64,000 nucleotides of DNA, from positions 1 through 64,000 of the IMG/VR virus record IMGVR_UViG_3300022920_000004; one strand, given 5' to 3'. Source of the DNA: a virus. The notes below the pieces were generated by a model. It was not told the origin of the DNA. It saw nothing but the letters and a program-made list of their open reading frames with translations, and ran no database searches. Shown here in pieces: positions 1-64,000 of the stretch (position 1 is its first letter; each line of letters opens with the position of its first letter). The translations under genes and the position numbers were made by a program.

Positions 1-1185
1 TATGCTATTGAGGTAAATGGAACTAGTGCTTGGTTAATTGCTTGTAGCTTAAATAACATAATGAATAATGCAAGTCCTGCTGATGGTGGAACTTTCTCTA
101 ATACTTATGAAGCTACAAACATAGAGGACACTGCTCCTGTAAAAATACACATGGCTGTATTGAATACCACGGGAGATATTAGCACAGACGATATTGAAAT
201 TATTGATACTCCTACTCCTGCTCCAACTATTTTAACTAATTGGAATAAGGCAATTGACTTTAGTGGTGGTAATGAACACCTAAAGCAAGTCGCAACTGGC
301 AATGTTTATAACAATGCTTTAAGAATGGCTGGCTTAGGAGTAACTGTAGCAGCTAATAGTGATGGCTCTAAGACGAGTAACGCTAGTAATGCTAGACCTT
401 GGGCAACTGCTATTGTAGTCTCATCTGATGGTAACAACTCTAACCAGCACATCTGGAACTCAGGTGAAGGAGCTGGCACTGGAGCTGATAACATGTACCT
501 TAGAACAGACCAGTTTGGTGCGTTGATATACGGATGGGGTCGTGAAGGTACTGGCTATAACGAGCACCTGATTCTCTCAAATATGGGTGCTGGAACTTAC
601 GGTATTTATATTGCACATAGTGGAGCTAGATTCAACTCATCTGATGCTACAGCTGCTAACTTGACAGCTAACTTCCGCTTTAAGGTGATGTTTTATTCTG
701 GTGGTAGTTGGATATTCAACCCCAACCCTACCTTTGGCGGACAAGGTACATGGTTTTCTACAGGTTACAGAATGGATAGATATATTGGTGGTGACTTTAC
801 TATTGGTGGTAGAGGTGGTAACAGGAATTTTCACGGTAAAGTAGCTAGTATGGTTATAGCTACTCTAAAGGTAAATGACACTATGCCTAGTAATGCTGAG
901 ATTGAGTTAATGATAACAGACCCTAAGAAGTGGGAAGATGATTATAGAAATGGTAATACAGTAAGACAGTCTCATAGTGCTAGTGTTGTGACTTACAGTC
1001 CTCTTAGTATAACTGCTGGTTATGGTACAACTCAAATTTGGTTAATGGGAGATGGTTCTGTAGATGCTTATGCTCAAGGTATAAGAAACGAAGTTTACCC
1101 ATCAGAACAAAACTATGGTAAGCTACAATTCCAAAGTATGGTATCTAACGATATTGAGAATGTCAATATTGCAGGATTGAGTTAA
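1..1185 (+). CDS. C-terminal part of a receptor-binding/tail-fibre-type protein (5' end outside window)
   Basis: The frame is open from the first base through the ATG at 61, with no stop upstream, so that ATG is probably internal and the gene enters from the left. The visible 394 codons are rich in Gly, Asn, Ser, Thr and aromatics, with alternating polar/hydrophobic stretches. Segments such as GKVASMVIATLKVNDTMP resemble concanavalin A/laminin-G-like jelly-roll domains of phage adhesins. Placement just before the lysis genes fits a distal tail protein. GC is strikingly high: about 47% in the line at 481-540, against roughly 17% in the following holin gene, which suggests exchange of this adhesin between phages. 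No catalytic motif was seen. The receptor-binding role is inferred from composition and position, not from a recognised family. Confidence 0.55.
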   Translation, partial: YAIEVNGTSAWLIACSLNNIMNNASPADGGTFSNTYEATNIEDTAPVKIHMAVLNTTGDISTDDIEIIDTPTPAPTILTNWNKAIDFSGGNEHLKQVATGNVYNNALRMAGLGVTVAANSDGSKTSNASNARPWATAIVVSSDGNNSNQHIWNSGEGAGTGADNMYLRTDQFGALIYGWGREGTGYNEHLILSNMGAGTYGIYIAHSGARFNSSDATAANLTANFRFKVMFYSGGSWIFNPNPTFGGQGTWFSTGYRMDRYIGGDFTIGGRGGNRNFHGKVASMVIATLKVNDTMPSNAEIELMITDPKKWEDDYRNGNTVRQSHSASVVTYSPLSITAGYGTTQIWLMGDGSVDAYAQGIRNEVYPSEQNYGKLQFQSMVSNDIENVNIAGLS

Positions 1186-1209
1186 AACAATGAGAAAAAT
1201 AAAAAATAA

Positions 1210-1611
1210 ATGAAAACAAAAATGTTATTAACAAGTTTTTCCCTAGGAGCCATGTTATCAGAAGTATTAGAATCTTTTATGATTGAAAAATATCAATTTC
1301 TTGCAATATTCTTTGTGGTATTATTAGATACTACATTTGGGATATTAAAAGCTTTTAAACTTAGAAATTTTGAAACAAAAAAAACATTTAAATCTGTTTA
1401 TATGTTAGTAGGTTTTTGGGCTTTATTAGCAACGGTTTTAATTATAGAAAAAGGGTTTCCTTTTGCATCGTTTTTATCAGAATCAATATTATTACCAATA
1501 TTATTATTTCAATTGATATCAACTTTAAAAAATATGCAATTGTTAGGACTTTTAAATAATGATATATTATCAAAAATTTTATCAAATATTGATAGACATA
1601 AAGAAGTTTAA
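1210..1611 (+). CDS. Holin (phage holin family, toxin-secretion/holin-4 type)
   Basis: A 133-residue membrane protein with about three hydrophobic segments (near residues 25-48, 63-83 and 88-108) joined by short basic loops. The first helix carries the family-like DTTFGILKAF followed by KTFKSVYMLVG, matching the 'D-x-x-x-G-x-x-K/A ... S-x-K ... K' pattern of the holin_4_1 family. It would make lesions in the inner membrane and let the endolysin encoded 14 bases downstream reach peptidoglycan. The start follows an A-rich leader without a Shine-Dalgarno sequence, as elsewhere in the window. Immediate proximity to the M15 endolysin and a spanin-like gene makes the lysis assignment fairly secure. 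Confidence 0.8.
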   Translation: MKTKMLLTSFSLGAMLSEVLESFMIEKYQFLAIFFVVLLDTTFGILKAFKLRNFETKKTFKSVYMLVGFWALLATVLIIEKGFPFASFLSESILLPILLFQLISTLKNMQLLGLLNNDILSKILSNIDRHKEV

Positions 1612-1625
1612 TAATTATAAATAAT

Positions 1626-2048
1626 ATGAAAATAAATTTTGCATTATCTGAATTTAATATTACTGGCAAACCTATACCAGAAGATGTTGCTGATAAAATA
1701 TTAAAATGGCATATAAGCCCCATGCAAGAAGTTAGAAATGAATTAGGTTATTCTATATGGGCATCACAAAAAAGTGGTTATAGACCTACAACTTGGGAGA
1801 AATCAAAAGGGAGAAGTGGTAACAGTCAACACACTTTTAAAAATAAAGGTGCTGTTGATTGGACATGTAAAGATTATTCAAATAATAAAAATGAATTTTT
1901 AGAAAGTATTATTAAACACACTGATTATACAAGAATTGCTATTTATAATAGCTTTATACATTGTGATTATAAAGAAACTAATTCAGGAAAAAGAGAGTTA
2001 TATAATTCTACACCTGATAGTAAATGGGAATTTGTAAAATTTATATAA
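1626..2048 (+). CDS. Endolysin, M15-family D,D-peptidase-like (Peptidase_M15_3)
   Basis: A 140-residue soluble protein with the zinc-peptidase signature of the M15/VanY-like group: SGYR near residue 56, then SQHTFKNKGAVDW (S-x-H-x(5)-A-x-D, near residues 68-81) and FIHCDY (H-x-D, near 117-122). The first His, the Asp and the last His are the expected zinc ligands. Such enzymes cut peptide crosslinks or D-Ala bonds in peptidoglycan. There is no signal peptide, so it depends on the upstream holin. The size is typical of single-domain phage M15 lysins with no cell-wall-binding domain. Confidence 0.82.
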   Translation: MKINFALSEFNITGKPIPEDVADKILKWHISPMQEVRNELGYSIWASQKSGYRPTTWEKSKGRSGNSQHTFKNKGAVDWTCKDYSNNKNEFLESIIKHTDYTRIAIYNSFIHCDYKETNSGKRELYNSTPDSKWEFVKFI

Positions 2049-2055
2049 TTAAATA

Positions 2056-2652
2056 ATGAAAGATAACTTAAAATATATAGTAATAGGTGTTATACTAATA
2101 TTTGGTATAATAAACTTTATTAATCCTAAGATAGAATATGTAGATGTTCCTGTTAGGATAGAAGTTCCTATACCTAGTATAAAAAAAGTACATGATACAG
2201 TGTATATACCTGTTCCATATAAAGTTTTAGTTAATTCACCTGTTAATAAAAAATTATCAGATAGTTTAGATAAAGCTAATACGATTATAGATTCATTAAA
2301 AGCATATAAAGACTTTGTTATTAAAAGAAAGTATACTCAAGTATTTGATGATTCAACACAGACTATTACAGTATTTGCTGAGACAACTGGTACATTAGAT
2401 GCTTTACAGGCTAGTTATAAAACTAAACCAAGAGTTATATCATTAGATACTATAATTAAGGTTGAAATACCTGCTAGAAGTATGTTCTTTTATGGTGGTT
2501 CTATAGGATTACCTGTATTTGATAATAATACATTAAATGTCACACCAGTTTTTAAAGCTGATTTATATTTAAAGACTAAAAAAGACTTACTTATTAATCT
2601 ATCTGTTGATACAGATGGTAGAGTATGGGGTGGTTATTCTATTAAATTTTAA
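2056..2652 (+). CDS. Membrane-anchored lysis accessory protein, spanin-like
   Basis: A 198-residue protein with one N-terminal hydrophobic helix (about residues 7-23) acting as an uncleaved signal anchor. A Pro/Val-rich periplasmic stretch follows, then a likely helical segment (about 60-90). The C-terminal ~60 residues form alternating short beta strands that end in Phe, as seen in outer-membrane-inserting proteins. Coming right after holin and endolysin, it is a good candidate for the envelope-spanning, outer-membrane-disrupting component. No lipobox Cys is present, so it is not a classic o-spanin or u-spanin. The function rests on topology and position only. Confidence 0.45.
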   Translation: MKDNLKYIVIGVILIFGIINFINPKIEYVDVPVRIEVPIPSIKKVHDTVYIPVPYKVLVNSPVNKKLSDSLDKANTIIDSLKAYKDFVIKRKYTQVFDDSTQTITVFAETTGTLDALQASYKTKPRVISLDTIIKVEIPARSMFFYGGSIGLPVFDNNTLNVTPVFKADLYLKTKKDLLINLSVDTDGRVWGGYSIKF

Positions 2653-2685
2653 TTATTATAAAAATAAGTGATAAAATATTAGGAA

Positions 2686-2710
2686 TTGTAAAATATTTTT
2701 CGTACCTTTG
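2686..2710 (+). promoter_or_regulatory. Putative Bacteroidota-type promoter upstream of the exonuclease gene
   Basis: A perfect TAnnTTTG -7 box (TACCTTTG, 2703-2710) lies 24 bases before the ATG at 2735, with a TTG triplet at 2686-2688. This is the consensus used by the primary sigma factor of Bacteroides and Flavobacterium. The spacer of 14 bases is shorter than the usual 17-20, so the upstream element is uncertain. The 82-base gap holds no ORF. It would let host RNA polymerase transcribe the exonuclease and perhaps the late genes beyond. Confidence 0.55.
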
Positions 2711-2734
2711 TACCATAATAATTAAATAACATAT

Positions 2735-3667
2735 ATGAAAACTATTGAAATTAAGAATTTTTTAAAAAATAAAGTTGGATATCAGAAGGAAGGAGCTAAA
2801 CGTTTAAGAAAGCACCTAATAAAAAAAGGATATCAAACTACGGTTGAACAATGTAGAATTGCTTTACGAGAAGTAAGACAAGAAGCTAAACAACCTAAAG
2901 ATGAAATTATCAACCCATTAAAAGTTCTTATATATGATATAGAGACTTCTTATAATATTGTAAAATCTTGGAGAGTAGGTTATAAACTTAATATCAATCC
3001 TTCAGATATTTTAGAAGAACGTAAGATAATTTGTATTTCTTATAAGTGGTCTGGTGAAGATCAAGTATATAATTTAACATGGGATAAACAACAGGATGAT
3101 AGATTTATGATTGAACAATTTATTGAAGTCCTTAATGATGCTGATCTTATAGTGGCTCACAATGGTGATCGATATGATTTAAAGTTCATTAAAACTAGAG
3201 CTATTTTTCATGGTTTACCAATGTTACTTAATTATCCTCAATTTGATACATTAAAAGTTGCTAAGAAGAAGTTTATGTTTAACTCTAATAAGTTAGATTA
3301 CATAAGTGAATTTTTAGGATTTGAAAATAAAATCAAAACTACAATGAAACTTTGGGATGATATTATATTACGTGATTGTCCTAAAGCAATGGATGAAATG
3401 GTAAAGTATTGTGATATGGATGTTATATTACTTGAAAAAGTTTATAATAAATTAGTATCATGGGAATTACCTAAAGCACATTTAGGTGTACTTAATGGAA
3501 AGAATATTCAAACATCTCCTATTACAGGAGGAATTAATCTTGAGTTAGTTAAATCAGTTACTTCACCTAGAGGAACAGTTAAGCATATAATTAAAGATTT
3601 AGATTCTAATAGGCTCTTTGAAATGAGTGCTAGTAATTATAAAAAATATCTTGAAATAAATAAATAA
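2735..3667 (+). CDS. DEDDy 3'-5' exonuclease (DnaQ/PolB-exo-like RNase H fold)
   Basis: A 310-residue protein. The nuclease core shows Exo I YDIET (Asp and Glu near residues 69-71), Exo II AHNGDRYD (near 140-147) and Exo III YCDMD (Tyr and Asp near 226-230), the DEDDy set. The N-terminal ~55 residues are basic and helical (ERLRKHL-like repeats), possibly DNA-binding. There is no polymerase domain, so it is a stand-alone exonuclease. It lies apart from the replication genes, within the late rightward arm, behind its own TACCTTTG promoter and ahead of an intrinsic terminator. It could trim DNA ends for repair, recombination or packaging. The fold is confident; the role is not. Confidence 0.75.
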   Translation: MKTIEIKNFLKNKVGYQKEGAKRLRKHLIKKGYQTTVEQCRIALREVRQEAKQPKDEIINPLKVLIYDIETSYNIVKSWRVGYKLNINPSDILEERKIICISYKWSGEDQVYNLTWDKQQDDRFMIEQFIEVLNDADLIVAHNGDRYDLKFIKTRAIFHGLPMLLNYPQFDTLKVAKKKFMFNSNKLDYISEFLGFENKIKTTMKLWDDIILRDCPKAMDEMVKYCDMDVILLEKVYNKLVSWELPKAHLGVLNGKNIQTSPITGGINLELVKSVTSPRGTVKHIIKDLDSNRLFEMSASNYKKYLEINK

Positions 3668-3675
3668 ACATAAAC

Positions 3676-3717
3676 AAACCCACATTACAATAATAATATT
3701 TGTTTTGTGGGTTTTTT
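3676..3717 (+). terminator. Intrinsic terminator after the exonuclease gene
   Basis: A 9-bp stem (AAACCCACA at 3676-3684 with TGTGGGTTT at 3706-3714) is followed by a T run to 3717. The loop is about 21 nt and contains a possible inner ACAA/TTGT pairing. It isolates the exonuclease transcript from the structural genes starting at 3733. Confidence 0.75.
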
Positions 3718-3732
3718 AATATAAACCAATAA

Positions 3733-4416
3733 ATGATTACAGCAAAATTAATCTACGATGTGCGTGAAGCACTAAAAGAATACTCAGATGATAGTGAGTT
3801 AAGTGATTCTTACATATTATATTTATATGATATAAAAAGATCTAAGTATCTTAGACAAGATATTAATAACTCACAAAGAAGTATTGATATATCAGTAGTT
3901 CAAAGTTTGTGTTTAGAACTTGAAGAAGTTAATTCAAATGAATGTGGTGTTGAATTAGGATGTGAAACTATTATTAGAACTAAACGTACTATACCAACAC
4001 CATTACAATTACATACTAAATCAGCATTAACTAGAGTTGCTCCAGCAGATAGAGTTTCAAGACCTTTTAATTTAATTACTAGGGATAAAGCTGTATACGC
4101 ATCAGGAGCACCATTTCCTAACGCTGTGTATGCATTTCTACACAATGATGGGCGTGTATATCTAAAAAGTGAAGGAAGTGCTTTAAAACTCTTAGAATGC
4201 ATTAATATAACAGGGGTTTTTGAAAATCCATTAGATTTAATTGAATATCAAACTTGTTGTTCTTGTGAAACAGCAACTTCATGTTTTGATATTGAAACTA
4301 CAGATTATCCAATACAACCTCATTATATAGATTTAATTAAAAATGAAATTGTAATGGAATTAGCTAAGTTAAAAGTTATTAAAGAAGACAAAACAAATGA
4401 TTCTGTAGATGAATAA
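3733..4416 (+). CDS. Structural neck/ring protein of crAss-like phage
   Basis: A 227-residue protein beginning with a helical segment and continuing with the stretch KRTIPTPLQLHTKSALTR, then AYASGAPFPNAVYAFLHND-like and GVFENPLDLI segments. I associate this layout with conserved crAss-like structural proteins just upstream of the tail-tube and stabilisation proteins. A pair of CxC/CCxC clusters near residues 175-186 is unusual. It starts the late structural block after the terminator at 3676-3717 and overlaps the next gene by 8 bases (ATGAATAA). The ring/connector role is inferred from order in known crAss-like virions. Confidence 0.5.
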   Translation: MITAKLIYDVREALKEYSDDSELSDSYILYLYDIKRSKYLRQDINNSQRSIDISVVQSLCLELEEVNSNECGVELGCETIIRTKRTIPTPLQLHTKSALTRVAPADRVSRPFNLITRDKAVYASGAPFPNAVYAFLHNDGRVYLKSEGSALKLLECINITGVFENPLDLIEYQTCCSCETATSCFDIETTDYPIQPHYIDLIKNEIVMELAKLKVIKEDKTNDSVDE

Positions 4417-4924
4417 AAGAAGCGAAGGTAAAATTAAATCTCATTTTGGGATGAGTGATTATTATAAATATTATAAAAATAATACAGATAATCCAGTAAG
4501 TTTATCAGTATATTCTAAAGTAATATCTACATATAATAATTCTCTCATTGATAAAGTGTTAAATGATAACTTAGAATATTTAATACCTCATATAGGTGTT
4601 AAACTAAGTATTAGGAAAGATAAACGTGAACCTAAAATAAAAGACGGTAAACTTTATATAAATAGACCTGTTGATTGGAGAGCAACTAATAGATTATGGG
4701 ATGAGGATCCTGAAGCTAAGAAAAATAAAATTAGAGTTAGATATTTAAATACACATACATCAGGTTATGTATTTAGGATACACTGTAGTAAATTTCTTAG
4801 TAGATTAAAAAACAAACACTTTTATAAATTTAAACCAAGTAGAAAATTTCAAAGAAGTTTAGCTGATAGAATTAATGATACTTCTAAAGATAAATTTGAT
4901 GCATTCTTACTACACAAAAAATAA
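4409..4924 (+). CDS. Small virion-module protein of unknown function
   Basis: A 171-residue, strongly basic protein (many Lys and Arg, especially in the last 60 residues), mixed alpha/beta, with no recognised motif. Its start codon lies inside the end of the previous gene (shared ATGAATAA), so the two are probably translated together. Position between two neck proteins suggests a minor head-tail completion protein. The basic tail could contact DNA in the portal region. Function is not recognised. Confidence 0.55.
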   Translation: MNKRSEGKIKSHFGMSDYYKYYKNNTDNPVSLSVYSKVISTYNNSLIDKVLNDNLEYLIPHIGVKLSIRKDKREPKIKDGKLYINRPVDWRATNRLWDEDPEAKKNKIRVRYLNTHTSGYVFRIHCSKFLSRLKNKHFYKFKPSRKFQRSLADRINDTSKDKFDAFLLHKK

Positions 4925-4930
4925 ATAATT

Positions 4931-5662
4931 ATGTATAATGGCAAAACTCTTTCATTATCTTCTATAGTATGGAAGGTTATGAAAAACCCAATGGCATCTG
5001 ACTTATCTTATGAGGAAGCTGCAGAATTTTCACTTGAATTCATTAGATTAATAGGTGCTCCATTAGTATTTAGTGATATAATTAGTAAACCTATAGAACT
5101 TAATATGTATAAAGCTAAAGTACCTGATAACTTACTATATGTTAAAGGTATTAAATATATATGTGGTAATTGTGATGATAATTCATTTGATACTGCAATA
5201 GCTTTAACTCATGCTACAGATATATATCATTCTGGTAGCATGCCTAATGGTGTTGTTAGTCAATTTCAAGGTTACACTTATGTAATTGATAAAGGTATTG
5301 TTAAAACATCTTTAGAAGACGGTTATATAGTTATTTCTTATAAAGGATTAGCTGTAGATGAAAATGGTTATCCTTTAATACCAGATGATGAACCTTTTAA
5401 AATTGGATTAGAATATTATATTTTACATAGATATCTTGAACCAATGTATTTAATGGGTAAAATTACAGATAAAGCATTTGGTTATATTGAACAAAAAAGA
5501 CATTTTTATACTGCTAGAGCTAATAATTCATTACAGATGCCTGACGTAGATCATATGGAATCTATTATGAATGGTTTAAATAGAATTATTATTAATGATA
5601 CTGCTCAAAAGAATTTCTTTAGGACTTATGGAAGTAAAGAAAATACTAAACCATTTAAATAG
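4931..5662 (+). CDS. Tail-tubular/ring protein (P22 gp4-like candidate)
   Basis: A 243-residue protein. The central segment reads ISYKGLAVDENGYPLIPDD followed by an amphipathic helix (GLEYYILHRYLEP). This 'hydrophobic strand, D-x-x-G-x-P-x-I-P, helix' arrangement is typical of neck/tail-tubular proteins of podovirus-like phages. It sits directly before the very large stabilisation protein, the same order as tubular and stabilisation genes in crAss-like phages. It ends with TAG, one of the few in the window. It would form a ring between portal and tail. Confidence 0.55.
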   Translation: MYNGKTLSLSSIVWKVMKNPMASDLSYEEAAEFSLEFIRLIGAPLVFSDIISKPIELNMYKAKVPDNLLYVKGIKYICGNCDDNSFDTAIALTHATDIYHSGSMPNGVVSQFQGYTYVIDKGIVKTSLEDGYIVISYKGLAVDENGYPLIPDDEPFKIGLEYYILHRYLEPMYLMGKITDKAFGYIEQKRHFYTARANNSLQMPDVDHMESIMNGLNRIIINDTAQKNFFRTYGSKENTKPFK

Positions 5663-5664
5663 TT

Positions 5665-8600
5665 ATGAATAAGCAAGCAAAATTTACAGTACAAGGGATG
5701 AGTCAAGATATCAGTAAGGCTAAACATCCTAATAATCTGTCTTTTGAAAATAGGAATATTCGTATTATAAATACAGATAGTCAAAGTTCATTAGCAGTAA
5801 CTAATGAAAAAGGAAATAAATTTTTATTACAAATACCAAATCCTCAATTAGATTTAAGTAATAATCAAGTAATATATAATGATAAAGTTTTACCTTACAA
5901 TAATAAAGCTGGTAATGAAATAACTAATGGTAGTTTACCAACAGTTTCGTTAGACCAAGTTATTATAGGTAAAATTGAAACTAGACAAGGTGTTATTTTA
6001 TTTACTACAGATAATAATGGTTTTGATTGTATATGGGAAATTCCTGATTTATTATCTGACTCTAATGATATTAATTTATTATACTGTAGAAATTTAGGTT
6101 TTTCTAATCAAAATCCTATACAAGCTATATTTAATTATGAAAATGATATTATACAGAAAGTATATTGGATTGATGGTAAAGCTCAATTAAGATTTTTAAA
6201 TACAAGACATAGTATTGAGAATGGTGATTTAGAAGAGTTAATTGATTTAAATTCTAATTCAATAAATACAGTTGGTGAATATTCATTATCACAAGCTGAA
6301 TTACAAGATATTTCTGGAGGGGGTTCTCATACAGCAGGTGTAGTTCAGTATTCATATAATTTATATAAATTAAATGGTGCTCAAACTACCATAGCTCCTT
6401 TAAGTGAACAAGTTAGTTTAGATAATGGTACTACTGGTGGTGGAGCTATTAATGAAATAGTAGGTGTTACACCATCTTTAATTATACCAAATTTAGATAC
6501 TAATTACAGCCATATTAAAATTTATGCAATAAAGTATACTTCGTATAATCAATCTCCTAGTGTTAGTTTAATTGAAGATAGAATTATTGATAGTTATACT
6601 AATTATAGATTTTCAGATGATGGTAATAATGTAAGTGATTTAACTTTATCAGAGTTTATATTTCTAGGATCAAATCCTATAATACCTAAACATATTGAAT
6701 CTAAAGATAATAGATTATTTTCAGCTAATATAAAAGATACTGCTTATACTCTTGATATTGATATGAGAGCTTATAGTCATGATAACACAGGAGCTTGTAA
6801 ATTATATACAGGTAATGTTTATTATGAGAATAATCAATTAAAAGGTCCTAATCAAACTTTTTCAGCAGGAACAGCCATTACTAATTATAATTATTTAGAA
6901 ACTGCTGATGCTATAAATCCTGATTACAATAAATATAAATATCAAAAAAATGGTTCTACTATAGGAGGTGAGGGTAAATTTATTAAATATGAAATATTAC
7001 AAAAATCATTTACTAGTGTTAAATATTTAAAGTTTTTAAAAGACGAAGAAATTTATAGATATGGAATTCAATTTTATAATGTATTAGGACAATATACAGA
7101 TGTTAAATGGATTGCAGATCATAAAGCACCATCAGGTAATTTAGAAGGTAATTATAATACTTTAAAAGTGACTATTAATGAAGTAGCTTTTAATAATTAT
7201 ATTAATGGGTTAAACTTACCAAATGATAAAAAACCTGTTGGTTATAAAATTGTTAGAGCTGAAAGAGATATTAGAGATAGAACTATATTATGTCAAGGTA
7301 GTTTAACTGGTATGATGGTTCAAACCGACCAAAGAGTTGATGAATACCAATATTGGAATATTGAGGAAAATAGAAAGAATCAAAGCTTACTTGAAGTTAA
7401 AATTCCAATACCAATAAGCAGAGGTTTTATTAATTTACCAAATGAAACATCTATATTTCCTACTAAGAATTTAATACAAATGAATGAAGGTAGGGATGAA
7501 AATAGTGATGAAATATATAGAGATAATGCTACTGGAAAGAAAACTCAACAATCATGGCAATATACTAAAATGATGCAAATGCATTCTCCAGATGTATTAT
7601 TTAATACTGGATTATCTTTTGGGAATGGTTTAAAATTGAAAGTGAAAGGTATATCTTTACATACAACTACTAACAATTGGTTTCAAAGTATTGTTAATTC
7701 TTCTAGTACTATAAATAGTACTTTTGTAAGTACTGATGTAGATGATATTAATATAAAAGATAAACCTTGGGGTATAATTGGACCAGTTGATAGAGGTGGT
7801 GATGACGATTTAACAAATCAAATTTTATATAATAGACAATATAAAGGATTTACTCCACTTACCACAACGTTAGAACCTCGTTCTATATTTCGTACTCCTG
7901 AAGTAACAGAAAGAGGTCAAGGAACAACTTCTTATGCGGGGGATTCTAATTTTAGATATAACAATTCATTAAAAAGTCTAATATCAGATAATCAAGTTGA
8001 CCCTACAAATCCATCTATTAAAACTGTTAATAGTTTAGGTGTAAAATGTCTTACTATAGTGGAAGGTATTGATACAATAGAAGAAAAGGATAGAAAAACT
8101 TTAGAAGGACTTATAGCTGGAACTAATTTATCTGGAACTAATGGGTTAATACTTAGTGAAGTAATTAAACCTACATCTTATATATATGAAGGTGGAATAT
8201 ATGGTGGTAATTCTATTGAAGATAAAGCTGTAACAACTTATACAGAAATAGGTGTTTATAATGATATAACTACTTATGTTACTCAAATAGATTCTCCTGG
8301 TGATACATTTGTACAAACATTTAATTTAGGAAGAATTTTAAAAGATGATACTTCTATTTTAAATAAAGAAACTATACAACTTAGTGAAACTATTGAATTT
8401 AATGTTGAAACAACTATTAATTTATTAAATAGAAATGATTTATCATTGTTTAGTTGGGATAATAAATTTCAACCTCGTTATGATGAATATCATGAATATA
8501 ATAGAGTTTATAGTCAAACATCTAATTTAATATTCCGTGCTACAGATAGTTCTTCATTTAAACCTGTAAGTAATTTTGATACTAGAATAATATCATCTAA

Positions 8601-9627
8601 ATTAAAAACTCCAGGTGAATTAATTGATAGTTGGACAGATTTTTTAGAGAATGAAACAATGGACTTAGATGGTAAATACGGAGCTATAAACGCTTTAGTA
8701 AACTCAAAGGATCAAATATATGCTCTACAAGATAAAAGTGTCTCTAGACTAGCTATAAATCCTCGTGTGCAGACACAAGGTAATGATGGTATTGGTATTG
8801 AACTTGGTAAAGGTTCTGTATTGTATGATTATAATTATTTAACTACTGAATCAGGTACAATTAATAAATGGTCTGTATTTCCTGCACCAGAAGGTTTTTA
8901 TTATTTAGATGCTATAAACAAAAACTTTGGTAAAGTACAAGGTGGTGTTTATAATTTAAGTGATGATAATGGTTTCAATGCTTATTTTAAAAACAATATA
9001 AACTTTGATTTAATTAAGCAAGATAACCCATTAATAAATAAAGGTGTAACTGGTATATATGATGTTGTAAATAGGCAAGCTTTAATTACAGTATTACAAG
9101 ATGATAATAATTTTACAATGTCTTTTAATGAAAAGTTAAAAGCATTTGAAACTTTTTATGATTTTACACCAAGTTTATATGTTAACAGAGGAACTAAATT
9201 ATTAAGTGTTGATTCTTTAAATAAAGACTTGTATACACATAGAGAAGGTAATTACAATGAATTTTATGGCGTTTATTATCCAAGTTATGTAATACTACAA
9301 GTAAATCCTGAAAGTGACTTAGATTGCGTATTTAATAATATTGAGTTTAAATCAGAAGCTTACATTGATGGTGTTGACCAACCTTTAACTACTATTAATT
9401 TTTTACGTGCTTATAACGAGTATCAAGATACTGGTAGAGTACCTTTAATAGTTGGTAGAAATAAAAATCTTAATCGTAAGTTTAGAAAGTGGAGTGCTAT
9501 TATTGCAAGAAATCAAGGTACTAGGGATAGAATTAGAAATCCTTGGATATTTTTAAAACTTGAATTGAATAAAACTGATAACACACAGTTTATTCTCCAT
9601 GATATAATAGTTAATTACACTGTTTAA
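5665..9627 (+). CDS. Large tail-stabilisation/muzzle-type tail protein (P22 gp10-like candidate)
   Basis: A 1,320-residue, Asn/Tyr/Ser/Thr-rich beta protein without membrane segments or catalytic motifs. The N-terminus (KFTVQGMSQDISKAKHPNN) and a late block around residues 1,000-1,100 (DQIYALQDKSVSRLAINP, then GIELGKGSVL) match the style of the large crAss-like tail protein related to P22 gp10. That protein forms the tube end, or muzzle. It starts 2 bases after the preceding gene. The 79-base gap after it is AT-rich and holds no ORF. It probably provides attachment sites for fibres and seals the tail until ejection. Confidence 0.65.
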   Translation: MNKQAKFTVQGMSQDISKAKHPNNLSFENRNIRIINTDSQSSLAVTNEKGNKFLLQIPNPQLDLSNNQVIYNDKVLPYNNKAGNEITNGSLPTVSLDQVIIGKIETRQGVILFTTDNNGFDCIWEIPDLLSDSNDINLLYCRNLGFSNQNPIQAIFNYENDIIQKVYWIDGKAQLRFLNTRHSIENGDLEELIDLNSNSINTVGEYSLSQAELQDISGGGSHTAGVVQYSYNLYKLNGAQTTIAPLSEQVSLDNGTTGGGAINEIVGVTPSLIIPNLDTNYSHIKIYAIKYTSYNQSPSVSLIEDRIIDSYTNYRFSDDGNNVSDLTLSEFIFLGSNPIIPKHIESKDNRLFSANIKDTAYTLDIDMRAYSHDNTGACKLYTGNVYYENNQLKGPNQTFSAGTAITNYNYLETADAINPDYNKYKYQKNGSTIGGEGKFIKYEILQKSFTSVKYLKFLKDEEIYRYGIQFYNVLGQYTDVKWIADHKAPSGNLEGNYNTLKVTINEVAFNNYINGLNLPNDKKPVGYKIVRAERDIRDRTILCQGSLTGMMVQTDQRVDEYQYWNIEENRKNQSLLEVKIPIPISRGFINLPNETSIFPTKNLIQMNEGRDENSDEIYRDNATGKKTQQSWQYTKMMQMHSPDVLFNTGLSFGNGLKLKVKGISLHTTTNNWFQSIVNSSSTINSTFVSTDVDDINIKDKPWGIIGPVDRGGDDDLTNQILYNRQYKGFTPLTTTLEPRSIFRTPEVTERGQGTTSYAGDSNFRYNNSLKSLISDNQVDPTNPSIKTVNSLGVKCLTIVEGIDTIEEKDRKTLEGLIAGTNLSGTNGLILSEVIKPTSYIYEGGIYGGNSIEDKAVTTYTEIGVYNDITTYVTQIDSPGDTFVQTFNLGRILKDDTSILNKETIQLSETIEFNVETTINLLNRNDLSLFSWDNKFQPRYDEYHEYNRVYSQTSNLIFRATDSSSFKPVSNFDTRIISSKLKTPGELIDSWTDFLENETMDLDGKYGAINALVNSKDQIYALQDKSVSRLAINPRVQTQGNDGIGIELGKGSVLYDYNYLTTESGTINKWSVFPAPEGFYYLDAINKNFGKVQGGVYNLSDDNGFNAYFKNNINFDLIKQDNPLINKGVTGIYDVVNRQALITVLQDDNNFTMSFNEKLKAFETFYDFTPSLYVNRGTKLLSVDSLNKDLYTHREGNYNEFYGVYYPSYVILQVNPESDLDCVFNNIEFKSEAYIDGVDQPLTTINFLRAYNEYQDTGRVPLIVGRNKNLNRKFRKWSAIIARNQGTRDRIRNPWIFLKLELNKTDNTQFILHDIIVNYTV

Positions 9628-9706
9628 TTATATTTTATAAATAATAATGTTATAAAATATAGAGTTAAAAACTTGACTTTTATAATAAAATATATTATAT
9701 TGTAGT

Positions 9707-10516
9707 ATGAACGATGAATTGAAAAAAATATTAGACATAATAATCAAAGAAAAAGGCGGTAGTTATAAAGACTATCGCCTTTTAATGGATAAAATAGGAT
9801 ACCACGAATCAAAGTCTGATTACAAAGCTGTTCAAGCTGAAGGAGGACCTGGTAGGGGTAAATACCAATATGAGATAGGTGAAAACAGAGGTGCTAACAC
9901 TGCTGTTAATAGATTATATGGGTACTATAGAGATAATAAATTACCTATTCCTAAATGGGTTAAAAATATTCCACCTGGTAAATCAGTAGATACGTCTAAG
10001 TTAAAAGATTATCAACAAGATATACTATTTTTAGCTGATAAAATGGGACATCCTAAAGCTGATTTTTCTAAAGTTATAAATGGAGAACAATCAACTACAG
10101 ACTTTTGGTTAAAAAATCATTGGTCTGGTAAGGATAAAGATGTTGCTAAAAGAACTGAAAGTTTTAATAGAGATTTAGAATCTTTTAAAACACAAAAACA
10201 GCCTCTATATAAAGAACCTACACAAGAAGATTTATATTCATATTTAGCTAAACCAAATGTTGGTAAATTCCCAAGTGAAGATCCTAATGAATATTCAAGA
10301 GGTGGTCAAATGGGAGATACTAATTTAAATAATGGTGAATTTAATCAGTTTAACGTTGGCGGTTCACATCAAACTAATCCTCATGGTGGAATTCCAATGG
10401 GAACTGGTAATAATGGTAAGACAAATACAGTAGAACAAGGAGAGTCTTCATACGATTTTGAAGATGGTAAATATATATTTAGTGCAAGATTAGGACTTAA
10501 TACAAAAATAAAATAA
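9707..10516 (+). CDS. Virion-associated lysozyme-like protein with C-terminal GGSH/NP domain
   Basis: A 269-residue protein. The N-terminal ~150 residues look like a lytic transglycosylase/lysozyme fold: IGYHES with a candidate catalytic Glu34, then GPGRGKYQYE. The C-terminal ~75 residues form a distinct module, GGSHQTNPHGGIPMG ... NTVEQGE, which I associate with Bacteroidota-phage virion proteins. The linker carries YSRGGQMG, like the F-A-x-GG motifs of the next protein. It shares a TAATG junction with that protein. Likely role: local peptidoglycan digestion during genome ejection. Confidence 0.6.
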   Translation: MNDELKKILDIIIKEKGGSYKDYRLLMDKIGYHESKSDYKAVQAEGGPGRGKYQYEIGENRGANTAVNRLYGYYRDNKLPIPKWVKNIPPGKSVDTSKLKDYQQDILFLADKMGHPKADFSKVINGEQSTTDFWLKNHWSGKDKDVAKRTESFNRDLESFKTQKQPLYKEPTQEDLYSYLAKPNVGKFPSEDPNEYSRGGQMGDTNLNNGEFNQFNVGGSHQTNPHGGIPMGTGNNGKTNTVEQGESSYDFEDGKYIFSARLGLNTKIK

Positions 10517-12291
10517 TGGAAGATATTACAGAACAATTTAATTTGCCAAAATACACAAGAGGCAAAAGTTTCGCAGATGCTAGCTCAATGATAATGGATA
10601 AATTTAGAGAACGTAAAGATCCTGAATCTAAACGTACTATGACAGAAATGTTAGATAGATTACGTCAAGCACAAGAGTTTGTTAAAGAACAAAACAAAAC
10701 TCCAGAGGAAAGACAACAAGAGCAAATGCAGATGGAACAACAGGCTCAAATGCAAGCTGAACAATCTCAACAACAAGTTGATCCTCAAATGCAACAACAA
10801 GCACCTCAAGAACAACCTCAACAAACACAATTTGCTGAAGGTGGTTTAATGGAATTTATGAAAGGTAATGCTGGTGGAATAGCTAGTGCCGGAGCTGGTG
10901 TTATGAATATGGTTGGAGATTTATCTGGTGAAGGAGTTTCTACAAATGCTGCAACTGCTGGATTAACTGGAGCTGCTAAAGGAGCTATGGCTGGAGCTGA
11001 GTTAGGACCTTGGGGAATGGCTGGAGGAGCTGTATTAGGAGGCATTACAAGTTTAATAGGTTCTGGTAAAGCTAAACGTGAGTTGCTAGAAAAAGAGCGT
11101 AATGAAACTCAAGGGGCTAGAAATCAATCTTTAAATACTTTTGCTGAAGGAGGTCAATTAAACCCTGATCCAACTTACCCACAAAACCCAAGCGATTTAA
11201 TTAAATCTTTTAAAACTAATCAAGAAGGTTTAGATTATAAAAATCCTTATCCTAATAGATCAAATAGGTTTCATAAGTTTGATGATTATCAGAAACGTTT
11301 AAAAAATAGATCTTTTGGGATATCACCAGTTACACCTAATTACGGGAGTAAATTACCTTTTGGAGATGGAACTGGAGGAGCTTCCCCTATTAAAGATGAA
11401 ATAAAATTAAAAAAAGCTTTATTAACAAGACCTGTTGTAACTAATACTAAAGAAGATTATAATGAGCAAATTAACAATGCTGTTAATAATTCATTTGCTA
11501 AAGGTGGTAAAATAACTGATACTAACCAATATGCTTTAGGTGATTGGTTAAAAACAGCGGGTAAAAATGTAGGAACTGCTGCTACTAAAACAGGTCAATT
11601 TTTAAATGAAAATAAAGGTGATATATTAAGATATGCACCAACAGCAGTTAATGCTTTTCAATTAGCTACATTACCAAAAGCTGAAACTGAAAGTTTAAAT
11701 AGACTTGATAATAGATTTAAACCTAATTATGTTGATGAAGCTGCTTTACAAAATATTAGTAGAGAAAACTATAATATGTCTAATCAAGCATTAGCTGGAG
11801 CTTCTGGTGGATCTACATCAGCATTACGTTCTAATATATTAGGTGCTGGTTTAAATAGAAATAAAGCATTATCTAGTGCTTATTTAAAAGCTGATGATAT
11901 TAATAGAGGTCAAGATAATACAGCGCAACAATTTAATGCTGGAATTGATAAAGTTAATTTACAACAATCTAATTCTGAGAAAGATATTAATGCTAGAAAT
12001 AGAGCTGCTAGAGATAATGAAAAATCTAAATTATTATCTGGAATTGGTACTGATATAGGGAGTATTGGTAAAGAAGAAAAGTATAAAGATATTATTGAAA
12101 AAATATCTGGTTATGATAAAGATGGTAAATTAGTTGCTGCTAAAAAAGCTAAGAGAGAAGCTGCTGAAAAGGATAGGGCAATTAAAAAGAATACAAAGAA
12201 AGTTATGAAATCTGTTAAAAAATCTCCTATTAAGGCTATTCAACGTAATGATTTTAATTTGTATAATAATTTAGAAACTTATAACGTATAA
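10516..12291 (+). CDS. Gly/Ala-rich internal virion (ejection/cargo) protein
   Basis: A 591-residue protein. Residues 55-105 are Gln-rich and helical. About 118-185 is a long Gly/Ala-rich amphipathic-to-hydrophobic segment of the kind found in phage ejection proteins that line a membrane channel. Residues 350-560 are helical and coiled-coil-like, with a Lys-rich C-terminus. Three short repeats with the pattern F-A-[EK]-G-G occur at residues 106, 209 and 327, spaced roughly 100-120 residues apart. It is joined to the lysozyme-like gene by a 1-base overlap. A pore-forming cargo role is inferred. Confidence 0.55.
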   Translation: MEDITEQFNLPKYTRGKSFADASSMIMDKFRERKDPESKRTMTEMLDRLRQAQEFVKEQNKTPEERQQEQMQMEQQAQMQAEQSQQQVDPQMQQQAPQEQPQQTQFAEGGLMEFMKGNAGGIASAGAGVMNMVGDLSGEGVSTNAATAGLTGAAKGAMAGAELGPWGMAGGAVLGGITSLIGSGKAKRELLEKERNETQGARNQSLNTFAEGGQLNPDPTYPQNPSDLIKSFKTNQEGLDYKNPYPNRSNRFHKFDDYQKRLKNRSFGISPVTPNYGSKLPFGDGTGGASPIKDEIKLKKALLTRPVVTNTKEDYNEQINNAVNNSFAKGGKITDTNQYALGDWLKTAGKNVGTAATKTGQFLNENKGDILRYAPTAVNAFQLATLPKAETESLNRLDNRFKPNYVDEAALQNISRENYNMSNQALAGASGGSTSALRSNILGAGLNRNKALSSAYLKADDINRGQDNTAQQFNAGIDKVNLQQSNSEKDINARNRAARDNEKSKLLSGIGTDIGSIGKEEKYKDIIEKISGYDKDGKLVAAKKAKREAAEKDRAIKKNTKKVMKSVKKSPIKAIQRNDFNLYNNLETYNV

Positions 12292-12293
12292 AC

Positions 12294-14459
12294 ATGGGAG
12301 TAAATAGATATTCTAACTTATCACAAGCTAAGTTTAATCCACTTAGCTTTCAAGAGTTATCAGCATTACCATTTCATCAAAGAAAGCAACATGATGCTAT
12401 GTCAGCACAAGCTGAAGAAGCTGGTATTATAGAATCACAAAGAATGGCTGCTGATGAAGAAGCTGTATCTGGAGCTATTAATGATTTTCAAGCTAAAACT
12501 GATGATTATATTAATAGATTAGATTCAGAAGGTTTCAACAATACTTCTAAATCAGAAATTAGAGAATTAGCTAGGGAACGTAAAGAATTAATGTCTACTG
12601 GTATTGTTGGTAGAAAACAAGCTCAATATGATAGATATGCTGCTAATATGAAGCAACTAGATAAGCGAAGAGATAAGGGTGATATTGATGTACTTAAACA
12701 TAGATTATTACAACAAAAAGCAGTTGAAGATTATAATACAGCTATTAAGAATGATCCTAACTCTACTTATCAAGACGTAATGGCTGTTAATGATTATGAT
12801 TATCAAAAAGAAGCTACTAAAATAGCTAAAGATGTAACATCTGCTATGCATACTAATAACTTTACTAAGTTTGGTTTTGAAGCTATTAAAGGAGCTCCTG
12901 GTCAATATATGCATGCTAAAACTCAAACTAAATATAAAAAAGCTGATGCTATTTCAAAAGCAATACAAGATATATTAGGTGCTAATAAAGATGTACAAAT
13001 GGATTTAGCACAACGTCAGCAACTTGGAATGTTTGGAGAAAAAGGTACTGGTGCTGATTACTTGAAAAGTGTTGCTGATAAAATTGGAAATGCTTATGAA
13101 GTTAATCAAACGACCATAACTAAAACAGGGTTTACACATAAAGCTCAGTTTGAAGAATACAAACGTAATTTAGATGATCAAACTAAACTTCAATTTGTAA
13201 GAGCTAGTCAAGGTGTTAGTACAACATTAAATTCTGGTAATTTACAAGATATTGAAAATTTAAATCAATCTGCTATAGTTGAGTTGAGTGGTTTGAAGAA
13301 AAAAATAGATACTTTTTCTGGTGATGTTAATAGTAGGGAGTATCATCTTTTAAAAACACAATATAATGAAAAATTTGCAACTCAAGCTAATTTAAAAAGT
13401 AGACTATCAGGAATTAAACAAGTTGCATTAAGTAATTTTAATACTGATGAAAAAACTTTATATAATGCTCACAATACAGTTTATGCAGGTGTTGATACTT
13501 CTTCTGAATATGACACGAGATATTCATTACAAGATAAAGTTGAAAATTTAGAAGATTATCAATCATTAATAAACAAATCCCCTATTCTAAAAAGAATAAT
13601 GTCTACTGGTGGTATGACATATTCTGATGAAAAACTTATAGATGTATTTAGTTCAACTATATTAGAAAGTAATAATAATAGATTACGTAAACAATTTGAT
13701 AATGGAGATATTAGTCAGAAAGAATTTGATGAAAGTTACACAAAACTTAATTTAAATAAAGATGGTTATGATCCCAATATTGAAACTAAATTAAATGCTA
13801 CATTTGCTAGAGGTAATAAAGCTATTGATACACATTTAAAAAATAGTCCTTACGCTGAATCATATGTTAGTTTTGCAGGACCTTCAACTGGAAAATATGC
13901 AACTTCTATAGGTGCTATCAATTCTAATTTAACTAACTCATTTACAGGAGCTGGTTATTCAACTGCGTATGATAATCAAGATCTTAATTTAAAATTACAA
14001 GAAATTGAAAAAGAAGCTGGTAAAAAAGTTAACAAATCAATTGAAGTAACTGATGGGTTTACTCCAGAAGGATATCCTATAGAACATTTAGTTTTAAGTG
14101 TAGATGGAAAATTAATTGATAGAATGCCTGTTACTAGAGGTAGTTTAGTTAGATCTGAATTTATGCAAGTTGGAAGAGAGCTTATGAAATCTTCTGATCC
14201 TGATAAATATTCAAGAGGAAAACAAATGGTTGCTAATTTACAACTACTTCCTTATGTTAACAAAGCTGGATTATTAACTTCTGCTAAAGAAGGAATTATA
14301 CCTATAAATTTAAAAGATGCTAAAACCAAAGAATCTATGGAAGTTTCATGGAAAAAAGAAGGTGATGGTTGGACTATTAAAATTGGAGATAGACCTGAAT
14401 CTATTAAATTATATAGTAAAAATGAAATTGTAAATTACTTATTTAATAAAAGTAAATAA
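12294..14459 (+). CDS. Large helical internal virion protein
   Basis: A 721-residue, mostly helical, charged protein with Gln/Ala-rich segments (residues 30-150 strongly coiled-coil-like) and no Cys-rich or catalytic motif. It lies in the cargo block between the Gly/Ala-rich protein and the 1,393-residue protein, and shares a TAATG junction with the latter. By position it is probably packaged in the capsid or tail and ejected with the vRNAP complex. No family was recognised beyond the crAss-like cargo context. Confidence 0.5.
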   Translation: MGVNRYSNLSQAKFNPLSFQELSALPFHQRKQHDAMSAQAEEAGIIESQRMAADEEAVSGAINDFQAKTDDYINRLDSEGFNNTSKSEIRELARERKELMSTGIVGRKQAQYDRYAANMKQLDKRRDKGDIDVLKHRLLQQKAVEDYNTAIKNDPNSTYQDVMAVNDYDYQKEATKIAKDVTSAMHTNNFTKFGFEAIKGAPGQYMHAKTQTKYKKADAISKAIQDILGANKDVQMDLAQRQQLGMFGEKGTGADYLKSVADKIGNAYEVNQTTITKTGFTHKAQFEEYKRNLDDQTKLQFVRASQGVSTTLNSGNLQDIENLNQSAIVELSGLKKKIDTFSGDVNSREYHLLKTQYNEKFATQANLKSRLSGIKQVALSNFNTDEKTLYNAHNTVYAGVDTSSEYDTRYSLQDKVENLEDYQSLINKSPILKRIMSTGGMTYSDEKLIDVFSSTILESNNNRLRKQFDNGDISQKEFDESYTKLNLNKDGYDPNIETKLNATFARGNKAIDTHLKNSPYAESYVSFAGPSTGKYATSIGAINSNLTNSFTGAGYSTAYDNQDLNLKLQEIEKEAGKKVNKSIEVTDGFTPEGYPIEHLVLSVDGKLIDRMPVTRGSLVRSEFMQVGRELMKSSDPDKYSRGKQMVANLQLLPYVNKAGLLTSAKEGIIPINLKDAKTKESMEVSWKKEGDGWTIKIGDRPESIKLYSKNEIVNYLFNKSK

Positions 14460-17400
14460 TGGGAGATGAAGAATTTATTATAGAACATGACAATTCTATA
14501 TCAACTGATTATGATAAAGAATTTATTATTGATCATGGTCCAGATATAAAATATGATAATAGAATACAAGGATTAGATACCTCTAAATATACTAAATATT
14601 TAGGGGATAATATCTTTGTACCTACAAGTGGTATAGATGGTCTTAACAGTAGTAGAGCTTCTATGCAACCTATTACTCATAAATTAGGGAATGCTTTAGG
14701 AAGATTAACTAATATAATTCCTGAAGCAGTTGGGTCTGTAGCATCAGCATTAGATTTTGAAGATTATTTTAATCAAGATGATGAAGTTGGTAACTGGTTA
14801 ACTGATATAACTGAAGAGTGGAAACAATCTACTAATGAAGCTTTACCTATTTATAGGCAAAATCCTGGTAAATCATTAGATTTTGGAGATAGTGGATGGT
14901 GGATTGAAAATGGTTCAGCGTTAGTTAATTCTATAGGTGGTTTTGCTATAGGCGGTGGAGTTATTACTAAGGGTTTAACAGGACTTTCTAAGTTAACCAA
15001 AGCTAAGAAGTTAGCTGAATTAATGCTTACTACAAATAAAGCTGAAAGAGTTAATAGAGGTATTCAAACCGGTATAACTGCTACAATGTTAAATCAGTCA
15101 GAAGCTATTTTAGAATCTATGTCAGTTTATGATGATATATATAATGAAACTTTATTAAAATTAAACGAAGAAAATCCAGGTTCTGCTGATTTACCTGGAC
15201 AATTAGAAGAAAATAAAGCTGCTGCAAGACAAAAAGCTGCTGATGCTGCTAGTGCTACTGTAATGGCTAACAGAGCTAATATATTATTAAATATTACTTC
15301 TGCAAATATGTTTTTAAAAGCACCTAAATTAAGTAATAATTTACTTAAAAAAGAGACTTTTAGAACAAGTGCTAAAACTGGACTTATTGAAGGTGTACAA
15401 GAATCTGCTGAAGAATCTATAAACTTTTTAGCTGGTGAATATGGTAGAGCTGTTGGTAGAGATCAAGAATATGGTGTTAAAGAAATCTTAAATGATTTAG
15501 GTAAACCAGAAGCTATTGAAGCTGCTTTATTAGGTTTTATAGGTGGTATGGGACAAACTATTGTAACTAAAGAAGGTGTCAATAGAGTTCAAAAAACTGT
15601 AGATCCTATAACAGGTGAAAAAATGTCTGTTAAAGAATACAACAACCAAGCATATAATAAGCAGAAAGATATAATTGATGAAAATGAAGCTAATGCTAAA
15701 AAATCACAAGTTAAAAGTTTTACAAATTCTTTTAACAATGTAGCTGAAAATTTAAAGATATTAGACGCTGTTAAAAAAGCTAAAGCTGAAGGTAATACTG
15801 AAGAAGTTAAACGTTTAAAAGATTTACATTTAGACAATACAGCTTACTATAATTTTCAAAATGGTACAACTGAATCATTAATTAAATTATATGAAGAACT
15901 TCGTGATGGTGAACAGAAGGAAGATATGTCTAAAGATTATAAAGAACTTGCTAATAAAGCAATTACTAAAATTAAAACTTTAGAAAACTTTTATAATGAA
16001 TCAGGTAAATATAATAATCATCAACAAGTTTATATTAATAGATCTAATAGATATAATTTAGAAAACTATATTGATGAAGTTGGTGTTGAAGTTAGTAAAG
16101 TTAGTAATAATTTAAATGGATTTATAAGTAAGATAAGTGAATTATCTACTGGTGTTAAAAGTGATACTAATATAGGTGGTTATTTTTTAGATATAAATAA
16201 CATTGAGTTTAATCCAGCAAAAGAAGCTGGTGATACTAAAGCTGCTAATGAACTTGAAGAATTAAAAACTGTTATTAAAAATAGTGGTGATTATAAATCT
16301 TTATTAGAATTAAAAGAAGCTAAAGTTAAATTAGCAAAAGAATTAAAAGATAATATAATTGAAAATAGTCTTATAACATCTAAGGAATATCAACAAGCTT
16401 TTAAAGAACGTGTAGATAGTGTTAGACAAACTGCTGAAGAAAATATTGATAAGCAAGTTAAAAATGTTGAAAAAGAAATTAAGAACGATGAAGTTATTAA
16501 AAATGAAGCTGATAGACAAGCTGAAATAGCTGCTAAAAATGCTGAAACTGAACAAGCTATTGCTGATAAAAAAGCTGAAGTAGCTCAAACTACTGAAAAC
16601 TTAAATAATTTAGCTGATAACTTTAATGTAGGTGAAACTACTGATTTAGAGAATATGTTTGGTGAAAAGTATAAAGGTGTTTCAGGTGAAATATTATCAG
16701 TTGAAGAAAATGCTGATGGTACTAGAACTATAGAAGCTATGCTTGATGACGGTACTACTATTTCTACAAATGATAAAGTAGAACCAAACTTTAAAAATGA
16801 TAACATAGAAGACGTTTATAACACTGATGGAAGTGTTGAAGAGAATACTTCTAATGAGGAATCTGTTAAAAAAGCGGATGAAATAGCTGATACTAAAGAA
16901 GCTGAAAAAGATGGTAAGAAATTATCTGATGTTAAGCTTATGAGTACTTATAGAGATAGTGGTAAGACTTTAAAAGGTATACCACAAGCTTATATTGATT
17001 ATGAAAGAGAACCCATTAATAAAGTAGGTACAAAAGTTTATTTTGAGATTAATAAATCTATAGGGGATGGTTTAAAGAAAGGAAATAACTTTACAAAAGC
17101 AACTGAATTATATAATGATTTTATAAGTGGTAAAGAGTTATCTGCTGAAGATAAAAACTTTATGGTAGATTATTTACCATTTAAAGCTAAAATAAACAAC
17201 TCTGAGACAGTTTATACATTTTTAGAAAGTAAACCTAATTCAACTAATCCAAAGTCTTTAGAATCCTATAATAATAGAACTAGACCTCTTAGAATTAGTT
17301 TAATTAATCATTTAAAAAATGGTAGTGATATTAACTCACTTTATACAACTGTTAAAGGACAATATGGTGGAAGTATACAATTAGATACTAAAGGTTCTGA

Positions 17401-18640
17401 AAATAGCATATTAGATTTAGATGGTATTGATAGTTTAGAAGATATTGAATTATATGTAATAGATCAATATGGACAGCTTAAAGATATTAGTGGTATTCAT
17501 GCTAAAGATTGGACTAAAACTAAAAAGAATTGGAAAGGTTCTATTTATATGAAAACTAAATTATCTAATGGTAATCCATTTTATTTAAACTTAAACTTTG
17601 GTAAAGTATCTACAAAACAAGCTGAAATTATATTTGAAGTATATAGAAGTTTATTACAAAAAGGCAATAGACCAACTTCATTGATTAGTAATTTAGCACC
17701 TAATATACAATCATTAATTAAAAATAATTTAAAGAAAGAAATTGATTTAATTACAAAGACTGAAAATAAACCTTTTAATGAAATTATTATATCTGAATTA
17801 TTAGATTTAATATTTTGGGATGGTTCTAAAACAACAATGTCTGGTGATAAAAATGTTAAAAGTAGACTTCGTATTAATTATGAAACTAAAAGTGTTGAAT
17901 TTGGTGATAAATCTTATAAATTAAATGAACTTGGTGATGATAAAAAAGCTGAGTTTGTTGATTGGGTTTCTAAAAATAAAAATAGAAACTTTAAATTTAA
18001 ACCAAAACCTAGTGATATTAATCAAGCTTTAAATAGTACAGGTATAGACTACTTAGAATATGCTATTGCTGAGAAAGTTATTAATACAAATGCTAAAGTT
18101 AATCAACCATTATTTGAAGGTTTTACTAATTTATATTTGACTAATAGTATTGGTGGAGAAACTGCTGTACCAAAACCTAAAGCTGTTAACAAAGGTTTTA
18201 ATAAATCTACAGATACTAATTTAAAATTTGCTGAAGTAGATGGTAAAAGATATTATGCTAGTGCTGATAGTGGTAGAGTATTTGTAAGTAAAGATTTAGA
18301 TAAAGTAGATGGTAGAACTCCTTATGTACATGAACAAGTTGGTGCTTTAATTACAGATGTTAATTTAATTAATAAAATTGAAGCTAATATTCGTGGTAAT
18401 ATGTTTGCTGGAGCACCTGATATTAAATTAAATAAAAACTTTTCAAATAAATCTGAAAATAATGATGAAAATATTAGGATATCTCAAAATTTTATTGTAC
18501 CTTTGCAGGAGAATCCTTTATCTGATGAAGCTAAAACTATTGAAGATAAGCCTCTAAAGAAAAAAAGAGTTAAATTATCTAAAAAAGAAGCACAAGCTAG
18601 AGCATTAGCAGCAGCTAATAAATTAAACAAAAAATGTTAA
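14459..18640 (+). CDS. Giant internal virion protein, probable vRNAP-associated cargo
   Basis: A 1,393-residue protein. The N-terminus carries a tandem short motif (EEFIIEHD then KEFIIDHG, residues 4-27). Two Gly-rich hydrophobic stretches occur at about 155-180 and 350-375. A long coiled-coil region (about 500-750) has heptad-rich Ala/Glu/Lys sequence, and the C-terminal ~30 residues are very basic (KKKRVKLSKKEAQARA). It directly precedes the vRNAP gene by 3 bases. In crAss-like phages the vRNAP gene is flanked by such giants, thought to be co-packaged. Its exact function is unknown to me. Confidence 0.5.
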   Translation: MGDEEFIIEHDNSISTDYDKEFIIDHGPDIKYDNRIQGLDTSKYTKYLGDNIFVPTSGIDGLNSSRASMQPITHKLGNALGRLTNIIPEAVGSVASALDFEDYFNQDDEVGNWLTDITEEWKQSTNEALPIYRQNPGKSLDFGDSGWWIENGSALVNSIGGFAIGGGVITKGLTGLSKLTKAKKLAELMLTTNKAERVNRGIQTGITATMLNQSEAILESMSVYDDIYNETLLKLNEENPGSADLPGQLEENKAAARQKAADAASATVMANRANILLNITSANMFLKAPKLSNNLLKKETFRTSAKTGLIEGVQESAEESINFLAGEYGRAVGRDQEYGVKEILNDLGKPEAIEAALLGFIGGMGQTIVTKEGVNRVQKTVDPITGEKMSVKEYNNQAYNKQKDIIDENEANAKKSQVKSFTNSFNNVAENLKILDAVKKAKAEGNTEEVKRLKDLHLDNTAYYNFQNGTTESLIKLYEELRDGEQKEDMSKDYKELANKAITKIKTLENFYNESGKYNNHQQVYINRSNRYNLENYIDEVGVEVSKVSNNLNGFISKISELSTGVKSDTNIGGYFLDINNIEFNPAKEAGDTKAANELEELKTVIKNSGDYKSLLELKEAKVKLAKELKDNIIENSLITSKEYQQAFKERVDSVRQTAEENIDKQVKNVEKEIKNDEVIKNEADRQAEIAAKNAETEQAIADKKAEVAQTTENLNNLADNFNVGETTDLENMFGEKYKGVSGEILSVEENADGTRTIEAMLDDGTTISTNDKVEPNFKNDNIEDVYNTDGSVEENTSNEESVKKADEIADTKEAEKDGKKLSDVKLMSTYRDSGKTLKGIPQAYIDYEREPINKVGTKVYFEINKSIGDGLKKGNNFTKATELYNDFISGKELSAEDKNFMVDYLPFKAKINNSETVYTFLESKPNSTNPKSLESYNNRTRPLRISLINHLKNGSDINSLYTTVKGQYGGSIQLDTKGSENSILDLDGIDSLEDIELYVIDQYGQLKDISGIHAKDWTKTKKNWKGSIYMKTKLSNGNPFYLNLNFGKVSTKQAEIIFEVYRSLLQKGNRPTSLISNLAPNIQSLIKNNLKKEIDLITKTENKPFNEIIISELLDLIFWDGSKTTMSGDKNVKSRLRINYETKSVEFGDKSYKLNELGDDKKAEFVDWVSKNKNRNFKFKPKPSDINQALNSTGIDYLEYAIAEKVINTNAKVNQPLFEGFTNLYLTNSIGGETAVPKPKAVNKGFNKSTDTNLKFAEVDGKRYYASADSGRVFVSKDLDKVDGRTPYVHEQVGALITDVNLINKIEANIRGNMFAGAPDIKLNKNFSNKSENNDENIRISQNFIVPLQENPLSDEAKTIEDKPLKKKRVKLSKKEAQARALAAANKLNKKC

Positions 18641-18643
18641 ACA

Positions 18644-21600
18644 ATGAGTTGTTTTATAGAAGTAAAAATTAATGGAAAACCAGTTGTATCTCAATTACAA
18701 CCTAAAATCCTAGAAATCCTTAAAAATAATCCTCATATTGTGTTAGAACAGTATGGGGATTTAAAGTATGTGGATGAATTAACAGATGAACAATTTGAAG
18801 AAGTTGCTGGTAAAAACTTTAATTACTTTGAAGACCCTTCTTTTTTAGGTGATTTTGGTGATTGGAAAAATAGTGACTCTAATATTAGACCTGAAAATGT
18901 TTATGACAATGGAGAACCTAAACTACATCAAGATAAAAATAATAAGAAATATTTTTATAGAAACAAGTATAATGATAAAGTTTACTTTCCATTAGAACAA
19001 AATGGTTTAAATTACATATATTCTAGTGAAGAGATACAAGATGGTACTCAATTACTAGCATATAAGCTGTTTACACGTAACTTTAATAATGACTGGAATG
19101 ATTTATCATTTATGAATGATAAAGCTACTAAAGAGGTTATTAAAGAGTATATGGAAGCTAGGATTGATACTTTAAGAAATATTGATTATGAATACGAAGC
19201 TGATGCTGTAGAAGATTCTTTAATTTATATTGATGAATGGGTTGATAATGTTAATGAATACTTTGAAAAGTTAGGATTTAAAATTGAAGAAACTGATTCT
19301 GAAATTCAAGATGAAACTGCTGATAATTCTAGAGGTTGGAGTAAAACATCACATGAAATGTCACCTAGTAGTAGTGTTGGTAGAAATATTTGGGCATTTT
19401 TATCTTTTTTACCAACTAGTAAATCTGCAGATCTTGTATTTAATGAATATGGTTTTGAAGATGTAAATGATATTTATAGTACATTAATATCTGAATTAAA
19501 AGATTTAAGTCCTACTATTATAGGTGGTCAAGTTGAAGATGTTTTTCAAACTATGCTTGATAAAATAGGTGAATTAGCTCATAAGAAACCTTATTTTAAA
19601 GAACTTTTAAATATATTAAATAATCCAAGTTTATCAGAAAATAGAAAGTCTGAATTTACACAAGCATTTAATTTAGTTAAAAACCCATACTTTGTTTCTG
19701 AAGTTGATTTTAGTGGTAAAAATAATATTAAACATACAGTTAAAGATGTAAGTCAAGTTAATGCTAACTTTAATTCTATTAAACGTGAATGGGGTTTCAA
19801 CTTTGAAACTATGTTTATAGATAAAGGTGTTTTAGATACTGTTAAACTTACTGAAATTAGAGACAGGACTAAAATGATTAGATCTGAAGTTGATCAGCTT
19901 AGAAAGACTATAAAGACTCCTGCAGATCTTGTACCAGCTATTAATAAAATACTTACAGTATTACATGATTTTGGTGCAGTAACTACAGAAGAAGGTTTTA
20001 AGTCTTATATAGGACAACTTGAAGATGTAATTATTCCAAATGAAGAATTATTAAATAATGTAAATGATGTATTATCTATTGTAGAGAAATTTGGTGATAA
20101 TTTACTTACTAAAGATCCTAAAAATAAAATTAAAGTATTTGATTATGATAAGTTTATTAATCCATTTAATACACAATCTTTATTTAGTGATTTAGCTAAA
20201 GAAGAAGCTTTTTATAAAGCTGATGGTTCTGATGCAAGTATTTATAGTGCTAAAAAATCATATTGGGTTTATAGCTTACCTTCTTATTTAGGTGGTGAAA
20301 TTAATAAATGGAAATCTAATATAGATGAACTTGAAAATTTATATAGAGAACCTGGTAATGAATCATCTAAAGTATTACAATATTTACTTGGTTATGAAGT
20401 AAATAGACTTGATAAAGTTAGAATACCAATTGCTGAAGCTAGAATTAAAGCTATTAACTTTGGTATATTTAATGTATTTCAAGAAAAGAAAACTGATGAC
20501 AATAGTTCTGACCCTAAGAATAATGGTGAATTATCTAAGACAGATGCTAATGTTGATAGTATGAATAGAGTTTTAGCGTATGTTAAAGGACAACAAAGTT
20601 TATTTAATACACCAACTCCTGCAGATAAATCAACTGCATATTTATTATCACATGGTTATTTTTTAAATACAAACATTAATCAAATTATAGATAAAAAAGC
20701 TGTCTTACCTTCTAAAGTAATACAAGTATTTTATGATTATTTTAGTAGTGAATATACTAGAATGATTAAAGCTGTTGAAACTATTAATGATCCTAATGCT
20801 AAAAAATATGTGCATTATCATCATAATAAATTTGGTGAAACTCATAAAAATGGTAAACTTATAGGTAATGCATTTAAATCTCAAATATTTGAAGGTTTAA
20901 GTTTTGAAAATATTAAAGATGTTTTACCTGAAATTGCTGATAAAATTTATCAAGATGATGGTAGACCAGCTTTAAAAACTATTGATTCATACGAAACTCA
21001 AATTAAAGATTATATACATAATATTTTAAAAGAAGGTATTGCTGATAAAGTTAGTTTTTTAACTAATGAAGGTATTATAACACCTAATAAAAATACTAAA
21101 GGTGGTTATGATTCAAATGGTATTGATGGTGCTATAATGAAAGCTTATGAAGCTTATGATTATCCAGTAATGAATGCTGTTAGTGATTATTATATTAATG
21201 GCTTAATTAGTAATGTTGAGTATTCTAAAATGTTTTCTGGAGATCCTGCATATTATAAAAACATGGTTGATTATGCTAAACGTATTCCATCTACTTATAC
21301 TGATGGTTTACAACTTAGATTAATGAACAATGATGAATTAACTTTTAACGCTGCAATTGTTACAGGTGTTGAAATTGCTGGTAGAAATCTTGCTGATATT
21401 AAAGAAATTGCTGGTGAAAAAATTGCTAATATGTATTCTAAAGGTAAAGTTAATACTACAGATGCACAAGCTTGGATTACACCTGCAAGATGGGAATTCT
21501 TAGTTAAAAGACTTGGTTTATGGAATAAATATCATGAATCAGCTTATCCTAAGATGTTAGGAACTGATAACACACCTTTTACTGATAAAGAAATTAAAGC

Positions 21601-24600
21601 TGTTGCACAACCTTTAAAAGGTGTTTATTTTAAAAGAAATAATGGTGTACCAACATTTTTAAAGTATTCTCAAGCTGTATTATTACCTGGTTTAATTAAA
21701 GGTACTGATTTACAGAGATTATATGATAAAATGGTTGAGAATGGTATTGATGAAACTATTACTTTTGATGGTATTAAAGTAGGTGCTACAACAACAGATA
21801 CTATTCATAATGAAGATGGTACATTATTAGAAGATTTTAATCTTACACCTTTAGAAATGGATAACAGAGGTTGGAAGTTACAACAAAATTTACCAACTAA
21901 AGGTATTAAAGATACTGATACAGGTTCTCAAATACAAAAGAATGTATTAGCTGGTATTGCTCATAATATGGAGAAACTATTTACTAAAAATGGTTCTGAT
22001 ATTACAGGTAAGGATTTATATAAAGATATTAATAATATTGTAGGTGCTTTATCACAAAAAGGTGTAGATGAGTTATCTAGAGAACTTGGTATAGATGAAG
22101 CAGGTAAAATAAATAATAAAGAAGGTCTTTATAAATTATTACTTGATGAAGCTAAGAAACGTAACATTAATGAAAACTTAATTAAATCTTTAGAGAAGGA
22201 ATTAACTATTTATGGTATTCCACAGGCTCAAAGTAAATTAATGAATATGTTTATGTCTATCGTTAAAGATAGAATTGTTAAAATTAAGACTAATGGAGGT
22301 TCTTTTATTCAAGTATCTAACTTTGGTATTGATAAATTAAATTATAAAGATACTCCAGGTGTTAAATGGTTTGTAGATCCTGTTAATGGTTTAAAACCAC
22401 CTCATATTGTTGATGTAGAAATTGATTTTAAAAATAAAGAAACTGGTGAAATTGAAAAACGTACTGTTAAAAAGATTAAACCTGGTCAAGTATTATTACC
22501 TGGTTCACTTTTAACTAAGTATATACCTAATTGGAAAGATATTCCTGCTGATAAATTAAAAGAAATGATATCTCCAGAGATATTAGAAAATATTATTGGT
22601 TATCGTATTCCAAATCAAGGTTTATCTTCAAATGATGCTTTAGAGATTGTAGGATTTTTACCTGAAGGTATGGGAGATGCTGTAGTTGCATATTCTGAAA
22701 TACCTACTAAAACTGGGTCAGATTTTGATATAGATAAAATGTTTATGATGATTCCATCATTCTCACAAGAGGATAATGGAAACTTAGTTTACGCTAAACC
22801 TATATTAGACGAAGAAGGTAATGAATTACCTCTATCAGAACAACCTAAAGAAGTATTGCAAAATAAATTAATAGAGTCTTATAAAGCTGTATTCTTACAT
22901 CCTGACGTTGTTAAAGATGTAATGACACCAATTGATTTTGATTATATTAAAAGAGATATTAATACTATATTTGAACAATCTGGTAAACAAAAAGACTTAC
23001 ATCATTTTGATGTTACTAGTCAAATTAATATAAAATATGATTTCTTAGCTGGTAAAGCTGGTGTTGGTCAAACGGCTAATATGTTAGTAGACCACGTAAG
23101 AGGAATGTTTACTAAAAATTCTTTAAGAGATACTTATATAGGTTGGGGACATAAAAATAATGTTAATGAAACATTATTTGATAAAGAATATTCTGTAGAA
23201 TTAAATGCTGAAGATTCTAAATATATATCTGAAACTGTTGGAATACCAATTGAAGAAGCTATTAAATATAAAATTAGTAATTCTATATCTGCAATTTTAA
23301 ATGCATTTGTTGATATTGCTAAAGATCCTTATATTACTAGAGGAAATTGGACTACACAGACTTCTAACGTTGGACTTATGATGTTAAGAGCTGGAATGCA
23401 CCCAATGTATGTTAATAGATTTATAGGACAACCTGTTATTAAAGAATATATTGATTTTGTAGTAAATGCTGAATCTAAATTTAATAATGAGCAGGGTAAT
23501 ATTAGAGAATTATTTTTAAAACATTATCTTAGAGAAAATGATGAGCCAGAACCTATGTATGATGAAAATCTTCAAGTACTATCATTAAAAGATTTAGATA
23601 AAGAGATTAAAAATTATACTTTTGAAAATCAATATCCAATTATACAAAAATTCTTTGAATTACAAGATCATTCTAAAAAAGTAGTACAAGGTATTAATGC
23701 TGCTAAACCTGATACACAATCATCAGGTAAAGATTTATCAAGTAGACTAATTGCTCAAAATATAATTGAAGAAATTGAAAATGCTGATTATAAAAAAGAA
23801 GTGGGGGCATTAACTAACTTTAGTGATAAATTAGTAGACCCAACAACTGGTGAAGAAACTATTTTAGGACATTATGTTAATAATTCTGTGTATTGGTTAG
23901 ATAGTGTAGTTAAAGCAAATCCTAATTTGTTTCAAATGGCTAATAAGAATGTTGAAAATACATTTAATGTTATCTCACAACAAATTAGAGGAACTAAATT
24001 ATTAAATCAAGATATTGCAGATTCATTATATAGTTCATATTATGCATACTCATTATCTGGTTTTGAAGCCCTTCAACTTAAAAATCCTGCTGTAGAATTA
24101 TTTGTTGAATTACCAAAACAATTAGCTGAATATAAACTTGAAGATGATACTAATTATTTATTAAACCAATTGGAAATTATATCTGATGGTGGTATGAGTT
24201 ATATTAAACTTCAAAATAAGAAGCGTTCTGAAGGTATACAAAATAAATTGTATAGAGGTTGGAAAGATTTATTTGAAGATAATAGAGATTTAGCAACTAA
24301 ATTAGTAAAGTATGCTTATTATCAATCTGGTTTTAAGAATAATATTAATGAATTTTTTAGTCATATTCCACATGAGTATTTAGTAGAAAATAGATTGAAT
24401 TATTACATTTATGATTTAGATGCTTCTACTAATAATATTCAAACTAAGTTTATAGACCAAATGTTTAGACATCAAGCTAATAATACATTACTTGTACCAA
24501 ACTTACCTAAGAAATTAGTTAGTGAATTAAAGGAAGGTATTTCATATAGATTTGAAAACACAGATTATGTTGAACTTAAACCTTTTGCAAAAGTTGGTGA

Positions 24601-25024
24601 TAATCTAGTAAAATTAGAAGGATATAATACAGATGGTAGTGGTATTTATGTTAAAACATTTAAATTAGGTATTGATAAAAACTTTATTGAATATAAATAT
24701 GATAAAGATGTTAAAATGTCTCAAATACCAAGTAATACTCCTGCTAATATGGAAGATATTAATAGTTATTTAAAGACTTTAAAAGTATCTAAAAAACCAG
24801 GTGAATTAAATACTAAGACTAAGAAAGTTAATACTGTACCAGCTCTTACAGAAGCTGAGAAGGAGTTTAATGATATTAATAAATCAGAAGCTTCAACTCA
24901 ATATCAAGAATTAGTAGATGAGGTTATTGAAACTGCTGGTAAAACAAATCAATTAGATTTGTTTTCTCAGGATATAAATGATAAGTTAGATGAATTTGAT
25001 AATGGTTGTAAAAATAATAAATAA
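18644..25024 (+). CDS. Virion-packaged RNA polymerase (phi14:2 gp66 / crAss gp47-like, DFDID loop)
   Basis: A 2,126-residue single-chain RNA polymerase candidate. The decisive motif is TKTGSDFDIDKMF, with the three catalytic Asp at residues 1360, 1362 and 1364. It is preceded by YRIPNQGLSS and GFLPEGMGDAVVAY, which fit the double-psi beta-barrel region of two-barrel RNA polymerases. Upstream, KIKPGQVLLPGSLL also looks barrel-like. The family is known from Cellulophaga phage phi14:2 gp66: it is packaged in the virion, enters with the DNA and transcribes early genes, and is related to eukaryotic RNA-silencing polymerases. Length agrees with that family. Residues 85-105 hold an FGDW...NGEP motif shared with the next protein. 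The leftward arm is its likely template. Confidence 0.9.
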   Translation: MSCFIEVKINGKPVVSQLQPKILEILKNNPHIVLEQYGDLKYVDELTDEQFEEVAGKNFNYFEDPSFLGDFGDWKNSDSNIRPENVYDNGEPKLHQDKNNKKYFYRNKYNDKVYFPLEQNGLNYIYSSEEIQDGTQLLAYKLFTRNFNNDWNDLSFMNDKATKEVIKEYMEARIDTLRNIDYEYEADAVEDSLIYIDEWVDNVNEYFEKLGFKIEETDSEIQDETADNSRGWSKTSHEMSPSSSVGRNIWAFLSFLPTSKSADLVFNEYGFEDVNDIYSTLISELKDLSPTIIGGQVEDVFQTMLDKIGELAHKKPYFKELLNILNNPSLSENRKSEFTQAFNLVKNPYFVSEVDFSGKNNIKHTVKDVSQVNANFNSIKREWGFNFETMFIDKGVLDTVKLTEIRDRTKMIRSEVDQLRKTIKTPADLVPAINKILTVLHDFGAVTTEEGFKSYIGQLEDVIIPNEELLNNVNDVLSIVEKFGDNLLTKDPKNKIKVFDYDKFINPFNTQSLFSDLAKEEAFYKADGSDASIYSAKKSYWVYSLPSYLGGEINKWKSNIDELENLYREPGNESSKVLQYLLGYEVNRLDKVRIPIAEARIKAINFGIFNVFQEKKTDDNSSDPKNNGELSKTDANVDSMNRVLAYVKGQQSLFNTPTPADKSTAYLLSHGYFLNTNINQIIDKKAVLPSKVIQVFYDYFSSEYTRMIKAVETINDPNAKKYVHYHHNKFGETHKNGKLIGNAFKSQIFEGLSFENIKDVLPEIADKIYQDDGRPALKTIDSYETQIKDYIHNILKEGIADKVSFLTNEGIITPNKNTKGGYDSNGIDGAIMKAYEAYDYPVMNAVSDYYINGLISNVEYSKMFSGDPAYYKNMVDYAKRIPSTYTDGLQLRLMNNDELTFNAAIVTGVEIAGRNLADIKEIAGEKIANMYSKGKVNTTDAQAWITPARWEFLVKRLGLWNKYHESAYPKMLGTDNTPFTDKEIKAVAQPLKGVYFKRNNGVPTFLKYSQAVLLPGLIKGTDLQRLYDKMVENGIDETITFDGIKVGATTTDTIHNEDGTLLEDFNLTPLEMDNRGWKLQQNLPTKGIKDTDTGSQIQKNVLAGIAHNMEKLFTKNGSDITGKDLYKDINNIVGALSQKGVDELSRELGIDEAGKINNKEGLYKLLLDEAKKRNINENLIKSLEKELTIYGIPQAQSKLMNMFMSIVKDRIVKIKTNGGSFIQVSNFGIDKLNYKDTPGVKWFVDPVNGLKPPHIVDVEIDFKNKETGEIEKRTVKKIKPGQVLLPGSLLTKYIPNWKDIPADKLKEMISPEILENIIGYRIPNQGLSSNDALEIVGFLPEGMGDAVVAYSEIPTKTGSDFDIDKMFMMIPSFSQEDNGNLVYAKPILDEEGNELPLSEQPKEVLQNKLIESYKAVFLHPDVVKDVMTPIDFDYIKRDINTIFEQSGKQKDLHHFDVTSQINIKYDFLAGKAGVGQTANMLVDHVRGMFTKNSLRDTYIGWGHKNNVNETLFDKEYSVELNAEDSKYISETVGIPIEEAIKYKISNSISAILNAFVDIAKDPYITRGNWTTQTSNVGLMMLRAGMHPMYVNRFIGQPVIKEYIDFVVNAESKFNNEQGNIRELFLKHYLRENDEPEPMYDENLQVLSLKDLDKEIKNYTFENQYPIIQKFFELQDHSKKVVQGINAAKPDTQSSGKDLSSRLIAQNIIEEIENADYKKEVGALTNFSDKLVDPTTGEETILGHYVNNSVYWLDSVVKANPNLFQMANKNVENTFNVISQQIRGTKLLNQDIADSLYSSYYAYSLSGFEALQLKNPAVELFVELPKQLAEYKLEDDTNYLLNQLEIISDGGMSYIKLQNKKRSEGIQNKLYRGWKDLFEDNRDLATKLVKYAYYQSGFKNNINEFFSHIPHEYLVENRLNYYIYDLDASTNNIQTKFIDQMFRHQANNTLLVPNLPKKLVSELKEGISYRFENTDYVELKPFAKVGDNLVKLEGYNTDGSGIYVKTFKLGIDKNFIEYKYDKDVKMSQIPSNTPANMEDINSYLKTLKVSKKPGELNTKTKKVNTVPALTEAEKEFNDINKSEASTQYQELVDEVIETAGKTNQLDLFSQDINDKLDEFDNGCKNNK

Positions 25025-28000
25025 TGGCTTGTAAAATATTTAGAAATAAAGAAAATGAAATAGTTAATGTAGAGGCTCCTAATAAAAAGGAGTCTCTATT
25101 ATACAAAGCTATATTAGAATCATCTGAAATTAATGGTGATAAAGAATTAGCAATTAGACAATGGGTTACTGCTTATTTAGATGATTTTAAGAAGAAATTT
25201 GGAGATTGGGAAAATAACCCTGATGAATTTGTAGGTGATTTAGATGTTAATGGTGAACCAACTATAGAATTTTTTAATAAAGAATATGGTAAATTATTTG
25301 AAACTATTGAAACGGGTGATAAGAATATCTTAGAAGTTGATGAAAAATGGGTTGAAAGTAAGAAAAATATAATCTTAAAATCTATAACTGAAACTGTTGA
25401 TGATAATTATGATTCTAAAATAGATTTAACTACTGTTGAAGGTAAAATTACAAAAGTTTATAATAAACTACAAGATACTATTACTCATCAATTTAGACTT
25501 ATTAAAAGATTAGACGGTAGTGGTAAAGATTTTCAAAAAAATAAACAACAACGAATTGAAGAATTTGAAAAATTAACTAAAACTATTGAAAATTATAGAG
25601 ATGTTAATAAACTTAAAGGTGTTTTAACTTATTTAGAACATGCTCAAAAAAGTATTACAACACTTGAAAATAGCTTACGTAAGAAAGATAAATCAGTTGA
25701 TGATATAGAGCAAGTAATAAAAAATTATGAATCTTACAAAGCCATATTTAATATTATAGATGATATATCTGAATTATATCACGATTCTATACGTGCTGGA
25801 CATATCTCTGCTAAACCTGATATTTTAAAGCAAATCAACTATATTAAAAGTAAACATAATAACATTAATGGTGATATTAGTGGTTTAGTTAAAGATTATT
25901 TAAGACATACTTTAAATGATATTAAAAACTTTCCTAAAGTTGAAAGTAAATGGAAAGATACTTTAGAGAAAGAATATAATGAAACTGTTAGTAAAGTCTA
26001 TGGTAGTAAAGGTAAAACTCATAAAGAAAATTGGATTAATGAAAAATTACAAGAATTTAAACCTCAAATACAAAAGGATATAAATAAGGCTACAGATGCA
26101 TTAATTGATAACACTGCTTATGATATATCAGGATTTGCAAAAAACTTGATGAGTGGCTTTGAAATTAACTCTGACATAGTACAAATGTTTACTTCAATGG
26201 CTTTAGAAGTACGAGATAATATTATTGCTGACGTTACTGTTGTAGATGGTGAATTAGATGCATTATTTAAAGAATATAATAAAACTAATGGTGGTTATAA
26301 TCCTCGTAAACAATTTAAAGATATTATAGAAGTTGATTCTAAAGGTAATCATTTCTTTAAAGGTAAATATAAAACTGAATTTATGGAGAAGCATTATGAG
26401 CTTCAAAATAAATATAGTGAGATGTCAGCTATTAAAGAAAAATTAAAAGATAATCGTACAGATAAAACTCTTATAGCTGAATTAAAGGGTCTAAAAAAAA
26501 TTACTAAAGCTCTTAAAGATGATTTGTATATTTCAAGTCATTATAAAATATCTAAAGTTCATCCTAAATGGTTAAATGATTTTAGTAAAGTAAGTGAATC
26601 TAATATGAAAGTATTGAATGAAGCTTATAATAGATTAGAAACTGCTAATCTTAATACTAATGGATTTAGTTCTTTAATAATGGATGTTGGTTTTGTACCA
26701 GACACTTTATTTTATAAATTACCATCTATTACAGCTAGTAATTTTGAATTAGTACAATCTGGTAATACTAAAGGGTTGTTTGTAGATAAGATTAAAGATT
26801 TAACCACTATAAAAGCTGATGATATTGGGTATGCTACAGTTAAAACTAATTCTTCTGGTGAAATATTAAAAGATTTACCAATACATTTTAGAAATAAAAT
26901 TGATTCTAAAACTCAATCTTGGGATATTTTTACAATGTTAAAAATGGAATCTCATAATGGTATTGCATATAAACATCGTGCTAAGAAAGAGATTTATATG
27001 AATATGGTTATTGATATGGTTAGTAATAAAGATTTCTATGTTACTAAAGGAACTAGTGTTACTAAACAATTTTCTAAATATGCTAAACACAATAAAGAAG
27101 TTATTAAAAAAGGTGGTAGTAATATAGAAGATAAGTTACGTGATATAATGGATACTTTCATGTATGATATAACTAAGAAAGATGCTGGTAAACTTGGTCC
27201 TATTGATGTTCAGAAGCTAACAGGAATGATTAATGGTTATACTGGTATGATTGGTATGTCAATGAATTATCATTCAGCATTAGTCAATTTAGCAGGTGGT
27301 TATGCACAATTTATAATAAGTGCTGTAGCTAAAGACGTTATTAGTGTTAAAGATTTAAGAAAAGCATTTGCTGTGTATCATAAAAATACTGTAGATAATG
27401 CTAAAGATTTAAATTCTGCTGGTGAAGATTCATTTGTTAGTAAAATTAATGTAATGTTTGATACCTTTGGTGGACAACAAATTGGTACAGAATCATTTAT
27501 TAAAGATAAAGGTTGGAAGAAGTTTGCTAATATGCATGGATTAACATTTATGCATTCATTAGGAGAACATCAATTACAGTCTATTTTAACGATGGCTGTG
27601 CTTAATTCAACTAAAGCATTAGATAATAATGGAAGTGTCATTAAAGAAGCTAATAAAGAGCTTACTGTATTAGATGCTATTAAGTTAGAGGATGGTAAAT
27701 TAAAAATGAATCCTAAATTAGTTTATACAAGTCATTCACCTCTTACTAAATGGGAAGATGGTGGTAGAGTGCAAATGCAATCTAAGATTAAGTATAAAAT
27801 GATGGAAACTCTTGGTAGATATGATAATAATCATAAATCTGAGTTTGAAAAAACTTGGTTAGGTAGTTTATTATTTATGTATAAAAGATATTTCTTATCA
27901 ATGGGTGTTAGCAGGTTTAGAAATATTGGACACAGTATTAAAGATAAGGATAATATTGATGATGATTTAAAGTTTTATTCTAATGCTAATAAACGATTTG

Positions 28001-28524
28001 AAGAAGGTTATTATACTACAACAGCAAGATTTTTATTACAAAATGTTATAAAGAATGCTAAAATACTTAATTTAAAAAGTATAATTTCTGATTATAATAA
28101 ACTTACTGATTATGATAAAGGTAATATTAAAAAAGCTAGTATAGAAGCTGTATTAGCTCAAGTAATTGGTATAGTTTCTACTTTACTAGCTCAAGCTGCA
28201 GATGAAGATGATGATGAATTAGTATTCTTTTTAGCATATGAATTAAGACGTTTAGAATCTGAATTATGGCAATTTAGAGATCCAAATGAAGCAGTTATGA
28301 TTACTAAATCTCCATTTGCATCATTACGTACATTAGAATCATCTATAAGTTTATTAGGTAGAATAGCAAGTCCTTCAAAATGGGCTGAAGAATATGAAAC
28401 TGGTAGAAGAAAAGGAGAAATGAAAATTACTAAATTAGTTCAAGATTTAGTTCCTTTATGGAATAGAACTGATATTAGTAATGAAGAGAAATTTAATTAT
28501 TTGGATAATGTATTAACTAAATAA
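25024..28524 (+). CDS. Giant vRNAP-partner/cargo protein
   Basis: A 1,166-residue protein that is the last gene of the rightward arm. It is joined to the vRNAP gene by a TAATG overlap, so the two are probably made in a fixed ratio. Residues about 58-82 read KFGDWENNP ... VNGEP, echoing the N-terminus of the vRNAP. Residues 90-500 are charged and helical. Near 740-770 there is a Gly-rich hydrophobic stretch (NGYTGMIGMSMNYHSALVNLAGGYAQ) and near 1,040-1,060 another (VLAQVIGIVSTLLAQAADEDDDE), both possible membrane-active parts. In crAss-like phages the cognate proteins accompany the polymerase into the cell. No enzymatic motif was seen. Confidence 0.6.
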   Translation: MACKIFRNKENEIVNVEAPNKKESLLYKAILESSEINGDKELAIRQWVTAYLDDFKKKFGDWENNPDEFVGDLDVNGEPTIEFFNKEYGKLFETIETGDKNILEVDEKWVESKKNIILKSITETVDDNYDSKIDLTTVEGKITKVYNKLQDTITHQFRLIKRLDGSGKDFQKNKQQRIEEFEKLTKTIENYRDVNKLKGVLTYLEHAQKSITTLENSLRKKDKSVDDIEQVIKNYESYKAIFNIIDDISELYHDSIRAGHISAKPDILKQINYIKSKHNNINGDISGLVKDYLRHTLNDIKNFPKVESKWKDTLEKEYNETVSKVYGSKGKTHKENWINEKLQEFKPQIQKDINKATDALIDNTAYDISGFAKNLMSGFEINSDIVQMFTSMALEVRDNIIADVTVVDGELDALFKEYNKTNGGYNPRKQFKDIIEVDSKGNHFFKGKYKTEFMEKHYELQNKYSEMSAIKEKLKDNRTDKTLIAELKGLKKITKALKDDLYISSHYKISKVHPKWLNDFSKVSESNMKVLNEAYNRLETANLNTNGFSSLIMDVGFVPDTLFYKLPSITASNFELVQSGNTKGLFVDKIKDLTTIKADDIGYATVKTNSSGEILKDLPIHFRNKIDSKTQSWDIFTMLKMESHNGIAYKHRAKKEIYMNMVIDMVSNKDFYVTKGTSVTKQFSKYAKHNKEVIKKGGSNIEDKLRDIMDTFMYDITKKDAGKLGPIDVQKLTGMINGYTGMIGMSMNYHSALVNLAGGYAQFIISAVAKDVISVKDLRKAFAVYHKNTVDNAKDLNSAGEDSFVSKINVMFDTFGGQQIGTESFIKDKGWKKFANMHGLTFMHSLGEHQLQSILTMAVLNSTKALDNNGSVIKEANKELTVLDAIKLEDGKLKMNPKLVYTSHSPLTKWEDGGRVQMQSKIKYKMMETLGRYDNNHKSEFEKTWLGSLLFMYKRYFLSMGVSRFRNIGHSIKDKDNIDDDLKFYSNANKRFEEGYYTTTARFLLQNVIKNAKILNLKSIISDYNKLTDYDKGNIKKASIEAVLAQVIGIVSTLLAQAADEDDDELVFFLAYELRRLESELWQFRDPNEAVMITKSPFASLRTLESSISLLGRIASPSKWAEEYETGRRKGEMKITKLVQDLVPLWNRTDISNEEKFNYLDNVLTK

Positions 28525-28545
28525 TAAAGGGTCTTAAAAAAATTT

Positions 28546-28589
28546 AAAAAGGGTGAATGTTACAAATAAATGTAGCGTTCACCCTTTTT
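28546..28589. terminator. Bidirectional intrinsic terminator between the converging arms
   Basis: Arms 28546-28564 and 28571-28589 pair over 19 bp (core AAAAAGGGTGAA/TTCACCCTTTTT, continued by an inner 7-bp stretch with G-U wobbles) around a 6-nt AATAAA loop. A-runs on one side and T-runs on the other give U tails in both directions. It ends the late transcript (gene ending 28,524) and the early transcript (gene ending 28,594). Confidence 0.9.
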
Positions 28590-28593
28590 TGTT

Positions 28594-29454
28594 TTAAAAA
28601 ATATATCTTATTTGATTCCAAGGTATTATACTATTATGTAATTTTTTAAAAGAATCAACATATTTATTTTTATTTTGCCATTTATATCTTAAATTTTCAG
28701 AACCATAAGAACTGACTTTAGATTCTTGTTTATCAGGTTGCCACAATAATTCTTCAGCTTCAGGATTATGGATTAAATTATATTCATGCATTTTTTTATT
28801 ATGTGTTAATAATATAACTTCTGATAATACATAAGGTTTAATTTCATCTAATACAATATCATTTACTAAATTAAATAATTCTTCATATAATTTTTTAGTA
28901 TGAGGTAAAATAATAACTGGGCTAAAATTTATATGTACATCATAACCAGCTTTATAAAAAGTATTAATAGCTTTAATTCTATCAATAATTAAGCTAGTAT
29001 TAGGTTCTAATATATTAGATAATTCTTGGGGCATTAAACTAAATCTAATTCTTATTTTACGTAAAGGATTAAAATTTAATAAATTATTATTAACATTTTT
29101 AGTTGCAAATGTTCCAAAAACATTATCATTATTTTTAAAAAAATTAAATATTTTTGTCCAATCATGATATTTAGCATGTAATGCAAAATCTTCATTACAA
29201 GATAAATCATAAGTCCAATATTTATTATGAGTTTGATTAGGTTTTTTAACACCTAATGTATTTACATGTTCATAAATACTATTAATTATATCATCTGTAT
29301 TTGTAGCAATTGTAAGACCTTTATTTACATGCCTTCTCATATAACAATAAGCACATTTATATAAACAACCGTAACCAAAAGATGGTGTTATATAATCACT
29401 ACTTCTTCCACTATATCTAATTTTTAATGATTTTCTTATTACACTTTTAATCAT
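28594..29454 (-). CDS. Radical SAM enzyme, spore photoproduct lyase-like
   Basis: A 286-residue protein with the radical SAM cluster motif CLYKCAYC (C30-x3-C34-x2-C37), immediately after a YGC segment as in the SplB branch. The KYWTYDLSCNEDFALH block and the FGTFATKN segment follow in the order expected for SPL-like TIM-barrel proteins. Spore photoproduct lyase repairs a UV thymine dimer using S-adenosylmethionine and a 4Fe-4S cluster. The SPL C-terminal substrate Cys is not obvious here, so a related radical reaction on nucleic acid or protein is possible. It is the last gene of the leftward arm, ending at the bidirectional terminator. Confidence 0.65.
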   Translation of the reverse strand: MIKSVIRKSLKIRYSGRSSDYITPSFGYGCLYKCAYCYMRRHVNKGLTIATNTDDIINSIYEHVNTLGVKKPNQTHNKYWTYDLSCNEDFALHAKYHDWTKIFNFFKNNDNVFGTFATKNVNNNLLNFNPLRKIRIRFSLMPQELSNILEPNTSLIIDRIKAINTFYKAGYDVHINFSPVIILPHTKKLYEELFNLVNDIVLDEIKPYVLSEVILLTHNKKMHEYNLIHNPEAEELLWQPDKQESKVSSYGSENLRYKWQNKNKYVDSFKKLHNSIIPWNQIRYIF

Positions 29455-29470
29455 ATTATTATTTTAAATA

Positions 29471-29506
29471 AAAAAAGTAGCTACAAATTAATGTAACTAC
29501 TTTTTT
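29471..29506 (-). terminator. Intrinsic terminator after the nadV/small membrane protein unit
   Basis: Arms 29471-29485 and 29492-29506 form a 15-bp stem with a 6-nt loop. In minus-strand RNA the single mismatch becomes a G-U pair, and the stem ends in a U run, so the minus direction is favoured. It separates the NAD-salvage genes from the radical SAM gene. Confidence 0.75.
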
Positions 29507-29516
29507 AATAATTTAA

Positions 29517-29630
29517 CTATTTTAACATTAACATTATAAAATACCCTAATGCTAATAATATAATTTCTATACTCATAGATATTCCTATAAACATAGAAAT
29601 TCCTCTTAAAAAATTTGATTTATTTTTCAT
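29517..29630 (-). CDS. Small single-span membrane protein
   Basis: A 37-codon ORF (MKNKSNFLRGISMFIGISMS...) with a basic N-terminus followed by a hydrophobic helix covering about residues 11-36. The ATG overlaps the nadV stop by 1 base (TAATG), so it is translationally coupled to nadV, and the transcript ends at the following terminator. The function is unknown. Its tight link to the NAD genes suggests a membrane partner or an independent anti-host microprotein. Confidence 0.5.
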   Translation of the reverse strand: MKNKSNFLRGISMFIGISMSIEIILLALGYFIMLMLK

Positions 29631-31231
29631 TATAAATTATTTATTTTATTTCTAATTTCAGTTAAAGTAATTTGATTATAAAATTTACCATCTTCAAATA
29701 TTACTTTTAAAAAACCTTGGTTTTCTTCATCCCAAGAAACTTGATCTTTTAATAAATAAGAATATTCATCTATAGCATCAGAAGTTTTTTCAACTTTTAA
29801 TAAACCTTTAGCTGATTTTTTAGTACCATCATCTGTAATAGGATCTTTGAAAATATTAATACCTTCTGTAAATCCAATTCTTCCATTATTTGATAAATGA
29901 GTAACTTCTTGATAAGTAGATTTCATTGCAAAACCAAATGTATCTCTAGTATTAAATTGATAAGTAAAACTACCAATACCAGCAACCCAATTTGTAGATG
30001 CAAATCCTTTAGCTTCTAATCTAGTATTAATTTCTTCAAATCTTTCTAAATTAATAGCATCTCCATAAATCATTCTAATTGATGGATGTAATACTTTATA
30101 ACCTTGGGCATTGGTTGTCCCACCAAATATATCCCAAAGTAATTCTATTACTCCTTTATGTTTAGATTTTAAACCTTCGCCTCCATAATCAACTCTTTCA
30201 CGTTTAGTTAATCCTCTACCACAAATAATATCAGCAGGATTACCACTGTCAGGTCTAATTACAACTGGTCCACCAGTTCTAGACATAATTTGTTCTTTCA
30301 ACTGTGGTAAAACTTCTGTAATTAATTTCCATAAATCAAAACCATCAGATACTATACCTAAAGGTCCTGTTGGAAATCTTTCAATTAAAGTTTTAACATA
30401 ATTATAATCAGTACTTTCTTTATGATAATAAGCACATTGAATAGAATGTTCTGTTGCTGGTATTGAACCAACTACAAATTCTTTTTCATCATAATACTCT
30501 CTAGCGGCATGAATTACAGGTAAACTATCTGAACCTAAAAATGATACAGCATGTCCTAAACCACTACTCATTGTAGCATATAAAGAATCCATACCTCTCA
30601 TAGAAAAATCGTGACAACCATATTGACTATGAAAATCATTACCTTTATCAGTTTTAGCAATCCATTTGTCATTAAGCTTTTTAAACTCATAACCTAATGT
30701 TGCAGATGTCATTGGTTTCCATAATAAATTAGAAATCATTGTTTCTAAGAAATTAGTTACCCAAGCAAATTCTGGTAATGTATTGTAAATTGTTAATACA
30801 GGAACTCCCATTGGGCAAAATTCACCTTCTGGTAAAGCTTTTACTTTAATAGGTAAATATCCTAAATCCCATAATGCTTCAATTTTAGATACATCATAAT
30901 CTGTATTAGAATACATTGAATATTCTTTTTTAATATTACCACATATTTCATTTTTAAGACTAAGAACAGCTTTTTCATATTCTTTATCCAATGAAATATC
31001 AGCAATAGTTTGTAAGTAATCTGTCATAAAGAAGTTTTCTTTAAAATTACTAACAATTTCTCTAATTGTCATTTGTGTTCCAAACACTAATACTTCATTA
31101 CACCCTTTAGGAGCGTATTTATTGCTCCTAGGTGTAAAGTTACTATAAATCATAGATGTTCCTTCAGGAGACATCTTTCCATGGTGAATTTTATACCCAT
31201 CCACACATAAAAAAGGGTTTATATTTTTCAT
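29630..31231 (-). CDS. nadV: Nicotinamide phosphoribosyltransferase-like enzyme (NadV/NAMPT; NARP1 Namat candidate)
   Basis: A 533-residue NAMPT-family protein. Recognisable are VDGYKIHHGKM at the N-terminus, GSIPATEHS (equivalent of the catalytic His region, near residue 255), GIVSDGFDLW, VVIRPDSGNPADI (PRPP/phosphate binding) and IYGDAINLERFEEI. NAMPT makes NMN from nicotinamide and PRPP. In the phage NARP1 pathway a NAMPT homologue instead joins nicotinamide to ADPR-pyrophosphate, giving NAD+ directly. A PRPP-synthetase-like gene lies 0.6 kb upstream in the same transcript and no NMN adenylyltransferase is visible, which favours NARP1. Its ATG overlaps the end of the HNH gene by 4 bases (ATGA). 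Confidence 0.85.
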   Translation of the reverse strand: MKNINPFLCVDGYKIHHGKMSPEGTSMIYSNFTPRSNKYAPKGCNEVLVFGTQMTIREIVSNFKENFFMTDYLQTIADISLDKEYEKAVLSLKNEICGNIKKEYSMYSNTDYDVSKIEALWDLGYLPIKVKALPEGEFCPMGVPVLTIYNTLPEFAWVTNFLETMISNLLWKPMTSATLGYEFKKLNDKWIAKTDKGNDFHSQYGCHDFSMRGMDSLYATMSSGLGHAVSFLGSDSLPVIHAAREYYDEKEFVVGSIPATEHSIQCAYYHKESTDYNYVKTLIERFPTGPLGIVSDGFDLWKLITEVLPQLKEQIMSRTGGPVVIRPDSGNPADIICGRGLTKRERVDYGGEGLKSKHKGVIELLWDIFGGTTNAQGYKVLHPSIRMIYGDAINLERFEEINTRLEAKGFASTNWVAGIGSFTYQFNTRDTFGFAMKSTYQEVTHLSNNGRIGFTEGINIFKDPITDDGTKKSAKGLLKVEKTSDAIDEYSYLLKDQVSWDEENQGFLKVIFEDGKFYNQITLTEIRNKINNL

Positions 31232-31710
31232 TTTTTATATTTTTTTAAATAATTAATCGCACAATTTAATGCTTCTATATCATCATTAAATTGTCCTATA
31301 CCTTTATTACAACTACTGCATAATAAACCTCTTACTTCGCCTGTGTTATGACAGTGATCTACTGATAATACTTTATTTCTATAATGAGTTTCTTGCTTTG
31401 AACATATTGCACAAACAAAGTTGTGTTCTTCAGCCATTGTATTATATTCTTCAAGTGTTATTCCATAACTTCTTTTTAAATGAGCTCTTCTATTTATAAG
31501 AACTCCTTTTGGAGAATTATAATAAGCATCTCGTTTATCTTTTTTTCTTAGATTACGAGCTTTAGCTTTTTCAGGATTATTAGAATGTATTTCTCTAGCT
31601 CTTGCATTTTTACACTCTTTACAAGTATTTCTTCTACCATCAGGTCTTTGATTATCAATACCAAATTCTTCTACGTATTTATTGTCGCCACAAATATTAC
31701 ATTTTTTCAT
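31228..31710 (-). CDS. HNH endonuclease, endonuclease VII-like (free-standing homing type)
   Basis: A 160-residue protein. An N-terminal CxxC...CxxC zinc ribbon (CNIC ... CKEC, residues 4-34) is followed by a basic linker. The C-terminal nuclease domain has CAIC, then LSVDHCHNTGEVRGLLCSSC, the typical recombination-endonuclease-VII/HNH core with zinc Cys pairs and the DH metal/catalytic residues. Such small HNH genes are often mobile homing endonucleases. Here it separates a 14-codon duplicate of the nadV start (31767-31811) from intact nadV, which is physical evidence of insertion. It overlaps nadV by ATGA. Confidence 0.85.
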   Translation of the reverse strand: MKKCNICGDNKYVEEFGIDNQRPDGRRNTCKECKNARAREIHSNNPEKAKARNLRKKDKRDAYYNSPKGVLINRRAHLKRSYGITLEEYNTMAEEHNFVCAICSKQETHYRNKVLSVDHCHNTGEVRGLLCSSCNKGIGQFNDDIEALNCAINYLKKYKK

Positions 31711-31766
31711 ACTGCAATATACAACAAATAATTCATAATACCAAATAAAATGATGGTTATTTTAAA

Positions 31767-31811
31767 TTATTTATAGCCATCAACAGCTAAAAATGGATTA
31801 ATTTGTTTCAT
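31767..31811 (-). pseudogene. Duplicated 5' fragment of nadV (insertion scar)
   Basis: Fourteen codons reading MKQINPFLAVDGYK followed by TAA. Intact nadV begins MKNINPFLCVDGYK, so 12 of 14 residues are identical. Homology stops exactly where the stop appears. The HNH gene lies between this fragment and nadV, so this is best explained as the original nadV start left behind when the HNH gene arrived with, or was repaired by, a second copy of the nadV 5' end. It may still be translated, as it keeps the leader after the Prs gene. Confidence 0.8.
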
Positions 31812-31812
31812 A

Positions 31813-32667
31813 TTAAAATAATTTTATAATTTCTAAATTGTTTGGGGTATAACCAACTTTACCATCAACCCATATACCTGTTTTTTCACAACTATATTTA
31901 TCAAACTTACTATTAGTATTAAAAACCTTATCAAAGTAATTAGTTACAGGGTCTTTACCTAAATTCTGTACAGTCATATGACTTACAGCTAAGTATAATT
32001 TACCACAATTTCTTTCTCTAAGTAGTTTAGATAAACCTTTAAATGTTCCTCCATATACAGATATATCATCTATAATAAGAATATCTTTACCCTTAAAATC
32101 TTGTCTATCAACTAATTGTTTCATTCTTGTTTCAGAATGTCCAGTCAATCTAGCCTTACTAGCAGAATAGGTTTCTCCTTTCCAACCAATCTTATCACAA
32201 AGTTTCATTAAAGGTTTAAAACCTCCTGCATCTGAAGACATTAAAATTAAATCTTCAGTATTAAATGTAATATTATCAAAAACTTCTTTAACAAACTCAC
32301 TGTTATCAATAATTTCTACATTATCCATTAAAGCTTCTACAACTTCAGGATTATGTGGATGAAATATTTTAAAATCAGCATTCATAGAGTTTAATCTTTT
32401 TAATACTATTTTTAAACCACTACTTTGATTATCATTAAATCTTCTATCTGCTTGAGCATCTAATAGATTAGGTATTGTAATTAATGGTTCTAAACCATTA
32501 TGATTATACACATCTATAATTTGTTCTAAATGATGTAAATCTTCATAAGTATTAGTTTTAAAAGTAAATTTCATAGGATAATTTCCTCCTGTATCCCAAC
32601 TACTTTCTTCTACAATATTTTCTAATACTACATAACTTGTTCCATCTGGATATTTATTTATTTTCAT
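31813..32667 (-). CDS. Ribose-phosphate pyrophosphokinase-like protein (NARP1 Adps candidate)
   Basis: A 284-residue protein of the phosphoribosyltransferase fold. SSDAGGFKPL corresponds to the SPDAGG loop of PRPP synthetases. KARLTGHSETR follows, then the phosphate/PRPP-binding IIDDISVYGGTFKGL. It is somewhat shorter than bacterial PrsA and divergent at the N-terminus. Classical function: pyrophosphoryl transfer from ATP to ribose 5-phosphate. In NARP1 the phage homologue uses ADP-ribose as acceptor, feeding the NAMPT-like enzyme. The adjacent nadV fits either PRPP supply or ADPR-pyrophosphate supply. It is coupled to the upstream gene by TAATG. Confidence 0.75.
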   Translation of the reverse strand: MKINKYPDGTSYVVLENIVEESSWDTGGNYPMKFTFKTNTYEDLHHLEQIIDVYNHNGLEPLITIPNLLDAQADRRFNDNQSSGLKIVLKRLNSMNADFKIFHPHNPEVVEALMDNVEIIDNSEFVKEVFDNITFNTEDLILMSSDAGGFKPLMKLCDKIGWKGETYSASKARLTGHSETRMKQLVDRQDFKGKDILIIDDISVYGGTFKGLSKLLRERNCGKLYLAVSHMTVQNLGKDPVTNYFDKVFNTNSKFDKYSCEKTGIWVDGKVGYTPNNLEIIKLF

Positions 32668-32969
32668 TATTTTTTATTTTCAATCATAATATTATAAGTC
32701 TTCTCAAATATCTTTGGTTCACAAGGATAATATTCACCTTCAACACCTCTAATAATTATATAACCTTCTGGTACATTGTAAGAAGCACCTTCTAAAGTTT
32801 TAACTTTTAATTCTACATTATATATTGTATTAATACCTTTTGATATAAAATTTTTTTCAAAACTATCTCCAAATGATTCAACCCAATCAGCTAAATCATA
32901 ATCTTTAGGGTTTTCCCATTTAAACCAATCTATTAATACTGGCTTTTTTGTTGCTGTTCCGTAATTCAT
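32667..32969 (-). CDS. Conserved phage protein of unknown function (PGxYIIRGVxGEYYPC type)
   Basis: A 100-residue acidic protein whose C-terminal half (VPEGYIIIRGVEGEYYPCEPKIFEKTYN) matches a widespread family of small phage proteins of unknown role. It has TAATG junctions with both neighbours, placing it firmly in the NAD-gene operon. No catalytic motif was seen. Confidence 0.6.
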   Translation of the reverse strand: MNYGTATKKPVLIDWFKWENPKDYDLADWVESFGDSFEKNFISKGINTIYNVELKVKTLEGASYNVPEGYIIIRGVEGEYYPCEPKIFEKTYNIMIENKK

Positions 32970-33253
32970 TATCTTTCTCCTTTTTTATGATTAATTCTAT
33001 AAAATTCATGTTCATATAAATCCTCATCTAATTCAGGACAATATCCAATATAACCATCTACTATACTAGGGTAAACATACTCATCAGTTCTATTACATCT
33101 ACCTATTGGTCTATTTACACATAATCTAATATTACCAGATTTATCGTGTGTAATATGTACAAAATCTCTTAGTTGCTCATCTGTAACAACTGCATCATCT
33201 TTAAATCCTTTTTGATTCGCAAATTCTCTTAAATCTTTAAATGTTAAACTCAT
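32969..33253 (-). CDS. Hypothetical protein
   Basis: A 94-residue acidic protein of unknown function. A helical N-terminus (FKDLREFANQ) precedes a beta-rich middle with CNRPIGRCN and IGYCPE. The three spaced Cys could bind a metal, but no complete ligand set is clear. It is coupled to its neighbours: TAATG at 32969, and a 1-base gap to the helicase. Confidence 0.5.
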   Translation of the reverse strand: MSLTFKDLREFANQKGFKDDAVVTDEQLRDFVHITHDKSGNIRLCVNRPIGRCNRTDEYVYPSIVDGYIGYCPELDEDLYEHEFYRINHKKGER

Positions 33254-33254
33254 T

Positions 33255-34505
33255 TTATTTTATTTTATTTATACAATCTTCAATATTGTTACAATAAATC
33301 ATATTTAAGTTATTTAAATTCTCAAACATTTTATTAAACCATACTTCTTCTTGTGTTTCTTTAGTTACTATTATAAATACTTTACCAATAGTTCCATCAT
33401 CTCTTAAACGTCCTAAACGTTGCTTTAAATCCAATTCTTTAGAGAAGTAAGACATTATTATACAATTATCTAAATCCTTTAAATTAGCTCCTTGTTTAAG
33501 CTTTTTAAATGAACCTATAATTTGTATTCTATCATTGTCAAAATCATCTCTAATTTTATTATTTATATCATCTTTATTTCTAGAAGATACTACATTTTTA
33601 GTAACTTGTAATAAAGCATCTATATCATTACCAAATATAATTGTTTTACCTTTAACATATTTAAGTAATTCTCTTACAATTGGTATTTTAGAAGGTAATT
33701 TATATAATAATTTACTTCTTCTAGCTGCTGCATTTCTAATTTTAGCAGATTTAATTCCTTCAGACTTACTAATTCTAGATTGGTAAGCACTATTACTTTC
33801 ATTACTTCCTTTGCTATAATCTATAAATTCACTAACATTTTTAGTAAATACTTTATTCCAATAATCGTAAGCAGCTTGTTCAGTTTGCTTAAATGGTCGT
33901 AATTTACTTCCTGCAGATATACTTTTATCTTTATTATTTAGTTGGTTATATATAACATATATATCTAATTGTCTAGATGTACCATCTTTTAAACCATCAT
34001 CTAAAGAATAAGTAAAACATATTGGTGCAATGTCGTTTAAAATATCTATTTTAAAGCGTTTTATACTATCATAATATGTTTCCTTATCAATTGTAGCAGA
34101 TAAGCCTATAATAGCCTTAAAATGGTTGTTATAGTATAATTTAGAGTATTCTACAGAACAAAGTTCATGCACTTCATCCATTATAGCTAAACCAATTTTT
34201 TTATCTTTCCATTTATAAGCTCCTTGATATGTTTTAAAGTGTAAATTATAATCTTCTAATACATTTCTATCAAAGATTTCATTATATAATTTTATTTGCT
34301 TAACTAAATCTAATTTCCTATCTGTTACTTCAGCAAAGAAATAATGTTCTATACTCCAATCTCTAGGCATTTCATATAAAGCGTGTAAAGCTAAAAACGT
34401 TTTACCAATTCCAGTAGAAATTTCAACAGAACCTTTTTTACCATTTTCTAACCAAGCTTTTAATGCTGCTTTTTGAATTATATCTTTTTTTAATATATTA
34501 GTCAT
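33255..34505 (-). CDS. SF2 DEAD/DEAH-box helicase (UvsW/RecG-like remodelling type)
   Basis: A 416-residue superfamily 2 helicase. Motif I ISTGIGKTF lies near residues 29-37, motif II MDEVH (a DEAD-box variant) near 110-114, motif III GLSATID near 133-139, and motif VI KQRLGRLR near 365-372. The size fits small phage UvsW-like branch-migration helicases or ResIII-type proteins. There is no fused nuclease. It could restart stalled forks or resolve recombination intermediates together with the RusA-like resolvase. The start overlaps the end of the upstream 39-codon gene by 8 bases. Confidence 0.78.
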   Translation of the reverse strand: MTNILKKDIIQKAALKAWLENGKKGSVEISTGIGKTFLALHALYEMPRDWSIEHYFFAEVTDRKLDLVKQIKLYNEIFDRNVLEDYNLHFKTYQGAYKWKDKKIGLAIMDEVHELCSVEYSKLYYNNHFKAIIGLSATIDKETYYDSIKRFKIDILNDIAPICFTYSLDDGLKDGTSRQLDIYVIYNQLNNKDKSISAGSKLRPFKQTEQAAYDYWNKVFTKNVSEFIDYSKGSNESNSAYQSRISKSEGIKSAKIRNAAARRSKLLYKLPSKIPIVRELLKYVKGKTIIFGNDIDALLQVTKNVVSSRNKDDINNKIRDDFDNDRIQIIGSFKKLKQGANLKDLDNCIIMSYFSKELDLKQRLGRLRDDGTIGKVFIIVTKETQEEVWFNKMFENLNNLNMIYCNNIEDCINKIK

Positions 34506-34617
34506 TTAACTTTTTTAAATATTCATTCCATTCATCAGTAACATCAGTGTCTCCCTGATATCCAATTCTAATATTATTCATACCATCTCTATATAAAAAA
34601 CTTGGTAATTCTTTCAT
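34498..34617 (-). CDS. Small hypothetical protein (39 aa)
   Basis: A 39-codon acidic ORF (MKELPSFLYRDGMNNIRIGY...) whose stop lies 8 bases inside the next gene (ATGACTAA). This is the same overlap style as other real junctions here. An A-rich leader precedes the ATG. The function is unknown. Confidence 0.45.
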   Translation of the reverse strand: MKELPSFLYRDGMNNIRIGYQGDTDVTDEWNEYLKKLND

Positions 34618-34634
34618 ATTTTTATTTATTTAAA

Positions 34635-34658
34635 AAGGGTGACTTTTACATCACCCTT
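34635..34658 (-). terminator. Intrinsic terminator after the ribonucleotide reductase operon
   Basis: An 8-bp stem (34635-34642 with 34651-34658, AAGGGTGA/TCACCCTT) with an 8-nt loop ends in a U run in minus-strand RNA, just past the NrdA stop at 34667. The stem core GGGTGA is the same as in the arm-end terminator at 28546-28589. Confidence 0.75.
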
Positions 34659-34666
34659 ATTGTTAA

Positions 34667-36391
34667 TTATCCTTCACACATTACGCATTCATCGTATAAA
34701 TCTCTTCTGCCTCCATCAGCTTTTAATATACTTTCACTTCTAAAATAATATAAAGCTTTTAGACCAACTTCCCAAGCTGTCATATGAACTTGATTTATAA
34801 ATTTAGCTGGTGCATCTTGTTGAAATGCTAGATTTAAACTTTGACCTTGGTCAATATATTGTTGTCTAATACCAGCTTGTTTAACTAATTCAAGTTGATT
34901 AATTTCTTTAAATGTTTTAAAAACATCTTTCTCTTCTTCAGATAAACACCTAATATTAATAACAGAACCTTTATCAGCAATAATTTGATCCCATACTTCA
35001 GGTATATTACGTTCTTTAGCTTCTAACACTTTAGTTAATTCAGGATTTCTTCTAATATGAAGTCCTTTAGCATCATCATCAACATACACATTAGCAGCAA
35101 TAGGTTCAATACCTTGTGATAAATTACCAGCAAGTTTTGAACTACTTCTATTAGGTGCTATAGCCATCAATGTTAAATTTCTCCTATTGTATCCTTTAGT
35201 CCATTCAGGTTCACCATACAATTCAGCTAATTTTGTAGTAGCTAATTCAGCTTGTTTACGAATTAAACCAAATATTTTATTAGTTTGCCCAATAGCATAT
35301 ATTGATATAAAAGGTATCTTTTTACTTTGTAAATAACTATGCCAACCTAAAGTTCCTAATCCTAATGCTCTTGATTTTTTAGCAAATCTAACAGCATCAT
35401 CAATACCTTTAATATGTTCACCTTTATTAATAAATTCTTGAATTACAGCATCTAAAAAGAATATTGCTAATTCAACTGTATCAGTATCTTTCCATTCATC
35501 AAATTTATGTAAATTCATAGAAGATAAACAGCATACTAAAGTATGATTTTCATCAGTGGGTAAAAATATTTCTGAACATAAATTACTATGATGAACTTTT
35601 AAATTATGCTTTTTCCAAAATTCAGGTAAATTTCTATTAGCATTATCTTTAAACATTGTATAAGGTTCACCTGTTTTAACTCTCTTTTTAAGAGTAGCTA
35701 ACCAACGTTTACGTTCTCTACCATTAGAAGCTTTTACAGCATGCATAAAACTATCAGAAATAACAGCCCCTTGATGTATATTATGACATTGCCTGTTTAT
35801 ATCACCTTTAGGTTCTCTAACTTCTAAAAAATCATCATAATCATTATGCTCAATATCAAGATACATTGCTACAGCTCCTCTACGAGTTGAACCTTGTTTA
35901 CTTGATATAATTGTACTATCATATGATTTCATGAATGGAATTACTCCATCAGATGTACCTAATAAACCATTTTTAATTAGTGTACCAGCACTTCTTAAAG
36001 GTGTAAAATCATAAGCAGTTCCTCCACCATGTTTAGATAACATTCTTAATTCAAGTTCTTTACGACCTATATCATGCATATCATCGCCAACTCTACCACT
36101 AAAACATGATATTGGTAAACCTTTATTTGTACCAAAATTAACCATAACTGGAGTTGAAGGAATTAACCAACCATTCCAAAATATATGAAAAAATTTACTT
36201 TCTAATTCAGGATTATTTAATAACTTACTAGCTGTTCTAGCTAATCTTTTATATGCTTGTTTAGGTGTTTCATCACCATTTAAATAATTACCTTGTATTG
36301 TTGTTAAATATAAATCATTATTCCCCCATTCAGGATAATCAACATTTACTTCCCAACCTCTGTCTTTACCTTTTTTATGTGTTTCTATCAT
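34667..36391 (-). CDS. nrdA: Class I ribonucleotide reductase, large (alpha) subunit
   Basis: A 574-residue catalytic subunit that reduces ribonucleotides to deoxyribonucleotides. Visible active-site features are PISCFSG (first redox Cys), NLCSEI (Asn-Cys-Glu with the thiyl radical Cys), CCLSSMNL (redox partner Cys), ALYYFRS (the radical-transfer Tyr pair) and a C-terminal CVMC tail for re-reduction. At 574 residues it is far shorter than bacterial NrdA (about 760), and the N-terminus has no ATP-cone. Feedback inhibition by dATP is therefore probably lost, as in many phage enzymes. It lies 3 bases after nrdB and is followed by a terminator. Confidence 0.92.
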   Translation of the reverse strand: MIETHKKGKDRGWEVNVDYPEWGNNDLYLTTIQGNYLNGDETPKQAYKRLARTASKLLNNPELESKFFHIFWNGWLIPSTPVMVNFGTNKGLPISCFSGRVGDDMHDIGRKELELRMLSKHGGGTAYDFTPLRSAGTLIKNGLLGTSDGVIPFMKSYDSTIISSKQGSTRRGAVAMYLDIEHNDYDDFLEVREPKGDINRQCHNIHQGAVISDSFMHAVKASNGRERKRWLATLKKRVKTGEPYTMFKDNANRNLPEFWKKHNLKVHHSNLCSEIFLPTDENHTLVCCLSSMNLHKFDEWKDTDTVELAIFFLDAVIQEFINKGEHIKGIDDAVRFAKKSRALGLGTLGWHSYLQSKKIPFISIYAIGQTNKIFGLIRKQAELATTKLAELYGEPEWTKGYNRRNLTLMAIAPNRSSSKLAGNLSQGIEPIAANVYVDDDAKGLHIRRNPELTKVLEAKERNIPEVWDQIIADKGSVINIRCLSEEEKDVFKTFKEINQLELVKQAGIRQQYIDQGQSLNLAFQQDAPAKFINQVHMTAWEVGLKALYYFRSESILKADGGRRDLYDECVMCEG

Positions 36392-36394
36392 ATA

Positions 36395-37363
36395 TTAAAA
36401 TAAATCATTATCGTTCCAATCTTCATTAGGTTTACTATAACCAGTTTCACGATTAGCAAAGAAATCTGTTTGCTGTTCACCTGAAACTAATATATAAAAC
36501 CACTCCATTTCATTTAATAATTGTTTATTTACATTATAAATAGGTTTTAAATTTAATTCTACTAATTTTCTATTAGCCCTATCATACATAAAATTCTTTA
36601 GTTGCTCTTTAGTAATTGTTTCTAAATCACCTAATTCAAAAATCTTATTAATATATGTAAATTCACTTTGTATTGCATAATGAATACCATCATAAACTGA
36701 TTTTCTCAATTCTTCAGTCCATAATTCAGGATTTTCCTCAATTATAGTTCTAAATATTTTACAACCAGCTTCACTATGAGTGCTTTCATCTTTTACACTA
36801 AAAATCATTTGTTGTCCTATACCAGTTAGTCTATTTGATTTCCTAAATGATAATAATACTGCAAATGAACTAAATAACTGTATTCCTTCTGCTGCTGCGC
36901 TAAATAGTGCTATACTTCTAGCTATTTCTGTTAAATTTGTTGTATCAGGATCAACATCCATTAATACTTTTAATTTAGCCATTGTAGCTTCATCTTCTAA
37001 AAATGCTTCAAAATTATCTAATCCTAATGTATCATTTAAATATGAATACGCATTAGCATGTATAGTTTCAAAAGCTCCAAAAGTTTGAGCCATCATTTTT
37101 ATTTCTGGAACTGGAAACCATTTTGGAACATAAGAACTCCAATAATCTCCAACTTCACATTCTGTTTGGGTAAATCCTTTTAAAATATTACCTATTACAT
37201 TTTTCTCTTCTTCATTTAAGTGCTCTCTCCAATCTGTAACATCATTTTGCATATTTATTTCAGTATGTAACCAATGTGCATTTTGTTGTTTAAACCAATA
37301 GTCATATGCCCATTGATATTGAAAAGGTTTGAAAGCAACTCTTCCTTCGTTAATTTTACTCAT
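36395..37363 (-). CDS. nrdB: Class I ribonucleotide reductase, small (beta) subunit
   Basis: A 322-residue ferritin-like radical-generating subunit. FETIHANAY supplies Glu99, His102 and the radical Tyr106, with the same +3/+7 spacing as E. coli NrdB. A Glu near 68, GIQLFSSF preceded by Glu near 175, and DESTHSEAG (ExxH) complete the di-metal site. Retention of the Tyr argues for a tyrosyl-radical class Ia/Ib enzyme rather than a Tyr-less variant. Partner nrdA begins 3 bases downstream. With ThyA it supplies dNTPs for a low-GC genome. Confidence 0.92.
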   Translation of the reverse strand: MSKINEGRVAFKPFQYQWAYDYWFKQQNAHWLHTEINMQNDVTDWREHLNEEEKNVIGNILKGFTQTECEVGDYWSSYVPKWFPVPEIKMMAQTFGAFETIHANAYSYLNDTLGLDNFEAFLEDEATMAKLKVLMDVDPDTTNLTEIARSIALFSAAAEGIQLFSSFAVLLSFRKSNRLTGIGQQMIFSVKDESTHSEAGCKIFRTIIEENPELWTEELRKSVYDGIHYAIQSEFTYINKIFELGDLETITKEQLKNFMYDRANRKLVELNLKPIYNVNKQLLNEMEWFYILVSGEQQTDFFANRETGYSKPNEDWNDNDLF

Positions 37364-37419
37364 TATTTATTTTTTATTATTATAAGATTATCTTTTAACT
37401 CTATTTAATAAAAAATATA

Positions 37420-38025
37420 CTACCACATTTCTGTGTTTTTGTTTAATTTTGTTTTAATGTTTTCTAATACTTTAAAATCAAAAGTCTCATTTTCAATATC
37501 AATAATGTCACCTAATTCAGCTTCACTACTAATAACTATTTTTTGAGTTTTTGATGATAAAGATTGTTCTAATTTTTGTCTATATTTAGTTGTTTTAAAT
37601 AATATATCTTTAACTTTTGTCAAAAACGGTAATGAATTTGGATTCTCTCCATACATTACTGTCCAAAATTCTAATATCAATTCTTTTGCATCATCTTTAA
37701 ATTCTGAGTATTTACTGTTTTTTAAACAATTATATTCATGTAAATATTCTTCAGGAAATTTAAAAATGTACAAAACTTGATTACCTATATCGTACATATC
37801 TATAAATAATTCATTATTTATTAAATGATGTTCGTAGGTTGTAAATTTTGGATTTGACAAATCAAAATCATGTAATATATAAATACAATTTTCATATTTA
37901 CCTTCATTATCAACCATAAATGTGTTGTTAAGATAAGGTAAGTATTGTTTTTCTATATTTACAAGTTCTGATATTAGAGGTAAAAGGTAAGTTTTTGATT
38001 TATTGAACTTAACTTTTTTTACCAT
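37420..38025 (-). CDS. Hypothetical phage protein
   Basis: A 201-residue mixed alpha/beta protein, Tyr/Asn-rich, with a basic N-terminus (VKKVKFNKSK) and an acidic C-terminal third. I recognise no motif or family. It lies between the small ORF at 38030 and nrdB, with a 56-base AT-rich gap before nrdB. That gap could hold a promoter, but I see no consensus. Confidence 0.5.
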   Translation of the reverse strand: MVKKVKFNKSKTYLLPLISELVNIEKQYLPYLNNTFMVDNEGKYENCIYILHDFDLSNPKFTTYEHHLINNELFIDMYDIGNQVLYIFKFPEEYLHEYNCLKNSKYSEFKDDAKELILEFWTVMYGENPNSLPFLTKVKDILFKTTKYRQKLEQSLSSKTQKIVISSEAELGDIIDIENETFDFKVLENIKTKLNKNTEMW

Positions 38026-38029
38026 TTAA

Positions 38030-38161
38030 TTATTTTTTATTTGCTATATCTATAGTTGTAGGATATTTAAATAATCTACAAATATCATCAATAATGCAGT
38101 CTCCATATTCAGGATTATTATATTCTATTAATATATCTCTTAATAATTCATGTTTATCCAT
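38030..38161 (-). CDS. Small hypothetical protein (43 aa)
   Basis: A 43-codon acidic ORF (MDKHELLRDILIEYNN...) filling the gap between the 201-residue gene and the PD-(D/E)XK nuclease gene, with 1- and 4-base spacings. Tight packing and an intact ATG after an A-rich leader support it. The function is unknown. Confidence 0.5.
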   Translation of the reverse strand: MDKHELLRDILIEYNNPEYGDCIIDDICRLFKYPTTIDIANKK

Positions 38162-38162
38162 A

Positions 38163-39161
38163 TTAAATATTTATAAATTCATCATTAATTTTAACTAAAC
38201 CATTATTCTCGTATTGTTCTTTAGACATATTAAATACTTCATTTCTCCAATGCCATTCAATATTATCAACTAATTCAATTAATCCTCTATATTTATAACC
38301 AGCATTTGTTGTAAAGCCATTTAAAGCCCCTTTAAACCATTTATCAGTAAATTCTAATGTAGTAGGTATTTTCTCATATCTACCACAATATAAAAACTGA
38401 AATGGTAGTATTTCATAACTTTCTAAATCATTTGTTAAAGCGTAATATTGTAAAGCTAAACTATAAATAACTCCTTGTAAGTAGTATCTATATTTAATAA
38501 AGTTACTTAGAAATTCACTTACAGGTTTACTACCAGTTTTCAAATCAATACCTCTAATAGTTTTATTTACGTGGTCTATTTTAATATAATCTAAAAATGA
38601 TAAAAATTTAAAATTACCAATTTCAAAGTTAACTTCAACTTGATACTCCAAATCACCTAAAATAAAATATCTACTAAATTCATGTGTTTTTAATACACTA
38701 ACCATTTCTTCAGCTTCTTGTACTAATAAATTAGTTACTAGAGTTTTATTATATGACTCAATCATAGCTATAACATAATTATTAGCTTCTTTTGTATATT
38801 TAGCTAATAATTTAGTATCATCTTTAGTAGTTTTCCATAAACCTAGTTCTTTAATACAATTTAAAATAAAAGTATTTTCATCTGTGTTTATTTTACCTAA
38901 ATGTTCTACTAAATAATCACATAAAGTACCTAACATTGCTGTAGGTTTTTCACCATCAAATACATAATATTTATCTGTAATTTTAAAATCTGGTTGCAAC
39001 ATATCATCTACTAAACTACCAAAATCTAAAAATTCACCACTAATTTTTTTTCTATCAATTAAGGAACGTGGTCCATCCCTATCAAATTCAGATACTCTAC
39101 CAAATGAAAGTCTTAAATCTGTAATTAAATTATTTTCAATCATTGCATCATCTAACGTCAT
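38163..39161 (-). CDS. PD-(D/E)XK nuclease (RecB/Cas4-like)
   Basis: A 332-residue protein. The central segment has a Glu-rich strand (YQVEVNFEIG), then FLSFLDYIKID and IRGIDLKTGSKP, the D-x(n)-D-x-K arrangement (Asp and Lys of IDLKT near residues 200-203) of the PD-(D/E)XK superfamily. A helix with a conserved-looking YRYYLQG (QxxxY-like) follows, typical of RecB-family exonucleases. No helicase domain or Cys cluster is present. Probably an exonuclease for recombination or host DNA degradation, near the RusA-like resolvase. Confidence 0.72.
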   Translation of the reverse strand: MTLDDAMIENNLITDLRLSFGRVSEFDRDGPRSLIDRKKISGEFLDFGSLVDDMLQPDFKITDKYYVFDGEKPTAMLGTLCDYLVEHLGKINTDENTFILNCIKELGLWKTTKDDTKLLAKYTKEANNYVIAMIESYNKTLVTNLLVQEAEEMVSVLKTHEFSRYFILGDLEYQVEVNFEIGNFKFLSFLDYIKIDHVNKTIRGIDLKTGSKPVSEFLSNFIKYRYYLQGVIYSLALQYYALTNDLESYEILPFQFLYCGRYEKIPTTLEFTDKWFKGALNGFTTNAGYKYRGLIELVDNIEWHWRNEVFNMSKEQYENNGLVKINDEFINI

Positions 39162-39175
39162 ATATTGTGTTTAAG

Positions 39176-39397
39176 TTAATAACCTAATTCATCATAAGCA
39201 ACTTCAATTTCATTAATTAAAGTATCTTGTACTTCATTTAAAACAGCATATTCAATACTGTCTTTTTCCATATCAATCATTTTTCTTTCAATTAATAGTC
39301 TTGCACTATTAATATTATCTTTTTTAATAAAATCATTAAATCTTATTAAATCATCTTCACCTAAAATTGGTGCTACTATTTTTGTTAATTTACTCAT
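39176..39397 (-). CDS. Small helical hypothetical protein
   Basis: A 73-residue acidic, wholly helical protein (two amphipathic helices, residues 16-40 and 44-70). It abuts the RusA-like gene with no gap. No motif was recognised. It might be a partner or inhibitor of the neighbouring nucleases. Confidence 0.5.
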   Translation of the reverse strand: MSKLTKIVAPILGEDDLIRFNDFIKKDNINSARLLIERKMIDMEKDSIEYAVLNEVQDTLINEIEVAYDELGY

Positions 39398-39865
39398 TTA
39401 AAATATTTTTATAAATACACCATGACCAATCTTGTCAACGCTGTACCATTGTTCTGTTCTTAAATTATTTTCATTTGGCAATTCCCCATTAATTGTCATA
39501 GGTATAGGAAATACATATTTTACATTATCATCTTCTATTATATTATGAGATGTTAATAAATCTTGTATTAATTCTACACTATTACTAAAATCAAAAAGAG
39601 CTTTAGTTTTTCTTACATGATGATAACCTATAAATATAGGATTTTCTTTACCAATCATCATTTCTTCAAACTTACTTCTAAGTTTTTCTATTTCATTAGG
39701 TTTATTAGGGTCTACATAACCTTTAACTTCTTTCTTTCTTGAGTTAAAATGTTGTATTCCTAATGTTCTGATGTACTTACTAACTGTTGGGGAATGAAAT
39801 ATTCCTCTACTAGTTTTGACTTTGCTGTTTTTTAAACTTGGTACTGAACCTGGTATAAAAATCAT
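39398..39865 (-). CDS. RusA-like Holliday junction resolvase
   Basis: A 155-residue protein. The C-terminal half has DFSNSVELIQDLLTSHNIIEDDNVKYV, matching the RusA-family pattern D-x-D/S-N ... D-x-L ... G/I-x-x-D-D, with acidic residues for magnesium. The start PGSVPSLKNSK is also RusA-like (P-x-P-x-x-K/R-x-R). It cleaves four-way junctions during recombination-linked replication or before packaging. It overlaps the next gene by 4 bases. Confidence 0.68.
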   Translation of the reverse strand: MIFIPGSVPSLKNSKVKTSRGIFHSPTVSKYIRTLGIQHFNSRKKEVKGYVDPNKPNEIEKLRSKFEEMMIGKENPIFIGYHHVRKTKALFDFSNSVELIQDLLTSHNIIEDDNVKYVFPIPMTINGELPNENNLRTEQWYSVDKIGHGVFIKIF

Positions 39866-40086
39866 AATCGTATTAAATTATAATCATCTTCATAATCATT
39901 ATTTTCTAACCAAGTTTCTATTTCAGTTTCAGTGTTTTTAAAATTATAACTTTCAATTTCAGAGACTATAACTAACTCTAATAATGAAGTTGACACCTCA
40001 TAAAGTCTAATTAATTTACTACCTGTTGCAAATTCAAAATTATCATCAACACTAGTTTCCTTTTCTACTACATAATATAAATTCAT
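39862..40086 (-). CDS. Small acidic hypothetical protein
   Basis: A 74-residue, highly acidic protein (pattern VEKETSVDDNFEF ... LIRLYEV). I recognise no family. It overlaps the RusA-like gene by 4 bases (ATGA), so the pair is probably translationally coupled. Confidence 0.5.
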   Translation of the reverse strand: MNLYYVVEKETSVDDNFEFATGSKLIRLYEVSTSLLELVIVSEIESYNFKNTETEIETWLENNDYEDDYNLIRL

Positions 40087-40098
40087 TATATTTTATTT

Positions 40099-40257
40099 TT
40101 AACAGGATTGATCACAAGGAGCACTCCCACAAGTTTCACATTCAGTAGGTGAAAATCCACATTGTTCGTAAGCATCACCTTCTACAGTTTTACTACCACA
40201 ATCTGGACATTCACCATCTATTTCATCTTCACTATAACCACTTCCATCAAAACACAT
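40099..40257 (-). CDS. Cys-rich zinc-ribbon microprotein (52 aa)
   Basis: A 52-codon ORF with nine Cys, including CPDC, CETC and a closing CDQSC, spaced like a treble-clef/zinc-ribbon knuckle pair, and an acidic N-terminal 15 residues. It starts inside the stop of the upstream gene (TAATG at 40257). Two adjacent zinc-ribbon microproteins suggest metal-dependent binding to nucleic acid or to host RNA polymerase. This is inference. Confidence 0.6.
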   Translation of the reverse strand: MCFDGSGYSEDEIDGECPDCGSKTVEGDAYEQCGFSPTECETCGSAPCDQSC

Positions 40258-40391
40258 TATTCATCTTTATTTTCAGTTCTACAAATACCACACACTTGAT
40301 TACCTTCTTTTAAAGCATCCATTTTAGGAATATGTGTAGTTTCTTTATTACATTTTTTACAACGTAAATCTTTTAATTTAACTTTTTTCAT
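40257..40391 (-). CDS. Zinc-ribbon microprotein (44 aa)
   Basis: A 44-codon basic ORF with CKKC (residues 11-14) and CGIC (residues 34-37), a complete four-Cys zinc ribbon. It overlaps the end of the 40378 gene by 14 bases and is coupled downstream by TAATG. It resembles small phage or ribosomal-type zinc ribbons. The target is unknown. Confidence 0.6.
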   Translation of the reverse strand: MKKVKLKDLRCKKCNKETTHIPKMDALKEGNQVCGICRTENKDE

Positions 40392-40845
40392 TATTATACC
40401 ATTTTATAAATTTTATTACTGCTTCGTAAGTGCTTTCAATTTTAGTGTTCAGTGTTGAATACAATTCAAAGTAATTTTTATCTAATACTGAATTACAATT
40501 AGTAGATAATCTACAATTATCTCCTTCTATTTCAATTATCATGTTACCGTTAAAAAGGTTTTCAATTTTTTCAACAACACCCATTAATAAATTCCAATCT
40601 GTATTATAATTTAAACTCCATTTATAATTATCATAAGGCTTTTTATCATTATAATAATCTTCATCTGCAAAACTACCAAACTTTTTCTGTTTTAGGAATT
40701 CTTCACTTGGATTTTTTACATAAATATCTGTAGTTTCCCAACCACCAGCTTTATCACCAGCTTCATATAAATCATTTTCATATTTACCATCAGGTATATA
40801 AATCCAACCATCAAATTCTGCTATTAATCTATTATTTTCTTCCAT
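40378..40845 (-). CDS. Conserved phage protein, paralogue A of a tandem pair
   Basis: A 155-residue protein of unknown function. The C-terminal half has W-x-LMGVVEKI ... YEAVIKFIKWYN, the layout of a common small phage family. The gene just upstream (40832-41173) ends in the closely similar YKAIIEFIEWYN with an aligned W-x-LMPCISKI, so the two are tandem paralogues. The start overlaps the upstream gene by 14 bases. Confidence 0.6.
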   Translation of the reverse strand: MEENNRLIAEFDGWIYIPDGKYENDLYEAGDKAGGWETTDIYVKNPSEEFLKQKKFGSFADEDYYNDKKPYDNYKWSLNYNTDWNLLMGVVEKIENLFNGNMIIEIEGDNCRLSTNCNSVLDKNYFELYSTLNTKIESTYEAVIKFIKWYNNEKS

Positions 40846-41173
40846 TATACCATTCTATAAATTCAATTATTGCTTTATATGTATTATTAATTTGAGGTAT
40901 GTTATCAATAATTATATTATATTTTTCTAATTCATCTAATTCACAACATATTTCTAAAATTTTACTAATACAAGGCATTAACCAATCCCAAGATTCTTTA
41001 AATCTAAGTGATGTAACATACCAAGTTTCATCTTCCATCTCATCGTAAATAAGGCTATTTAATAAATTTAATTCACTACTTGGCATCCATAATTTAATAT
41101 ATGAATTTTCACATTTTAAATTCATAAAATTAGCTATTAATTCATCACCAGATAATTTTTTCTGAGCTCCCAT
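40832..41173 (-). CDS. Conserved phage protein, paralogue B of a tandem pair
   Basis: A 113-residue protein sharing the W-x-LM(x)4KI segment and the C-terminal YKAIIEFIEWYN block with its downstream neighbour. It begins 29 bases inside the UDG-like gene. A second Met at codon 17 (41125) would remove the overlap, so the start is uncertain. The function is unknown. Confidence 0.55.
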   Translation of the reverse strand: MGAQKKLSGDELIANFMNLKCENSYIKLWMPSSELNLLNSLIYDEMEDETWYVTSLRFKESWDWLMPCISKILEICCELDELEKYNIIIDNIPQINNTYKAIIEFIEWYNGRK

Positions 41174-41834
41174 TGTTTTCTTCTATTATTTTATTAATAT
41201 CATTAAAATGTGTACAATTCCAATCAATGTTTTTTTTAACAGCATCATTTGGGTTTGTAAATTCTAAAATATAATTATTATTACTATTTATATATTGTTT
41301 AAATGATTGAGCTTGATTACCCCATAAACAGTATATAATACCTGTATTAACCTCGCTAAGAGACTTTAATAAATATTTAATAAAGTAACTCCAATATATA
41401 GAATGACTTCCTTGTTTTCCTCTAATTGCACTTAAAGATGTGTTAATACATAAAACACCTTGTTTAGACCAATTACTTAAACCATAATCCATAAAATATA
41501 AACCATCTTTAACATTATTAGTTATACATTGCTCTATTTTAGAAAGGGGTTCACTTATGTAAACCCCATGTTTTTCTTCATTAGCAAATGCAATACCAAT
41601 ATCTTTATCATTAGCGTAAGGATTATCTCCTAATATAACAACCTTTAATTTATTATAATCAGTATCTGTAAAAGCTTTAAAAATATCCTTTTTTAGAGGA
41701 AATACTTTTTTACCACTTCTATATTCTTCATTAATAAATTTAATAAGTTTATGCATATATTTACTATCTAATAAATCCTGTCTTAATAAACTATACCAAG
41801 TATTAAATACTTGTTTTTGTACATTAAAATTCAT
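41145..41834 (-). CDS. Uracil-DNA glycosylase-like protein with altered catalytic motifs
   Basis: A 229-residue protein with the family 1 UDG layout: VVILGDNPYA in place of GQDPYH, GIAFAN, GVLCINTSLS (family VLLLNTxLTV), IIYCLWGNQAQ (family LLWGxxAQ) and a final FTNPNDA in place of HPSPLS. The catalytic Asp of motif A aligns with Asn, and the His of motif B is missing. It may therefore act by another route, bind without cutting, or be inactive. Crassvirales commonly carry UDG. It overlaps the amidoligase gene by 11 bases. Confidence 0.7.
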   Translation of the reverse strand: MNFNVQKQVFNTWYSLLRQDLLDSKYMHKLIKFINEEYRSGKKVFPLKKDIFKAFTDTDYNKLKVVILGDNPYANDKDIGIAFANEEKHGVYISEPLSKIEQCITNNVKDGLYFMDYGLSNWSKQGVLCINTSLSAIRGKQGSHSIYWSYFIKYLLKSLSEVNTGIIYCLWGNQAQSFKQYINSNNNYILEFTNPNDAVKKNIDWNCTHFNDINKIIEENNGSSEKIIW

Positions 41835-43566
41835 CTTCTATTTCTAAATTTTCAATTAATGCATTTACAACTTCTTCTTCATTATTATGAACTGCTACAG
41901 GTGCAATTGGTGGATTTAAACCTTCTAAAAATATTTCAATATCCCTATTTACAATAGCTTCAACATTATTTCTTCTAATATGTCTTGATGTTTCCCAAGT
42001 AAATTCTTTAATTTCATCTTGAATTTCTTTATTTTTAACAGGAACACTCCAATCTATTCTAGAATATGCAGATATTGCACTTTCATCACCTTTAACATTA
42101 CCTTGACAGTTTTGAGAATAAGTAATATCTTTTCTATCTCTAACATAACTATAAATACAACTGTATAAATTAGATTTATAAGCATTACTAAGATGAATAT
42201 TATTGTAGATGCTTTTTTCTAAAATACTATATAAGTTATTATTTCTAAAAGTTCTTTTATAATTAGACAAAATAGCTGTAGTATTATCTTTAACAAAATT
42301 AATAATACTTCCACACATTACAATATAATTAATTACTTTATTGGCTTCAAATGTAGGTGTATGAATTCTAAATTCAACAGTTTCTTTATTATCAAATATT
42401 AAAGGTAACATATTAGCCCATAAATAACGTGTTTTCACTTGCCACTTCCTATTACCATTTGGGTCTGAAGGATGGGATTTAACATTATCTAATGAATTAT
42501 AATTACCTTTAAAATCAACACCTCCAGATAAATAAGCAAATAAAACATCAAAATTATCAACAATATTTTCATTATTAATAACTTTATCCATTTGACTTAT
42601 TAATTTGTGAGATGGTAATTGTTGAGTATAATCATTTTGTTTAACTCCAAAATTATATTTCTTATATAAAGGAAATAATTCATATACATCATCTTGAATA
42701 TGAACTAAAGTTTTATATAATGCTAAAATAAATTCCATTGTTCTAGGAATACCACCTATATGTAAATGTAATGCACAATTATCATCAAAATCAGTTCTAT
42801 CTTTTAATAATTTACAAGATTCTACTACAGTTTGCAAACCTTTTTTACCAGATAAAGGTATTGTTACATATTCAATACCAGTAATACTACCATCTCTTAA
42901 AGGAATTAATCCTAATGGTTTAGCTAATCTATCAGGAATATTACCTTTAGTAGTTTCAAATTCTAATCCAAAACTTAAACCTTTAATAACATCACCATAT
43001 CTTTCAATATTTCTATTAATTTCAAGATTATTATTGTTGTAATCTTCAGTATAATTACCTATAATATTTTTACAATTATATTCTAAACTTCTTTTATAAG
43101 AAGAGTTAGGTATATGTTTTTTATTAAATGATTTTGCTTGAATACTATTTATATTATAAAATATACCATCTTGTAAACGTTCTCTAAATTTATTAGTATT
43201 TTTAAAAACATCTGACGATAAACTAATAATACAACCAATATTATTATTAACATATACATTTTTAAATTTATTAGGTGTAAAATATCCATAAATTAAATTA
43301 CCATTTATTACATCAACAATACCATTTAATAAATTACAATTATTTTTAACTACATACTCTTCAAGTTCATAGTCATATGTTATATAACCAGTTTCATATC
43401 TATAATATTTATCATTAATATAATAACAATCGCCTGAATCTATTATTTTAACATCTCCTATAATATAATAATCTCCAGATATTCTACGACATTTTGATTT
43501 ATCAATAGAAACTCCATTGATTGTAGTAACCATAACTACTTTTTTTTCTTCTATATTTTCGTTCAT
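41824..43566 (-). CDS. Amidoligase-family (glutamine synthetase-like fold) peptide ligase
   Basis: A 580-residue protein. Residues 1-190 form a beta-rich phage-specific domain (CRRISGDYYIIG ... DSGDCYYIN ... GIVDVINGNLIYGYFTPN). The catalytic part starts at GLSFGLEFETT (paired Glu for metal/ATP), continues with CALHLHIGG (H-x-H) near residue 265, and EFRIHTPTFEANK near 400, the Amidoligase_2 pattern. The superfamily makes amide bonds between a carboxylate and an amine using ATP. It forms a tight block with a class II glutamine amidotransferase (3 bases) and the COOH-NH2 ligase, so it probably builds a peptide or amidated product with them. Confidence 0.75.
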   Translation of the reverse strand: MNENIEEKKVVMVTTINGVSIDKSKCRRISGDYYIIGDVKIIDSGDCYYINDKYYRYETGYITYDYELEEYVVKNNCNLLNGIVDVINGNLIYGYFTPNKFKNVYVNNNIGCIISLSSDVFKNTNKFRERLQDGIFYNINSIQAKSFNKKHIPNSSYKRSLEYNCKNIIGNYTEDYNNNNLEINRNIERYGDVIKGLSFGLEFETTKGNIPDRLAKPLGLIPLRDGSITGIEYVTIPLSGKKGLQTVVESCKLLKDRTDFDDNCALHLHIGGIPRTMEFILALYKTLVHIQDDVYELFPLYKKYNFGVKQNDYTQQLPSHKLISQMDKVINNENIVDNFDVLFAYLSGGVDFKGNYNSLDNVKSHPSDPNGNRKWQVKTRYLWANMLPLIFDNKETVEFRIHTPTFEANKVINYIVMCGSIINFVKDNTTAILSNYKRTFRNNNLYSILEKSIYNNIHLSNAYKSNLYSCIYSYVRDRKDITYSQNCQGNVKGDESAISAYSRIDWSVPVKNKEIQDEIKEFTWETSRHIRRNNVEAIVNRDIEIFLEGLNPPIAPVAVHNNEEEVVNALIENLEIEDEF

Positions 43567-43569
43567 TGT

Positions 43570-45414
43570 TTAATTTATTTGTAAAGTTGCTATTTTTTCC
43601 ATTTTAAGTGTTACATTTTTTAATATTTTAATAGAATCCATTGCTATTTTATTATCTCCATATTTCTCTAATTGACTTATGAAAGATGGTAATGAAATAT
43701 AAAAATTTATTAACATTTTATCTAAGTCAGCTCTTACTAAGTCATTAGTAAAATCTATTTGAGGTTTAGTTTCTTCCTTTTTATCATTTAACACTATTGT
43801 CATTAATGCAGTACTTGTTTTCAGTAAATCTTTATCTGAAACTAAATCCTTTTTCTTTTCAGGTTTAAAAGGAATTGTAGTTGCATTTCTAGCTGATTTA
43901 GTTTCTATTAAATTACCGTCTTTTATTTTATAAATTCTATCAGAACCTAACATACAATATATTCCTGTAAATAAAATACCATCTCTCATAATACCTTGAT
44001 TATTATAATGTGGAAATTTTTTTGTTATATCTACAATAGGATGTTTTGCAGCCCAAGATAATCTTTTTATATCAAGTATCATATCTCCATCTATCACAAA
44101 AGTATTTAATTGTGTAAAATCTAAATCAGTTTTAAGTTGAATACCATCAATAAAATAATATAAAGGTGGGTTAGTAATTTCTTTACCATCAATACCATGT
44201 ACAAAAGGTATAAAAGAATGTTGATCTAATTCAAACTCATCTTTTATGAAATCTCCTTGCCAAAATTCTTTATTTACAATATCATAAAATGCATCACTAG
44301 CAGCTTTAGGATCTTTTTCATCTAAAAAGTAATATCCATATCCTTTAACAAAAGTATAAATACCATTTATTAAATGACCATTTCTATAAAATCTAAGTTT
44401 ATTAAAATATACTCTACCATTATAATCATTTATATTTCTAATAGGTTTTTCATCATGAATACTAACTTTTGAAGAATTTTCAGAAGCTTTGAGCTGTTGT
44501 TTAGCTTTTCTAGCAAGTCTTCTAGTTGTAGCACCTCCTGTTATTAAATTTTTAACAGGTTCATGAGTTTTATTAAACTTATTACTATAAATTTGTTTAT
44601 ATTGATAATCATAAGTTTGCGTTGAATTAGATCTATCTACTTTAATTATAACAGCATTATCTACATCACCATCAGTAATTTTATATACTTTATTATGTTC
44701 AAATTCTCCTACATTTTTAATATCAGCACCTATAGCATAAAGTGAATCTTCTATAGAAGAAATATATAAGCTATTTTTAGATTCCTTATAATAATATAAA
44801 GGTCTTTCTTCAATATTTTCAGGAGTGTATCTATTTTTTTTACTTGCCCCATGATAACAATACATTACATTAGGTTCATTAACATTATAAAATATTAATG
44901 CTGCTGCTCCATTATAATCATTTAGTACTTTAAAATCGTTTTCTTGATGAATAATTTCTAATAATATTTCAGAATCAATTTTATTCCTATAAGTGATTAA
45001 TTCTTGTCCATTTTTTAATTCAGAAATGTCTCTAACATTTTTTTCAATACCATAATTTTCAGCAAGAACATCTTCATTATGTAAAGAGCCATTATGTACT
45101 CCAATAAAATCTAAAGTACCATCACCATTACCAAATCCAAATGGATGAGCATTTGTTTCATTATGAGCTCCACCTGTAGCCCATCTTGTATGCCCTATAA
45201 CAATTGGTATTGTTACAGGGTTTATATATTCTCTATTGTCAGCAACAAAATCTCTAAATAGTTTTTGTCCTGCTGTACCGTATTTTATAGTACCATCTAC
45301 AGTAATTCCACAAGAATGTTTACCTCTTGTTTCATTAATTATTCCTAATATATTAAATTTATCTACGTTAAAATCTTTAACGTCTTTACCAGCAAATGCT
45401 ATTACTCCGCACAT
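43570..45414 (-). CDS. Class II glutamine amidotransferase (Ntn hydrolase) with phage-specific C-terminus
   Basis: A 614-residue protein. The N-terminal Ntn-hydrolase glutaminase domain begins MCGVIAF with the nucleophile Cys2. It has GKHSCGI, GHTRWATGG (near residue 75) and GVHNGSL (near 112), as in GlmS, PurF and AsnB. No sugar-isomerase, PRTase or synthetase domain follows. Instead residues 320-560 are beta-rich with two similar blocks (NGHLINGIYTFVKGYGYYF and RDGILFTGIYCMLGSDRIY). It would release ammonia from glutamine for the ligases encoded on both sides (1- and 3-base gaps). Confidence 0.85.
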   Translation of the reverse strand: MCGVIAFAGKDVKDFNVDKFNILGIINETRGKHSCGITVDGTIKYGTAGQKLFRDFVADNREYINPVTIPIVIGHTRWATGGAHNETNAHPFGFGNGDGTLDFIGVHNGSLHNEDVLAENYGIEKNVRDISELKNGQELITYRNKIDSEILLEIIHQENDFKVLNDYNGAAALIFYNVNEPNVMYCYHGASKKNRYTPENIEERPLYYYKESKNSLYISSIEDSLYAIGADIKNVGEFEHNKVYKITDGDVDNAVIIKVDRSNSTQTYDYQYKQIYSNKFNKTHEPVKNLITGGATTRRLARKAKQQLKASENSSKVSIHDEKPIRNINDYNGRVYFNKLRFYRNGHLINGIYTFVKGYGYYFLDEKDPKAASDAFYDIVNKEFWQGDFIKDEFELDQHSFIPFVHGIDGKEITNPPLYYFIDGIQLKTDLDFTQLNTFVIDGDMILDIKRLSWAAKHPIVDITKKFPHYNNQGIMRDGILFTGIYCMLGSDRIYKIKDGNLIETKSARNATTIPFKPEKKKDLVSDKDLLKTSTALMTIVLNDKKEETKPQIDFTNDLVRADLDKMLINFYISLPSFISQLEKYGDNKIAMDSIKILKNVTLKMEKIATLQIN

Positions 45415-45415
45415 A

Positions 45416-46243
45416 TTATATCTTTATTTTTTCTTTTGTTAATATTGTTACTATTTCTTTATTTATTTCTGTATATAATTCTTTAGCTAAATCTACATTA
45501 GATTCATTTATTGCTAATTGTATATTATCACCATACTTTTCAAATATCTCTGATAAATCATTGTTTAAAGCTAATTCTACAGCTTTAATAGTTTCATTAT
45601 AAACCCATTCAATAGTTTCATCAGATTGTATCCAAAAGTTAGATAATATTCTACATTCAACACCAAAATCTTTAAATCTAAATGCCCCTGCTTTACCATA
45701 CATTCTTCTACGTCTTGTATCAGGATCTAACCATACTGAAGGTAAACCTAGTAATATATCAAAAGCTTTAACAACGTTTTCTTGCTTCTCTTGAGTTACA
45801 TTAGGGAAACCTATATGAACGTGCCCTCCAGCACTTCTAAGTCTTCCTTTAGATGCTGGTGGTGTATTAGCTTCACGTTTCCAAACATTAAAATCAGGTT
45901 CGCAACCAAATCTTTTAGCTTGTTCAGTTTTAAGATACTTTTTATCCAACATTGATGAAGCTGAATAATTTAAAGATATATTATTTTTTTCAAACTTCTC
46001 ATTTAAATAATTTTTTACAAGGTTAATGTTATCTTTAAATTCATCCATTGTATTTGATGGTGGAATATTAAACTCCACCATTACGTTATCTTCTTGTACA
46101 CAATGTCCTTTATCTGTAATAGGTAAAGGTTCTTCTTTTGTACCACCAACTAATCCTTCTGCTGATATAATTTGACCATCTTTTTCTAAGAATAATTCTG
46201 GGTCACATCCTAATGTTATTACTGTTCTTTTATTATTTTTCAT
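45416..46243 (-). CDS. COOH-NH2 ligase (phage amidoligase, glutamine synthetase-like)
   Basis: A 275-residue protein beginning with TLGCDPELFL, then VEFNIPPS, GGHVHIGFP (H-x-H near residue 142) and RRRMYGKAGAFRFKDFGVECRILSNFW. These are the hallmarks of the phage COOH-NH2 ligase family described in the amidoligase superfamily. The Glu and His residues coordinate magnesium-ATP. It precedes the class II amidotransferase by 1 base. Together with the second amidoligase downstream it gives two distinct ligases in one operon. Confidence 0.82.
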   Translation of the reverse strand: MKNNKRTVITLGCDPELFLEKDGQIISAEGLVGGTKEEPLPITDKGHCVQEDNVMVEFNIPPSNTMDEFKDNINLVKNYLNEKFEKNNISLNYSASSMLDKKYLKTEQAKRFGCEPDFNVWKREANTPPASKGRLRSAGGHVHIGFPNVTQEKQENVVKAFDILLGLPSVWLDPDTRRRRMYGKAGAFRFKDFGVECRILSNFWIQSDETIEWVYNETIKAVELALNNDLSEIFEKYGDNIQLAINESNVDLAKELYTEINKEIVTILTKEKIKI

Positions 46244-46256
46244 TTATTTTCTAATT

Positions 46257-46421
46257 TTATTCAATATCTATATTCACTTTGTCAACTAACATCCACTCAC
46301 AACTATCTATAATAAATCCAAATTCTGTTAAAAATTCTAAGATATCATCCCATTCATTTAAATCATAATTTTTTATATAAATTGTATTGTCTGTTTTATC
46401 TAAAATAATTAACTTTTTCAT
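46257..46421 (-). CDS. Small acidic hypothetical protein (54 aa)
   Basis: A 54-codon acidic ORF (MKKLIILDKTDNTIYIK..., then NEWDDILEFLTEFGFIIDS) in the otherwise empty gap upstream of the COOH-NH2 ligase gene. It has a beta-alpha layout, an intact ATG and an A-rich leader. The function is unknown. Confidence 0.5.
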   Translation of the reverse strand: MKKLIILDKTDNTIYIKNYDLNEWDDILEFLTEFGFIIDSCEWMLVDKVNIDIE

Positions 46422-46441
46422 TTATTGTTATTTGTTTTTCA

Positions 46442-46822
46442 CTATTTTATTAATTCTAATGCTTTTTGTAAACCTTTTTCTAATGCTTGTTCGTATGTGT
46501 TCCAGCAGCCTGATTCATTAGGTCCTGAAAATTCAGAATCAGCAATATGAGTTCCTCCTCTTTCAGGTGTATAATGCGATTCCCAACAATACCCTGATGC
46601 ATTAGCATATGAGTTTACAATTATTTGATACTCTTCTCTCAACCAACGTTGTAATAAACTTTGTGTTGGTCTTAGTATAACTCTACTTACGTCTATTTGA
46701 GAATCTTCATAAACTAACCATTCATAAAAAAATTCACCATCTTCATAAAAGTAAGACATCCAATCAAATCCTTTTTTCTTAGCTAATTCAGCAACTTCAA
46801 AACTTACTAATTCATCTTTCAT
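46442..46822 (-). CDS. Conserved phage protein of unknown function
   Basis: A 126-residue protein of a family widespread in Bacteroidota phages and genomes: LVSFEVAELAKKKGFD at the N-terminus, PTQSLLQRWLREEYQI in the middle, and YEQALEKGLQKALELI at the end. Its biochemical role is not known. It is encoded within the amidoligase island. Confidence 0.7.
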   Translation of the reverse strand: MKDELVSFEVAELAKKKGFDWMSYFYEDGEFFYEWLVYEDSQIDVSRVILRPTQSLLQRWLREEYQIIVNSYANASGYCWESHYTPERGGTHIADSEFSGPNESGCWNTYEQALEKGLQKALELIK

Positions 46823-46834
46823 TTTTCTAATTGT

Positions 46835-47275
46835 TTAATTTGAATAATATTTATCAAAAGCATCCATTACTAAATTATAATTATGCTCATTGTAATTAGG
46901 ATATTCTTTTATAAATTCTGAAATTGGTTTTATTTTAATATCTTTTAAAAATTCAAAATTTCTAATTACTATTGCTCCCTTCGTACCTATTATATCTTCA
47001 ATAGCGTAATATTTACTACTACCTCTACCCATTGATGCTATTTCATCATAAGCATCCATTTTATCATAAGATTCACCTAGTATTTTTATAATATTTAAAA
47101 TAGAGAAATCTGAAGTGTAAATGTCACCATACAATATTACACCTTCTTCAATATTTCCTTGCATTTCACCTTCTAATCCAAATAAACTATTGTAATCACA
47201 AGGTTTTTCATTTACTAAAAAACATTTTTGTATATCATCATATTTTAAAGTAACAGATTTTAAATTTTCTATCAT
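46835..47275 (-). CDS. Hypothetical protein
   Basis: A 146-residue protein from the Met at 47275, which overlaps the upstream amidotransferase stop as TAATG. A longer version from 47311 would overlap that gene by 37 bases, and I reject it because TAATG junctions recur throughout. The protein is mixed alpha/beta, acidic, with no recognised motif. Its place inside the peptide-ligase island suggests a substrate or accessory role, but nothing in the sequence shows it. Confidence 0.5.
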   Translation of the reverse strand: MIENLKSVTLKYDDIQKCFLVNEKPCDYNSLFGLEGEMQGNIEEGVILYGDIYTSDFSILNIIKILGESYDKMDAYDEIASMGRGSSKYYAIEDIIGTKGAIVIRNFEFLKDIKIKPISEFIKEYPNYNEHNYNLVMDAFDKYYSN

Positions 47276-47955
47276 TACTTGCTTAATAAGTTTCTCACTA
47301 AATCTAAACAATAATTAGAAGTTTCTGTATCACAACTACTAAATTCAGGATGTCCTTGTATAGCTAAAGCATTTGTATTTTTATAATATACAATTTCAGG
47401 TTCTAAAAACTCTCTAGGAATTTCCATTTCTTCATTTCTACCATTTAAATAAGTATCACTTTTAAAATAAGTAGACCAAGCTATTAAATCATAAGCATCT
47501 TTACTTAATTCATTAGGATACATCATTTGATGGTGTGTAGAAGTCATATTTAAAATAAGATTTTCTTTTGTACTAATAGTATGTTCACCTCCATGTCCAT
47601 TAACATGTTGTATTAAACTACCACCAGAAAGTGCTGTTAAAAACTGAGCTCCTCTACAAATTCCAATTTTAACTACAGATTTAGGTAATCTTTCCCAAAT
47701 ACTAACTTCAAAAGCATCTCTTTCTTTATCAATATGTGTAAATTTACCAATGTTTTGTCCATAGTAATCAGGATTAACATCTGAACCACCAGTAAATACG
47801 ACTAAATCAATAGTTTCTTCTTTTTTAACTAATTTACTAAAATCCGTTAAACTATTAATAACTTTAATGTTAAAATCTTTTAATTTTCCTAACCAAGTTA
47901 AATAATCGTTGTTAGAATTTCCTACTATAATAATATTTTTTTTAATTTTTGACAT
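47275..47955 (-). CDS. Class I glutamine amidotransferase/gamma-glutamyl hydrolase-like (C26) protein
   Basis: A 226-residue protein with the class I GATase fold. FTGGSDVNPDYYG lies near residue 54, the nucleophile elbow GICRGAQ (Cys) near 98, an HH pair THHQMM near 138, and the catalytic His-Glu of GHPEFSS near 205. The GGSDVNP block is characteristic of the C26/PuuD-like gamma-glutamyl hydrolase branch rather than synthase-linked amidotransferases. It would cleave gamma-glutamyl amides, perhaps products or precursors of the neighbouring ligases. Confidence 0.8.
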   Translation of the reverse strand: MSKIKKNIIIVGNSNNDYLTWLGKLKDFNIKVINSLTDFSKLVKKEETIDLVVFTGGSDVNPDYYGQNIGKFTHIDKERDAFEVSIWERLPKSVVKIGICRGAQFLTALSGGSLIQHVNGHGGEHTISTKENLILNMTSTHHQMMYPNELSKDAYDLIAWSTYFKSDTYLNGRNEEMEIPREFLEPEIVYYKNTNALAIQGHPEFSSCDTETSNYCLDLVRNLLSK

Positions 47956-47966
47956 AATTTTTTATT

Positions 47967-48161
47967 TTATTTATTTTCTTTAATTGATTCTATTATTGTG
48001 TATTGACTTGGGTAACTTGCTACTAATATACGAGGTAAATATTGATTAGAATTTTTTTTATAAAAATCAATTCTAAGATTTTTCATAGTAACTTCATCAG
48101 CTATAACATCCGTACCAAATTTACTACTTGGCATACTTACGTATAATCTATAAGTTTTCAT
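47967..48161 (-). CDS. Small hypothetical protein (64 aa)
   Basis: A 64-residue basic, beta-rich protein (MKTYRLYVSMPSSKFG...) that starts 14 bases inside the ATP-grasp gene. It might be a carrier or accessory peptide of the ligase island, but it shows no recognised motif and no conserved C-terminal acceptor sequence. Confidence 0.5.
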   Translation of the reverse strand: MKTYRLYVSMPSSKFGTDVIADEVTMKNLRIDFYKKNSNQYLPRILVASYPSQYTIIESIKENK

Positions 48162-48993
48162 ATTTATCTATTAATAATTTAGGTAACTCTTCTATATACT
48201 TTTCAGAGGTTTTATCTCCAAATGAGGCGGCAGAATTTATTTCCACTACTATAAATTTAGGTGCTTCTCTCAAGTCACCGTCTTTATTTTTAGCAGATTG
48301 TATTCTTAAATCTACAGCTCCCATATCTAATCCTACAGCTTTTAAAGCTTTTACAGATTCGTCAATAACTTCATCCCAATTAACTGGTTTATCAAATAAT
48401 TCATTATCTTCTAAAATCCAATTGCAATGAGCATCATTTCTATACCATCTAACGTCTTGAGGAGCATCAGCTTGTAACATCTTTCTACAAGTATAGAAAC
48501 ATCCATTCTTAGAAATATGTAGTCTGTATTCTCTGTTATAGCTGTAATACTTTTCAAAGATATATTTACTTAAATCTTTACCTTCCATCCAAGCTTCTAA
48601 TGATTCTTGAGTATCGTGTTTTTTATTACCAGTTCCTCTACTACCAAATATATGTTTAGATATAATTGGATAAGGTAATTCTTCTATATTTTTATTTTCA
48701 CCAGTAAAGCTCTCCATAAAATTATCACCAGTATTTAAATACCAACCAGCAGTTTTAACTTCATCTTCAGTAAAACAAGTTTTCATTAATAGCTTATTAC
48801 TACTATTTTTAATAGCTTCAACAGTATTTAATTCAATTCTACCATCTGTAAATTCTTTACTACTACCAAATCTAATTACAGATTTAAATGGTAACAATGG
48901 TAATGTTTTATTTTCACGTCTTAATATATCGTGAGAAGGGTGGCGACTTCTAATAGCTGGTCTCCATCTTGTAAATCTATTTCTAATAGGCAT
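48148..48993 (-). CDS. ATP-grasp ligase
   Basis: A 281-residue protein counted from the ATG at 48993; a TTG 9 bases upstream also keeps the frame but is less likely. YPIISKHIFGSRGTG gives the ATP-binding Lys and the glycine-rich flexible loop. EYRLHISKNGCF follows, and near the C-terminus VDLRIQ ... FIVVEINSAASF supplies the metal-binding Asp, Glu and Asn. This is the ATP-grasp order (RimK/tubulin-ligase-like). It forms amide bonds through an acyl phosphate. It overlaps the cyclotransferase gene by 11 bases. Confidence 0.82.
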   Translation of the reverse strand: MPIRNRFTRWRPAIRSRHPSHDILRRENKTLPLLPFKSVIRFGSSKEFTDGRIELNTVEAIKNSSNKLLMKTCFTEDEVKTAGWYLNTGDNFMESFTGENKNIEELPYPIISKHIFGSRGTGNKKHDTQESLEAWMEGKDLSKYIFEKYYSYNREYRLHISKNGCFYTCRKMLQADAPQDVRWYRNDAHCNWILEDNELFDKPVNWDEVIDESVKALKAVGLDMGAVDLRIQSAKNKDGDLREAPKFIVVEINSAASFGDKTSEKYIEELPKLLIDKYENL

Positions 48994-49396
48994 GTTGTGC
49001 AAGGCTTTTTTTAAACATTAAGTGTTCTTTCCAATCGCCACTTTTTACGATTTCTTGTTTATTTAATGGTGTATTATAAATATAACCAATAGCTTCTCCA
49101 AATGGAGTTTCAATAGTTGTTTTTAAATACATGCTCATAAAAGGATTATCTTCATTAAAACCTTCTAAGTTATCTAATTCAGCTAATGTATGATCATCAA
49201 CTTCATATACTTCCATATTTACAGAAGTGTTACCATTTTCATATAATCCAGGATAACTCCCTAAATCAACTAATGTAAATTCAGGTTCAGTTATAAAAGA
49301 ACCTTTAAATTCACTATCTTCTAAATATATATGATTATGTAATCCTTTCATTAAAGAACCATATACAGCTACTAAATATTTTTTATTGTTGTTCAT
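48983..49396 (-). CDS. Gamma-glutamylcyclotransferase-like (GGCT/AIG2) protein
   Basis: A 137-residue protein with VAVYGSLMKGLHNH (family YGSLxxG, residues 8-20), a central beta barrel, and LDNLEGFNE (family LDxxEG, with the catalytic Glu region). The length fits single-domain GGCTs. Enzymes of this fold release 5-oxoproline from gamma-glutamyl amines or peptides. Coupled by overlap to the ATP-grasp gene, it could edit or terminate gamma-glutamyl products of the ligase island. Confidence 0.82.
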   Translation of the reverse strand: MNNNKKYLVAVYGSLMKGLHNHIYLEDSEFKGSFITEPEFTLVDLGSYPGLYENGNTSVNMEVYEVDDHTLAELDNLEGFNEDNPFMSMYLKTTIETPFGEAIGYIYNTPLNKQEIVKSGDWKEHLMFKKSLAQHAY

Positions 49397-49410
49397 TGTT
49401 TTTAATTGTT

Positions 49411-49551
49411 TTAACTGTAAATTTTAGTTATACCAGCAGATTTAATTCTTTGTTTACGTGGTAAAACTTTGTTATTATTAGTGTACTTACATTTAGGTTC
49501 AAATATCCAAAACATTAAACCTAGTATTATGTTGTATTTAAATTGTATCAT
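49411..49551 (-). CDS. Small basic protein with N-terminal hydrophobic helix (46 aa)
   Basis: A 46-codon ORF (MIQFKYNIILGLMFWIFEPK...) with a hydrophobic segment at residues 7-17 and a Lys/Arg-rich C-terminus. It lies 1 base after the primase gene and fills the gap before the cyclotransferase. Possibly membrane-associated. The function is unknown. Confidence 0.45.
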   Translation of the reverse strand: MIQFKYNIILGLMFWIFEPKCKYTNNNKVLPRKQRIKSAGITKIYS

Positions 49552-49552
49552 T

Positions 49553-50596
49553 TTAAAAAGGTAATATATTATTAAGTTCTTGTTCTAAAATTGTAATAGC
49601 TTCTTCTTTATTAGTATTTTTAATTAAATCAGAAAAATCTTTACTTTTATAAATTGTAGGTATAAATACATTTTCAATATCAAATTCTTTTGATAATTTT
49701 TCTGCAAATATTTGTCCCCAATTTTCTTCTTTATCAAAATCATTATCATATAATAAATAAACATTAAAAAATCTATTTTTAAGTTCTGCAATTATATGTG
49801 TTTTAGGTGTTACACTTTCAGCTTGTAAACTAACAGCAGGTATTCCATACACCTCAGTTATAGCCATAACATCTTTTAATGATTTAGTAATTATCAAATG
49901 TGTACCACTTTCAGGTAATTGTTCCCAACCTTGCCAAGTAGAATAATCGTGGTTATTTAACCATTTATATTTTTCATTAAAAGGTTGATATATTTTAAAT
50001 GTTTCTAATCCATCTTTATATTCTGTAAAACAATAAGCATATTTATCAGCTTTTATTGGTTTATCATTTATAAAAATATAATCAATTGGTCTTACATGAT
50101 ATTTATCTAAAGTTTTTTTAGTTACACCAAAATCACTCCAAAATTTAATATCATACATTTTCCAATCTCTAGAACGTTTATTTAAATTAATTGGTCCACC
50201 TTCTTTAATTAAATTAGTTCTATCTTGTTTATCATAAGTAGTTTCGTGTACAACATTATCATATTTTTTATATACAAAATTATTTTGTATATTAAAATCT
50301 ACAATAATCTTAGATAAAGCTTGTATAAAATCAATATTAAATTTCATTTGAACAAACTTTACAAAATCTCCACTACCTTTGACAAAATCTTTAAAACATA
50401 CTTCACCATCTTTACCTATAAAAAATCCAAAGGAAGGGTTAGGGTCTTCTCTTAAAGGGGAATGTAATCCTCCTCTAAGTTCAACATCTTTACCATCCAT
50501 ATATTTTTTATAAACATCAATATCTTGTATATATTCAAGAATACCTTGTTTTGTAACTAATGGTTTATCTAAATATTTTTTATCATTTAAATTCAT
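49553..50596 (-). CDS. DNA primase (TOPRIM, DnaG-like)
   Basis: A 347-residue protein. Residues 40-85 (GGLHSPLREDPNPSFGFF ... CFKDF, GSGDFVKFV) match the CHC2 zinc-ribbon fold of DnaG-type primases, but the zinc-binding Cys/His are mostly absent. The TOPRIM part follows: LIITKSLKDVMAI (the first acidic Glu of canonical TOPRIM replaced by Lys-Ser), GIPAVSLQAE, and VYLLYDNDFD (D-x-D) near residue 275. It makes RNA primers for the family A polymerase and works with the DnaB-like helicase. Shorter than bacterial DnaG; no helicase-binding domain seen. Confidence 0.78.
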   Translation of the reverse strand: MNLNDKKYLDKPLVTKQGILEYIQDIDVYKKYMDGKDVELRGGLHSPLREDPNPSFGFFIGKDGEVCFKDFVKGSGDFVKFVQMKFNIDFIQALSKIIVDFNIQNNFVYKKYDNVVHETTYDKQDRTNLIKEGGPINLNKRSRDWKMYDIKFWSDFGVTKKTLDKYHVRPIDYIFINDKPIKADKYAYCFTEYKDGLETFKIYQPFNEKYKWLNNHDYSTWQGWEQLPESGTHLIITKSLKDVMAITEVYGIPAVSLQAESVTPKTHIIAELKNRFFNVYLLYDNDFDKEENWGQIFAEKLSKEFDIENVFIPTIYKSKDFSDLIKNTNKEEAITILEQELNNILPF

Positions 50597-50956
50597 TTAG
50601 TAGTCATTCCATTCTTGACATTCACTAACATCGTAAGATTTAATTTTTTTTCCATTTTTGTCAGCAATTATTAATTCAATATTAGAACCATAATAACCAT
50701 TATTAGAACCATAACCAGGTACTTTTACAGAATGTCCTTTAATTGGTTTTAATTCAATACCATAATCTTCAATTCTATTAAAAAAGTTTTCATCTGTTAA
50801 ATCAAATTCCAAACCTTCAAAATCTTTTATTGTAGAATCACTAAAATCTAAATAATGGTGTTCACAACAATCTTGGTCGTGGTCAGAATATATTTTAAAA
50901 CCATTATCAAATTCAACATCATCACTAGTTACTTTTACTACTTTTAAATATTTCAT
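50597..50956 (-). CDS. Hypothetical protein
   Basis: A 119-residue acidic protein from the ATG at 50956. A TTG-started extension to 50998 would run through the terminator hairpin and is rejected. It contains DHDQDCCEHHYLDF (a Cys/His/Asp cluster that could bind metal) and a GYGSNNGYYGSN Gly/Tyr repeat. This layout resembles small conserved phage proteins of unknown function. It is followed directly by the primase gene. Confidence 0.55.
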   Translation of the reverse strand: MKYLKVVKVTSDDVEFDNGFKIYSDHDQDCCEHHYLDFSDSTIKDFEGLEFDLTDENFFNRIEDYGIELKPIKGHSVKVPGYGSNNGYYGSNIELIIADKNGKKIKSYDVSECQEWNDY

Positions 50957-50980
50957 ATTTATAATTTTTAAGTTTATTAA

Positions 50981-51006
50981 AATAGGGGCTGTTTCCAACC
51001 CCTATT
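50981..51006 (-). terminator. Terminator hairpin after the SSB-like gene
   Basis: An 8-bp stem (50981-50988 with 50999-51006, AATAGGGG/CCCCTATT) extends inward by TTG/CAG, closing on a GAAA tetraloop in minus-strand RNA and giving about 11 bp. The U-rich tail is weak (TTAATAAA). It may cause partial termination, so that SSB is made in excess over the primase. Confidence 0.65.
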
Positions 51007-51014
51007 AATATTAA

Positions 51015-51557
51015 TTATACCCAATCATCATCAGCTCCTGCATCAGAAGCCTTGGTTGTTGGCGCATCTTGTGCTACTTTTTCAAGTAAATCACCATTTT
51101 TAACTCTCAATCTTGTATTTTCAGTATCTGCTGGTTCAATAAAATCAAAGTATCTAATATTTAAATACTGAGAAGGTTTATAGTTAGCACTTCCGTAAGT
51201 ACAGAAAGTGTTAAATAATTTACCTTCACTATTATCTTTAATTAGCTTCATAATTTTATTCAAAGCATCTTTAGCAGATTCTGCTGGAGGAAACTTATAG
51301 TCTGCTCCTAAAACAGCTCTACCAACGTGTAATGCTCTACTAATAAGAACTTGTTCATTACCTTCGTAATAAAATCCTGCACTTGCAGAAGCACCTTCAC
51401 TATCTGTAAATACCACATTGTAATCTGGAGCATTTACATGTCCATCCAATGACTTTTTTTCTACTTTTATTGTAACATTGTCAACTTTCCCTCCTACACC
51501 GTTATTAAATACTTTAACAACTTTCTCTGCGAAATCTACTCCATTCAAATCGATCAT
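51015..51557 (-). CDS. Probable single-stranded DNA-binding protein
   Basis: A 180-residue protein, beta-rich for residues 1-150, with an acidic, disordered tail ending ASDAGADDDWV. A conserved-looking acidic C-terminal peptide closing on an aromatic/hydrophobic residue is the hallmark of SSBs, which recruit partners through it. It sits between the Sak4/RecA-like ATPase and the primase and has its own terminator, as expected for an abundant replication protein. I do not recognise an OB-fold signature with certainty, so this is inference from tail and context. Confidence 0.5.
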   Translation of the reverse strand: MIDLNGVDFAEKVVKVFNNGVGGKVDNVTIKVEKKSLDGHVNAPDYNVVFTDSEGASASAGFYYEGNEQVLISRALHVGRAVLGADYKFPPAESAKDALNKIMKLIKDNSEGKLFNTFCTYGSANYKPSQYLNIRYFDFIEPADTENTRLRVKNGDLLEKVAQDAPTTKASDAGADDDWV

Positions 51558-51616
51558 AATCTATCTTCGTTTTTAATTATTATTATTGTTTACTATTAAT
51601 TTTACTATTTTACTTA

Positions 51617-52378
51617 TTAGTCTAAAAATATTTCAGACCAATCTACTTTAATATTGTTATCATCATCAGATTCAATCAATACTACTTTTTTGTTTACTAA
51701 ATGTGCACATCTACCACCGCAAACTAATGATTCAGTTGCTGTAAAGTCTACTATAGTTTGGTTGTCCTTTCTATAGATATAACCTACCGCATCTACTTGA
51801 GAAGCTACAATTCTAGCCATTTGACCAGTTAATGCTAAACCTCTTTCATTCATTTCTTCACCACCTTTACCTACTAATTTCTCTTTCATATGTCCTAAAA
51901 TAATTAGAGTATCACAAATCTCTTCTAATTCATTTAAAACCATACTTAAAGCCATTCTCGTAAATCTGTAACCAGCTCCGTTAGCTAATAAAGTTACATC
52001 ATCTCCATCCCAATTTTTACCCATATTGGTATTTTTATATAATTTATTTGCAAGTGGAAGCACAATATCTTCCAAAGAAGATGCTGTATCTACTGCAATA
52101 TATTTATATAAATAAGTACCACTTTCTTTATTACGGGCTTTAATTGAATTAATAACATCCTTTAATACTATTAAAGGTGATCTATCAGATTCTCTAGCTA
52201 ATTGAAGTACATTTATTTTTAATGCTTCTACAAAATTACTACCATCTTCTAAATCTATAGTTAAACAATTATCTAATTGAGCTGTTGCGACTGTTTTACC
52301 CGTTTTAGGATTACCATAAATGATAATCTTTTTAGGGTTAACTCTACTAGCTTTTTCTTTTTTTATTGGTAATTCCAT
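51617..52378 (-). CDS. Sak4/RecA-like ATPase (AAA_24 type)
   Basis: A 253-residue P-loop protein. Walker A GNPKTGKT lies near residues 22-29, TIDLEDG near 45, Walker B-like YIAVDTASS near 99-107, and LIILGHMKEK near 160. The layout matches AAA_24/Sak4 proteins encoded next to SSBs in many phages, which act as single-strand annealing recombinases stimulated by SSB. The SSB-like gene follows after 59 bases. It promotes recombination-dependent replication or repair. Confidence 0.75.
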   Translation of the reverse strand: MELPIKKEKASRVNPKKIIIYGNPKTGKTVATAQLDNCLTIDLEDGSNFVEALKINVLQLARESDRSPLIVLKDVINSIKARNKESGTYLYKYIAVDTASSLEDIVLPLANKLYKNTNMGKNWDGDDVTLLANGAGYRFTRMALSMVLNELEEICDTLIILGHMKEKLVGKGGEEMNERGLALTGQMARIVASQVDAVGYIYRKDNQTIVDFTATESLVCGGRCAHLVNKKVVLIESDDDNNIKVDWSEIFLD

Positions 52379-52411
52379 CTTTCATCATCATCCGTCCATC
52401 CACCACTTTAA

Positions 52412-52870
52412 TTAATCTATATAATCTATTATTTTTACTTTACAACTTGGAAATCCTTGATGTTTAAAAGTATTTCTAAAAAAATCTTTTTCTAAATAAT
52501 TCGAGTAAGGAGTAAAACCTCTAAAATTAGTTTTTCTAATATTAGGACAATATCCAAAGTAAAAATATTGTTCAAAAGTTTTTTGATATTTTAATATACT
52601 TTTTATTATTTGTTTAACTGCATGTTTAGGAAAATAATATTTACATACTCTAATAATATCATCTAAACTTCTACTTTTGTCTTTATGACAATGATGCCCT
52701 TCTCTAGAAAATACAGTTGCTTCAGATTCTCCATCTTGATAGTCTAATATCCTTTTTAAGATACTTCTAATACTTTTTGGTACTTCAGTATCTTTTCTAA
52801 ATTTAATCTTTCTACAAGTGTTATAATAATTCTCTAAATCTTCTTTTGTATTTACTTCACTTTTTTTCAT
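52412..52870 (-). CDS. Hypothetical protein, member A of a three-copy family
   Basis: A 152-residue basic helical protein. CHKDKSRSLDDIIRVCKYYFP ... IKSIL ... YFGYCPNIRKTNF recurs in weaker form in the genes at 55239-55739 (CRCGAKRSFSDLYKLMRTYY ... IYCPHVHKI) and, weakly, 57182-57634. The Cys/His spacing suggests a small metal-binding or DNA-binding fold. It is located between thyA and the Sak4-like gene. No function is known to me. Confidence 0.5.
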   Translation of the reverse strand: MKKSEVNTKEDLENYYNTCRKIKFRKDTEVPKSIRSILKRILDYQDGESEATVFSREGHHCHKDKSRSLDDIIRVCKYYFPKHAVKQIIKSILKYQKTFEQYFYFGYCPNIRKTNFRGFTPYSNYLEKDFFRNTFKHQGFPSCKVKIIDYID

Positions 52871-52889
52871 TGTTTTAATTTAATTATTA

Positions 52890-54020
52890 TTAACTTGAAT
52901 ATGGTAACATTTCTGCTGGTATTGCTGATTGCTCAGTATGATTAGATAATGTAAAATCATTTATATCAAAATTTTCAAATATATCATTAAATAATATATT
53001 TTCTTTTTCATATTCATCTATTACTTCAATAGCTGAATCACCTATTAATAATTCACATTCACTATTATGCATATTAGTACTTCTACTTAATTGCTCTTTA
53101 ACAGCATCTAAGTGGGGTTCATAAATATGTACATTACTTAAATCACCTATAATACTTTTAGGAATCATATTAGTCATTTTACCTATAATCTGTGCTAAAA
53201 GTGCATAAGAAGCTATATTAAATGGAATTCCTAAATAAGAATCACATGAACGTTGATGCCATTTTAAAGTGAATTGATATTTGGGAGTACTAAAATCCCC
53301 TCTATTCTCTAAAGTTTCATAATAAGGTTGTATTTTAAATCTCTCGTTATCATTTAAAGGTTCAACCAATATCTCAAAAGACCAATGACAAGGTGGTAAA
53401 GCCATATTATCTAATTCAGCAGGATTCCAAGCTGTAACTATATGCTTAGTACCCATAGGATTTTCTTTTAATCCTTTAATAAGATTAGATATTTGGTCTA
53501 ATTTTTTACTAGGAAAATCTTCATCATAAACAGGTAAACCTTCTCCAGCTTCCAGTCCTTGCATATAACCAGCATCTCTTTCCTCAAAAGGAATACTCCA
53601 TTTTCTCCATTGAGCTCCATATATCCTACCCAAATCTCCTTTTATAGTTCCTCTGCCATCTTTAACAGCATCAACAAAATTATCTAATGTAAATGGTGTA
53701 AAATCAGTATTAACTATATTTCCAGAATATTGATTTTTATAATAATTATAAGCATCTTTATTCCAAATATTAATACCATTATCTACAAGATATTTAATAT
53801 TTGTATCTCCTCTTAAAAACCACAAAAGCTCCCCTACAACACCTTTCCAATATAACTTTTTAGTAGTTATAGCAGGAAAACCATCTTTAAAATCATGTTT
53901 AAATGTATAAGATGGTATTTGAATTCTATTTATACCTTTTCTATTAGGATCTTCATACATAAAACCATCATCTAATATTGTCTGTAAAAGATGATGGTAA
54001 GTTTTATCTATAACGCTCAT
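52890..54020 (-). CDS. thyA: Thymidylate synthase
   Basis: A 376-residue ThyA-family enzyme converting dUMP to dTMP with methylene-tetrahydrofolate. Visible features: the N-terminal substrate loop region (DPNRKGINRIQIPSY), GVVGELLWFLRGDTN, WRKW, the catalytic Cys in LPPCHWSF (near residue 200), and KWHQRSCDSYLGIPFNIASYALLAQ. It is over 100 residues longer than the usual ~264, with extra segments around residues 90-180 and an acidic C-terminus. Partner of the reductase genes in dNTP supply. It abuts the 129-residue NTP-PPase-like gene. Confidence 0.93.
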   Translation of the reverse strand: MSVIDKTYHHLLQTILDDGFMYEDPNRKGINRIQIPSYTFKHDFKDGFPAITTKKLYWKGVVGELLWFLRGDTNIKYLVDNGINIWNKDAYNYYKNQYSGNIVNTDFTPFTLDNFVDAVKDGRGTIKGDLGRIYGAQWRKWSIPFEERDAGYMQGLEAGEGLPVYDEDFPSKKLDQISNLIKGLKENPMGTKHIVTAWNPAELDNMALPPCHWSFEILVEPLNDNERFKIQPYYETLENRGDFSTPKYQFTLKWHQRSCDSYLGIPFNIASYALLAQIIGKMTNMIPKSIIGDLSNVHIYEPHLDAVKEQLSRSTNMHNSECELLIGDSAIEVIDEYEKENILFNDIFENFDINDFTLSNHTEQSAIPAEMLPYSS

Positions 54021-54022
54021 GG

Positions 54023-54412
54023 TTATAAATTGTGTTTATTACGATAATTATCTAAATAATCTATTCTGTGTAAAATACTAATTTCTTCTAAGATATCATA
54101 ATTCAATCTATCTCCAAATTTCTCATTAACAACAGGTTCAGAAGGTGTTAAACCTAATTCAATGTCATCAATCATATCATCAATAGAAACTTCATGTTTT
54201 AATCTCATACCTGCTAAAGTACGTTCTCTAATTTCTTGGTTTTTTATAGATGCTTTATTAAAATTATGCATTCTATCTCCCCCACGAGCATATTCTTTTG
54301 CTTTAATTTTAAGAACATTTTTAGTTCTTTCCATTATTTTATCAAAGTATTTATCAAAATCTTCTTGTGATAAATCTTCTAAAAATAAATTATGTAATTT
54401 TTGTTTACTCAT
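54023..54412 (-). CDS. Nucleotide-metabolism-associated helical phage protein (Nmad1/MazG-like candidate)
   Basis: A 129-residue all-helical, charged protein. KAKEYARGGDRMHNFNKAS, LAGMRLKHEVSIDDMIDD and EKFGDRLNYDILEE resemble the DUF1599/nucleotide-modification-associated family and other all-alpha NTP pyrophosphatase-like proteins, with acidic pairs suited to metal binding. It lies 2 bases upstream of thyA, in keeping with a role in removing or steering a nucleotide pool. The family call is tentative. Confidence 0.45.
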   Translation of the reverse strand: MSKQKLHNLFLEDLSQEDFDKYFDKIMERTKNVLKIKAKEYARGGDRMHNFNKASIKNQEIRERTLAGMRLKHEVSIDDMIDDIELGLTPSEPVVNEKFGDRLNYDILEEISILHRIDYLDNYRNKHNL

Positions 54413-54422
54413 AATTATTGTT

Positions 54423-54548
54423 TTAAAATATTATATTTGCTGTTAACATACCACCTAAATAAACTAATATCCAAGCTATGTTCCATTGTAGTCTACTATA
54501 ATGTGTTGTAACATTATGTTCATTATCTTTTAAAGTATACTTTTTCAT
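54423..54548 (-). CDS. Small tail-anchored membrane protein (41 aa)
   Basis: A 41-codon ORF: a polar N-terminal 20 residues, then a hydrophobic helix WNIAWILVYLGGMLTANIIF to the end. Its ATG overlaps the stop of the C26 gene as TAATG (54548), and it ends 10 bases before the next gene. The function is unknown; the C-terminal anchor suggests an inner-membrane microprotein. Confidence 0.5.
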   Translation of the reverse strand: MKKYTLKDNEHNVTTHYSRLQWNIAWILVYLGGMLTANIIF

Positions 54549-55246
54549 TACACTAAAATTTTATTAATTTCACTTATTGCAAATTCACAATTAAATTCTT
54601 CAGGATGATATTGAAAAGCAACTATAGGTAAATTTTTATGTTTAAATGCTTCTGTAAAACTAATATAATAATTTTTACCATACTTTTTTTCTGTTAAAAA
54701 CTCAGGTTCTAATAAAGAAGGACATCCTGAAATTACTGGACTAAAGCCAATAGCTTCTAAACCATCTCCTAATTTTTTAGCTGATTGATGATGAATAGTA
54801 TTAATTTTAAAAATACCATTTTCAGTCCATAAATCATCTTTAGTTTCAGATCTTGCACCATAACCTTTAGTTTGATTATGCCCTTTAACATCTTGAAATA
54901 AAGTTCCACCAAAAAAAGCATTTAAAGTTTGAAAACCTCTACAAATACCAACTATAGGTTTATTTGCCATTATAAAAGCAGGAATCATTACTGAATCTAA
55001 ATACTCATATTGAACATTACATCTACCTGTAGAATGATGAGGTATTTCATTATATCTCATTGGATTAATATCAGCACCTCCAGGAATTAATAACATGTCA
55101 CATTGTTCAGCTATTTTTTCTGGGTCATCATATTGTGTAATTAATCTTGGTATACCAAAATTTAATATAAAATTAATATAAGGTGCAGTTTGTTTCATTT
55201 CACCACCAATACTATCTGCGTAAATTCCTATTGTTTTTTTATTCAT
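54548..55246 (-). CDS. Second class I glutamine amidotransferase/C26 gamma-glutamyl hydrolase-like protein
   Basis: A 232-residue protein. IPGGADINPMRY (family GGxDVxP) lies near residue 53, nucleophile GICRGFQ near 98, NTIHHQS near 150, and QYHPEEF (His-Glu of the triad) near 215. It is the same branch as the gene at 47275-47955 but clearly diverged, so the phage carries two. This copy lies 6 kb upstream among replication genes. It may act on a different gamma-glutamyl substrate. It overlaps the upstream gene by 8 bases. Confidence 0.8.
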   Translation of the reverse strand: MNKKTIGIYADSIGGEMKQTAPYINFILNFGIPRLITQYDDPEKIAEQCDMLLIPGGADINPMRYNEIPHHSTGRCNVQYEYLDSVMIPAFIMANKPIVGICRGFQTLNAFFGGTLFQDVKGHNQTKGYGARSETKDDLWTENGIFKINTIHHQSAKKLGDGLEAIGFSPVISGCPSLLEPEFLTEKKYGKNYYISFTEAFKHKNLPIVAFQYHPEEFNCEFAISEINKILV

Positions 55247-55739
55247 CTTTAGTTTTTAATTTTGTAACTTGTTTTTCAATTTCTTCTGTTGTGTAACCTA
55301 ATTTTTTATATAAATAATATATAGTAAATTTATCTATTTCTTTAATTTCATTTTTACCAAATAATCTACGATAATCATAATAAGTTTCATTAAAAGCAAC
55401 TTTATTAATTTTATCTTCATCATCTATTACCCAATCTCCTGTATATAATACAATTTTATGAACGTGAGGACAATATATTAAATTATAATAATCATTATCT
55501 GTACATTTATCAATTATAATTTTTATTAATTGCTTATGTGTAATTTTAGAATAATAAGTTCTCATTAACTTATATAAATCAGAAAATGATCTTTTAGCAC
55601 CACATCTACATTGTTGTTTTGTACAATTTTTATCATAAAAAGTATAGGGAAAATCATAATCACTTTCATATAATCTATTAAAAAAATCTTCAGGTTTTTC
55701 ATTAACCTTTCTTTTATCTCTTACGTATAACTTATCCAT
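55239..55739 (-). CDS. Hypothetical protein, member B of a three-copy family
   Basis: A 166-residue Tyr/Lys-rich protein with CTKQQCRCGAKRSFSDLYKLM and LIYCPHVHKI, aligned to the gene at 52412-52870. The C-terminal 30 residues form a charged helix (YTTEEIEKQVTKLKTKDE). The stop lies within the next gene (ATGAATAA, an 8-base overlap). The function is unknown. Confidence 0.5.
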   Translation of the reverse strand: MDKLYVRDKRKVNEKPEDFFNRLYESDYDFPYTFYDKNCTKQQCRCGAKRSFSDLYKLMRTYYSKITHKQLIKIIIDKCTDNDYYNLIYCPHVHKIVLYTGDWVIDDEDKINKVAFNETYYDYRRLFGKNEIKEIDKFTIYYLYKKLGYTTEEIEKQVTKLKTKDE

Positions 55740-55740
55740 T

Positions 55741-56040
55741 TTAAAGATTTTTAATATACATTGTTAAATCTCCCATTTTAGGATAACCAACTCTTCTTTC
55801 AAAAGTATGTACAGGTTTAAATCCTACAGTTTCTAAATTTTTAGCAAGTATGTCTTCTCCAGGACTTACAATAGTAAATATTGCAGTTTGTCCATTACCA
55901 GTTGTAATACCTACTTCAGTATTAGCAAGTTTTTCTGCTGTTAATTTTATAATAGCTCTTGTTAAATTATTTAAAGAAGTATCATTATCAACTCTACTTA
56001 ATTGCATTAATGCACAACAATCTGTTCTATGTTTTTCCAT
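55741..56040 (-). CDS. Small conserved phage protein
   Basis: A 99-residue protein ending LAKNLETVGFKPVHTFERRVGYPKMGDLTMYIKNL, a pattern I associate with small proteins next to phage replicative helicases. It starts 14 bases inside the helicase gene. The last 40 residues resemble the C-terminal strand-helix of acetyltransferase-like folds, but no cofactor motif is complete. Confidence 0.5.
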   Translation of the reverse strand: MEKHRTDCCALMQLSRVDNDTSLNNLTRAIIKLTAEKLANTEVGITTGNGQTAIFTIVSPGEDILAKNLETVGFKPVHTFERRVGYPKMGDLTMYIKNL

Positions 56041-57154
56041 TTTGTTTATCTTTTTTTCTTATGTTTTCTATTTTTCTATACACTTTTCTTAAATTTAATT
56101 CATCATTTGGTAATGGTAATTCTTTAAAAATGTTTACAGCTCCGTCAAAATATAATGGGCATATTGTACCTGCACCACCTTCTCTACCACCTAATATCTC
56201 TAAAAATCTGATAAAATCTTTAAAGAATGTTATATCGTAGTCAAAATGTGTTGGTATTCCATATCTAAATGGACTATGTAAACCTAATATTACATTAAAA
56301 TCTCTTTGAGTTGTTTTATTGTCACCTAAACCATCAAGAGTAGGTTTATTATTTCTAGCTTTACCATGTTCAATTGATTCACTAGCAGCAGCTTGTTGTT
56401 GAATTACAACAGGTATATAATTATACCTATTTCTAAGTCTAACAAAATACTTTGATGATAATAATGAAATTGACTCCCTTAATGATAGTTGTCTACCCTG
56501 TTGTTTCTCTTCTGAAATCAATCCGATATGATCAACTATGCACATTACATACTCTTCAGGATCATTTGGTTTATAATAATCAAACGTATCATGTTCCTGA
56601 CCATCAATAGTTATCTTTTTAGTTACAATAGTTCCATTTTTCCTAGCGTAAGTCTCTAATACAGCATTTATACCAGTCGGATTTCGTATATCATCTATAA
56701 AGGTAACAATTTCTTCAACTTTATCAAAATAAGGTTTATACTTAATAATTAACTCTAATATCTCTGGAGATACTGGAGCATCTTTTTTAGTACTTCTTAA
56801 ATCTTTAGGTGATACTCTTACACCTTCTTTTAGATATAATATATTAGAAAATATTGACCTCATTAATTCTCCTGATGTCATTTCTAAACTAAAATAAAAT
56901 ATTTTTAATTTAATATCTAACCCTTCATCTATAATTTGTCTAATTGGATTAAATACAAATAACCAGTTTGTTATCTGTGACTTCCCAATTTTACTTGATG
57001 CAGTTGCTAAATAAGATTTACCTTGTTCAATCCCTGGAGATTCTTCCTCAAATCGAGGTAATCCCCAAGGAATACAATTTATTTTGCCTGATAGAATTCT
57101 TTTACGACGATCTATCAGGTCTTCATATACTCTATTAAATAATTTATCGCTCAT
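56027..57154 (-). CDS. Replicative DNA helicase, DnaB-like (RecA-fold)
   Basis: A 375-residue protein: Walker A ASSKIGKS near residues 52-59, YFSLEMTSGELM near 88-99 (DnaB motif H1a), Walker B-like MCIVDHIGLI near 210, and IPVVIQQQAAASES near 250 with the Gln-rich sensor. It lacks the DnaB N-terminal domain, so it is a T7-gp4/SF4-like C-terminal helicase alone. It unwinds DNA ahead of the family A polymerase. A hairpin with a GAAA loop ends on the A of its ATG and may control initiation. Confidence 0.82.
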   Translation of the reverse strand: MSDKLFNRVYEDLIDRRKRILSGKINCIPWGLPRFEEESPGIEQGKSYLATASSKIGKSQITNWLFVFNPIRQIIDEGLDIKLKIFYFSLEMTSGELMRSIFSNILYLKEGVRVSPKDLRSTKKDAPVSPEILELIIKYKPYFDKVEEIVTFIDDIRNPTGINAVLETYARKNGTIVTKKITIDGQEHDTFDYYKPNDPEEYVMCIVDHIGLISEEKQQGRQLSLRESISLLSSKYFVRLRNRYNYIPVVIQQQAAASESIEHGKARNNKPTLDGLGDNKTTQRDFNVILGLHSPFRYGIPTHFDYDITFFKDFIRFLEILGGREGGAGTICPLYFDGAVNIFKELPLPNDELNLRKVYRKIENIRKKDKQNGKT

Positions 57155-57173
57155 ATTATGTTTTCACATAATA
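57154..57173 (-). promoter_or_regulatory. Hairpin abutting the helicase start codon
   Basis: A perfect 8-bp stem (57154-57161 with 57166-57173) encloses GAAA in minus-strand RNA. The last stem base is the A of the helicase ATG. It has no U tail, so a translational or mRNA-stability role is more likely than termination. It shares 6 bases with the 23-bp repeat at 57168-57190. Confidence 0.5.
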
Positions 57174-57190
57174 CTAAAAGTTTAATTTAA
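57168..57190. repeat. Inverted repeat, left copy (23 bp)
   Basis: Twenty-three bases exactly reverse-complementary to 58293-58315. This copy covers the stop codon of the 57182 gene and runs into the helicase leader. The two copies enclose two unknown genes. Confidence 0.85.
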
Positions 57191-57634
57191 ATAATTGTTA
57201 ATTGCGTAATATGATTTAATCATTGGGTTATAATTTCCATATTTAACATAGTTAATATTACTTTCATTACAGTCATCTTCATCATAATCATTTATAAAAT
57301 AATAAGTACTATGATTACTTTCTGTAGATTCAAATACAATTTGGTTAATATTACCACAATATAATGTTTGAATAGAACCTTTTGAAAGTAAATCTAGTAA
57401 TACATAACTAATCATATATATGCTATATTTTTTATTAAATAAATATTCTCTAAGATATTTTACAGTAACTCCACTATAACCTTTTAAACAATAACCACAA
57501 TAATCATCAACATATTTTCTAGAATCACCATCTAATATGTCTAACCACATTGAATCATTTTTATTAAAATAATGTAATAAAGTAACCTCAATATCTTTTA
57601 AACCATTAATTATTTTTTGTCTATTCATAACCAT
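57182..57634 (-). CDS. Hypothetical protein, possible distant member C of the three-copy family
   Basis: A 150-residue protein, Tyr/Asn-rich, with an N-terminal helical part, CGYCLKG near residue 46-52, an amphipathic helix region (VKYLREYLFNKKY), and TLYCGNINQIVFES. This order weakly matches the families at 52412 and 55239. It overlaps the upstream gene by 14 bases, and its stop lies in the left inverted repeat. Function unknown. Confidence 0.45.
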   Translation of the reverse strand: MVMNRQKIINGLKDIEVTLLHYFNKNDSMWLDILDGDSRKYVDDYCGYCLKGYSGVTVKYLREYLFNKKYSIYMISYVLLDLLSKGSIQTLYCGNINQIVFESTESNHSTYYFINDYDEDDCNESNINYVKYGNYNPMIKSYYAINNYLN

Positions 57635-58271
57635 ATTGTTTTAATACTGGTAATACATCGTATTCATGTGTTTTAGCTTTTCTAATTTTAGATAACAAAT
57701 TACTATTTCCATAACTAGAGTTAGTAAATCCAAATACACCAATACCTTTATATCTTCTATAATGCCAAACACCTTTTAAATCTTCAACTACAGCACATAC
57801 TAAAGAATGCCCCCAACCACCTGCATGGGTAGTACAACTATTTGCAAGTAATATAGCTTTTAATGGGTCTATATTAGGTTTTAAATCTAATATGTTTTTA
57901 GTTAATCTAGGTATGCAATCATAATGATTAGTACCTTCCCATAAAAATCTTATAGCTGTTAATATAATCATTGTTTTACCATAACCTAAATTAGGTATAA
58001 CTAAATAATCATTTTCTATAGTAATTTTAGGTTCAATTTTAATCATTAATTTAATCCAAAACTCTATTAAATCTTTATTCATTTCAGAACATTTTAATTT
58101 AAGTTTTAATTTAAACCACTTATTATTTCTAGGTAATTCACTAAAACAAGCTGTATTAACAGAAGATTTTAATAATCTATTATATTTACCATACAATTCA
58201 TAGGTTACGCACATTCTACTATTTATTTCAACAATATCAATAATCTTTTTTATTTTTTCATCATTTGTCAT
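57621..58271 (-). CDS. Hypothetical protein within the inverted-repeat segment
   Basis: A 216-residue protein: a basic helical first half (many Lys/Leu), then YGKTMIILTAIRFLW and a Gly-rich THAGGWGHS segment. LGYGKTM superficially resembles a P-loop but lacks the GxxxxGK[ST] spacing. Together with the next gene it is the cargo between the 23-bp inverted repeats, in the middle of the replication operon. I recognise no family. Confidence 0.5.
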   Translation of the reverse strand: MTNDEKIKKIIDIVEINSRMCVTYELYGKYNRLLKSSVNTACFSELPRNNKWFKLKLKLKCSEMNKDLIEFWIKLMIKIEPKITIENDYLVIPNLGYGKTMIILTAIRFLWEGTNHYDCIPRLTKNILDLKPNIDPLKAILLANSCTTHAGGWGHSLVCAVVEDLKGVWHYRRYKGIGVFGFTNSSYGNSNLLSKIRKAKTHEYDVLPVLKQYGYE

Positions 58272-58292
58272 TTTTATTCACTATTTTTAAGA

Positions 58293-58315
58293 TTAAATTA
58301 AACTTTTAGTATTAT
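58293..58315. repeat. Inverted repeat, right copy (23 bp)
   Basis: The exact reverse complement of 57168-57190. Its outer 10 bases (58293-58302) also pair locally with 58318-58327 across the stop of the winged-helix gene, giving an AT-rich hairpin. It lies in the leader of the 57621-58271 gene. Confidence 0.85.
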
Positions 58316-58318
58316 ATT

Positions 58319-58957
58319 TTAATTTAAAGTGTTAGTCCAATTTTCATTTTTATTTCCTACTAAATCTATTTCATCTATAAATGCAGATAGCCTAGAAGAT
58401 TCTTCTTTACCATCTCTTTTAAATATAAAATAATCAGCTTGTTGTAAAAATCTGTAATCACCATTAAATTGATTAATATAAATACTTACAGCTTTTAATA
58501 TATTTTCAAAAGTATATTCAGGATTTTCAAGCATCCAACGCTTTAATTTATCTTTACAGCTCTTTGGAGAACCCATTGAGCCAGGTTTTAATCCTTGCCA
58601 TTGTTTACGATATTCATCAATACCATTTTCAACAGCTTCGTTTATGTATCTTTGAGATAGTTTCTTTTTAATACTATCTTTTTTAACAGAAACAGTTTTA
58701 TCTGTAAAAGAATTTTCAATCAATACTTTAGATTTTTCTCTTAGTATATATTTTATCTCTTTTCTTTCATTTTCTTCTTTTATTGTTATTTTTATAAATT
58801 TTTTACTTTCTAAACTTTGATAATGAAAATATAAATCATCATAATCTATATTTTCATTTAATTCACTAAAGTATATCTTTAGTAAACATAAAAATTCATT
58901 TATAGACAAATTATTTTCTGCTAATACTTTAACATCTAATATAATTTGTTTATTCAT
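58319..58957 (-). CDS. Replication accessory protein, winged-helix/helicase-loader-like
   Basis: A 212-residue protein. Residues 1-85 look like a winged helix-turn-helix (LSINEFLCLLKIYF ... LESKKFIKITI). Residues 110-190 hold YRKQWQGLKPGSMGSPKSCKDKLKRW and a helical block ending YRFLQQADYFIFKRDG, a layout I associate with phage proteins encoded next to DNA polymerase and helicase that load the helicase. The acidic C-terminus follows. It sits between the polymerase and helicase genes. Function inferred from context. Confidence 0.45.
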   Translation of the reverse strand: MNKQIILDVKVLAENNLSINEFLCLLKIYFSELNENIDYDDLYFHYQSLESKKFIKITIKEENERKEIKYILREKSKVLIENSFTDKTVSVKKDSIKKKLSQRYINEAVENGIDEYRKQWQGLKPGSMGSPKSCKDKLKRWMLENPEYTFENILKAVSIYINQFNGDYRFLQQADYFIFKRDGKEESSRLSAFIDEIDLVGNKNENWTNTLN

Positions 58958-58966
58958 AAATTTATT

Positions 58967-59134
58967 TTAATTTTTTAATACGTAATATTCTTTGTTATTA
59001 TTTTTAGCAATTTCTTCATCATACCTACTAAATTTTATAAATAATACTGAGTGTGTAAAACCATACTCAAAATTATCTTTTAATACTACTAAATCACCAT
59101 ACTTTGGCGTTTGTGTTAATTCTACTGTTGGCAT
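58967..59134 (-). CDS. Small hypothetical protein (55 aa)
   Basis: A 55-codon ORF (MPTVELTQTPKYGDLVVLKD..., then EYGFTHSVLFIKFSRY), beta-rich with an SH3-like feel. It begins 41 bases inside the end of the 59094 gene, longer than most overlaps here, so one of the two starts or ends may be wrong. It fills an otherwise empty gap. The function is unknown. Confidence 0.4.
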   Translation of the reverse strand: MPTVELTQTPKYGDLVVLKDNFEYGFTHSVLFIKFSRYDEEIAKNNNKEYYVLKN

Positions 59135-59285
59135 AATTTTCTATTTTTAAATGTTTTAATATATCATTAATATGTATTTCCATATCTAAATCTTCTTCAA
59201 TTTTATCTTGTACTTCAAATGGTTCACTTATATTATAAGTGCTTGTTACTAAATCTACTGCTAATTTAATATGGTTATATTTCAT
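59094..59285 (-). CDS. Small hypothetical protein (63 aa)
   Basis: A 63-residue acidic helical protein (MKYNHIKLAVDLVTSTYN... then EEDLDMEIHINDILKHL) encoded just after the DNA polymerase. The last 14 codons overlap the next small ORF. No motif was recognised. Confidence 0.5.
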   Translation of the reverse strand: MKYNHIKLAVDLVTSTYNISEPFEVQDKIEEDLDMEIHINDILKHLKIENYANSRINTNAKVW

Positions 59286-59307
59286 ATTTATTTTATATTA
59301 TTAATTA

Positions 59308-61281
59308 TTAATGAGTCCAATAGTCTGTAATTACAGCATCTGCTTTTAATGGTATAGTTTTACACCATATTTCACCTGCTCTTTGCATACAATCTTCTAA
59401 ATTTCTTGCAGCAATTTCTGTATAATTTTCTAATACTTCTAAGTTTATTTCATCATGTATTAAATTAGTTATAAAAATATAATCATTTAAGTTATTATCA
59501 TTTAACCATTTCCTAAAAAATATAGCTGCTAATTTAGTAATACTACCTGCTGCACCTTGTATAATATAATTAAGACAAGCTCTTTCATATTTACCTTTTA
59601 AAGAATAATAACGTTTCCAATCTTGGTCTTTTTTATATTCTCTTAATTTATCAAAATCACCAAAATAAAACTTTCTTTTGGTTACTGGGTCTATTTCTAT
59701 AAATCCTTGATTCATAGATTTTTTAATAGATTCATCAAAAAATAGTTTTAATTTTGGAAATGCATCAAAATAAGCATTATAAATATTTTCACCTTCTTCA
59801 GGAGAAACACCTAAATTATTAGAGATAGTAAAACCATTTCCTCCATAAGCTAATGCAAATGAAACTGATTTAGCAATTTGTCTTTTTTCTGGATGTTGTT
59901 TTTTAATCTCAGGTAAAGATAATTCTTGTAATTCAGGATATATTTTTTGAGCATTATAACTATGCATATCTAAATGTCCTTCATAATAAAAATTAAGAAT
60001 ATCTGGGTCTAATGATGTATTTGCTAAACAAATATTTTCTTGTCCACTATAATCAGAATTTACAATTTTATAACCTTTTGGAGCATCAAAAGCTCTTCTA
60101 AAATTATCATTACTTGGTATATTCTGTAAATTTGGATTACTACTAGAAATTCTACCAGTATTTAATATTTGCTTATAATTACTGTGTAATCTTTTAGTTA
60201 TTGGATTAATATATTTAAAGAAAGCAATTCCAAAAGTTGTACAACATTGTTCTAATTCTTTATACCTTAAATATATATCTAATAAATGTTTATATGTTTC
60301 AGGTATATCTTTATTCATTGTTTTTAAAGAAGCTTTTACAACTGTTGCATTAACAGTATAACTTAATTTTTTAGTGGATTTAGAGACTTCCTGTGGGCAT
60401 ATTTCTAAGTACTTAAATAAATCAATTACTTGTTTAGAACTTCCCCAATTTATACTACATTTTAAACCTGTTTCAAATAAATTTAATTGTTTATCTACAA
60501 ATCTAGTATCTTTAAAGCTATTTAAAATATATTTATTTAACTCAATTTCTAAAGTAGAATATGTAGCTTTATTATTATTATAGGTGTTTTCCCATATATC
60601 TGTATTAAAATTAATACCTTTATATTCTATATCACCTAATACTTGTAAGAATAACATTTCTAATGATACACATTTAGATAAATCTTTTCTAACTATATCT
60701 TCAGCTTGATGCTTTTCTATCATTAAAGGATATAAAATATCTTCAGCTCCATAGAGTATTTGTTTTTTAGTAAATGGTTTATCACCAATTGTTAAAAACT
60801 CTAATCTTGTTGCTTTCTCTACTTCAATTCCTAAATACTTTTCATTTAAATCTTTTAATCCTAACTTTGGTGAATAACCATTAAATAATATTTGTTCTAC
60901 AATCATAGTATCATAAACATTATTTAATTTAATTCCATTGTTGTGTAGAATATGTTTATATTCAAACTTTATATTATGACCAAGTTTGACTATGTGATTT
61001 GACTCAAGTATCTCTTTTAGGGGATTTATATCAACATATCTGTAATCTATTACATATTGTCTATTTATATCACCTACTTGAAACATTACAATATTTGATA
61101 AGTATGGGTCAAGTCCTTCTCTTTTACCATACTTACCATTAAATTTCATTGTGGTTTCAATATCTATTGCAATCAAAGCTTTATTCTTTAAATACTCTAC
61201 ACAATCTTGTATAGTTGTTGTATTTAAATCAAATAAATTATTTGGTCCAATATAATATATATTTTTTTCATTCTTCATCAT
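59308..61281 (-). CDS. DNA polymerase I-like family A polymerase with 3'-5' exonuclease
   Basis: A 657-residue replicative polymerase. The DEDD exonuclease domain starts IAIDIETT (Asp40, Glu42) and has KLGHNIKFEYK near 98-108 and an Exo III YGAEDILYP near 180. Polymerase motif A is VNSDYSGQE (near 410), motif B RQIAKSVSFALAYGG (near 465-479), and motif C NLIHDEINLEV (near 612-622). There is no 5'-nuclease domain, as in T7-like enzymes. Family A polymerases occur in part of the Crassvirales; others use family B, so this helps place the phage. Confidence 0.93.
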   Translation of the reverse strand: MMKNEKNIYYIGPNNLFDLNTTTIQDCVEYLKNKALIAIDIETTMKFNGKYGKREGLDPYLSNIVMFQVGDINRQYVIDYRYVDINPLKEILESNHIVKLGHNIKFEYKHILHNNGIKLNNVYDTMIVEQILFNGYSPKLGLKDLNEKYLGIEVEKATRLEFLTIGDKPFTKKQILYGAEDILYPLMIEKHQAEDIVRKDLSKCVSLEMLFLQVLGDIEYKGINFNTDIWENTYNNNKATYSTLEIELNKYILNSFKDTRFVDKQLNLFETGLKCSINWGSSKQVIDLFKYLEICPQEVSKSTKKLSYTVNATVVKASLKTMNKDIPETYKHLLDIYLRYKELEQCCTTFGIAFFKYINPITKRLHSNYKQILNTGRISSSNPNLQNIPSNDNFRRAFDAPKGYKIVNSDYSGQENICLANTSLDPDILNFYYEGHLDMHSYNAQKIYPELQELSLPEIKKQHPEKRQIAKSVSFALAYGGNGFTISNNLGVSPEEGENIYNAYFDAFPKLKLFFDESIKKSMNQGFIEIDPVTKRKFYFGDFDKLREYKKDQDWKRYYSLKGKYERACLNYIIQGAAGSITKLAAIFFRKWLNDNNLNDYIFITNLIHDEINLEVLENYTEIAARNLEDCMQRAGEIWCKTIPLKADAVITDYWTH

Positions 61282-61302
61282 CTTTCTTCATTAATATATT
61301 AT

Positions 61303-61980
61303 TTATATTTCTAATATGTTACCATTACTACTTAATTCTCCAAATTTACCATCTGTTAAAACACTTCCATTACTAAATATAGTATTATATCCAGCTAATT
61401 TAGTTGTCCCAGCATTTATAATATCCTTGTTATTATGTATATGACCAAATAAACATAATTTAGGTTGTATTTTAAGTAATCTTTTTTTAAGAGCACTACA
61501 ACCACACATTTCTACATTATGATCTACACTATAAGATAAATCTAATATTCCTTTAGGTGGTCCATGTACTACAACTATGTCAGTGTCATCAGGTATAGAT
61601 TGCCAAACTCTGTCAAGTTTACTTCTATTTTTCATAAAATACCAATTACCAAATTGAGGTGTATGAGGACTTCCCCATATTTTAATACCTTCTATTTCAA
61701 TTGATTCATTTTCTAAATAATCTATAGAATATTCTTTACAAAGTTCTTTAAACTTTTTACCTTCGTGAAATGCTAAAGCATCGTGATTACCAGATATTAA
61801 TACTTTACGTTTAATAGGTAAACAAGCATACCAATTTAAGAAATCTCTAGTTTCAGGTTCATTTTTATATACATCATAATAGTTACTAAAATCACCAGAA
61901 TGTATAACTATATCTATATTATCAGGTATTTTTAATAAACTGTGATATGAGTGAGTGTCTCCAATGTGCCAAATTTTCAT
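61303..61980 (-). CDS. Calcineurin-like metallophosphoesterase
   Basis: A 225-residue protein with all metallophosphoesterase motifs in order: GDTH (residues 7-10), HSGDF, GNHDA near 62, VVHGPPKG near 145, and FGHIHNN near 192. The di-metal ligands are complete. Small phage enzymes of this type remove phosphates from nucleotides or nucleic acid ends. Directly upstream of the polymerase gene (21 bases). Confidence 0.85.
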   Translation of the reverse strand: MKIWHIGDTHSYHSLLKIPDNIDIVIHSGDFSNYYDVYKNEPETRDFLNWYACLPIKRKVLISGNHDALAFHEGKKFKELCKEYSIDYLENESIEIEGIKIWGSPHTPQFGNWYFMKNRSKLDRVWQSIPDDTDIVVVHGPPKGILDLSYSVDHNVEMCGCSALKKRLLKIQPKLCLFGHIHNNKDIINAGTTKLAGYNTIFSNGSVLTDGKFGELSSNGNILEI

Positions 61981-61982
61981 AA

Positions 61983-62108
61983 TTAAATTGATCTATATTT
62001 TCTCTTGCTTCCCCATAATTGTCTATAAGATTTATTTACTAATGAGTATTTAGAGATACTTTTATTAATTGATTCTCTCGATTGTTGGGTTGTATTTTTG
62101 TTATTCAT
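61983..62108 (-). CDS. Small basic hypothetical protein (41 aa)
   Basis: A 41-codon ORF with an Asn/Thr/Gln-rich start (MNNKNTTQQSRESINKS...) and a basic end (LWGSKRKYRSI), probably disordered, perhaps nucleic-acid binding. It ends 2 bases before the phosphoesterase gene and is first after the terminator at 62122-62152. Confidence 0.45.
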   Translation of the reverse strand: MNNKNTTQQSRESINKSISKYSLVNKSYRQLWGSKRKYRSI

Positions 62109-62121
62109 ATTTAATATTTTA

Positions 62122-62152
62122 AAGGAGAGCTACTAATATAATAACTCTCCTT
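62122..62152 (-). terminator. Intrinsic terminator after the coiled-coil gene
   Basis: An 8-bp stem AAGGAGAG/CTCTCCTT (62122-62129 with 62145-62152) with a 15-nt AT-rich loop and a TTTAAAAT tail in minus-strand RNA. It lies 8 bases past the stop of the gene at 62160. A purine-rich arm resembling a Shine-Dalgarno core is part of the stem, not a leader. Confidence 0.65.
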
Positions 62153-62159
62153 GATTTTA

Positions 62160-62441
62160 CTATTTTGTTGGAAATAATTCTTTAATTAAATCTTCTAAAC
62201 GTTTTTGACCTTTAGTTAAAGCTTCAACTTCATTTTCAGCAGATACAATATCAACAAGTGATAATGTTTGCGACGATTTCAAACTTTCTAATTTGGCTTT
62301 TGACGCACTTACCGCTTGCTTTGTTGCCAATAAGTCTGCTTGCGCTTGCAATTCTTCCTGTGATAACTGGTATCCTAATACTTGCTCCTCTAATTGTGCT
62401 TGACTCTGGTTTAATCTTTGTTCTCTTGTTAACTTGCTCAT
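62160..62441 (-). CDS. Small coiled-coil protein of atypical composition
   Basis: A 93-residue, almost entirely helical protein with clear Leu/Ala heptads (ELQAQADLLATKQAVSASKAKLESL) and many Gln. GC is near 40% over 62281-62340 against about 15% in the neighbouring 62461-62520, and codon choice differs accordingly. It overlaps the end of the next gene on the same strand by 191 bases. A terminator follows its stop. It could be a scaffold, antirepressor-like or oligomerising protein. No family is recognised. Confidence 0.65.
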   Translation of the reverse strand: MSKLTREQRLNQSQAQLEEQVLGYQLSQEELQAQADLLATKQAVSASKAKLESLKSSQTLSLVDIVSAENEVEALTKGQKRLEDLIKELFPTK

Positions 62442-63135
62442 AATTATTGTTTGTATTTAATTTAATATAATTTAAAATTGTTTCTTTTTTAATTGGTGTA
62501 TTAACTTTACTGAAAAAATCTTTTTCATCAGGCATTTTAAAAACTTTATTATTAATACTAACACCTAAACCAAAAGCTTCTGTGTATTGTACTTTTGTAG
62601 GTCCTGATATCCACTTGTAACCTAAACTAAATAAAAAAGTTTGTATAATTTTATGGTCTTCAGGTGTTAAATTACCTATTTTACATTTCTTTAAATCACC
62701 TATTTCAAATGGTTTACTAAACATTATATCTCTATCTACTGTAGGTTTAATAGGTGGTTTGTATGAGTTACTAAATCTAGTTATAAATGTACTAAATAGA
62801 TGACTATTACCACCAAATTCTTTGGTTGTTATCCAACCTGTAGATATATAATCAAATCCTGTAATAGTTCTAAGATCGTTATCTACGTTTAAATAAGTAC
62901 CACCAACTTCAGGTATTTGATTAATATTTGTTATACCTGCTTCAAACCATTTAATTTCATTATTTGTAGCTTTTCTAACTTTTGAAGAATGACTTAGCCC
63001 ATCTTGGTAATATGCAGAGTTTTTAGTAAATTTAGTTAATTTATTAATTTCCCATACATCACCTTTTTTACCACCATGTCTACTACTTGTAACAGTTGTA
63101 ATTATTTTTACAACTATATCTCCTATTTTAAACAT
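62251..63135 (-). CDS. Hypothetical phage protein with overrun C-terminus
   Basis: A 294-residue frame. Residues 1-230 are a plausible mixed protein: FKIGDIVVKIITTVTSSRHG (SH3-like), VGGTYLNVDNDLRTI, and DHKIIQTFLFSLGYKWISG. The last ~63 residues (IKPESSTIRGASIR...) are read from the frame opposing the heptads of the 62160 gene. They look like accidental coding, so the natural end has probably been lost. The 3-base spacing to the right neighbour suggests an operon. Confidence 0.55.
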   Translation of the reverse strand: MFKIGDIVVKIITTVTSSRHGGKKGDVWEINKLTKFTKNSAYYQDGLSHSSKVRKATNNEIKWFEAGITNINQIPEVGGTYLNVDNDLRTITGFDYISTGWITTKEFGGNSHLFSTFITRFSNSYKPPIKPTVDRDIMFSKPFEIGDLKKCKIGNLTPEDHKIIQTFLFSLGYKWISGPTKVQYTEAFGLGVSINNKVFKMPDEKDFFSKVNTPIKKETILNYIKLNTNNNYEQVNKRTKIKPESSTIRGASIRIPVITGRIASASRLIGNKASGKCVKSQIRKFEIVANIITC

Positions 63136-63138
63136 AAT

Positions 63139-64000
63139 TTATAATTTAGTAGTTCTAATATAATTAAGTATAATATCCCATTGTATTTGACTTATACAAC
63201 CTGTATTTTTTAAATCTTGCATACTTAAACAAGGTTTATTCATCATAATATATTCTTCAGCTTTTTCTTTTGTTGAGAACCCTTTAATATCTTTATGTTT
63301 TTCAATTAATCTTGTATCTCTACTAGTACATAATCTTTTAAAACATTTAAAAGAATCATCTTCAGCGTCTAATTCTACAAAATAATATTTATCACCTTCA
63401 AAAATATCAACACCATCTTCTGTTTTAAATAATGGTTTTTTAATATGTGATAATTTATTTATTTCTTTCAACCAAAACTTTAAATCTTGAATAGTTGTTT
63501 GTTCACTACAAGGGTTTGATTTTGCACTTATTTTTACATTATCACCAACAGTAAATACTTCACCATCACTAAGTCTTTTAACTGAGTGTATTTTAAATCT
63601 ACCATTTAAACAATGTTTTAAACTTAAATGTGCTTTTGTAAAACTAGCCTCATATTTACCATCTGTTTTTAAAGTAAATGTTATACCATCATAATTACCA
63701 CCATCTCTTTTAAAAGCCAATATCTCATAATCTCTATCAACTATTTCTCTTATTAATTTATAAGAATCTGTAACTATACCATTACCACTATTATCTAATT
63801 TTTCCATCCAAGGATATCCACCACTTGTAATTCTAGTAATTATAGCTTTAAATGGTTTAGATTTACAATGAATATATTGTAATTCATAAGTTTTACCTAC
63901 TTCTAATTTTAGAGGATTTTTATCAACTATTTCCTCCCAATACTCAGGGTTATTTTCTACATTTTTTGCAGAAAATACAATATTTAAAGTATCTGTTAAT
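63139..64000 (-). CDS. Phage protein, 5' end outside the window
   Basis: The frame is open past the Met at 63807 to the right edge (readable upstream as NPEYWEEIVDKNPLKLEVGKTYEL...), so that Met is probably internal and at least 286 codons are visible. Repeated small modules occur: LEVGKTYELQYI, VFTVGDNVKIS, and PLFKTEDGVDIFEGDKYYFV followed by FSTKEKAEEYI. These appear in many Bacteroidota-phage proteins of unknown role, often combined with NPEYWEE segments. Possibly a multi-domain regulatory or binding protein. Confidence 0.6.
   Translation of the reverse strand, partial: LTDTLNIVFSAKNVENNPEYWEEIVDKNPLKLEVGKTYELQYIHCKSKPFKAIITRITSGGYPWMEKLDNSGNGIVTDSYKLIREIVDRDYEILAFKRDGGNYDGITFTLKTDGKYEASFTKAHLSLKHCLNGRFKIHSVKRLSDGEVFTVGDNVKISAKSNPCSEQTTIQDLKFWLKEINKLSHIKKPLFKTEDGVDIFEGDKYYFVELDAEDDSFKCFKRLCTSRDTRLIEKHKDIKGFSTKEKAEEYIMMNKPCLSMQDLKNTGCISQIQWDIILNYIRTTKL

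Follow-up and report, generated by a model that had tools for sequence, protein, structure and literature searches.

A gene resembling PRPP synthetase (Prs) and a gene resembling NAMPT lie close together in this viral DNA, and the question is whether the two enzymes rebuild NAD+ from ADP-ribose by the NARP1 pathway or perform simple nicotinamide salvage through NMN. The first-pass annotation of the window (the whole 64-kb stretch analysed here, part of a 99-kb record) had reported both genes on the minus strand and preferred NARP1. The coordinates and the PHROG and Pfam matches, which are far beyond chance for both genes, bear out the gene calls. The Adps-like gene, predicted to encode an ADP-ribose pyrophosphokinase with the PRPP-synthetase fold, occupies 31813..32667 (284 aa; PHROG 619, E 3e-35) and contains the SSDAGG and DDISVYGGTF loops. 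The Namat-like gene, encoding a predicted nicotinamide ADP-ribose transferase, occupies 29630..31231 (533 aa; PHROG 448 'nicotinamide phosphoribosyl transferase', E 3e-161; PF04095, E 3e-30). Gene content and gene order are thereby established.

Taken as a whole, with its two enzymes, an anti-defence role and the later insertion of an HNH gene, the locus is very probably a NARP1 operon. The Adps-like protein would transfer pyrophosphate from ATP to ADP-ribose, yielding ADP-ribose pyrophosphate (ADPR-PP), and the Namat-like protein would combine this product with nicotinamide to give NAD+ in a single step. Together they would reverse NAD+ cleavage by host TIR, SIR2 or SEFIR defences, and the pair probably restores NAD+ in cells that have broken down their own supply to halt the phage.

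The Namat-like protein and its adenine clamp

To place the Namat-like protein, it was compared with solved structures. The best phmmer match was the Namat of Bacillus phage SPbetaL1 (PDB 9w5x; 408 bits, 48% identity), the activity of which was tested in PMC12774641; Haemophilus ducreyi NadV scored lower, at 353 bits, and human NAMPT lower still, at 189 bits. Foldseek likewise returned SPbetaL1 Namat (9w5x/9w5w, E 7e-53) at the top. In the alignment, 18 of the 20 NAD+-contacting residues of SPbetaL1 Namat were identical, including the catalytic histidine (H262) and every residue that contacts nicotinamide and ribose. The two remaining positions are conservative: R40 corresponds to K38, which is followed by Y39, and Y396 corresponds to F426.

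The residues that select for ADPR-PP were located at two sites. The clamp helix carries GSFTYQFNTRD (29942..29974, minus strand; residues 420-430), with F422 and F426 as the adenine-stacking residues. This is an exact fit to the Namat signature GSX-phi-X-phi-X-phi-TRD, with aromatics at positions 3 and 7. The clamp loop, where either Arg or a Lys/Tyr with a stacking residue after it is expected, reads K38-Y39 (31115..31120, minus strand) and is aligned with R40-V41 of SPbetaL1 Namat. Both the helix consensus and the Lys-then-stacking-residue variant of the loop are published in PMC12774641. The signature is missing from human NAMPT, from phage NadV enzymes and from the NMN-making NadV of H. 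ducreyi (HdNadV): the KVP40, phiM7, Ccr32 and human enzymes read GG(G/Q)... at the helix site, and HdNadV reads GAQTYQRNTRD. The catalytic residues and the clamp are thus established by alignment; in the AlphaFold model of the Namat-like protein, residues 422-426 of the clamp are of low confidence. The alignment rows for the AlphaFold models came from viral contigs only.

Phylogeny and structure modelling, which the first-pass annotation had named among its checks, both grouped the Namat-like protein with SPbetaL1 Namat. In the tree, a 100/100 split put it on the Namat side, away from KVP40, Ccr32, phiM7, XM05, Matisse and the human enzyme. The two relatives with tested activity, the SPbetaL1 Namat and that of the ICP1 nrsAB pair, share its clade. 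HdNadV, which binds NMN, also nests within this clade, and therefore clade membership by itself is no proof of Namat function.

The Prs-like partner

The Adps-like protein scored well below the curated Prs cut-offs (TIGR01251, 49.8 bits against a cut-off of 113; NF002095, 61.8 against 296), which SPbetaL1 Adps also fails. Its AlphaFold model (pLDDT 88.9) matched PRPP synthetases with a TM of about 0.7, which establishes the fold, and in the tree it clustered with phage Adps-like proteins, apart from the four canonical Prs included. The ribose-5-phosphate-binding loop, DDISVYGGTF (32041..32070, minus strand; residues 200-209), differs from the canonical form DD[MI]x[DS]TGGT[LIM]. In the alignment, all four canonical Prs rows had a T before GG, whereas no phage or viral row did, and SPbetaL1 Adps reads DDLSSFGGTF. 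Two features speak against the assignment: the protein is a divergent one, with 24% identity to SPbetaL1 Adps, and Gln takes the place of the Arg that is conserved in the R-x-D-R motif. No Adps structure is known according to PMC12774641. Neither the curated cut-offs nor the TGGT loop thus identifies it as a housekeeping Prs, and no canonical Prs was found in the whole 99-kb record.

Assignment of the pair and its neighbourhood

The preference for NARP1 over simple NMN salvage, already expressed in the first-pass annotation, is well supported by several lines of evidence, each of which could have come out otherwise: the adenine-clamp signature and the closeness to the Namat crystal structures, the distance from those NadV enzymes that are accompanied by NMN adenylyltransferases, and the combination of a partner below the Prs cut-offs with the absence of an NMN adenylyltransferase from the record. 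On the last point, the first-pass annotation had found no such gene in the window and had noted that one elsewhere in the genome would speak against NARP1. A search with PF01467, which was positive in 14 of 14 control genomes, found none anywhere in the record, neither in the 64-kb window nor in the 35 kb beyond it. We infer the substrates, the products and the anti-defence role from these relationships.

The same arrangement recurs in known systems. The SPbetaL1 NARP1 locus has two adjacent genes in the same order, and its Namat keeps the clamp and catalytic residues in common with the protein described here. It differs in its distant Adps, in lacking an intervening HNH gene, in having Arg in place of Lys-Tyr in the clamp loop and in the length of Namat (491 aa vs 533 aa). 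ICP1 nrsAB, which overcomes SIR2-HerA (PMC11559045), has the Adps-Namat order and the clamp motif GSYTYQYVTRD; however, it has no HNH gene between the two, belongs to a different phage lineage and has demonstrated activity, whereas that of the present pair is predicted. The crAss-like phages DAC15 and cr111_1 (Steigviridae), which by likeness are of the same virus order, have both enzymes in one cluster, but the order there is namat, a 143-aa gene and adps, and their Namat proteins (46-47% identical) form a separate branch. A further locus for comparison is on the viral contig IMGVR_UViG_3300035698_009910 (L006), which has the same gene order with 68% identity in Adps and 59% in Namat. More widely, of the 80 viral loci that matched Namat best, 66 had an Adps-like ORF on the same strand. 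The paper on Zeta crAss-like phages does not mention the NARP1 pathway.

Closely related pairs were also found in marine Bacteroidota contigs, which makes it possible to name a likely source and host group. Among the best 80 bacterial loci, the clamp motif was present in all 80 and an Adps-like ORF stood alongside, on the same strand, in 46. A housekeeping function is possible for these bacterial pairs, and the viral proteins might accordingly be NARP1 enzymes by descent that serve the general NAD+/ADP-ribose balance during infection, with no specific defence targeted. We regard this as unlikely, because the phage pairs tested so far (ICP1 nrsAB, SPbetaL1 and DyoEdafos) counter NADase defences or rebuild NAD+ from the products, and because nrsAB imposes a fitness cost when the defence is absent (PMC11559045).

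Ordinary nicotinamide salvage, in which the Prs-like protein would make PRPP, the NAMPT-like protein NMN, and a host adenylyltransferase would complete NAD+, is a quite improbable explanation of the pair. The two proteins are indeed members of the PRPP synthetase and NAMPT superfamilies, and Namat, NadV and the Namat-like protein all pass NF006629, a generic model for nicotinate phosphoribosyltransferases. Namat also accepts PRPP in vitro (PMC12774641), so that the presence of the clamp is compatible with NMN synthesis too. HdNadV (encoded on pNAD1; 43% identical; PDB 9ke8/9keo, solved with NMN) falls within the same broad clade. However, the clamp is lost in HdNadV, where its three positions are occupied by E, Q and R, and no prs-like gene lies next to HdNadV, whereas the Namat-like protein retains both, and its partner lies far under the Prs cut-offs and lacks the canonical loop. 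NARP2-type salvage, in which NadV works with a phage NMN adenylyltransferase (annotated in Ccr32; an adjacent cytidyltransferase in phiM7 and XM05), is extremely improbable, since PF01467 was unmatched across the 99-kb record and the Namat-like protein is 27-32% identical to the NadV proteins of these three phages and lies outside their clade.

From their shared strand and overlaps, it is plausible that the genes of the locus share one transcript. Three small ORFs adjoin the NARP1 pair: a hydrophobic 37-aa ORF (29517-29630) and two upstream ORFs (32667-32969, adjoining the Adps-like gene, and 32969-33253). The first-pass annotation had suggested them as new associated parts, a suggestion we reject because they are not conserved with NARP1: none of the related NARP1 loci had homologues of them, apart from two loci with a homologue of the 100-aa upstream protein, which is a member of several PHROG families. 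PADLOC gave no meaningful match. PF02026 (the RyR-domain glycosidase, RyDEP) had no match in the whole record, where the control search was likewise matchless, nor among the flanking proteins scanned.

The HNH gene and the replaced namat head

Between adps and namat lies an HNH / endonuclease VII-like gene (31228..31710, minus strand; 160 aa; PF02945, E 8e-26; PHROG 2633, E 2e-38), which probably encodes a homing endonuclease. This gene and a truncated namat start at 31767-31811 were both overlooked in the first-pass annotation. The order after adps is a dead namat head of 14 codons, the HNH gene, and namat with a recoded head. The dead copy (31767..31811, minus strand; MKQINPFLAVDGYK followed by a stop codon) begins 2 nt past the adps stop codon, and the recoded head (31190..31231, minus strand; MKNINPFLCVDGYK) overlaps the HNH stop codon. 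Over the 14 codons, the two copies differ by five synonymous codon changes and two amino-acid changes (Q3N and A9C). The namat heads of the closest relatives share 24-25 of 30 nt with the dead copy, as against 21-22 with the new head. We rejected a self-splicing group I or II intron as the source of the duplicated head, as no Rfam intron matched in 28500-34600 even at E 5 and the repeat unit measures only 580 nt, of which the HNH ORF accounts for 483 nt.

In L006, adps and namat abut without the HNH gene, an arrangement likely to represent the state before insertion. On this reading a homing-type HNH gene has since entered namat at codon 14, bringing a recoded replacement for the start of the gene; with this start supplied by the element, both enzymes are still intact. 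The same layout was found in Leptolyngbya phage Lbo-JY46, where it again affects namat at the DGYK codons (those for the Asp and Tyr that contact nicotinamide), and in two related metagenomic viruses, where it affects the large terminase gene; with the present phage this makes four cases. We consider it fairly likely that the cassette is one of a class of homing elements in phages whose insertion site lies 14-16 codons into a gene and which bring recoded substitutes for the codons before it.

A comparable arrangement is known from the mobile ORFs of fungal mitochondria (atp6, atp9, cox2 and nad3 of Glomus, and atp6 of Allomyces; PMC3630166), in which an endonuclease ORF has inserted into a gene, the original end is displaced, and a diverged copy with mostly synonymous changes takes its place. 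The displaced native end, the endonuclease ORF and the diverged in-frame replacement end are all present at namat, and mobility is predicted from these sequence features. In the fungal cases, however, the carboxy-terminal end is replaced and the endonucleases are of the LAGLIDADG or GIY-YIG type, whereas the amino-terminal head is replaced here by an element of the HNH/endonuclease VII type. A limited search in the portions of PMC10448857 and PMC2988022, on phage homing endonucleases, that it covered gave no case of head replacement, and novelty is to that extent unproven.

These results add one more crAss-like lineage to those with a complete NARP1 pair. Its Adps falls in a divergent branch, and this group of proteins, with 68% identity and a changed ribose-5-phosphate loop, can help to locate the specificity for ADP-ribose. 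If the proposed class of elements is real, the invaded gene would stay functional and its new copy may escape cutting by the element's own endonuclease. Such elements would mirror, at the head of a gene, what the mobile ORFs of fungal mitochondria do at its tail, and would be a natural equivalent of home-and-rescue gene drives. The cassette at the start of namat itself illustrates how a mobile endonuclease can enter active-site codons and leave the gene unbroken.

The Namat-like protein and its Adps-like partner

The first-pass annotation had proposed a NARP1 pair, in which Adps converts ADP-ribose to ADPR-PP and Namat joins this with nicotinamide to rebuild NAD+. Both genes were confirmed on the minus strand: a PRPP-synthetase-like gene (284 aa, 31813-32667; PHROG ribose-phosphate pyrophosphokinase, E 3e-35) and a NAMPT-like gene (533 aa, 29630-31231; PHROG nicotinamide phosphoribosyltransferase, E 3e-161). 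The features that distinguish Namat from NAMPT were defined for SPbetaL1 Namat as a clamp helix, GSX-phi-X-phi-X-phi-TRD with residues three and seven aromatic, and a clamp loop with either Arg or a Lys/Tyr that precedes a stacking residue (PMC12774641). In the window protein, the helix reads GSFTYQFNTRD, the loop is K38-Y39 and the catalytic histidine is H262. In the alignment, 18 of the 20 residues touching NAD+ in the SPbetaL1 Namat crystal structure are identical in the window protein; the exceptions are R40, replaced by K38 (with Y39), and Y396, replaced by F426. The signature is missing from the aligned human NAMPT and the phage NadV proteins of KVP40, Matisse, phiM7, XM05 and Ccr32; a cytidyl- or NMN adenylyltransferase gene adjoins three of the compared phage NadV genes.

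The proposed comparisons by structure and phylogeny were also performed. Among solved structures, the SPbetaL1 Namat entries ranked first in both sequence and fold comparisons, followed by Haemophilus ducreyi NadV (PDB 9ke8/9keo; 9ke8 with NMN). In the tree, the window protein fell in one clade with the clamp-bearing Namat relatives (100/100). H. ducreyi NadV nests within this Namat side, and therefore clade membership by itself would not decide function. However, the three clamp positions of H. ducreyi NadV are E, Q and R, and no prs-like gene was found on its plasmid, while the window protein retains both the clamp and the prs-like partner.

This partner is set apart from ordinary Prs. Against TIGR01251 it scored 49.8 bits, where the cut-off is 113, and against NF002095 61.8, where the cut-off is 296; SPbetaL1 Adps was likewise under both cut-offs (106 and 81), and E. 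coli Prs passed TIGR01251 with 423. Its AlphaFold model (pLDDT 88.9) has the PRPP-synthetase fold, with a TM of about 0.7 at 15–18% identity. The 5'-phosphate-binding loop for ribose 5-phosphate is [DS]TGGT[LIM] in all four canonical Prs rows, but SVYGGTF in the window protein and SSFGGTF in SPbetaL1 Adps, and Thr precedes GG in none of the phage/viral rows of the alignment. This loop may set the preference for ADP-ribose. The window protein and those of the relative loci L002, L003, L004, L006 and L082 form a small divergent Adps group (48–68% identical). The R-x-D-R motif is Q-A-D-R in the window protein, unlike in other Adps proteins.

NMN salvage, gene linkage and the virus

No match to the NMN adenylyltransferase family was obtained across the 99-kb record, of which the window is a piece, and the same search was positive in 14 of 14 controls. 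This extends to the whole record the absence noted earlier for the window and counts against NMN salvage, as support and not decisively, because part of the genome may be missing from the record and the host owns such an enzyme. The clamp helix and loop, the closeness to SPbetaL1 Namat, the non-Prs partner and the lack of an adenylyltransferase favor NARP1 over simple NMN salvage, and the pair, with every sequence-testable feature present, is very probably a NARP1 member. The further proposal that a 37-aa membrane protein and two small upstream genes are new NARP1 parts was not borne out: the 37-aa and 94-aa ORFs had no homologue in any NARP1 locus compared, and the 100-aa ORF, assigned to several function-unknown PHROG families, had one in two loci.

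The NARP1 pair as such is not new: it is common among phages and also occurs in bacteria. The 80 top-ranked viral relatives of the window Namat all carry the signature, and 66 have a same-strand Adps-like ORF within the examined locus; many of those without it are truncated contigs. Among bacteria, the 80 top-ranked relatives likewise all carry the signature; they come mostly from marine Flavobacteriaceae, along with other Bacteroidota (chromosomal genes or prophages), and 46 of them have an Adps-like neighbor. The window Namat groups in one clade with these bacterial relatives (100/100), and therefore Bacteroidota are the likely hosts. The virus itself is likely crAss-like, because there are dedicated PHROG matches for its terminase, portal and head proteins and the sole matches of a large virion-side protein, though weak, are crAss-like phages and Cellulophaga phage phi14:2.

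In the crAss-like phages DAC15 and cr111_1, a gene of about 143 aa lies between namat and adps (L084 6490-6918, L086 5487-5918), overlaps namat and is annotated once as phosphoheptose isomerase; it is possibly a third NARP1 component in Steigviridae. Elsewhere in the window, a terminator-like hairpin of 19 pairs followed by T's (28546-28589) lies where a rightward and a leftward gene block converge and the GC skew switches sign. The leftward block ends with a 286-aa radical-SAM gene (28594-29454, minus strand) with similarity to spore photoproduct lyase (PF20903, E 3e-22), possibly a DNA-repair gene in the phage. A minus-strand cluster (41824-55246) contains two genes of the amidoligase/COOH-NH2 ligase type, two for glutamine amidotransferases (peptidase C26) and one that is glutamine aminotransferase-like, and it recalls phiEco32-type peptide or cell-wall modification loci.

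An HNH gene and a displaced namat head

Between adps and namat lies an endonuclease VII/HNH gene overlooked in the first-pass annotation (160 aa, 31228-31710, minus strand; PF02945, E 8e-26). In the viral contig L006, adps and namat abut directly without it. Two bases past the adps stop codon is a dead namat head (31767-31811, minus strand), ATGAAACAAATTAATCCATTTTTAGCTGTTGATGGCTATAAATAA, reading MKQINPFLAVDGYK and then a stop; next comes the HNH gene, with a stop codon that overlaps the beginning of the full-length namat, whose working head begins MKNINPFLCVDGYK. The two heads differ in 7 of 14 codons (five silent and two amino-acid changes), and codon 15 is a stop in the dead copy. The namat heads of the closest relatives, L003, L002 and L006, match the dead copy at 24–25 of 30 nt and the working head at 21–22. 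This better match suggests that the dead copy is the native head and the working one an import, a reading of moderate weight given the short stretches. In namat, the insertion falls at the DGYK motif, which supplies an Asp and a Tyr that contact nicotinamide (PMC12774641). A self-splicing intron at the duplicated head was rejected, as a search of 28500-34600 gave no Rfam intron match, even at E 5.

The same layout occurs in Leptolyngbya phage Lbo-JY46 (L087 3418-4036), where MSFKINSLYLADGYKK is followed by a stop, then by an HNH gene with 48% identity to that of the window, and then by namat starting MSFKINSLYWVDGYK. Of 125 distinct HNH relatives that have an ORF downstream, four showed a duplicated head: two at namat, including the window (31190-31811, minus strand), and two at the large terminase (L102 about 3895-4580; L104, equal to L107, about 1866-2550). 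Their alignment scores were 65–83, with the next best at 37 and shuffles at about 30–43. In each case, the endonuclease VII/HNH gene lies between a truncated copy of the first 14–16 codons of the downstream gene and a working copy recoded mostly by synonymous changes. Fungal mitochondrial mobile ORFs show the same end replacement, but at the opposite gene end (PMC3630166). An HNH gene also directly precedes namat in L076 (5500-5997) and in Felixounavirus LinBro (L179 1962-2453), the latter of a different HNH family, with no recognizable dead head at either junction. The presence of HNH genes before namat in these two further phage lineages suggests a hot spot for insertion at the namat start. 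The less expected part of this locus is not the enzyme pair but the HNH cassette, which appears to be a head-replacing, putative mobile element.
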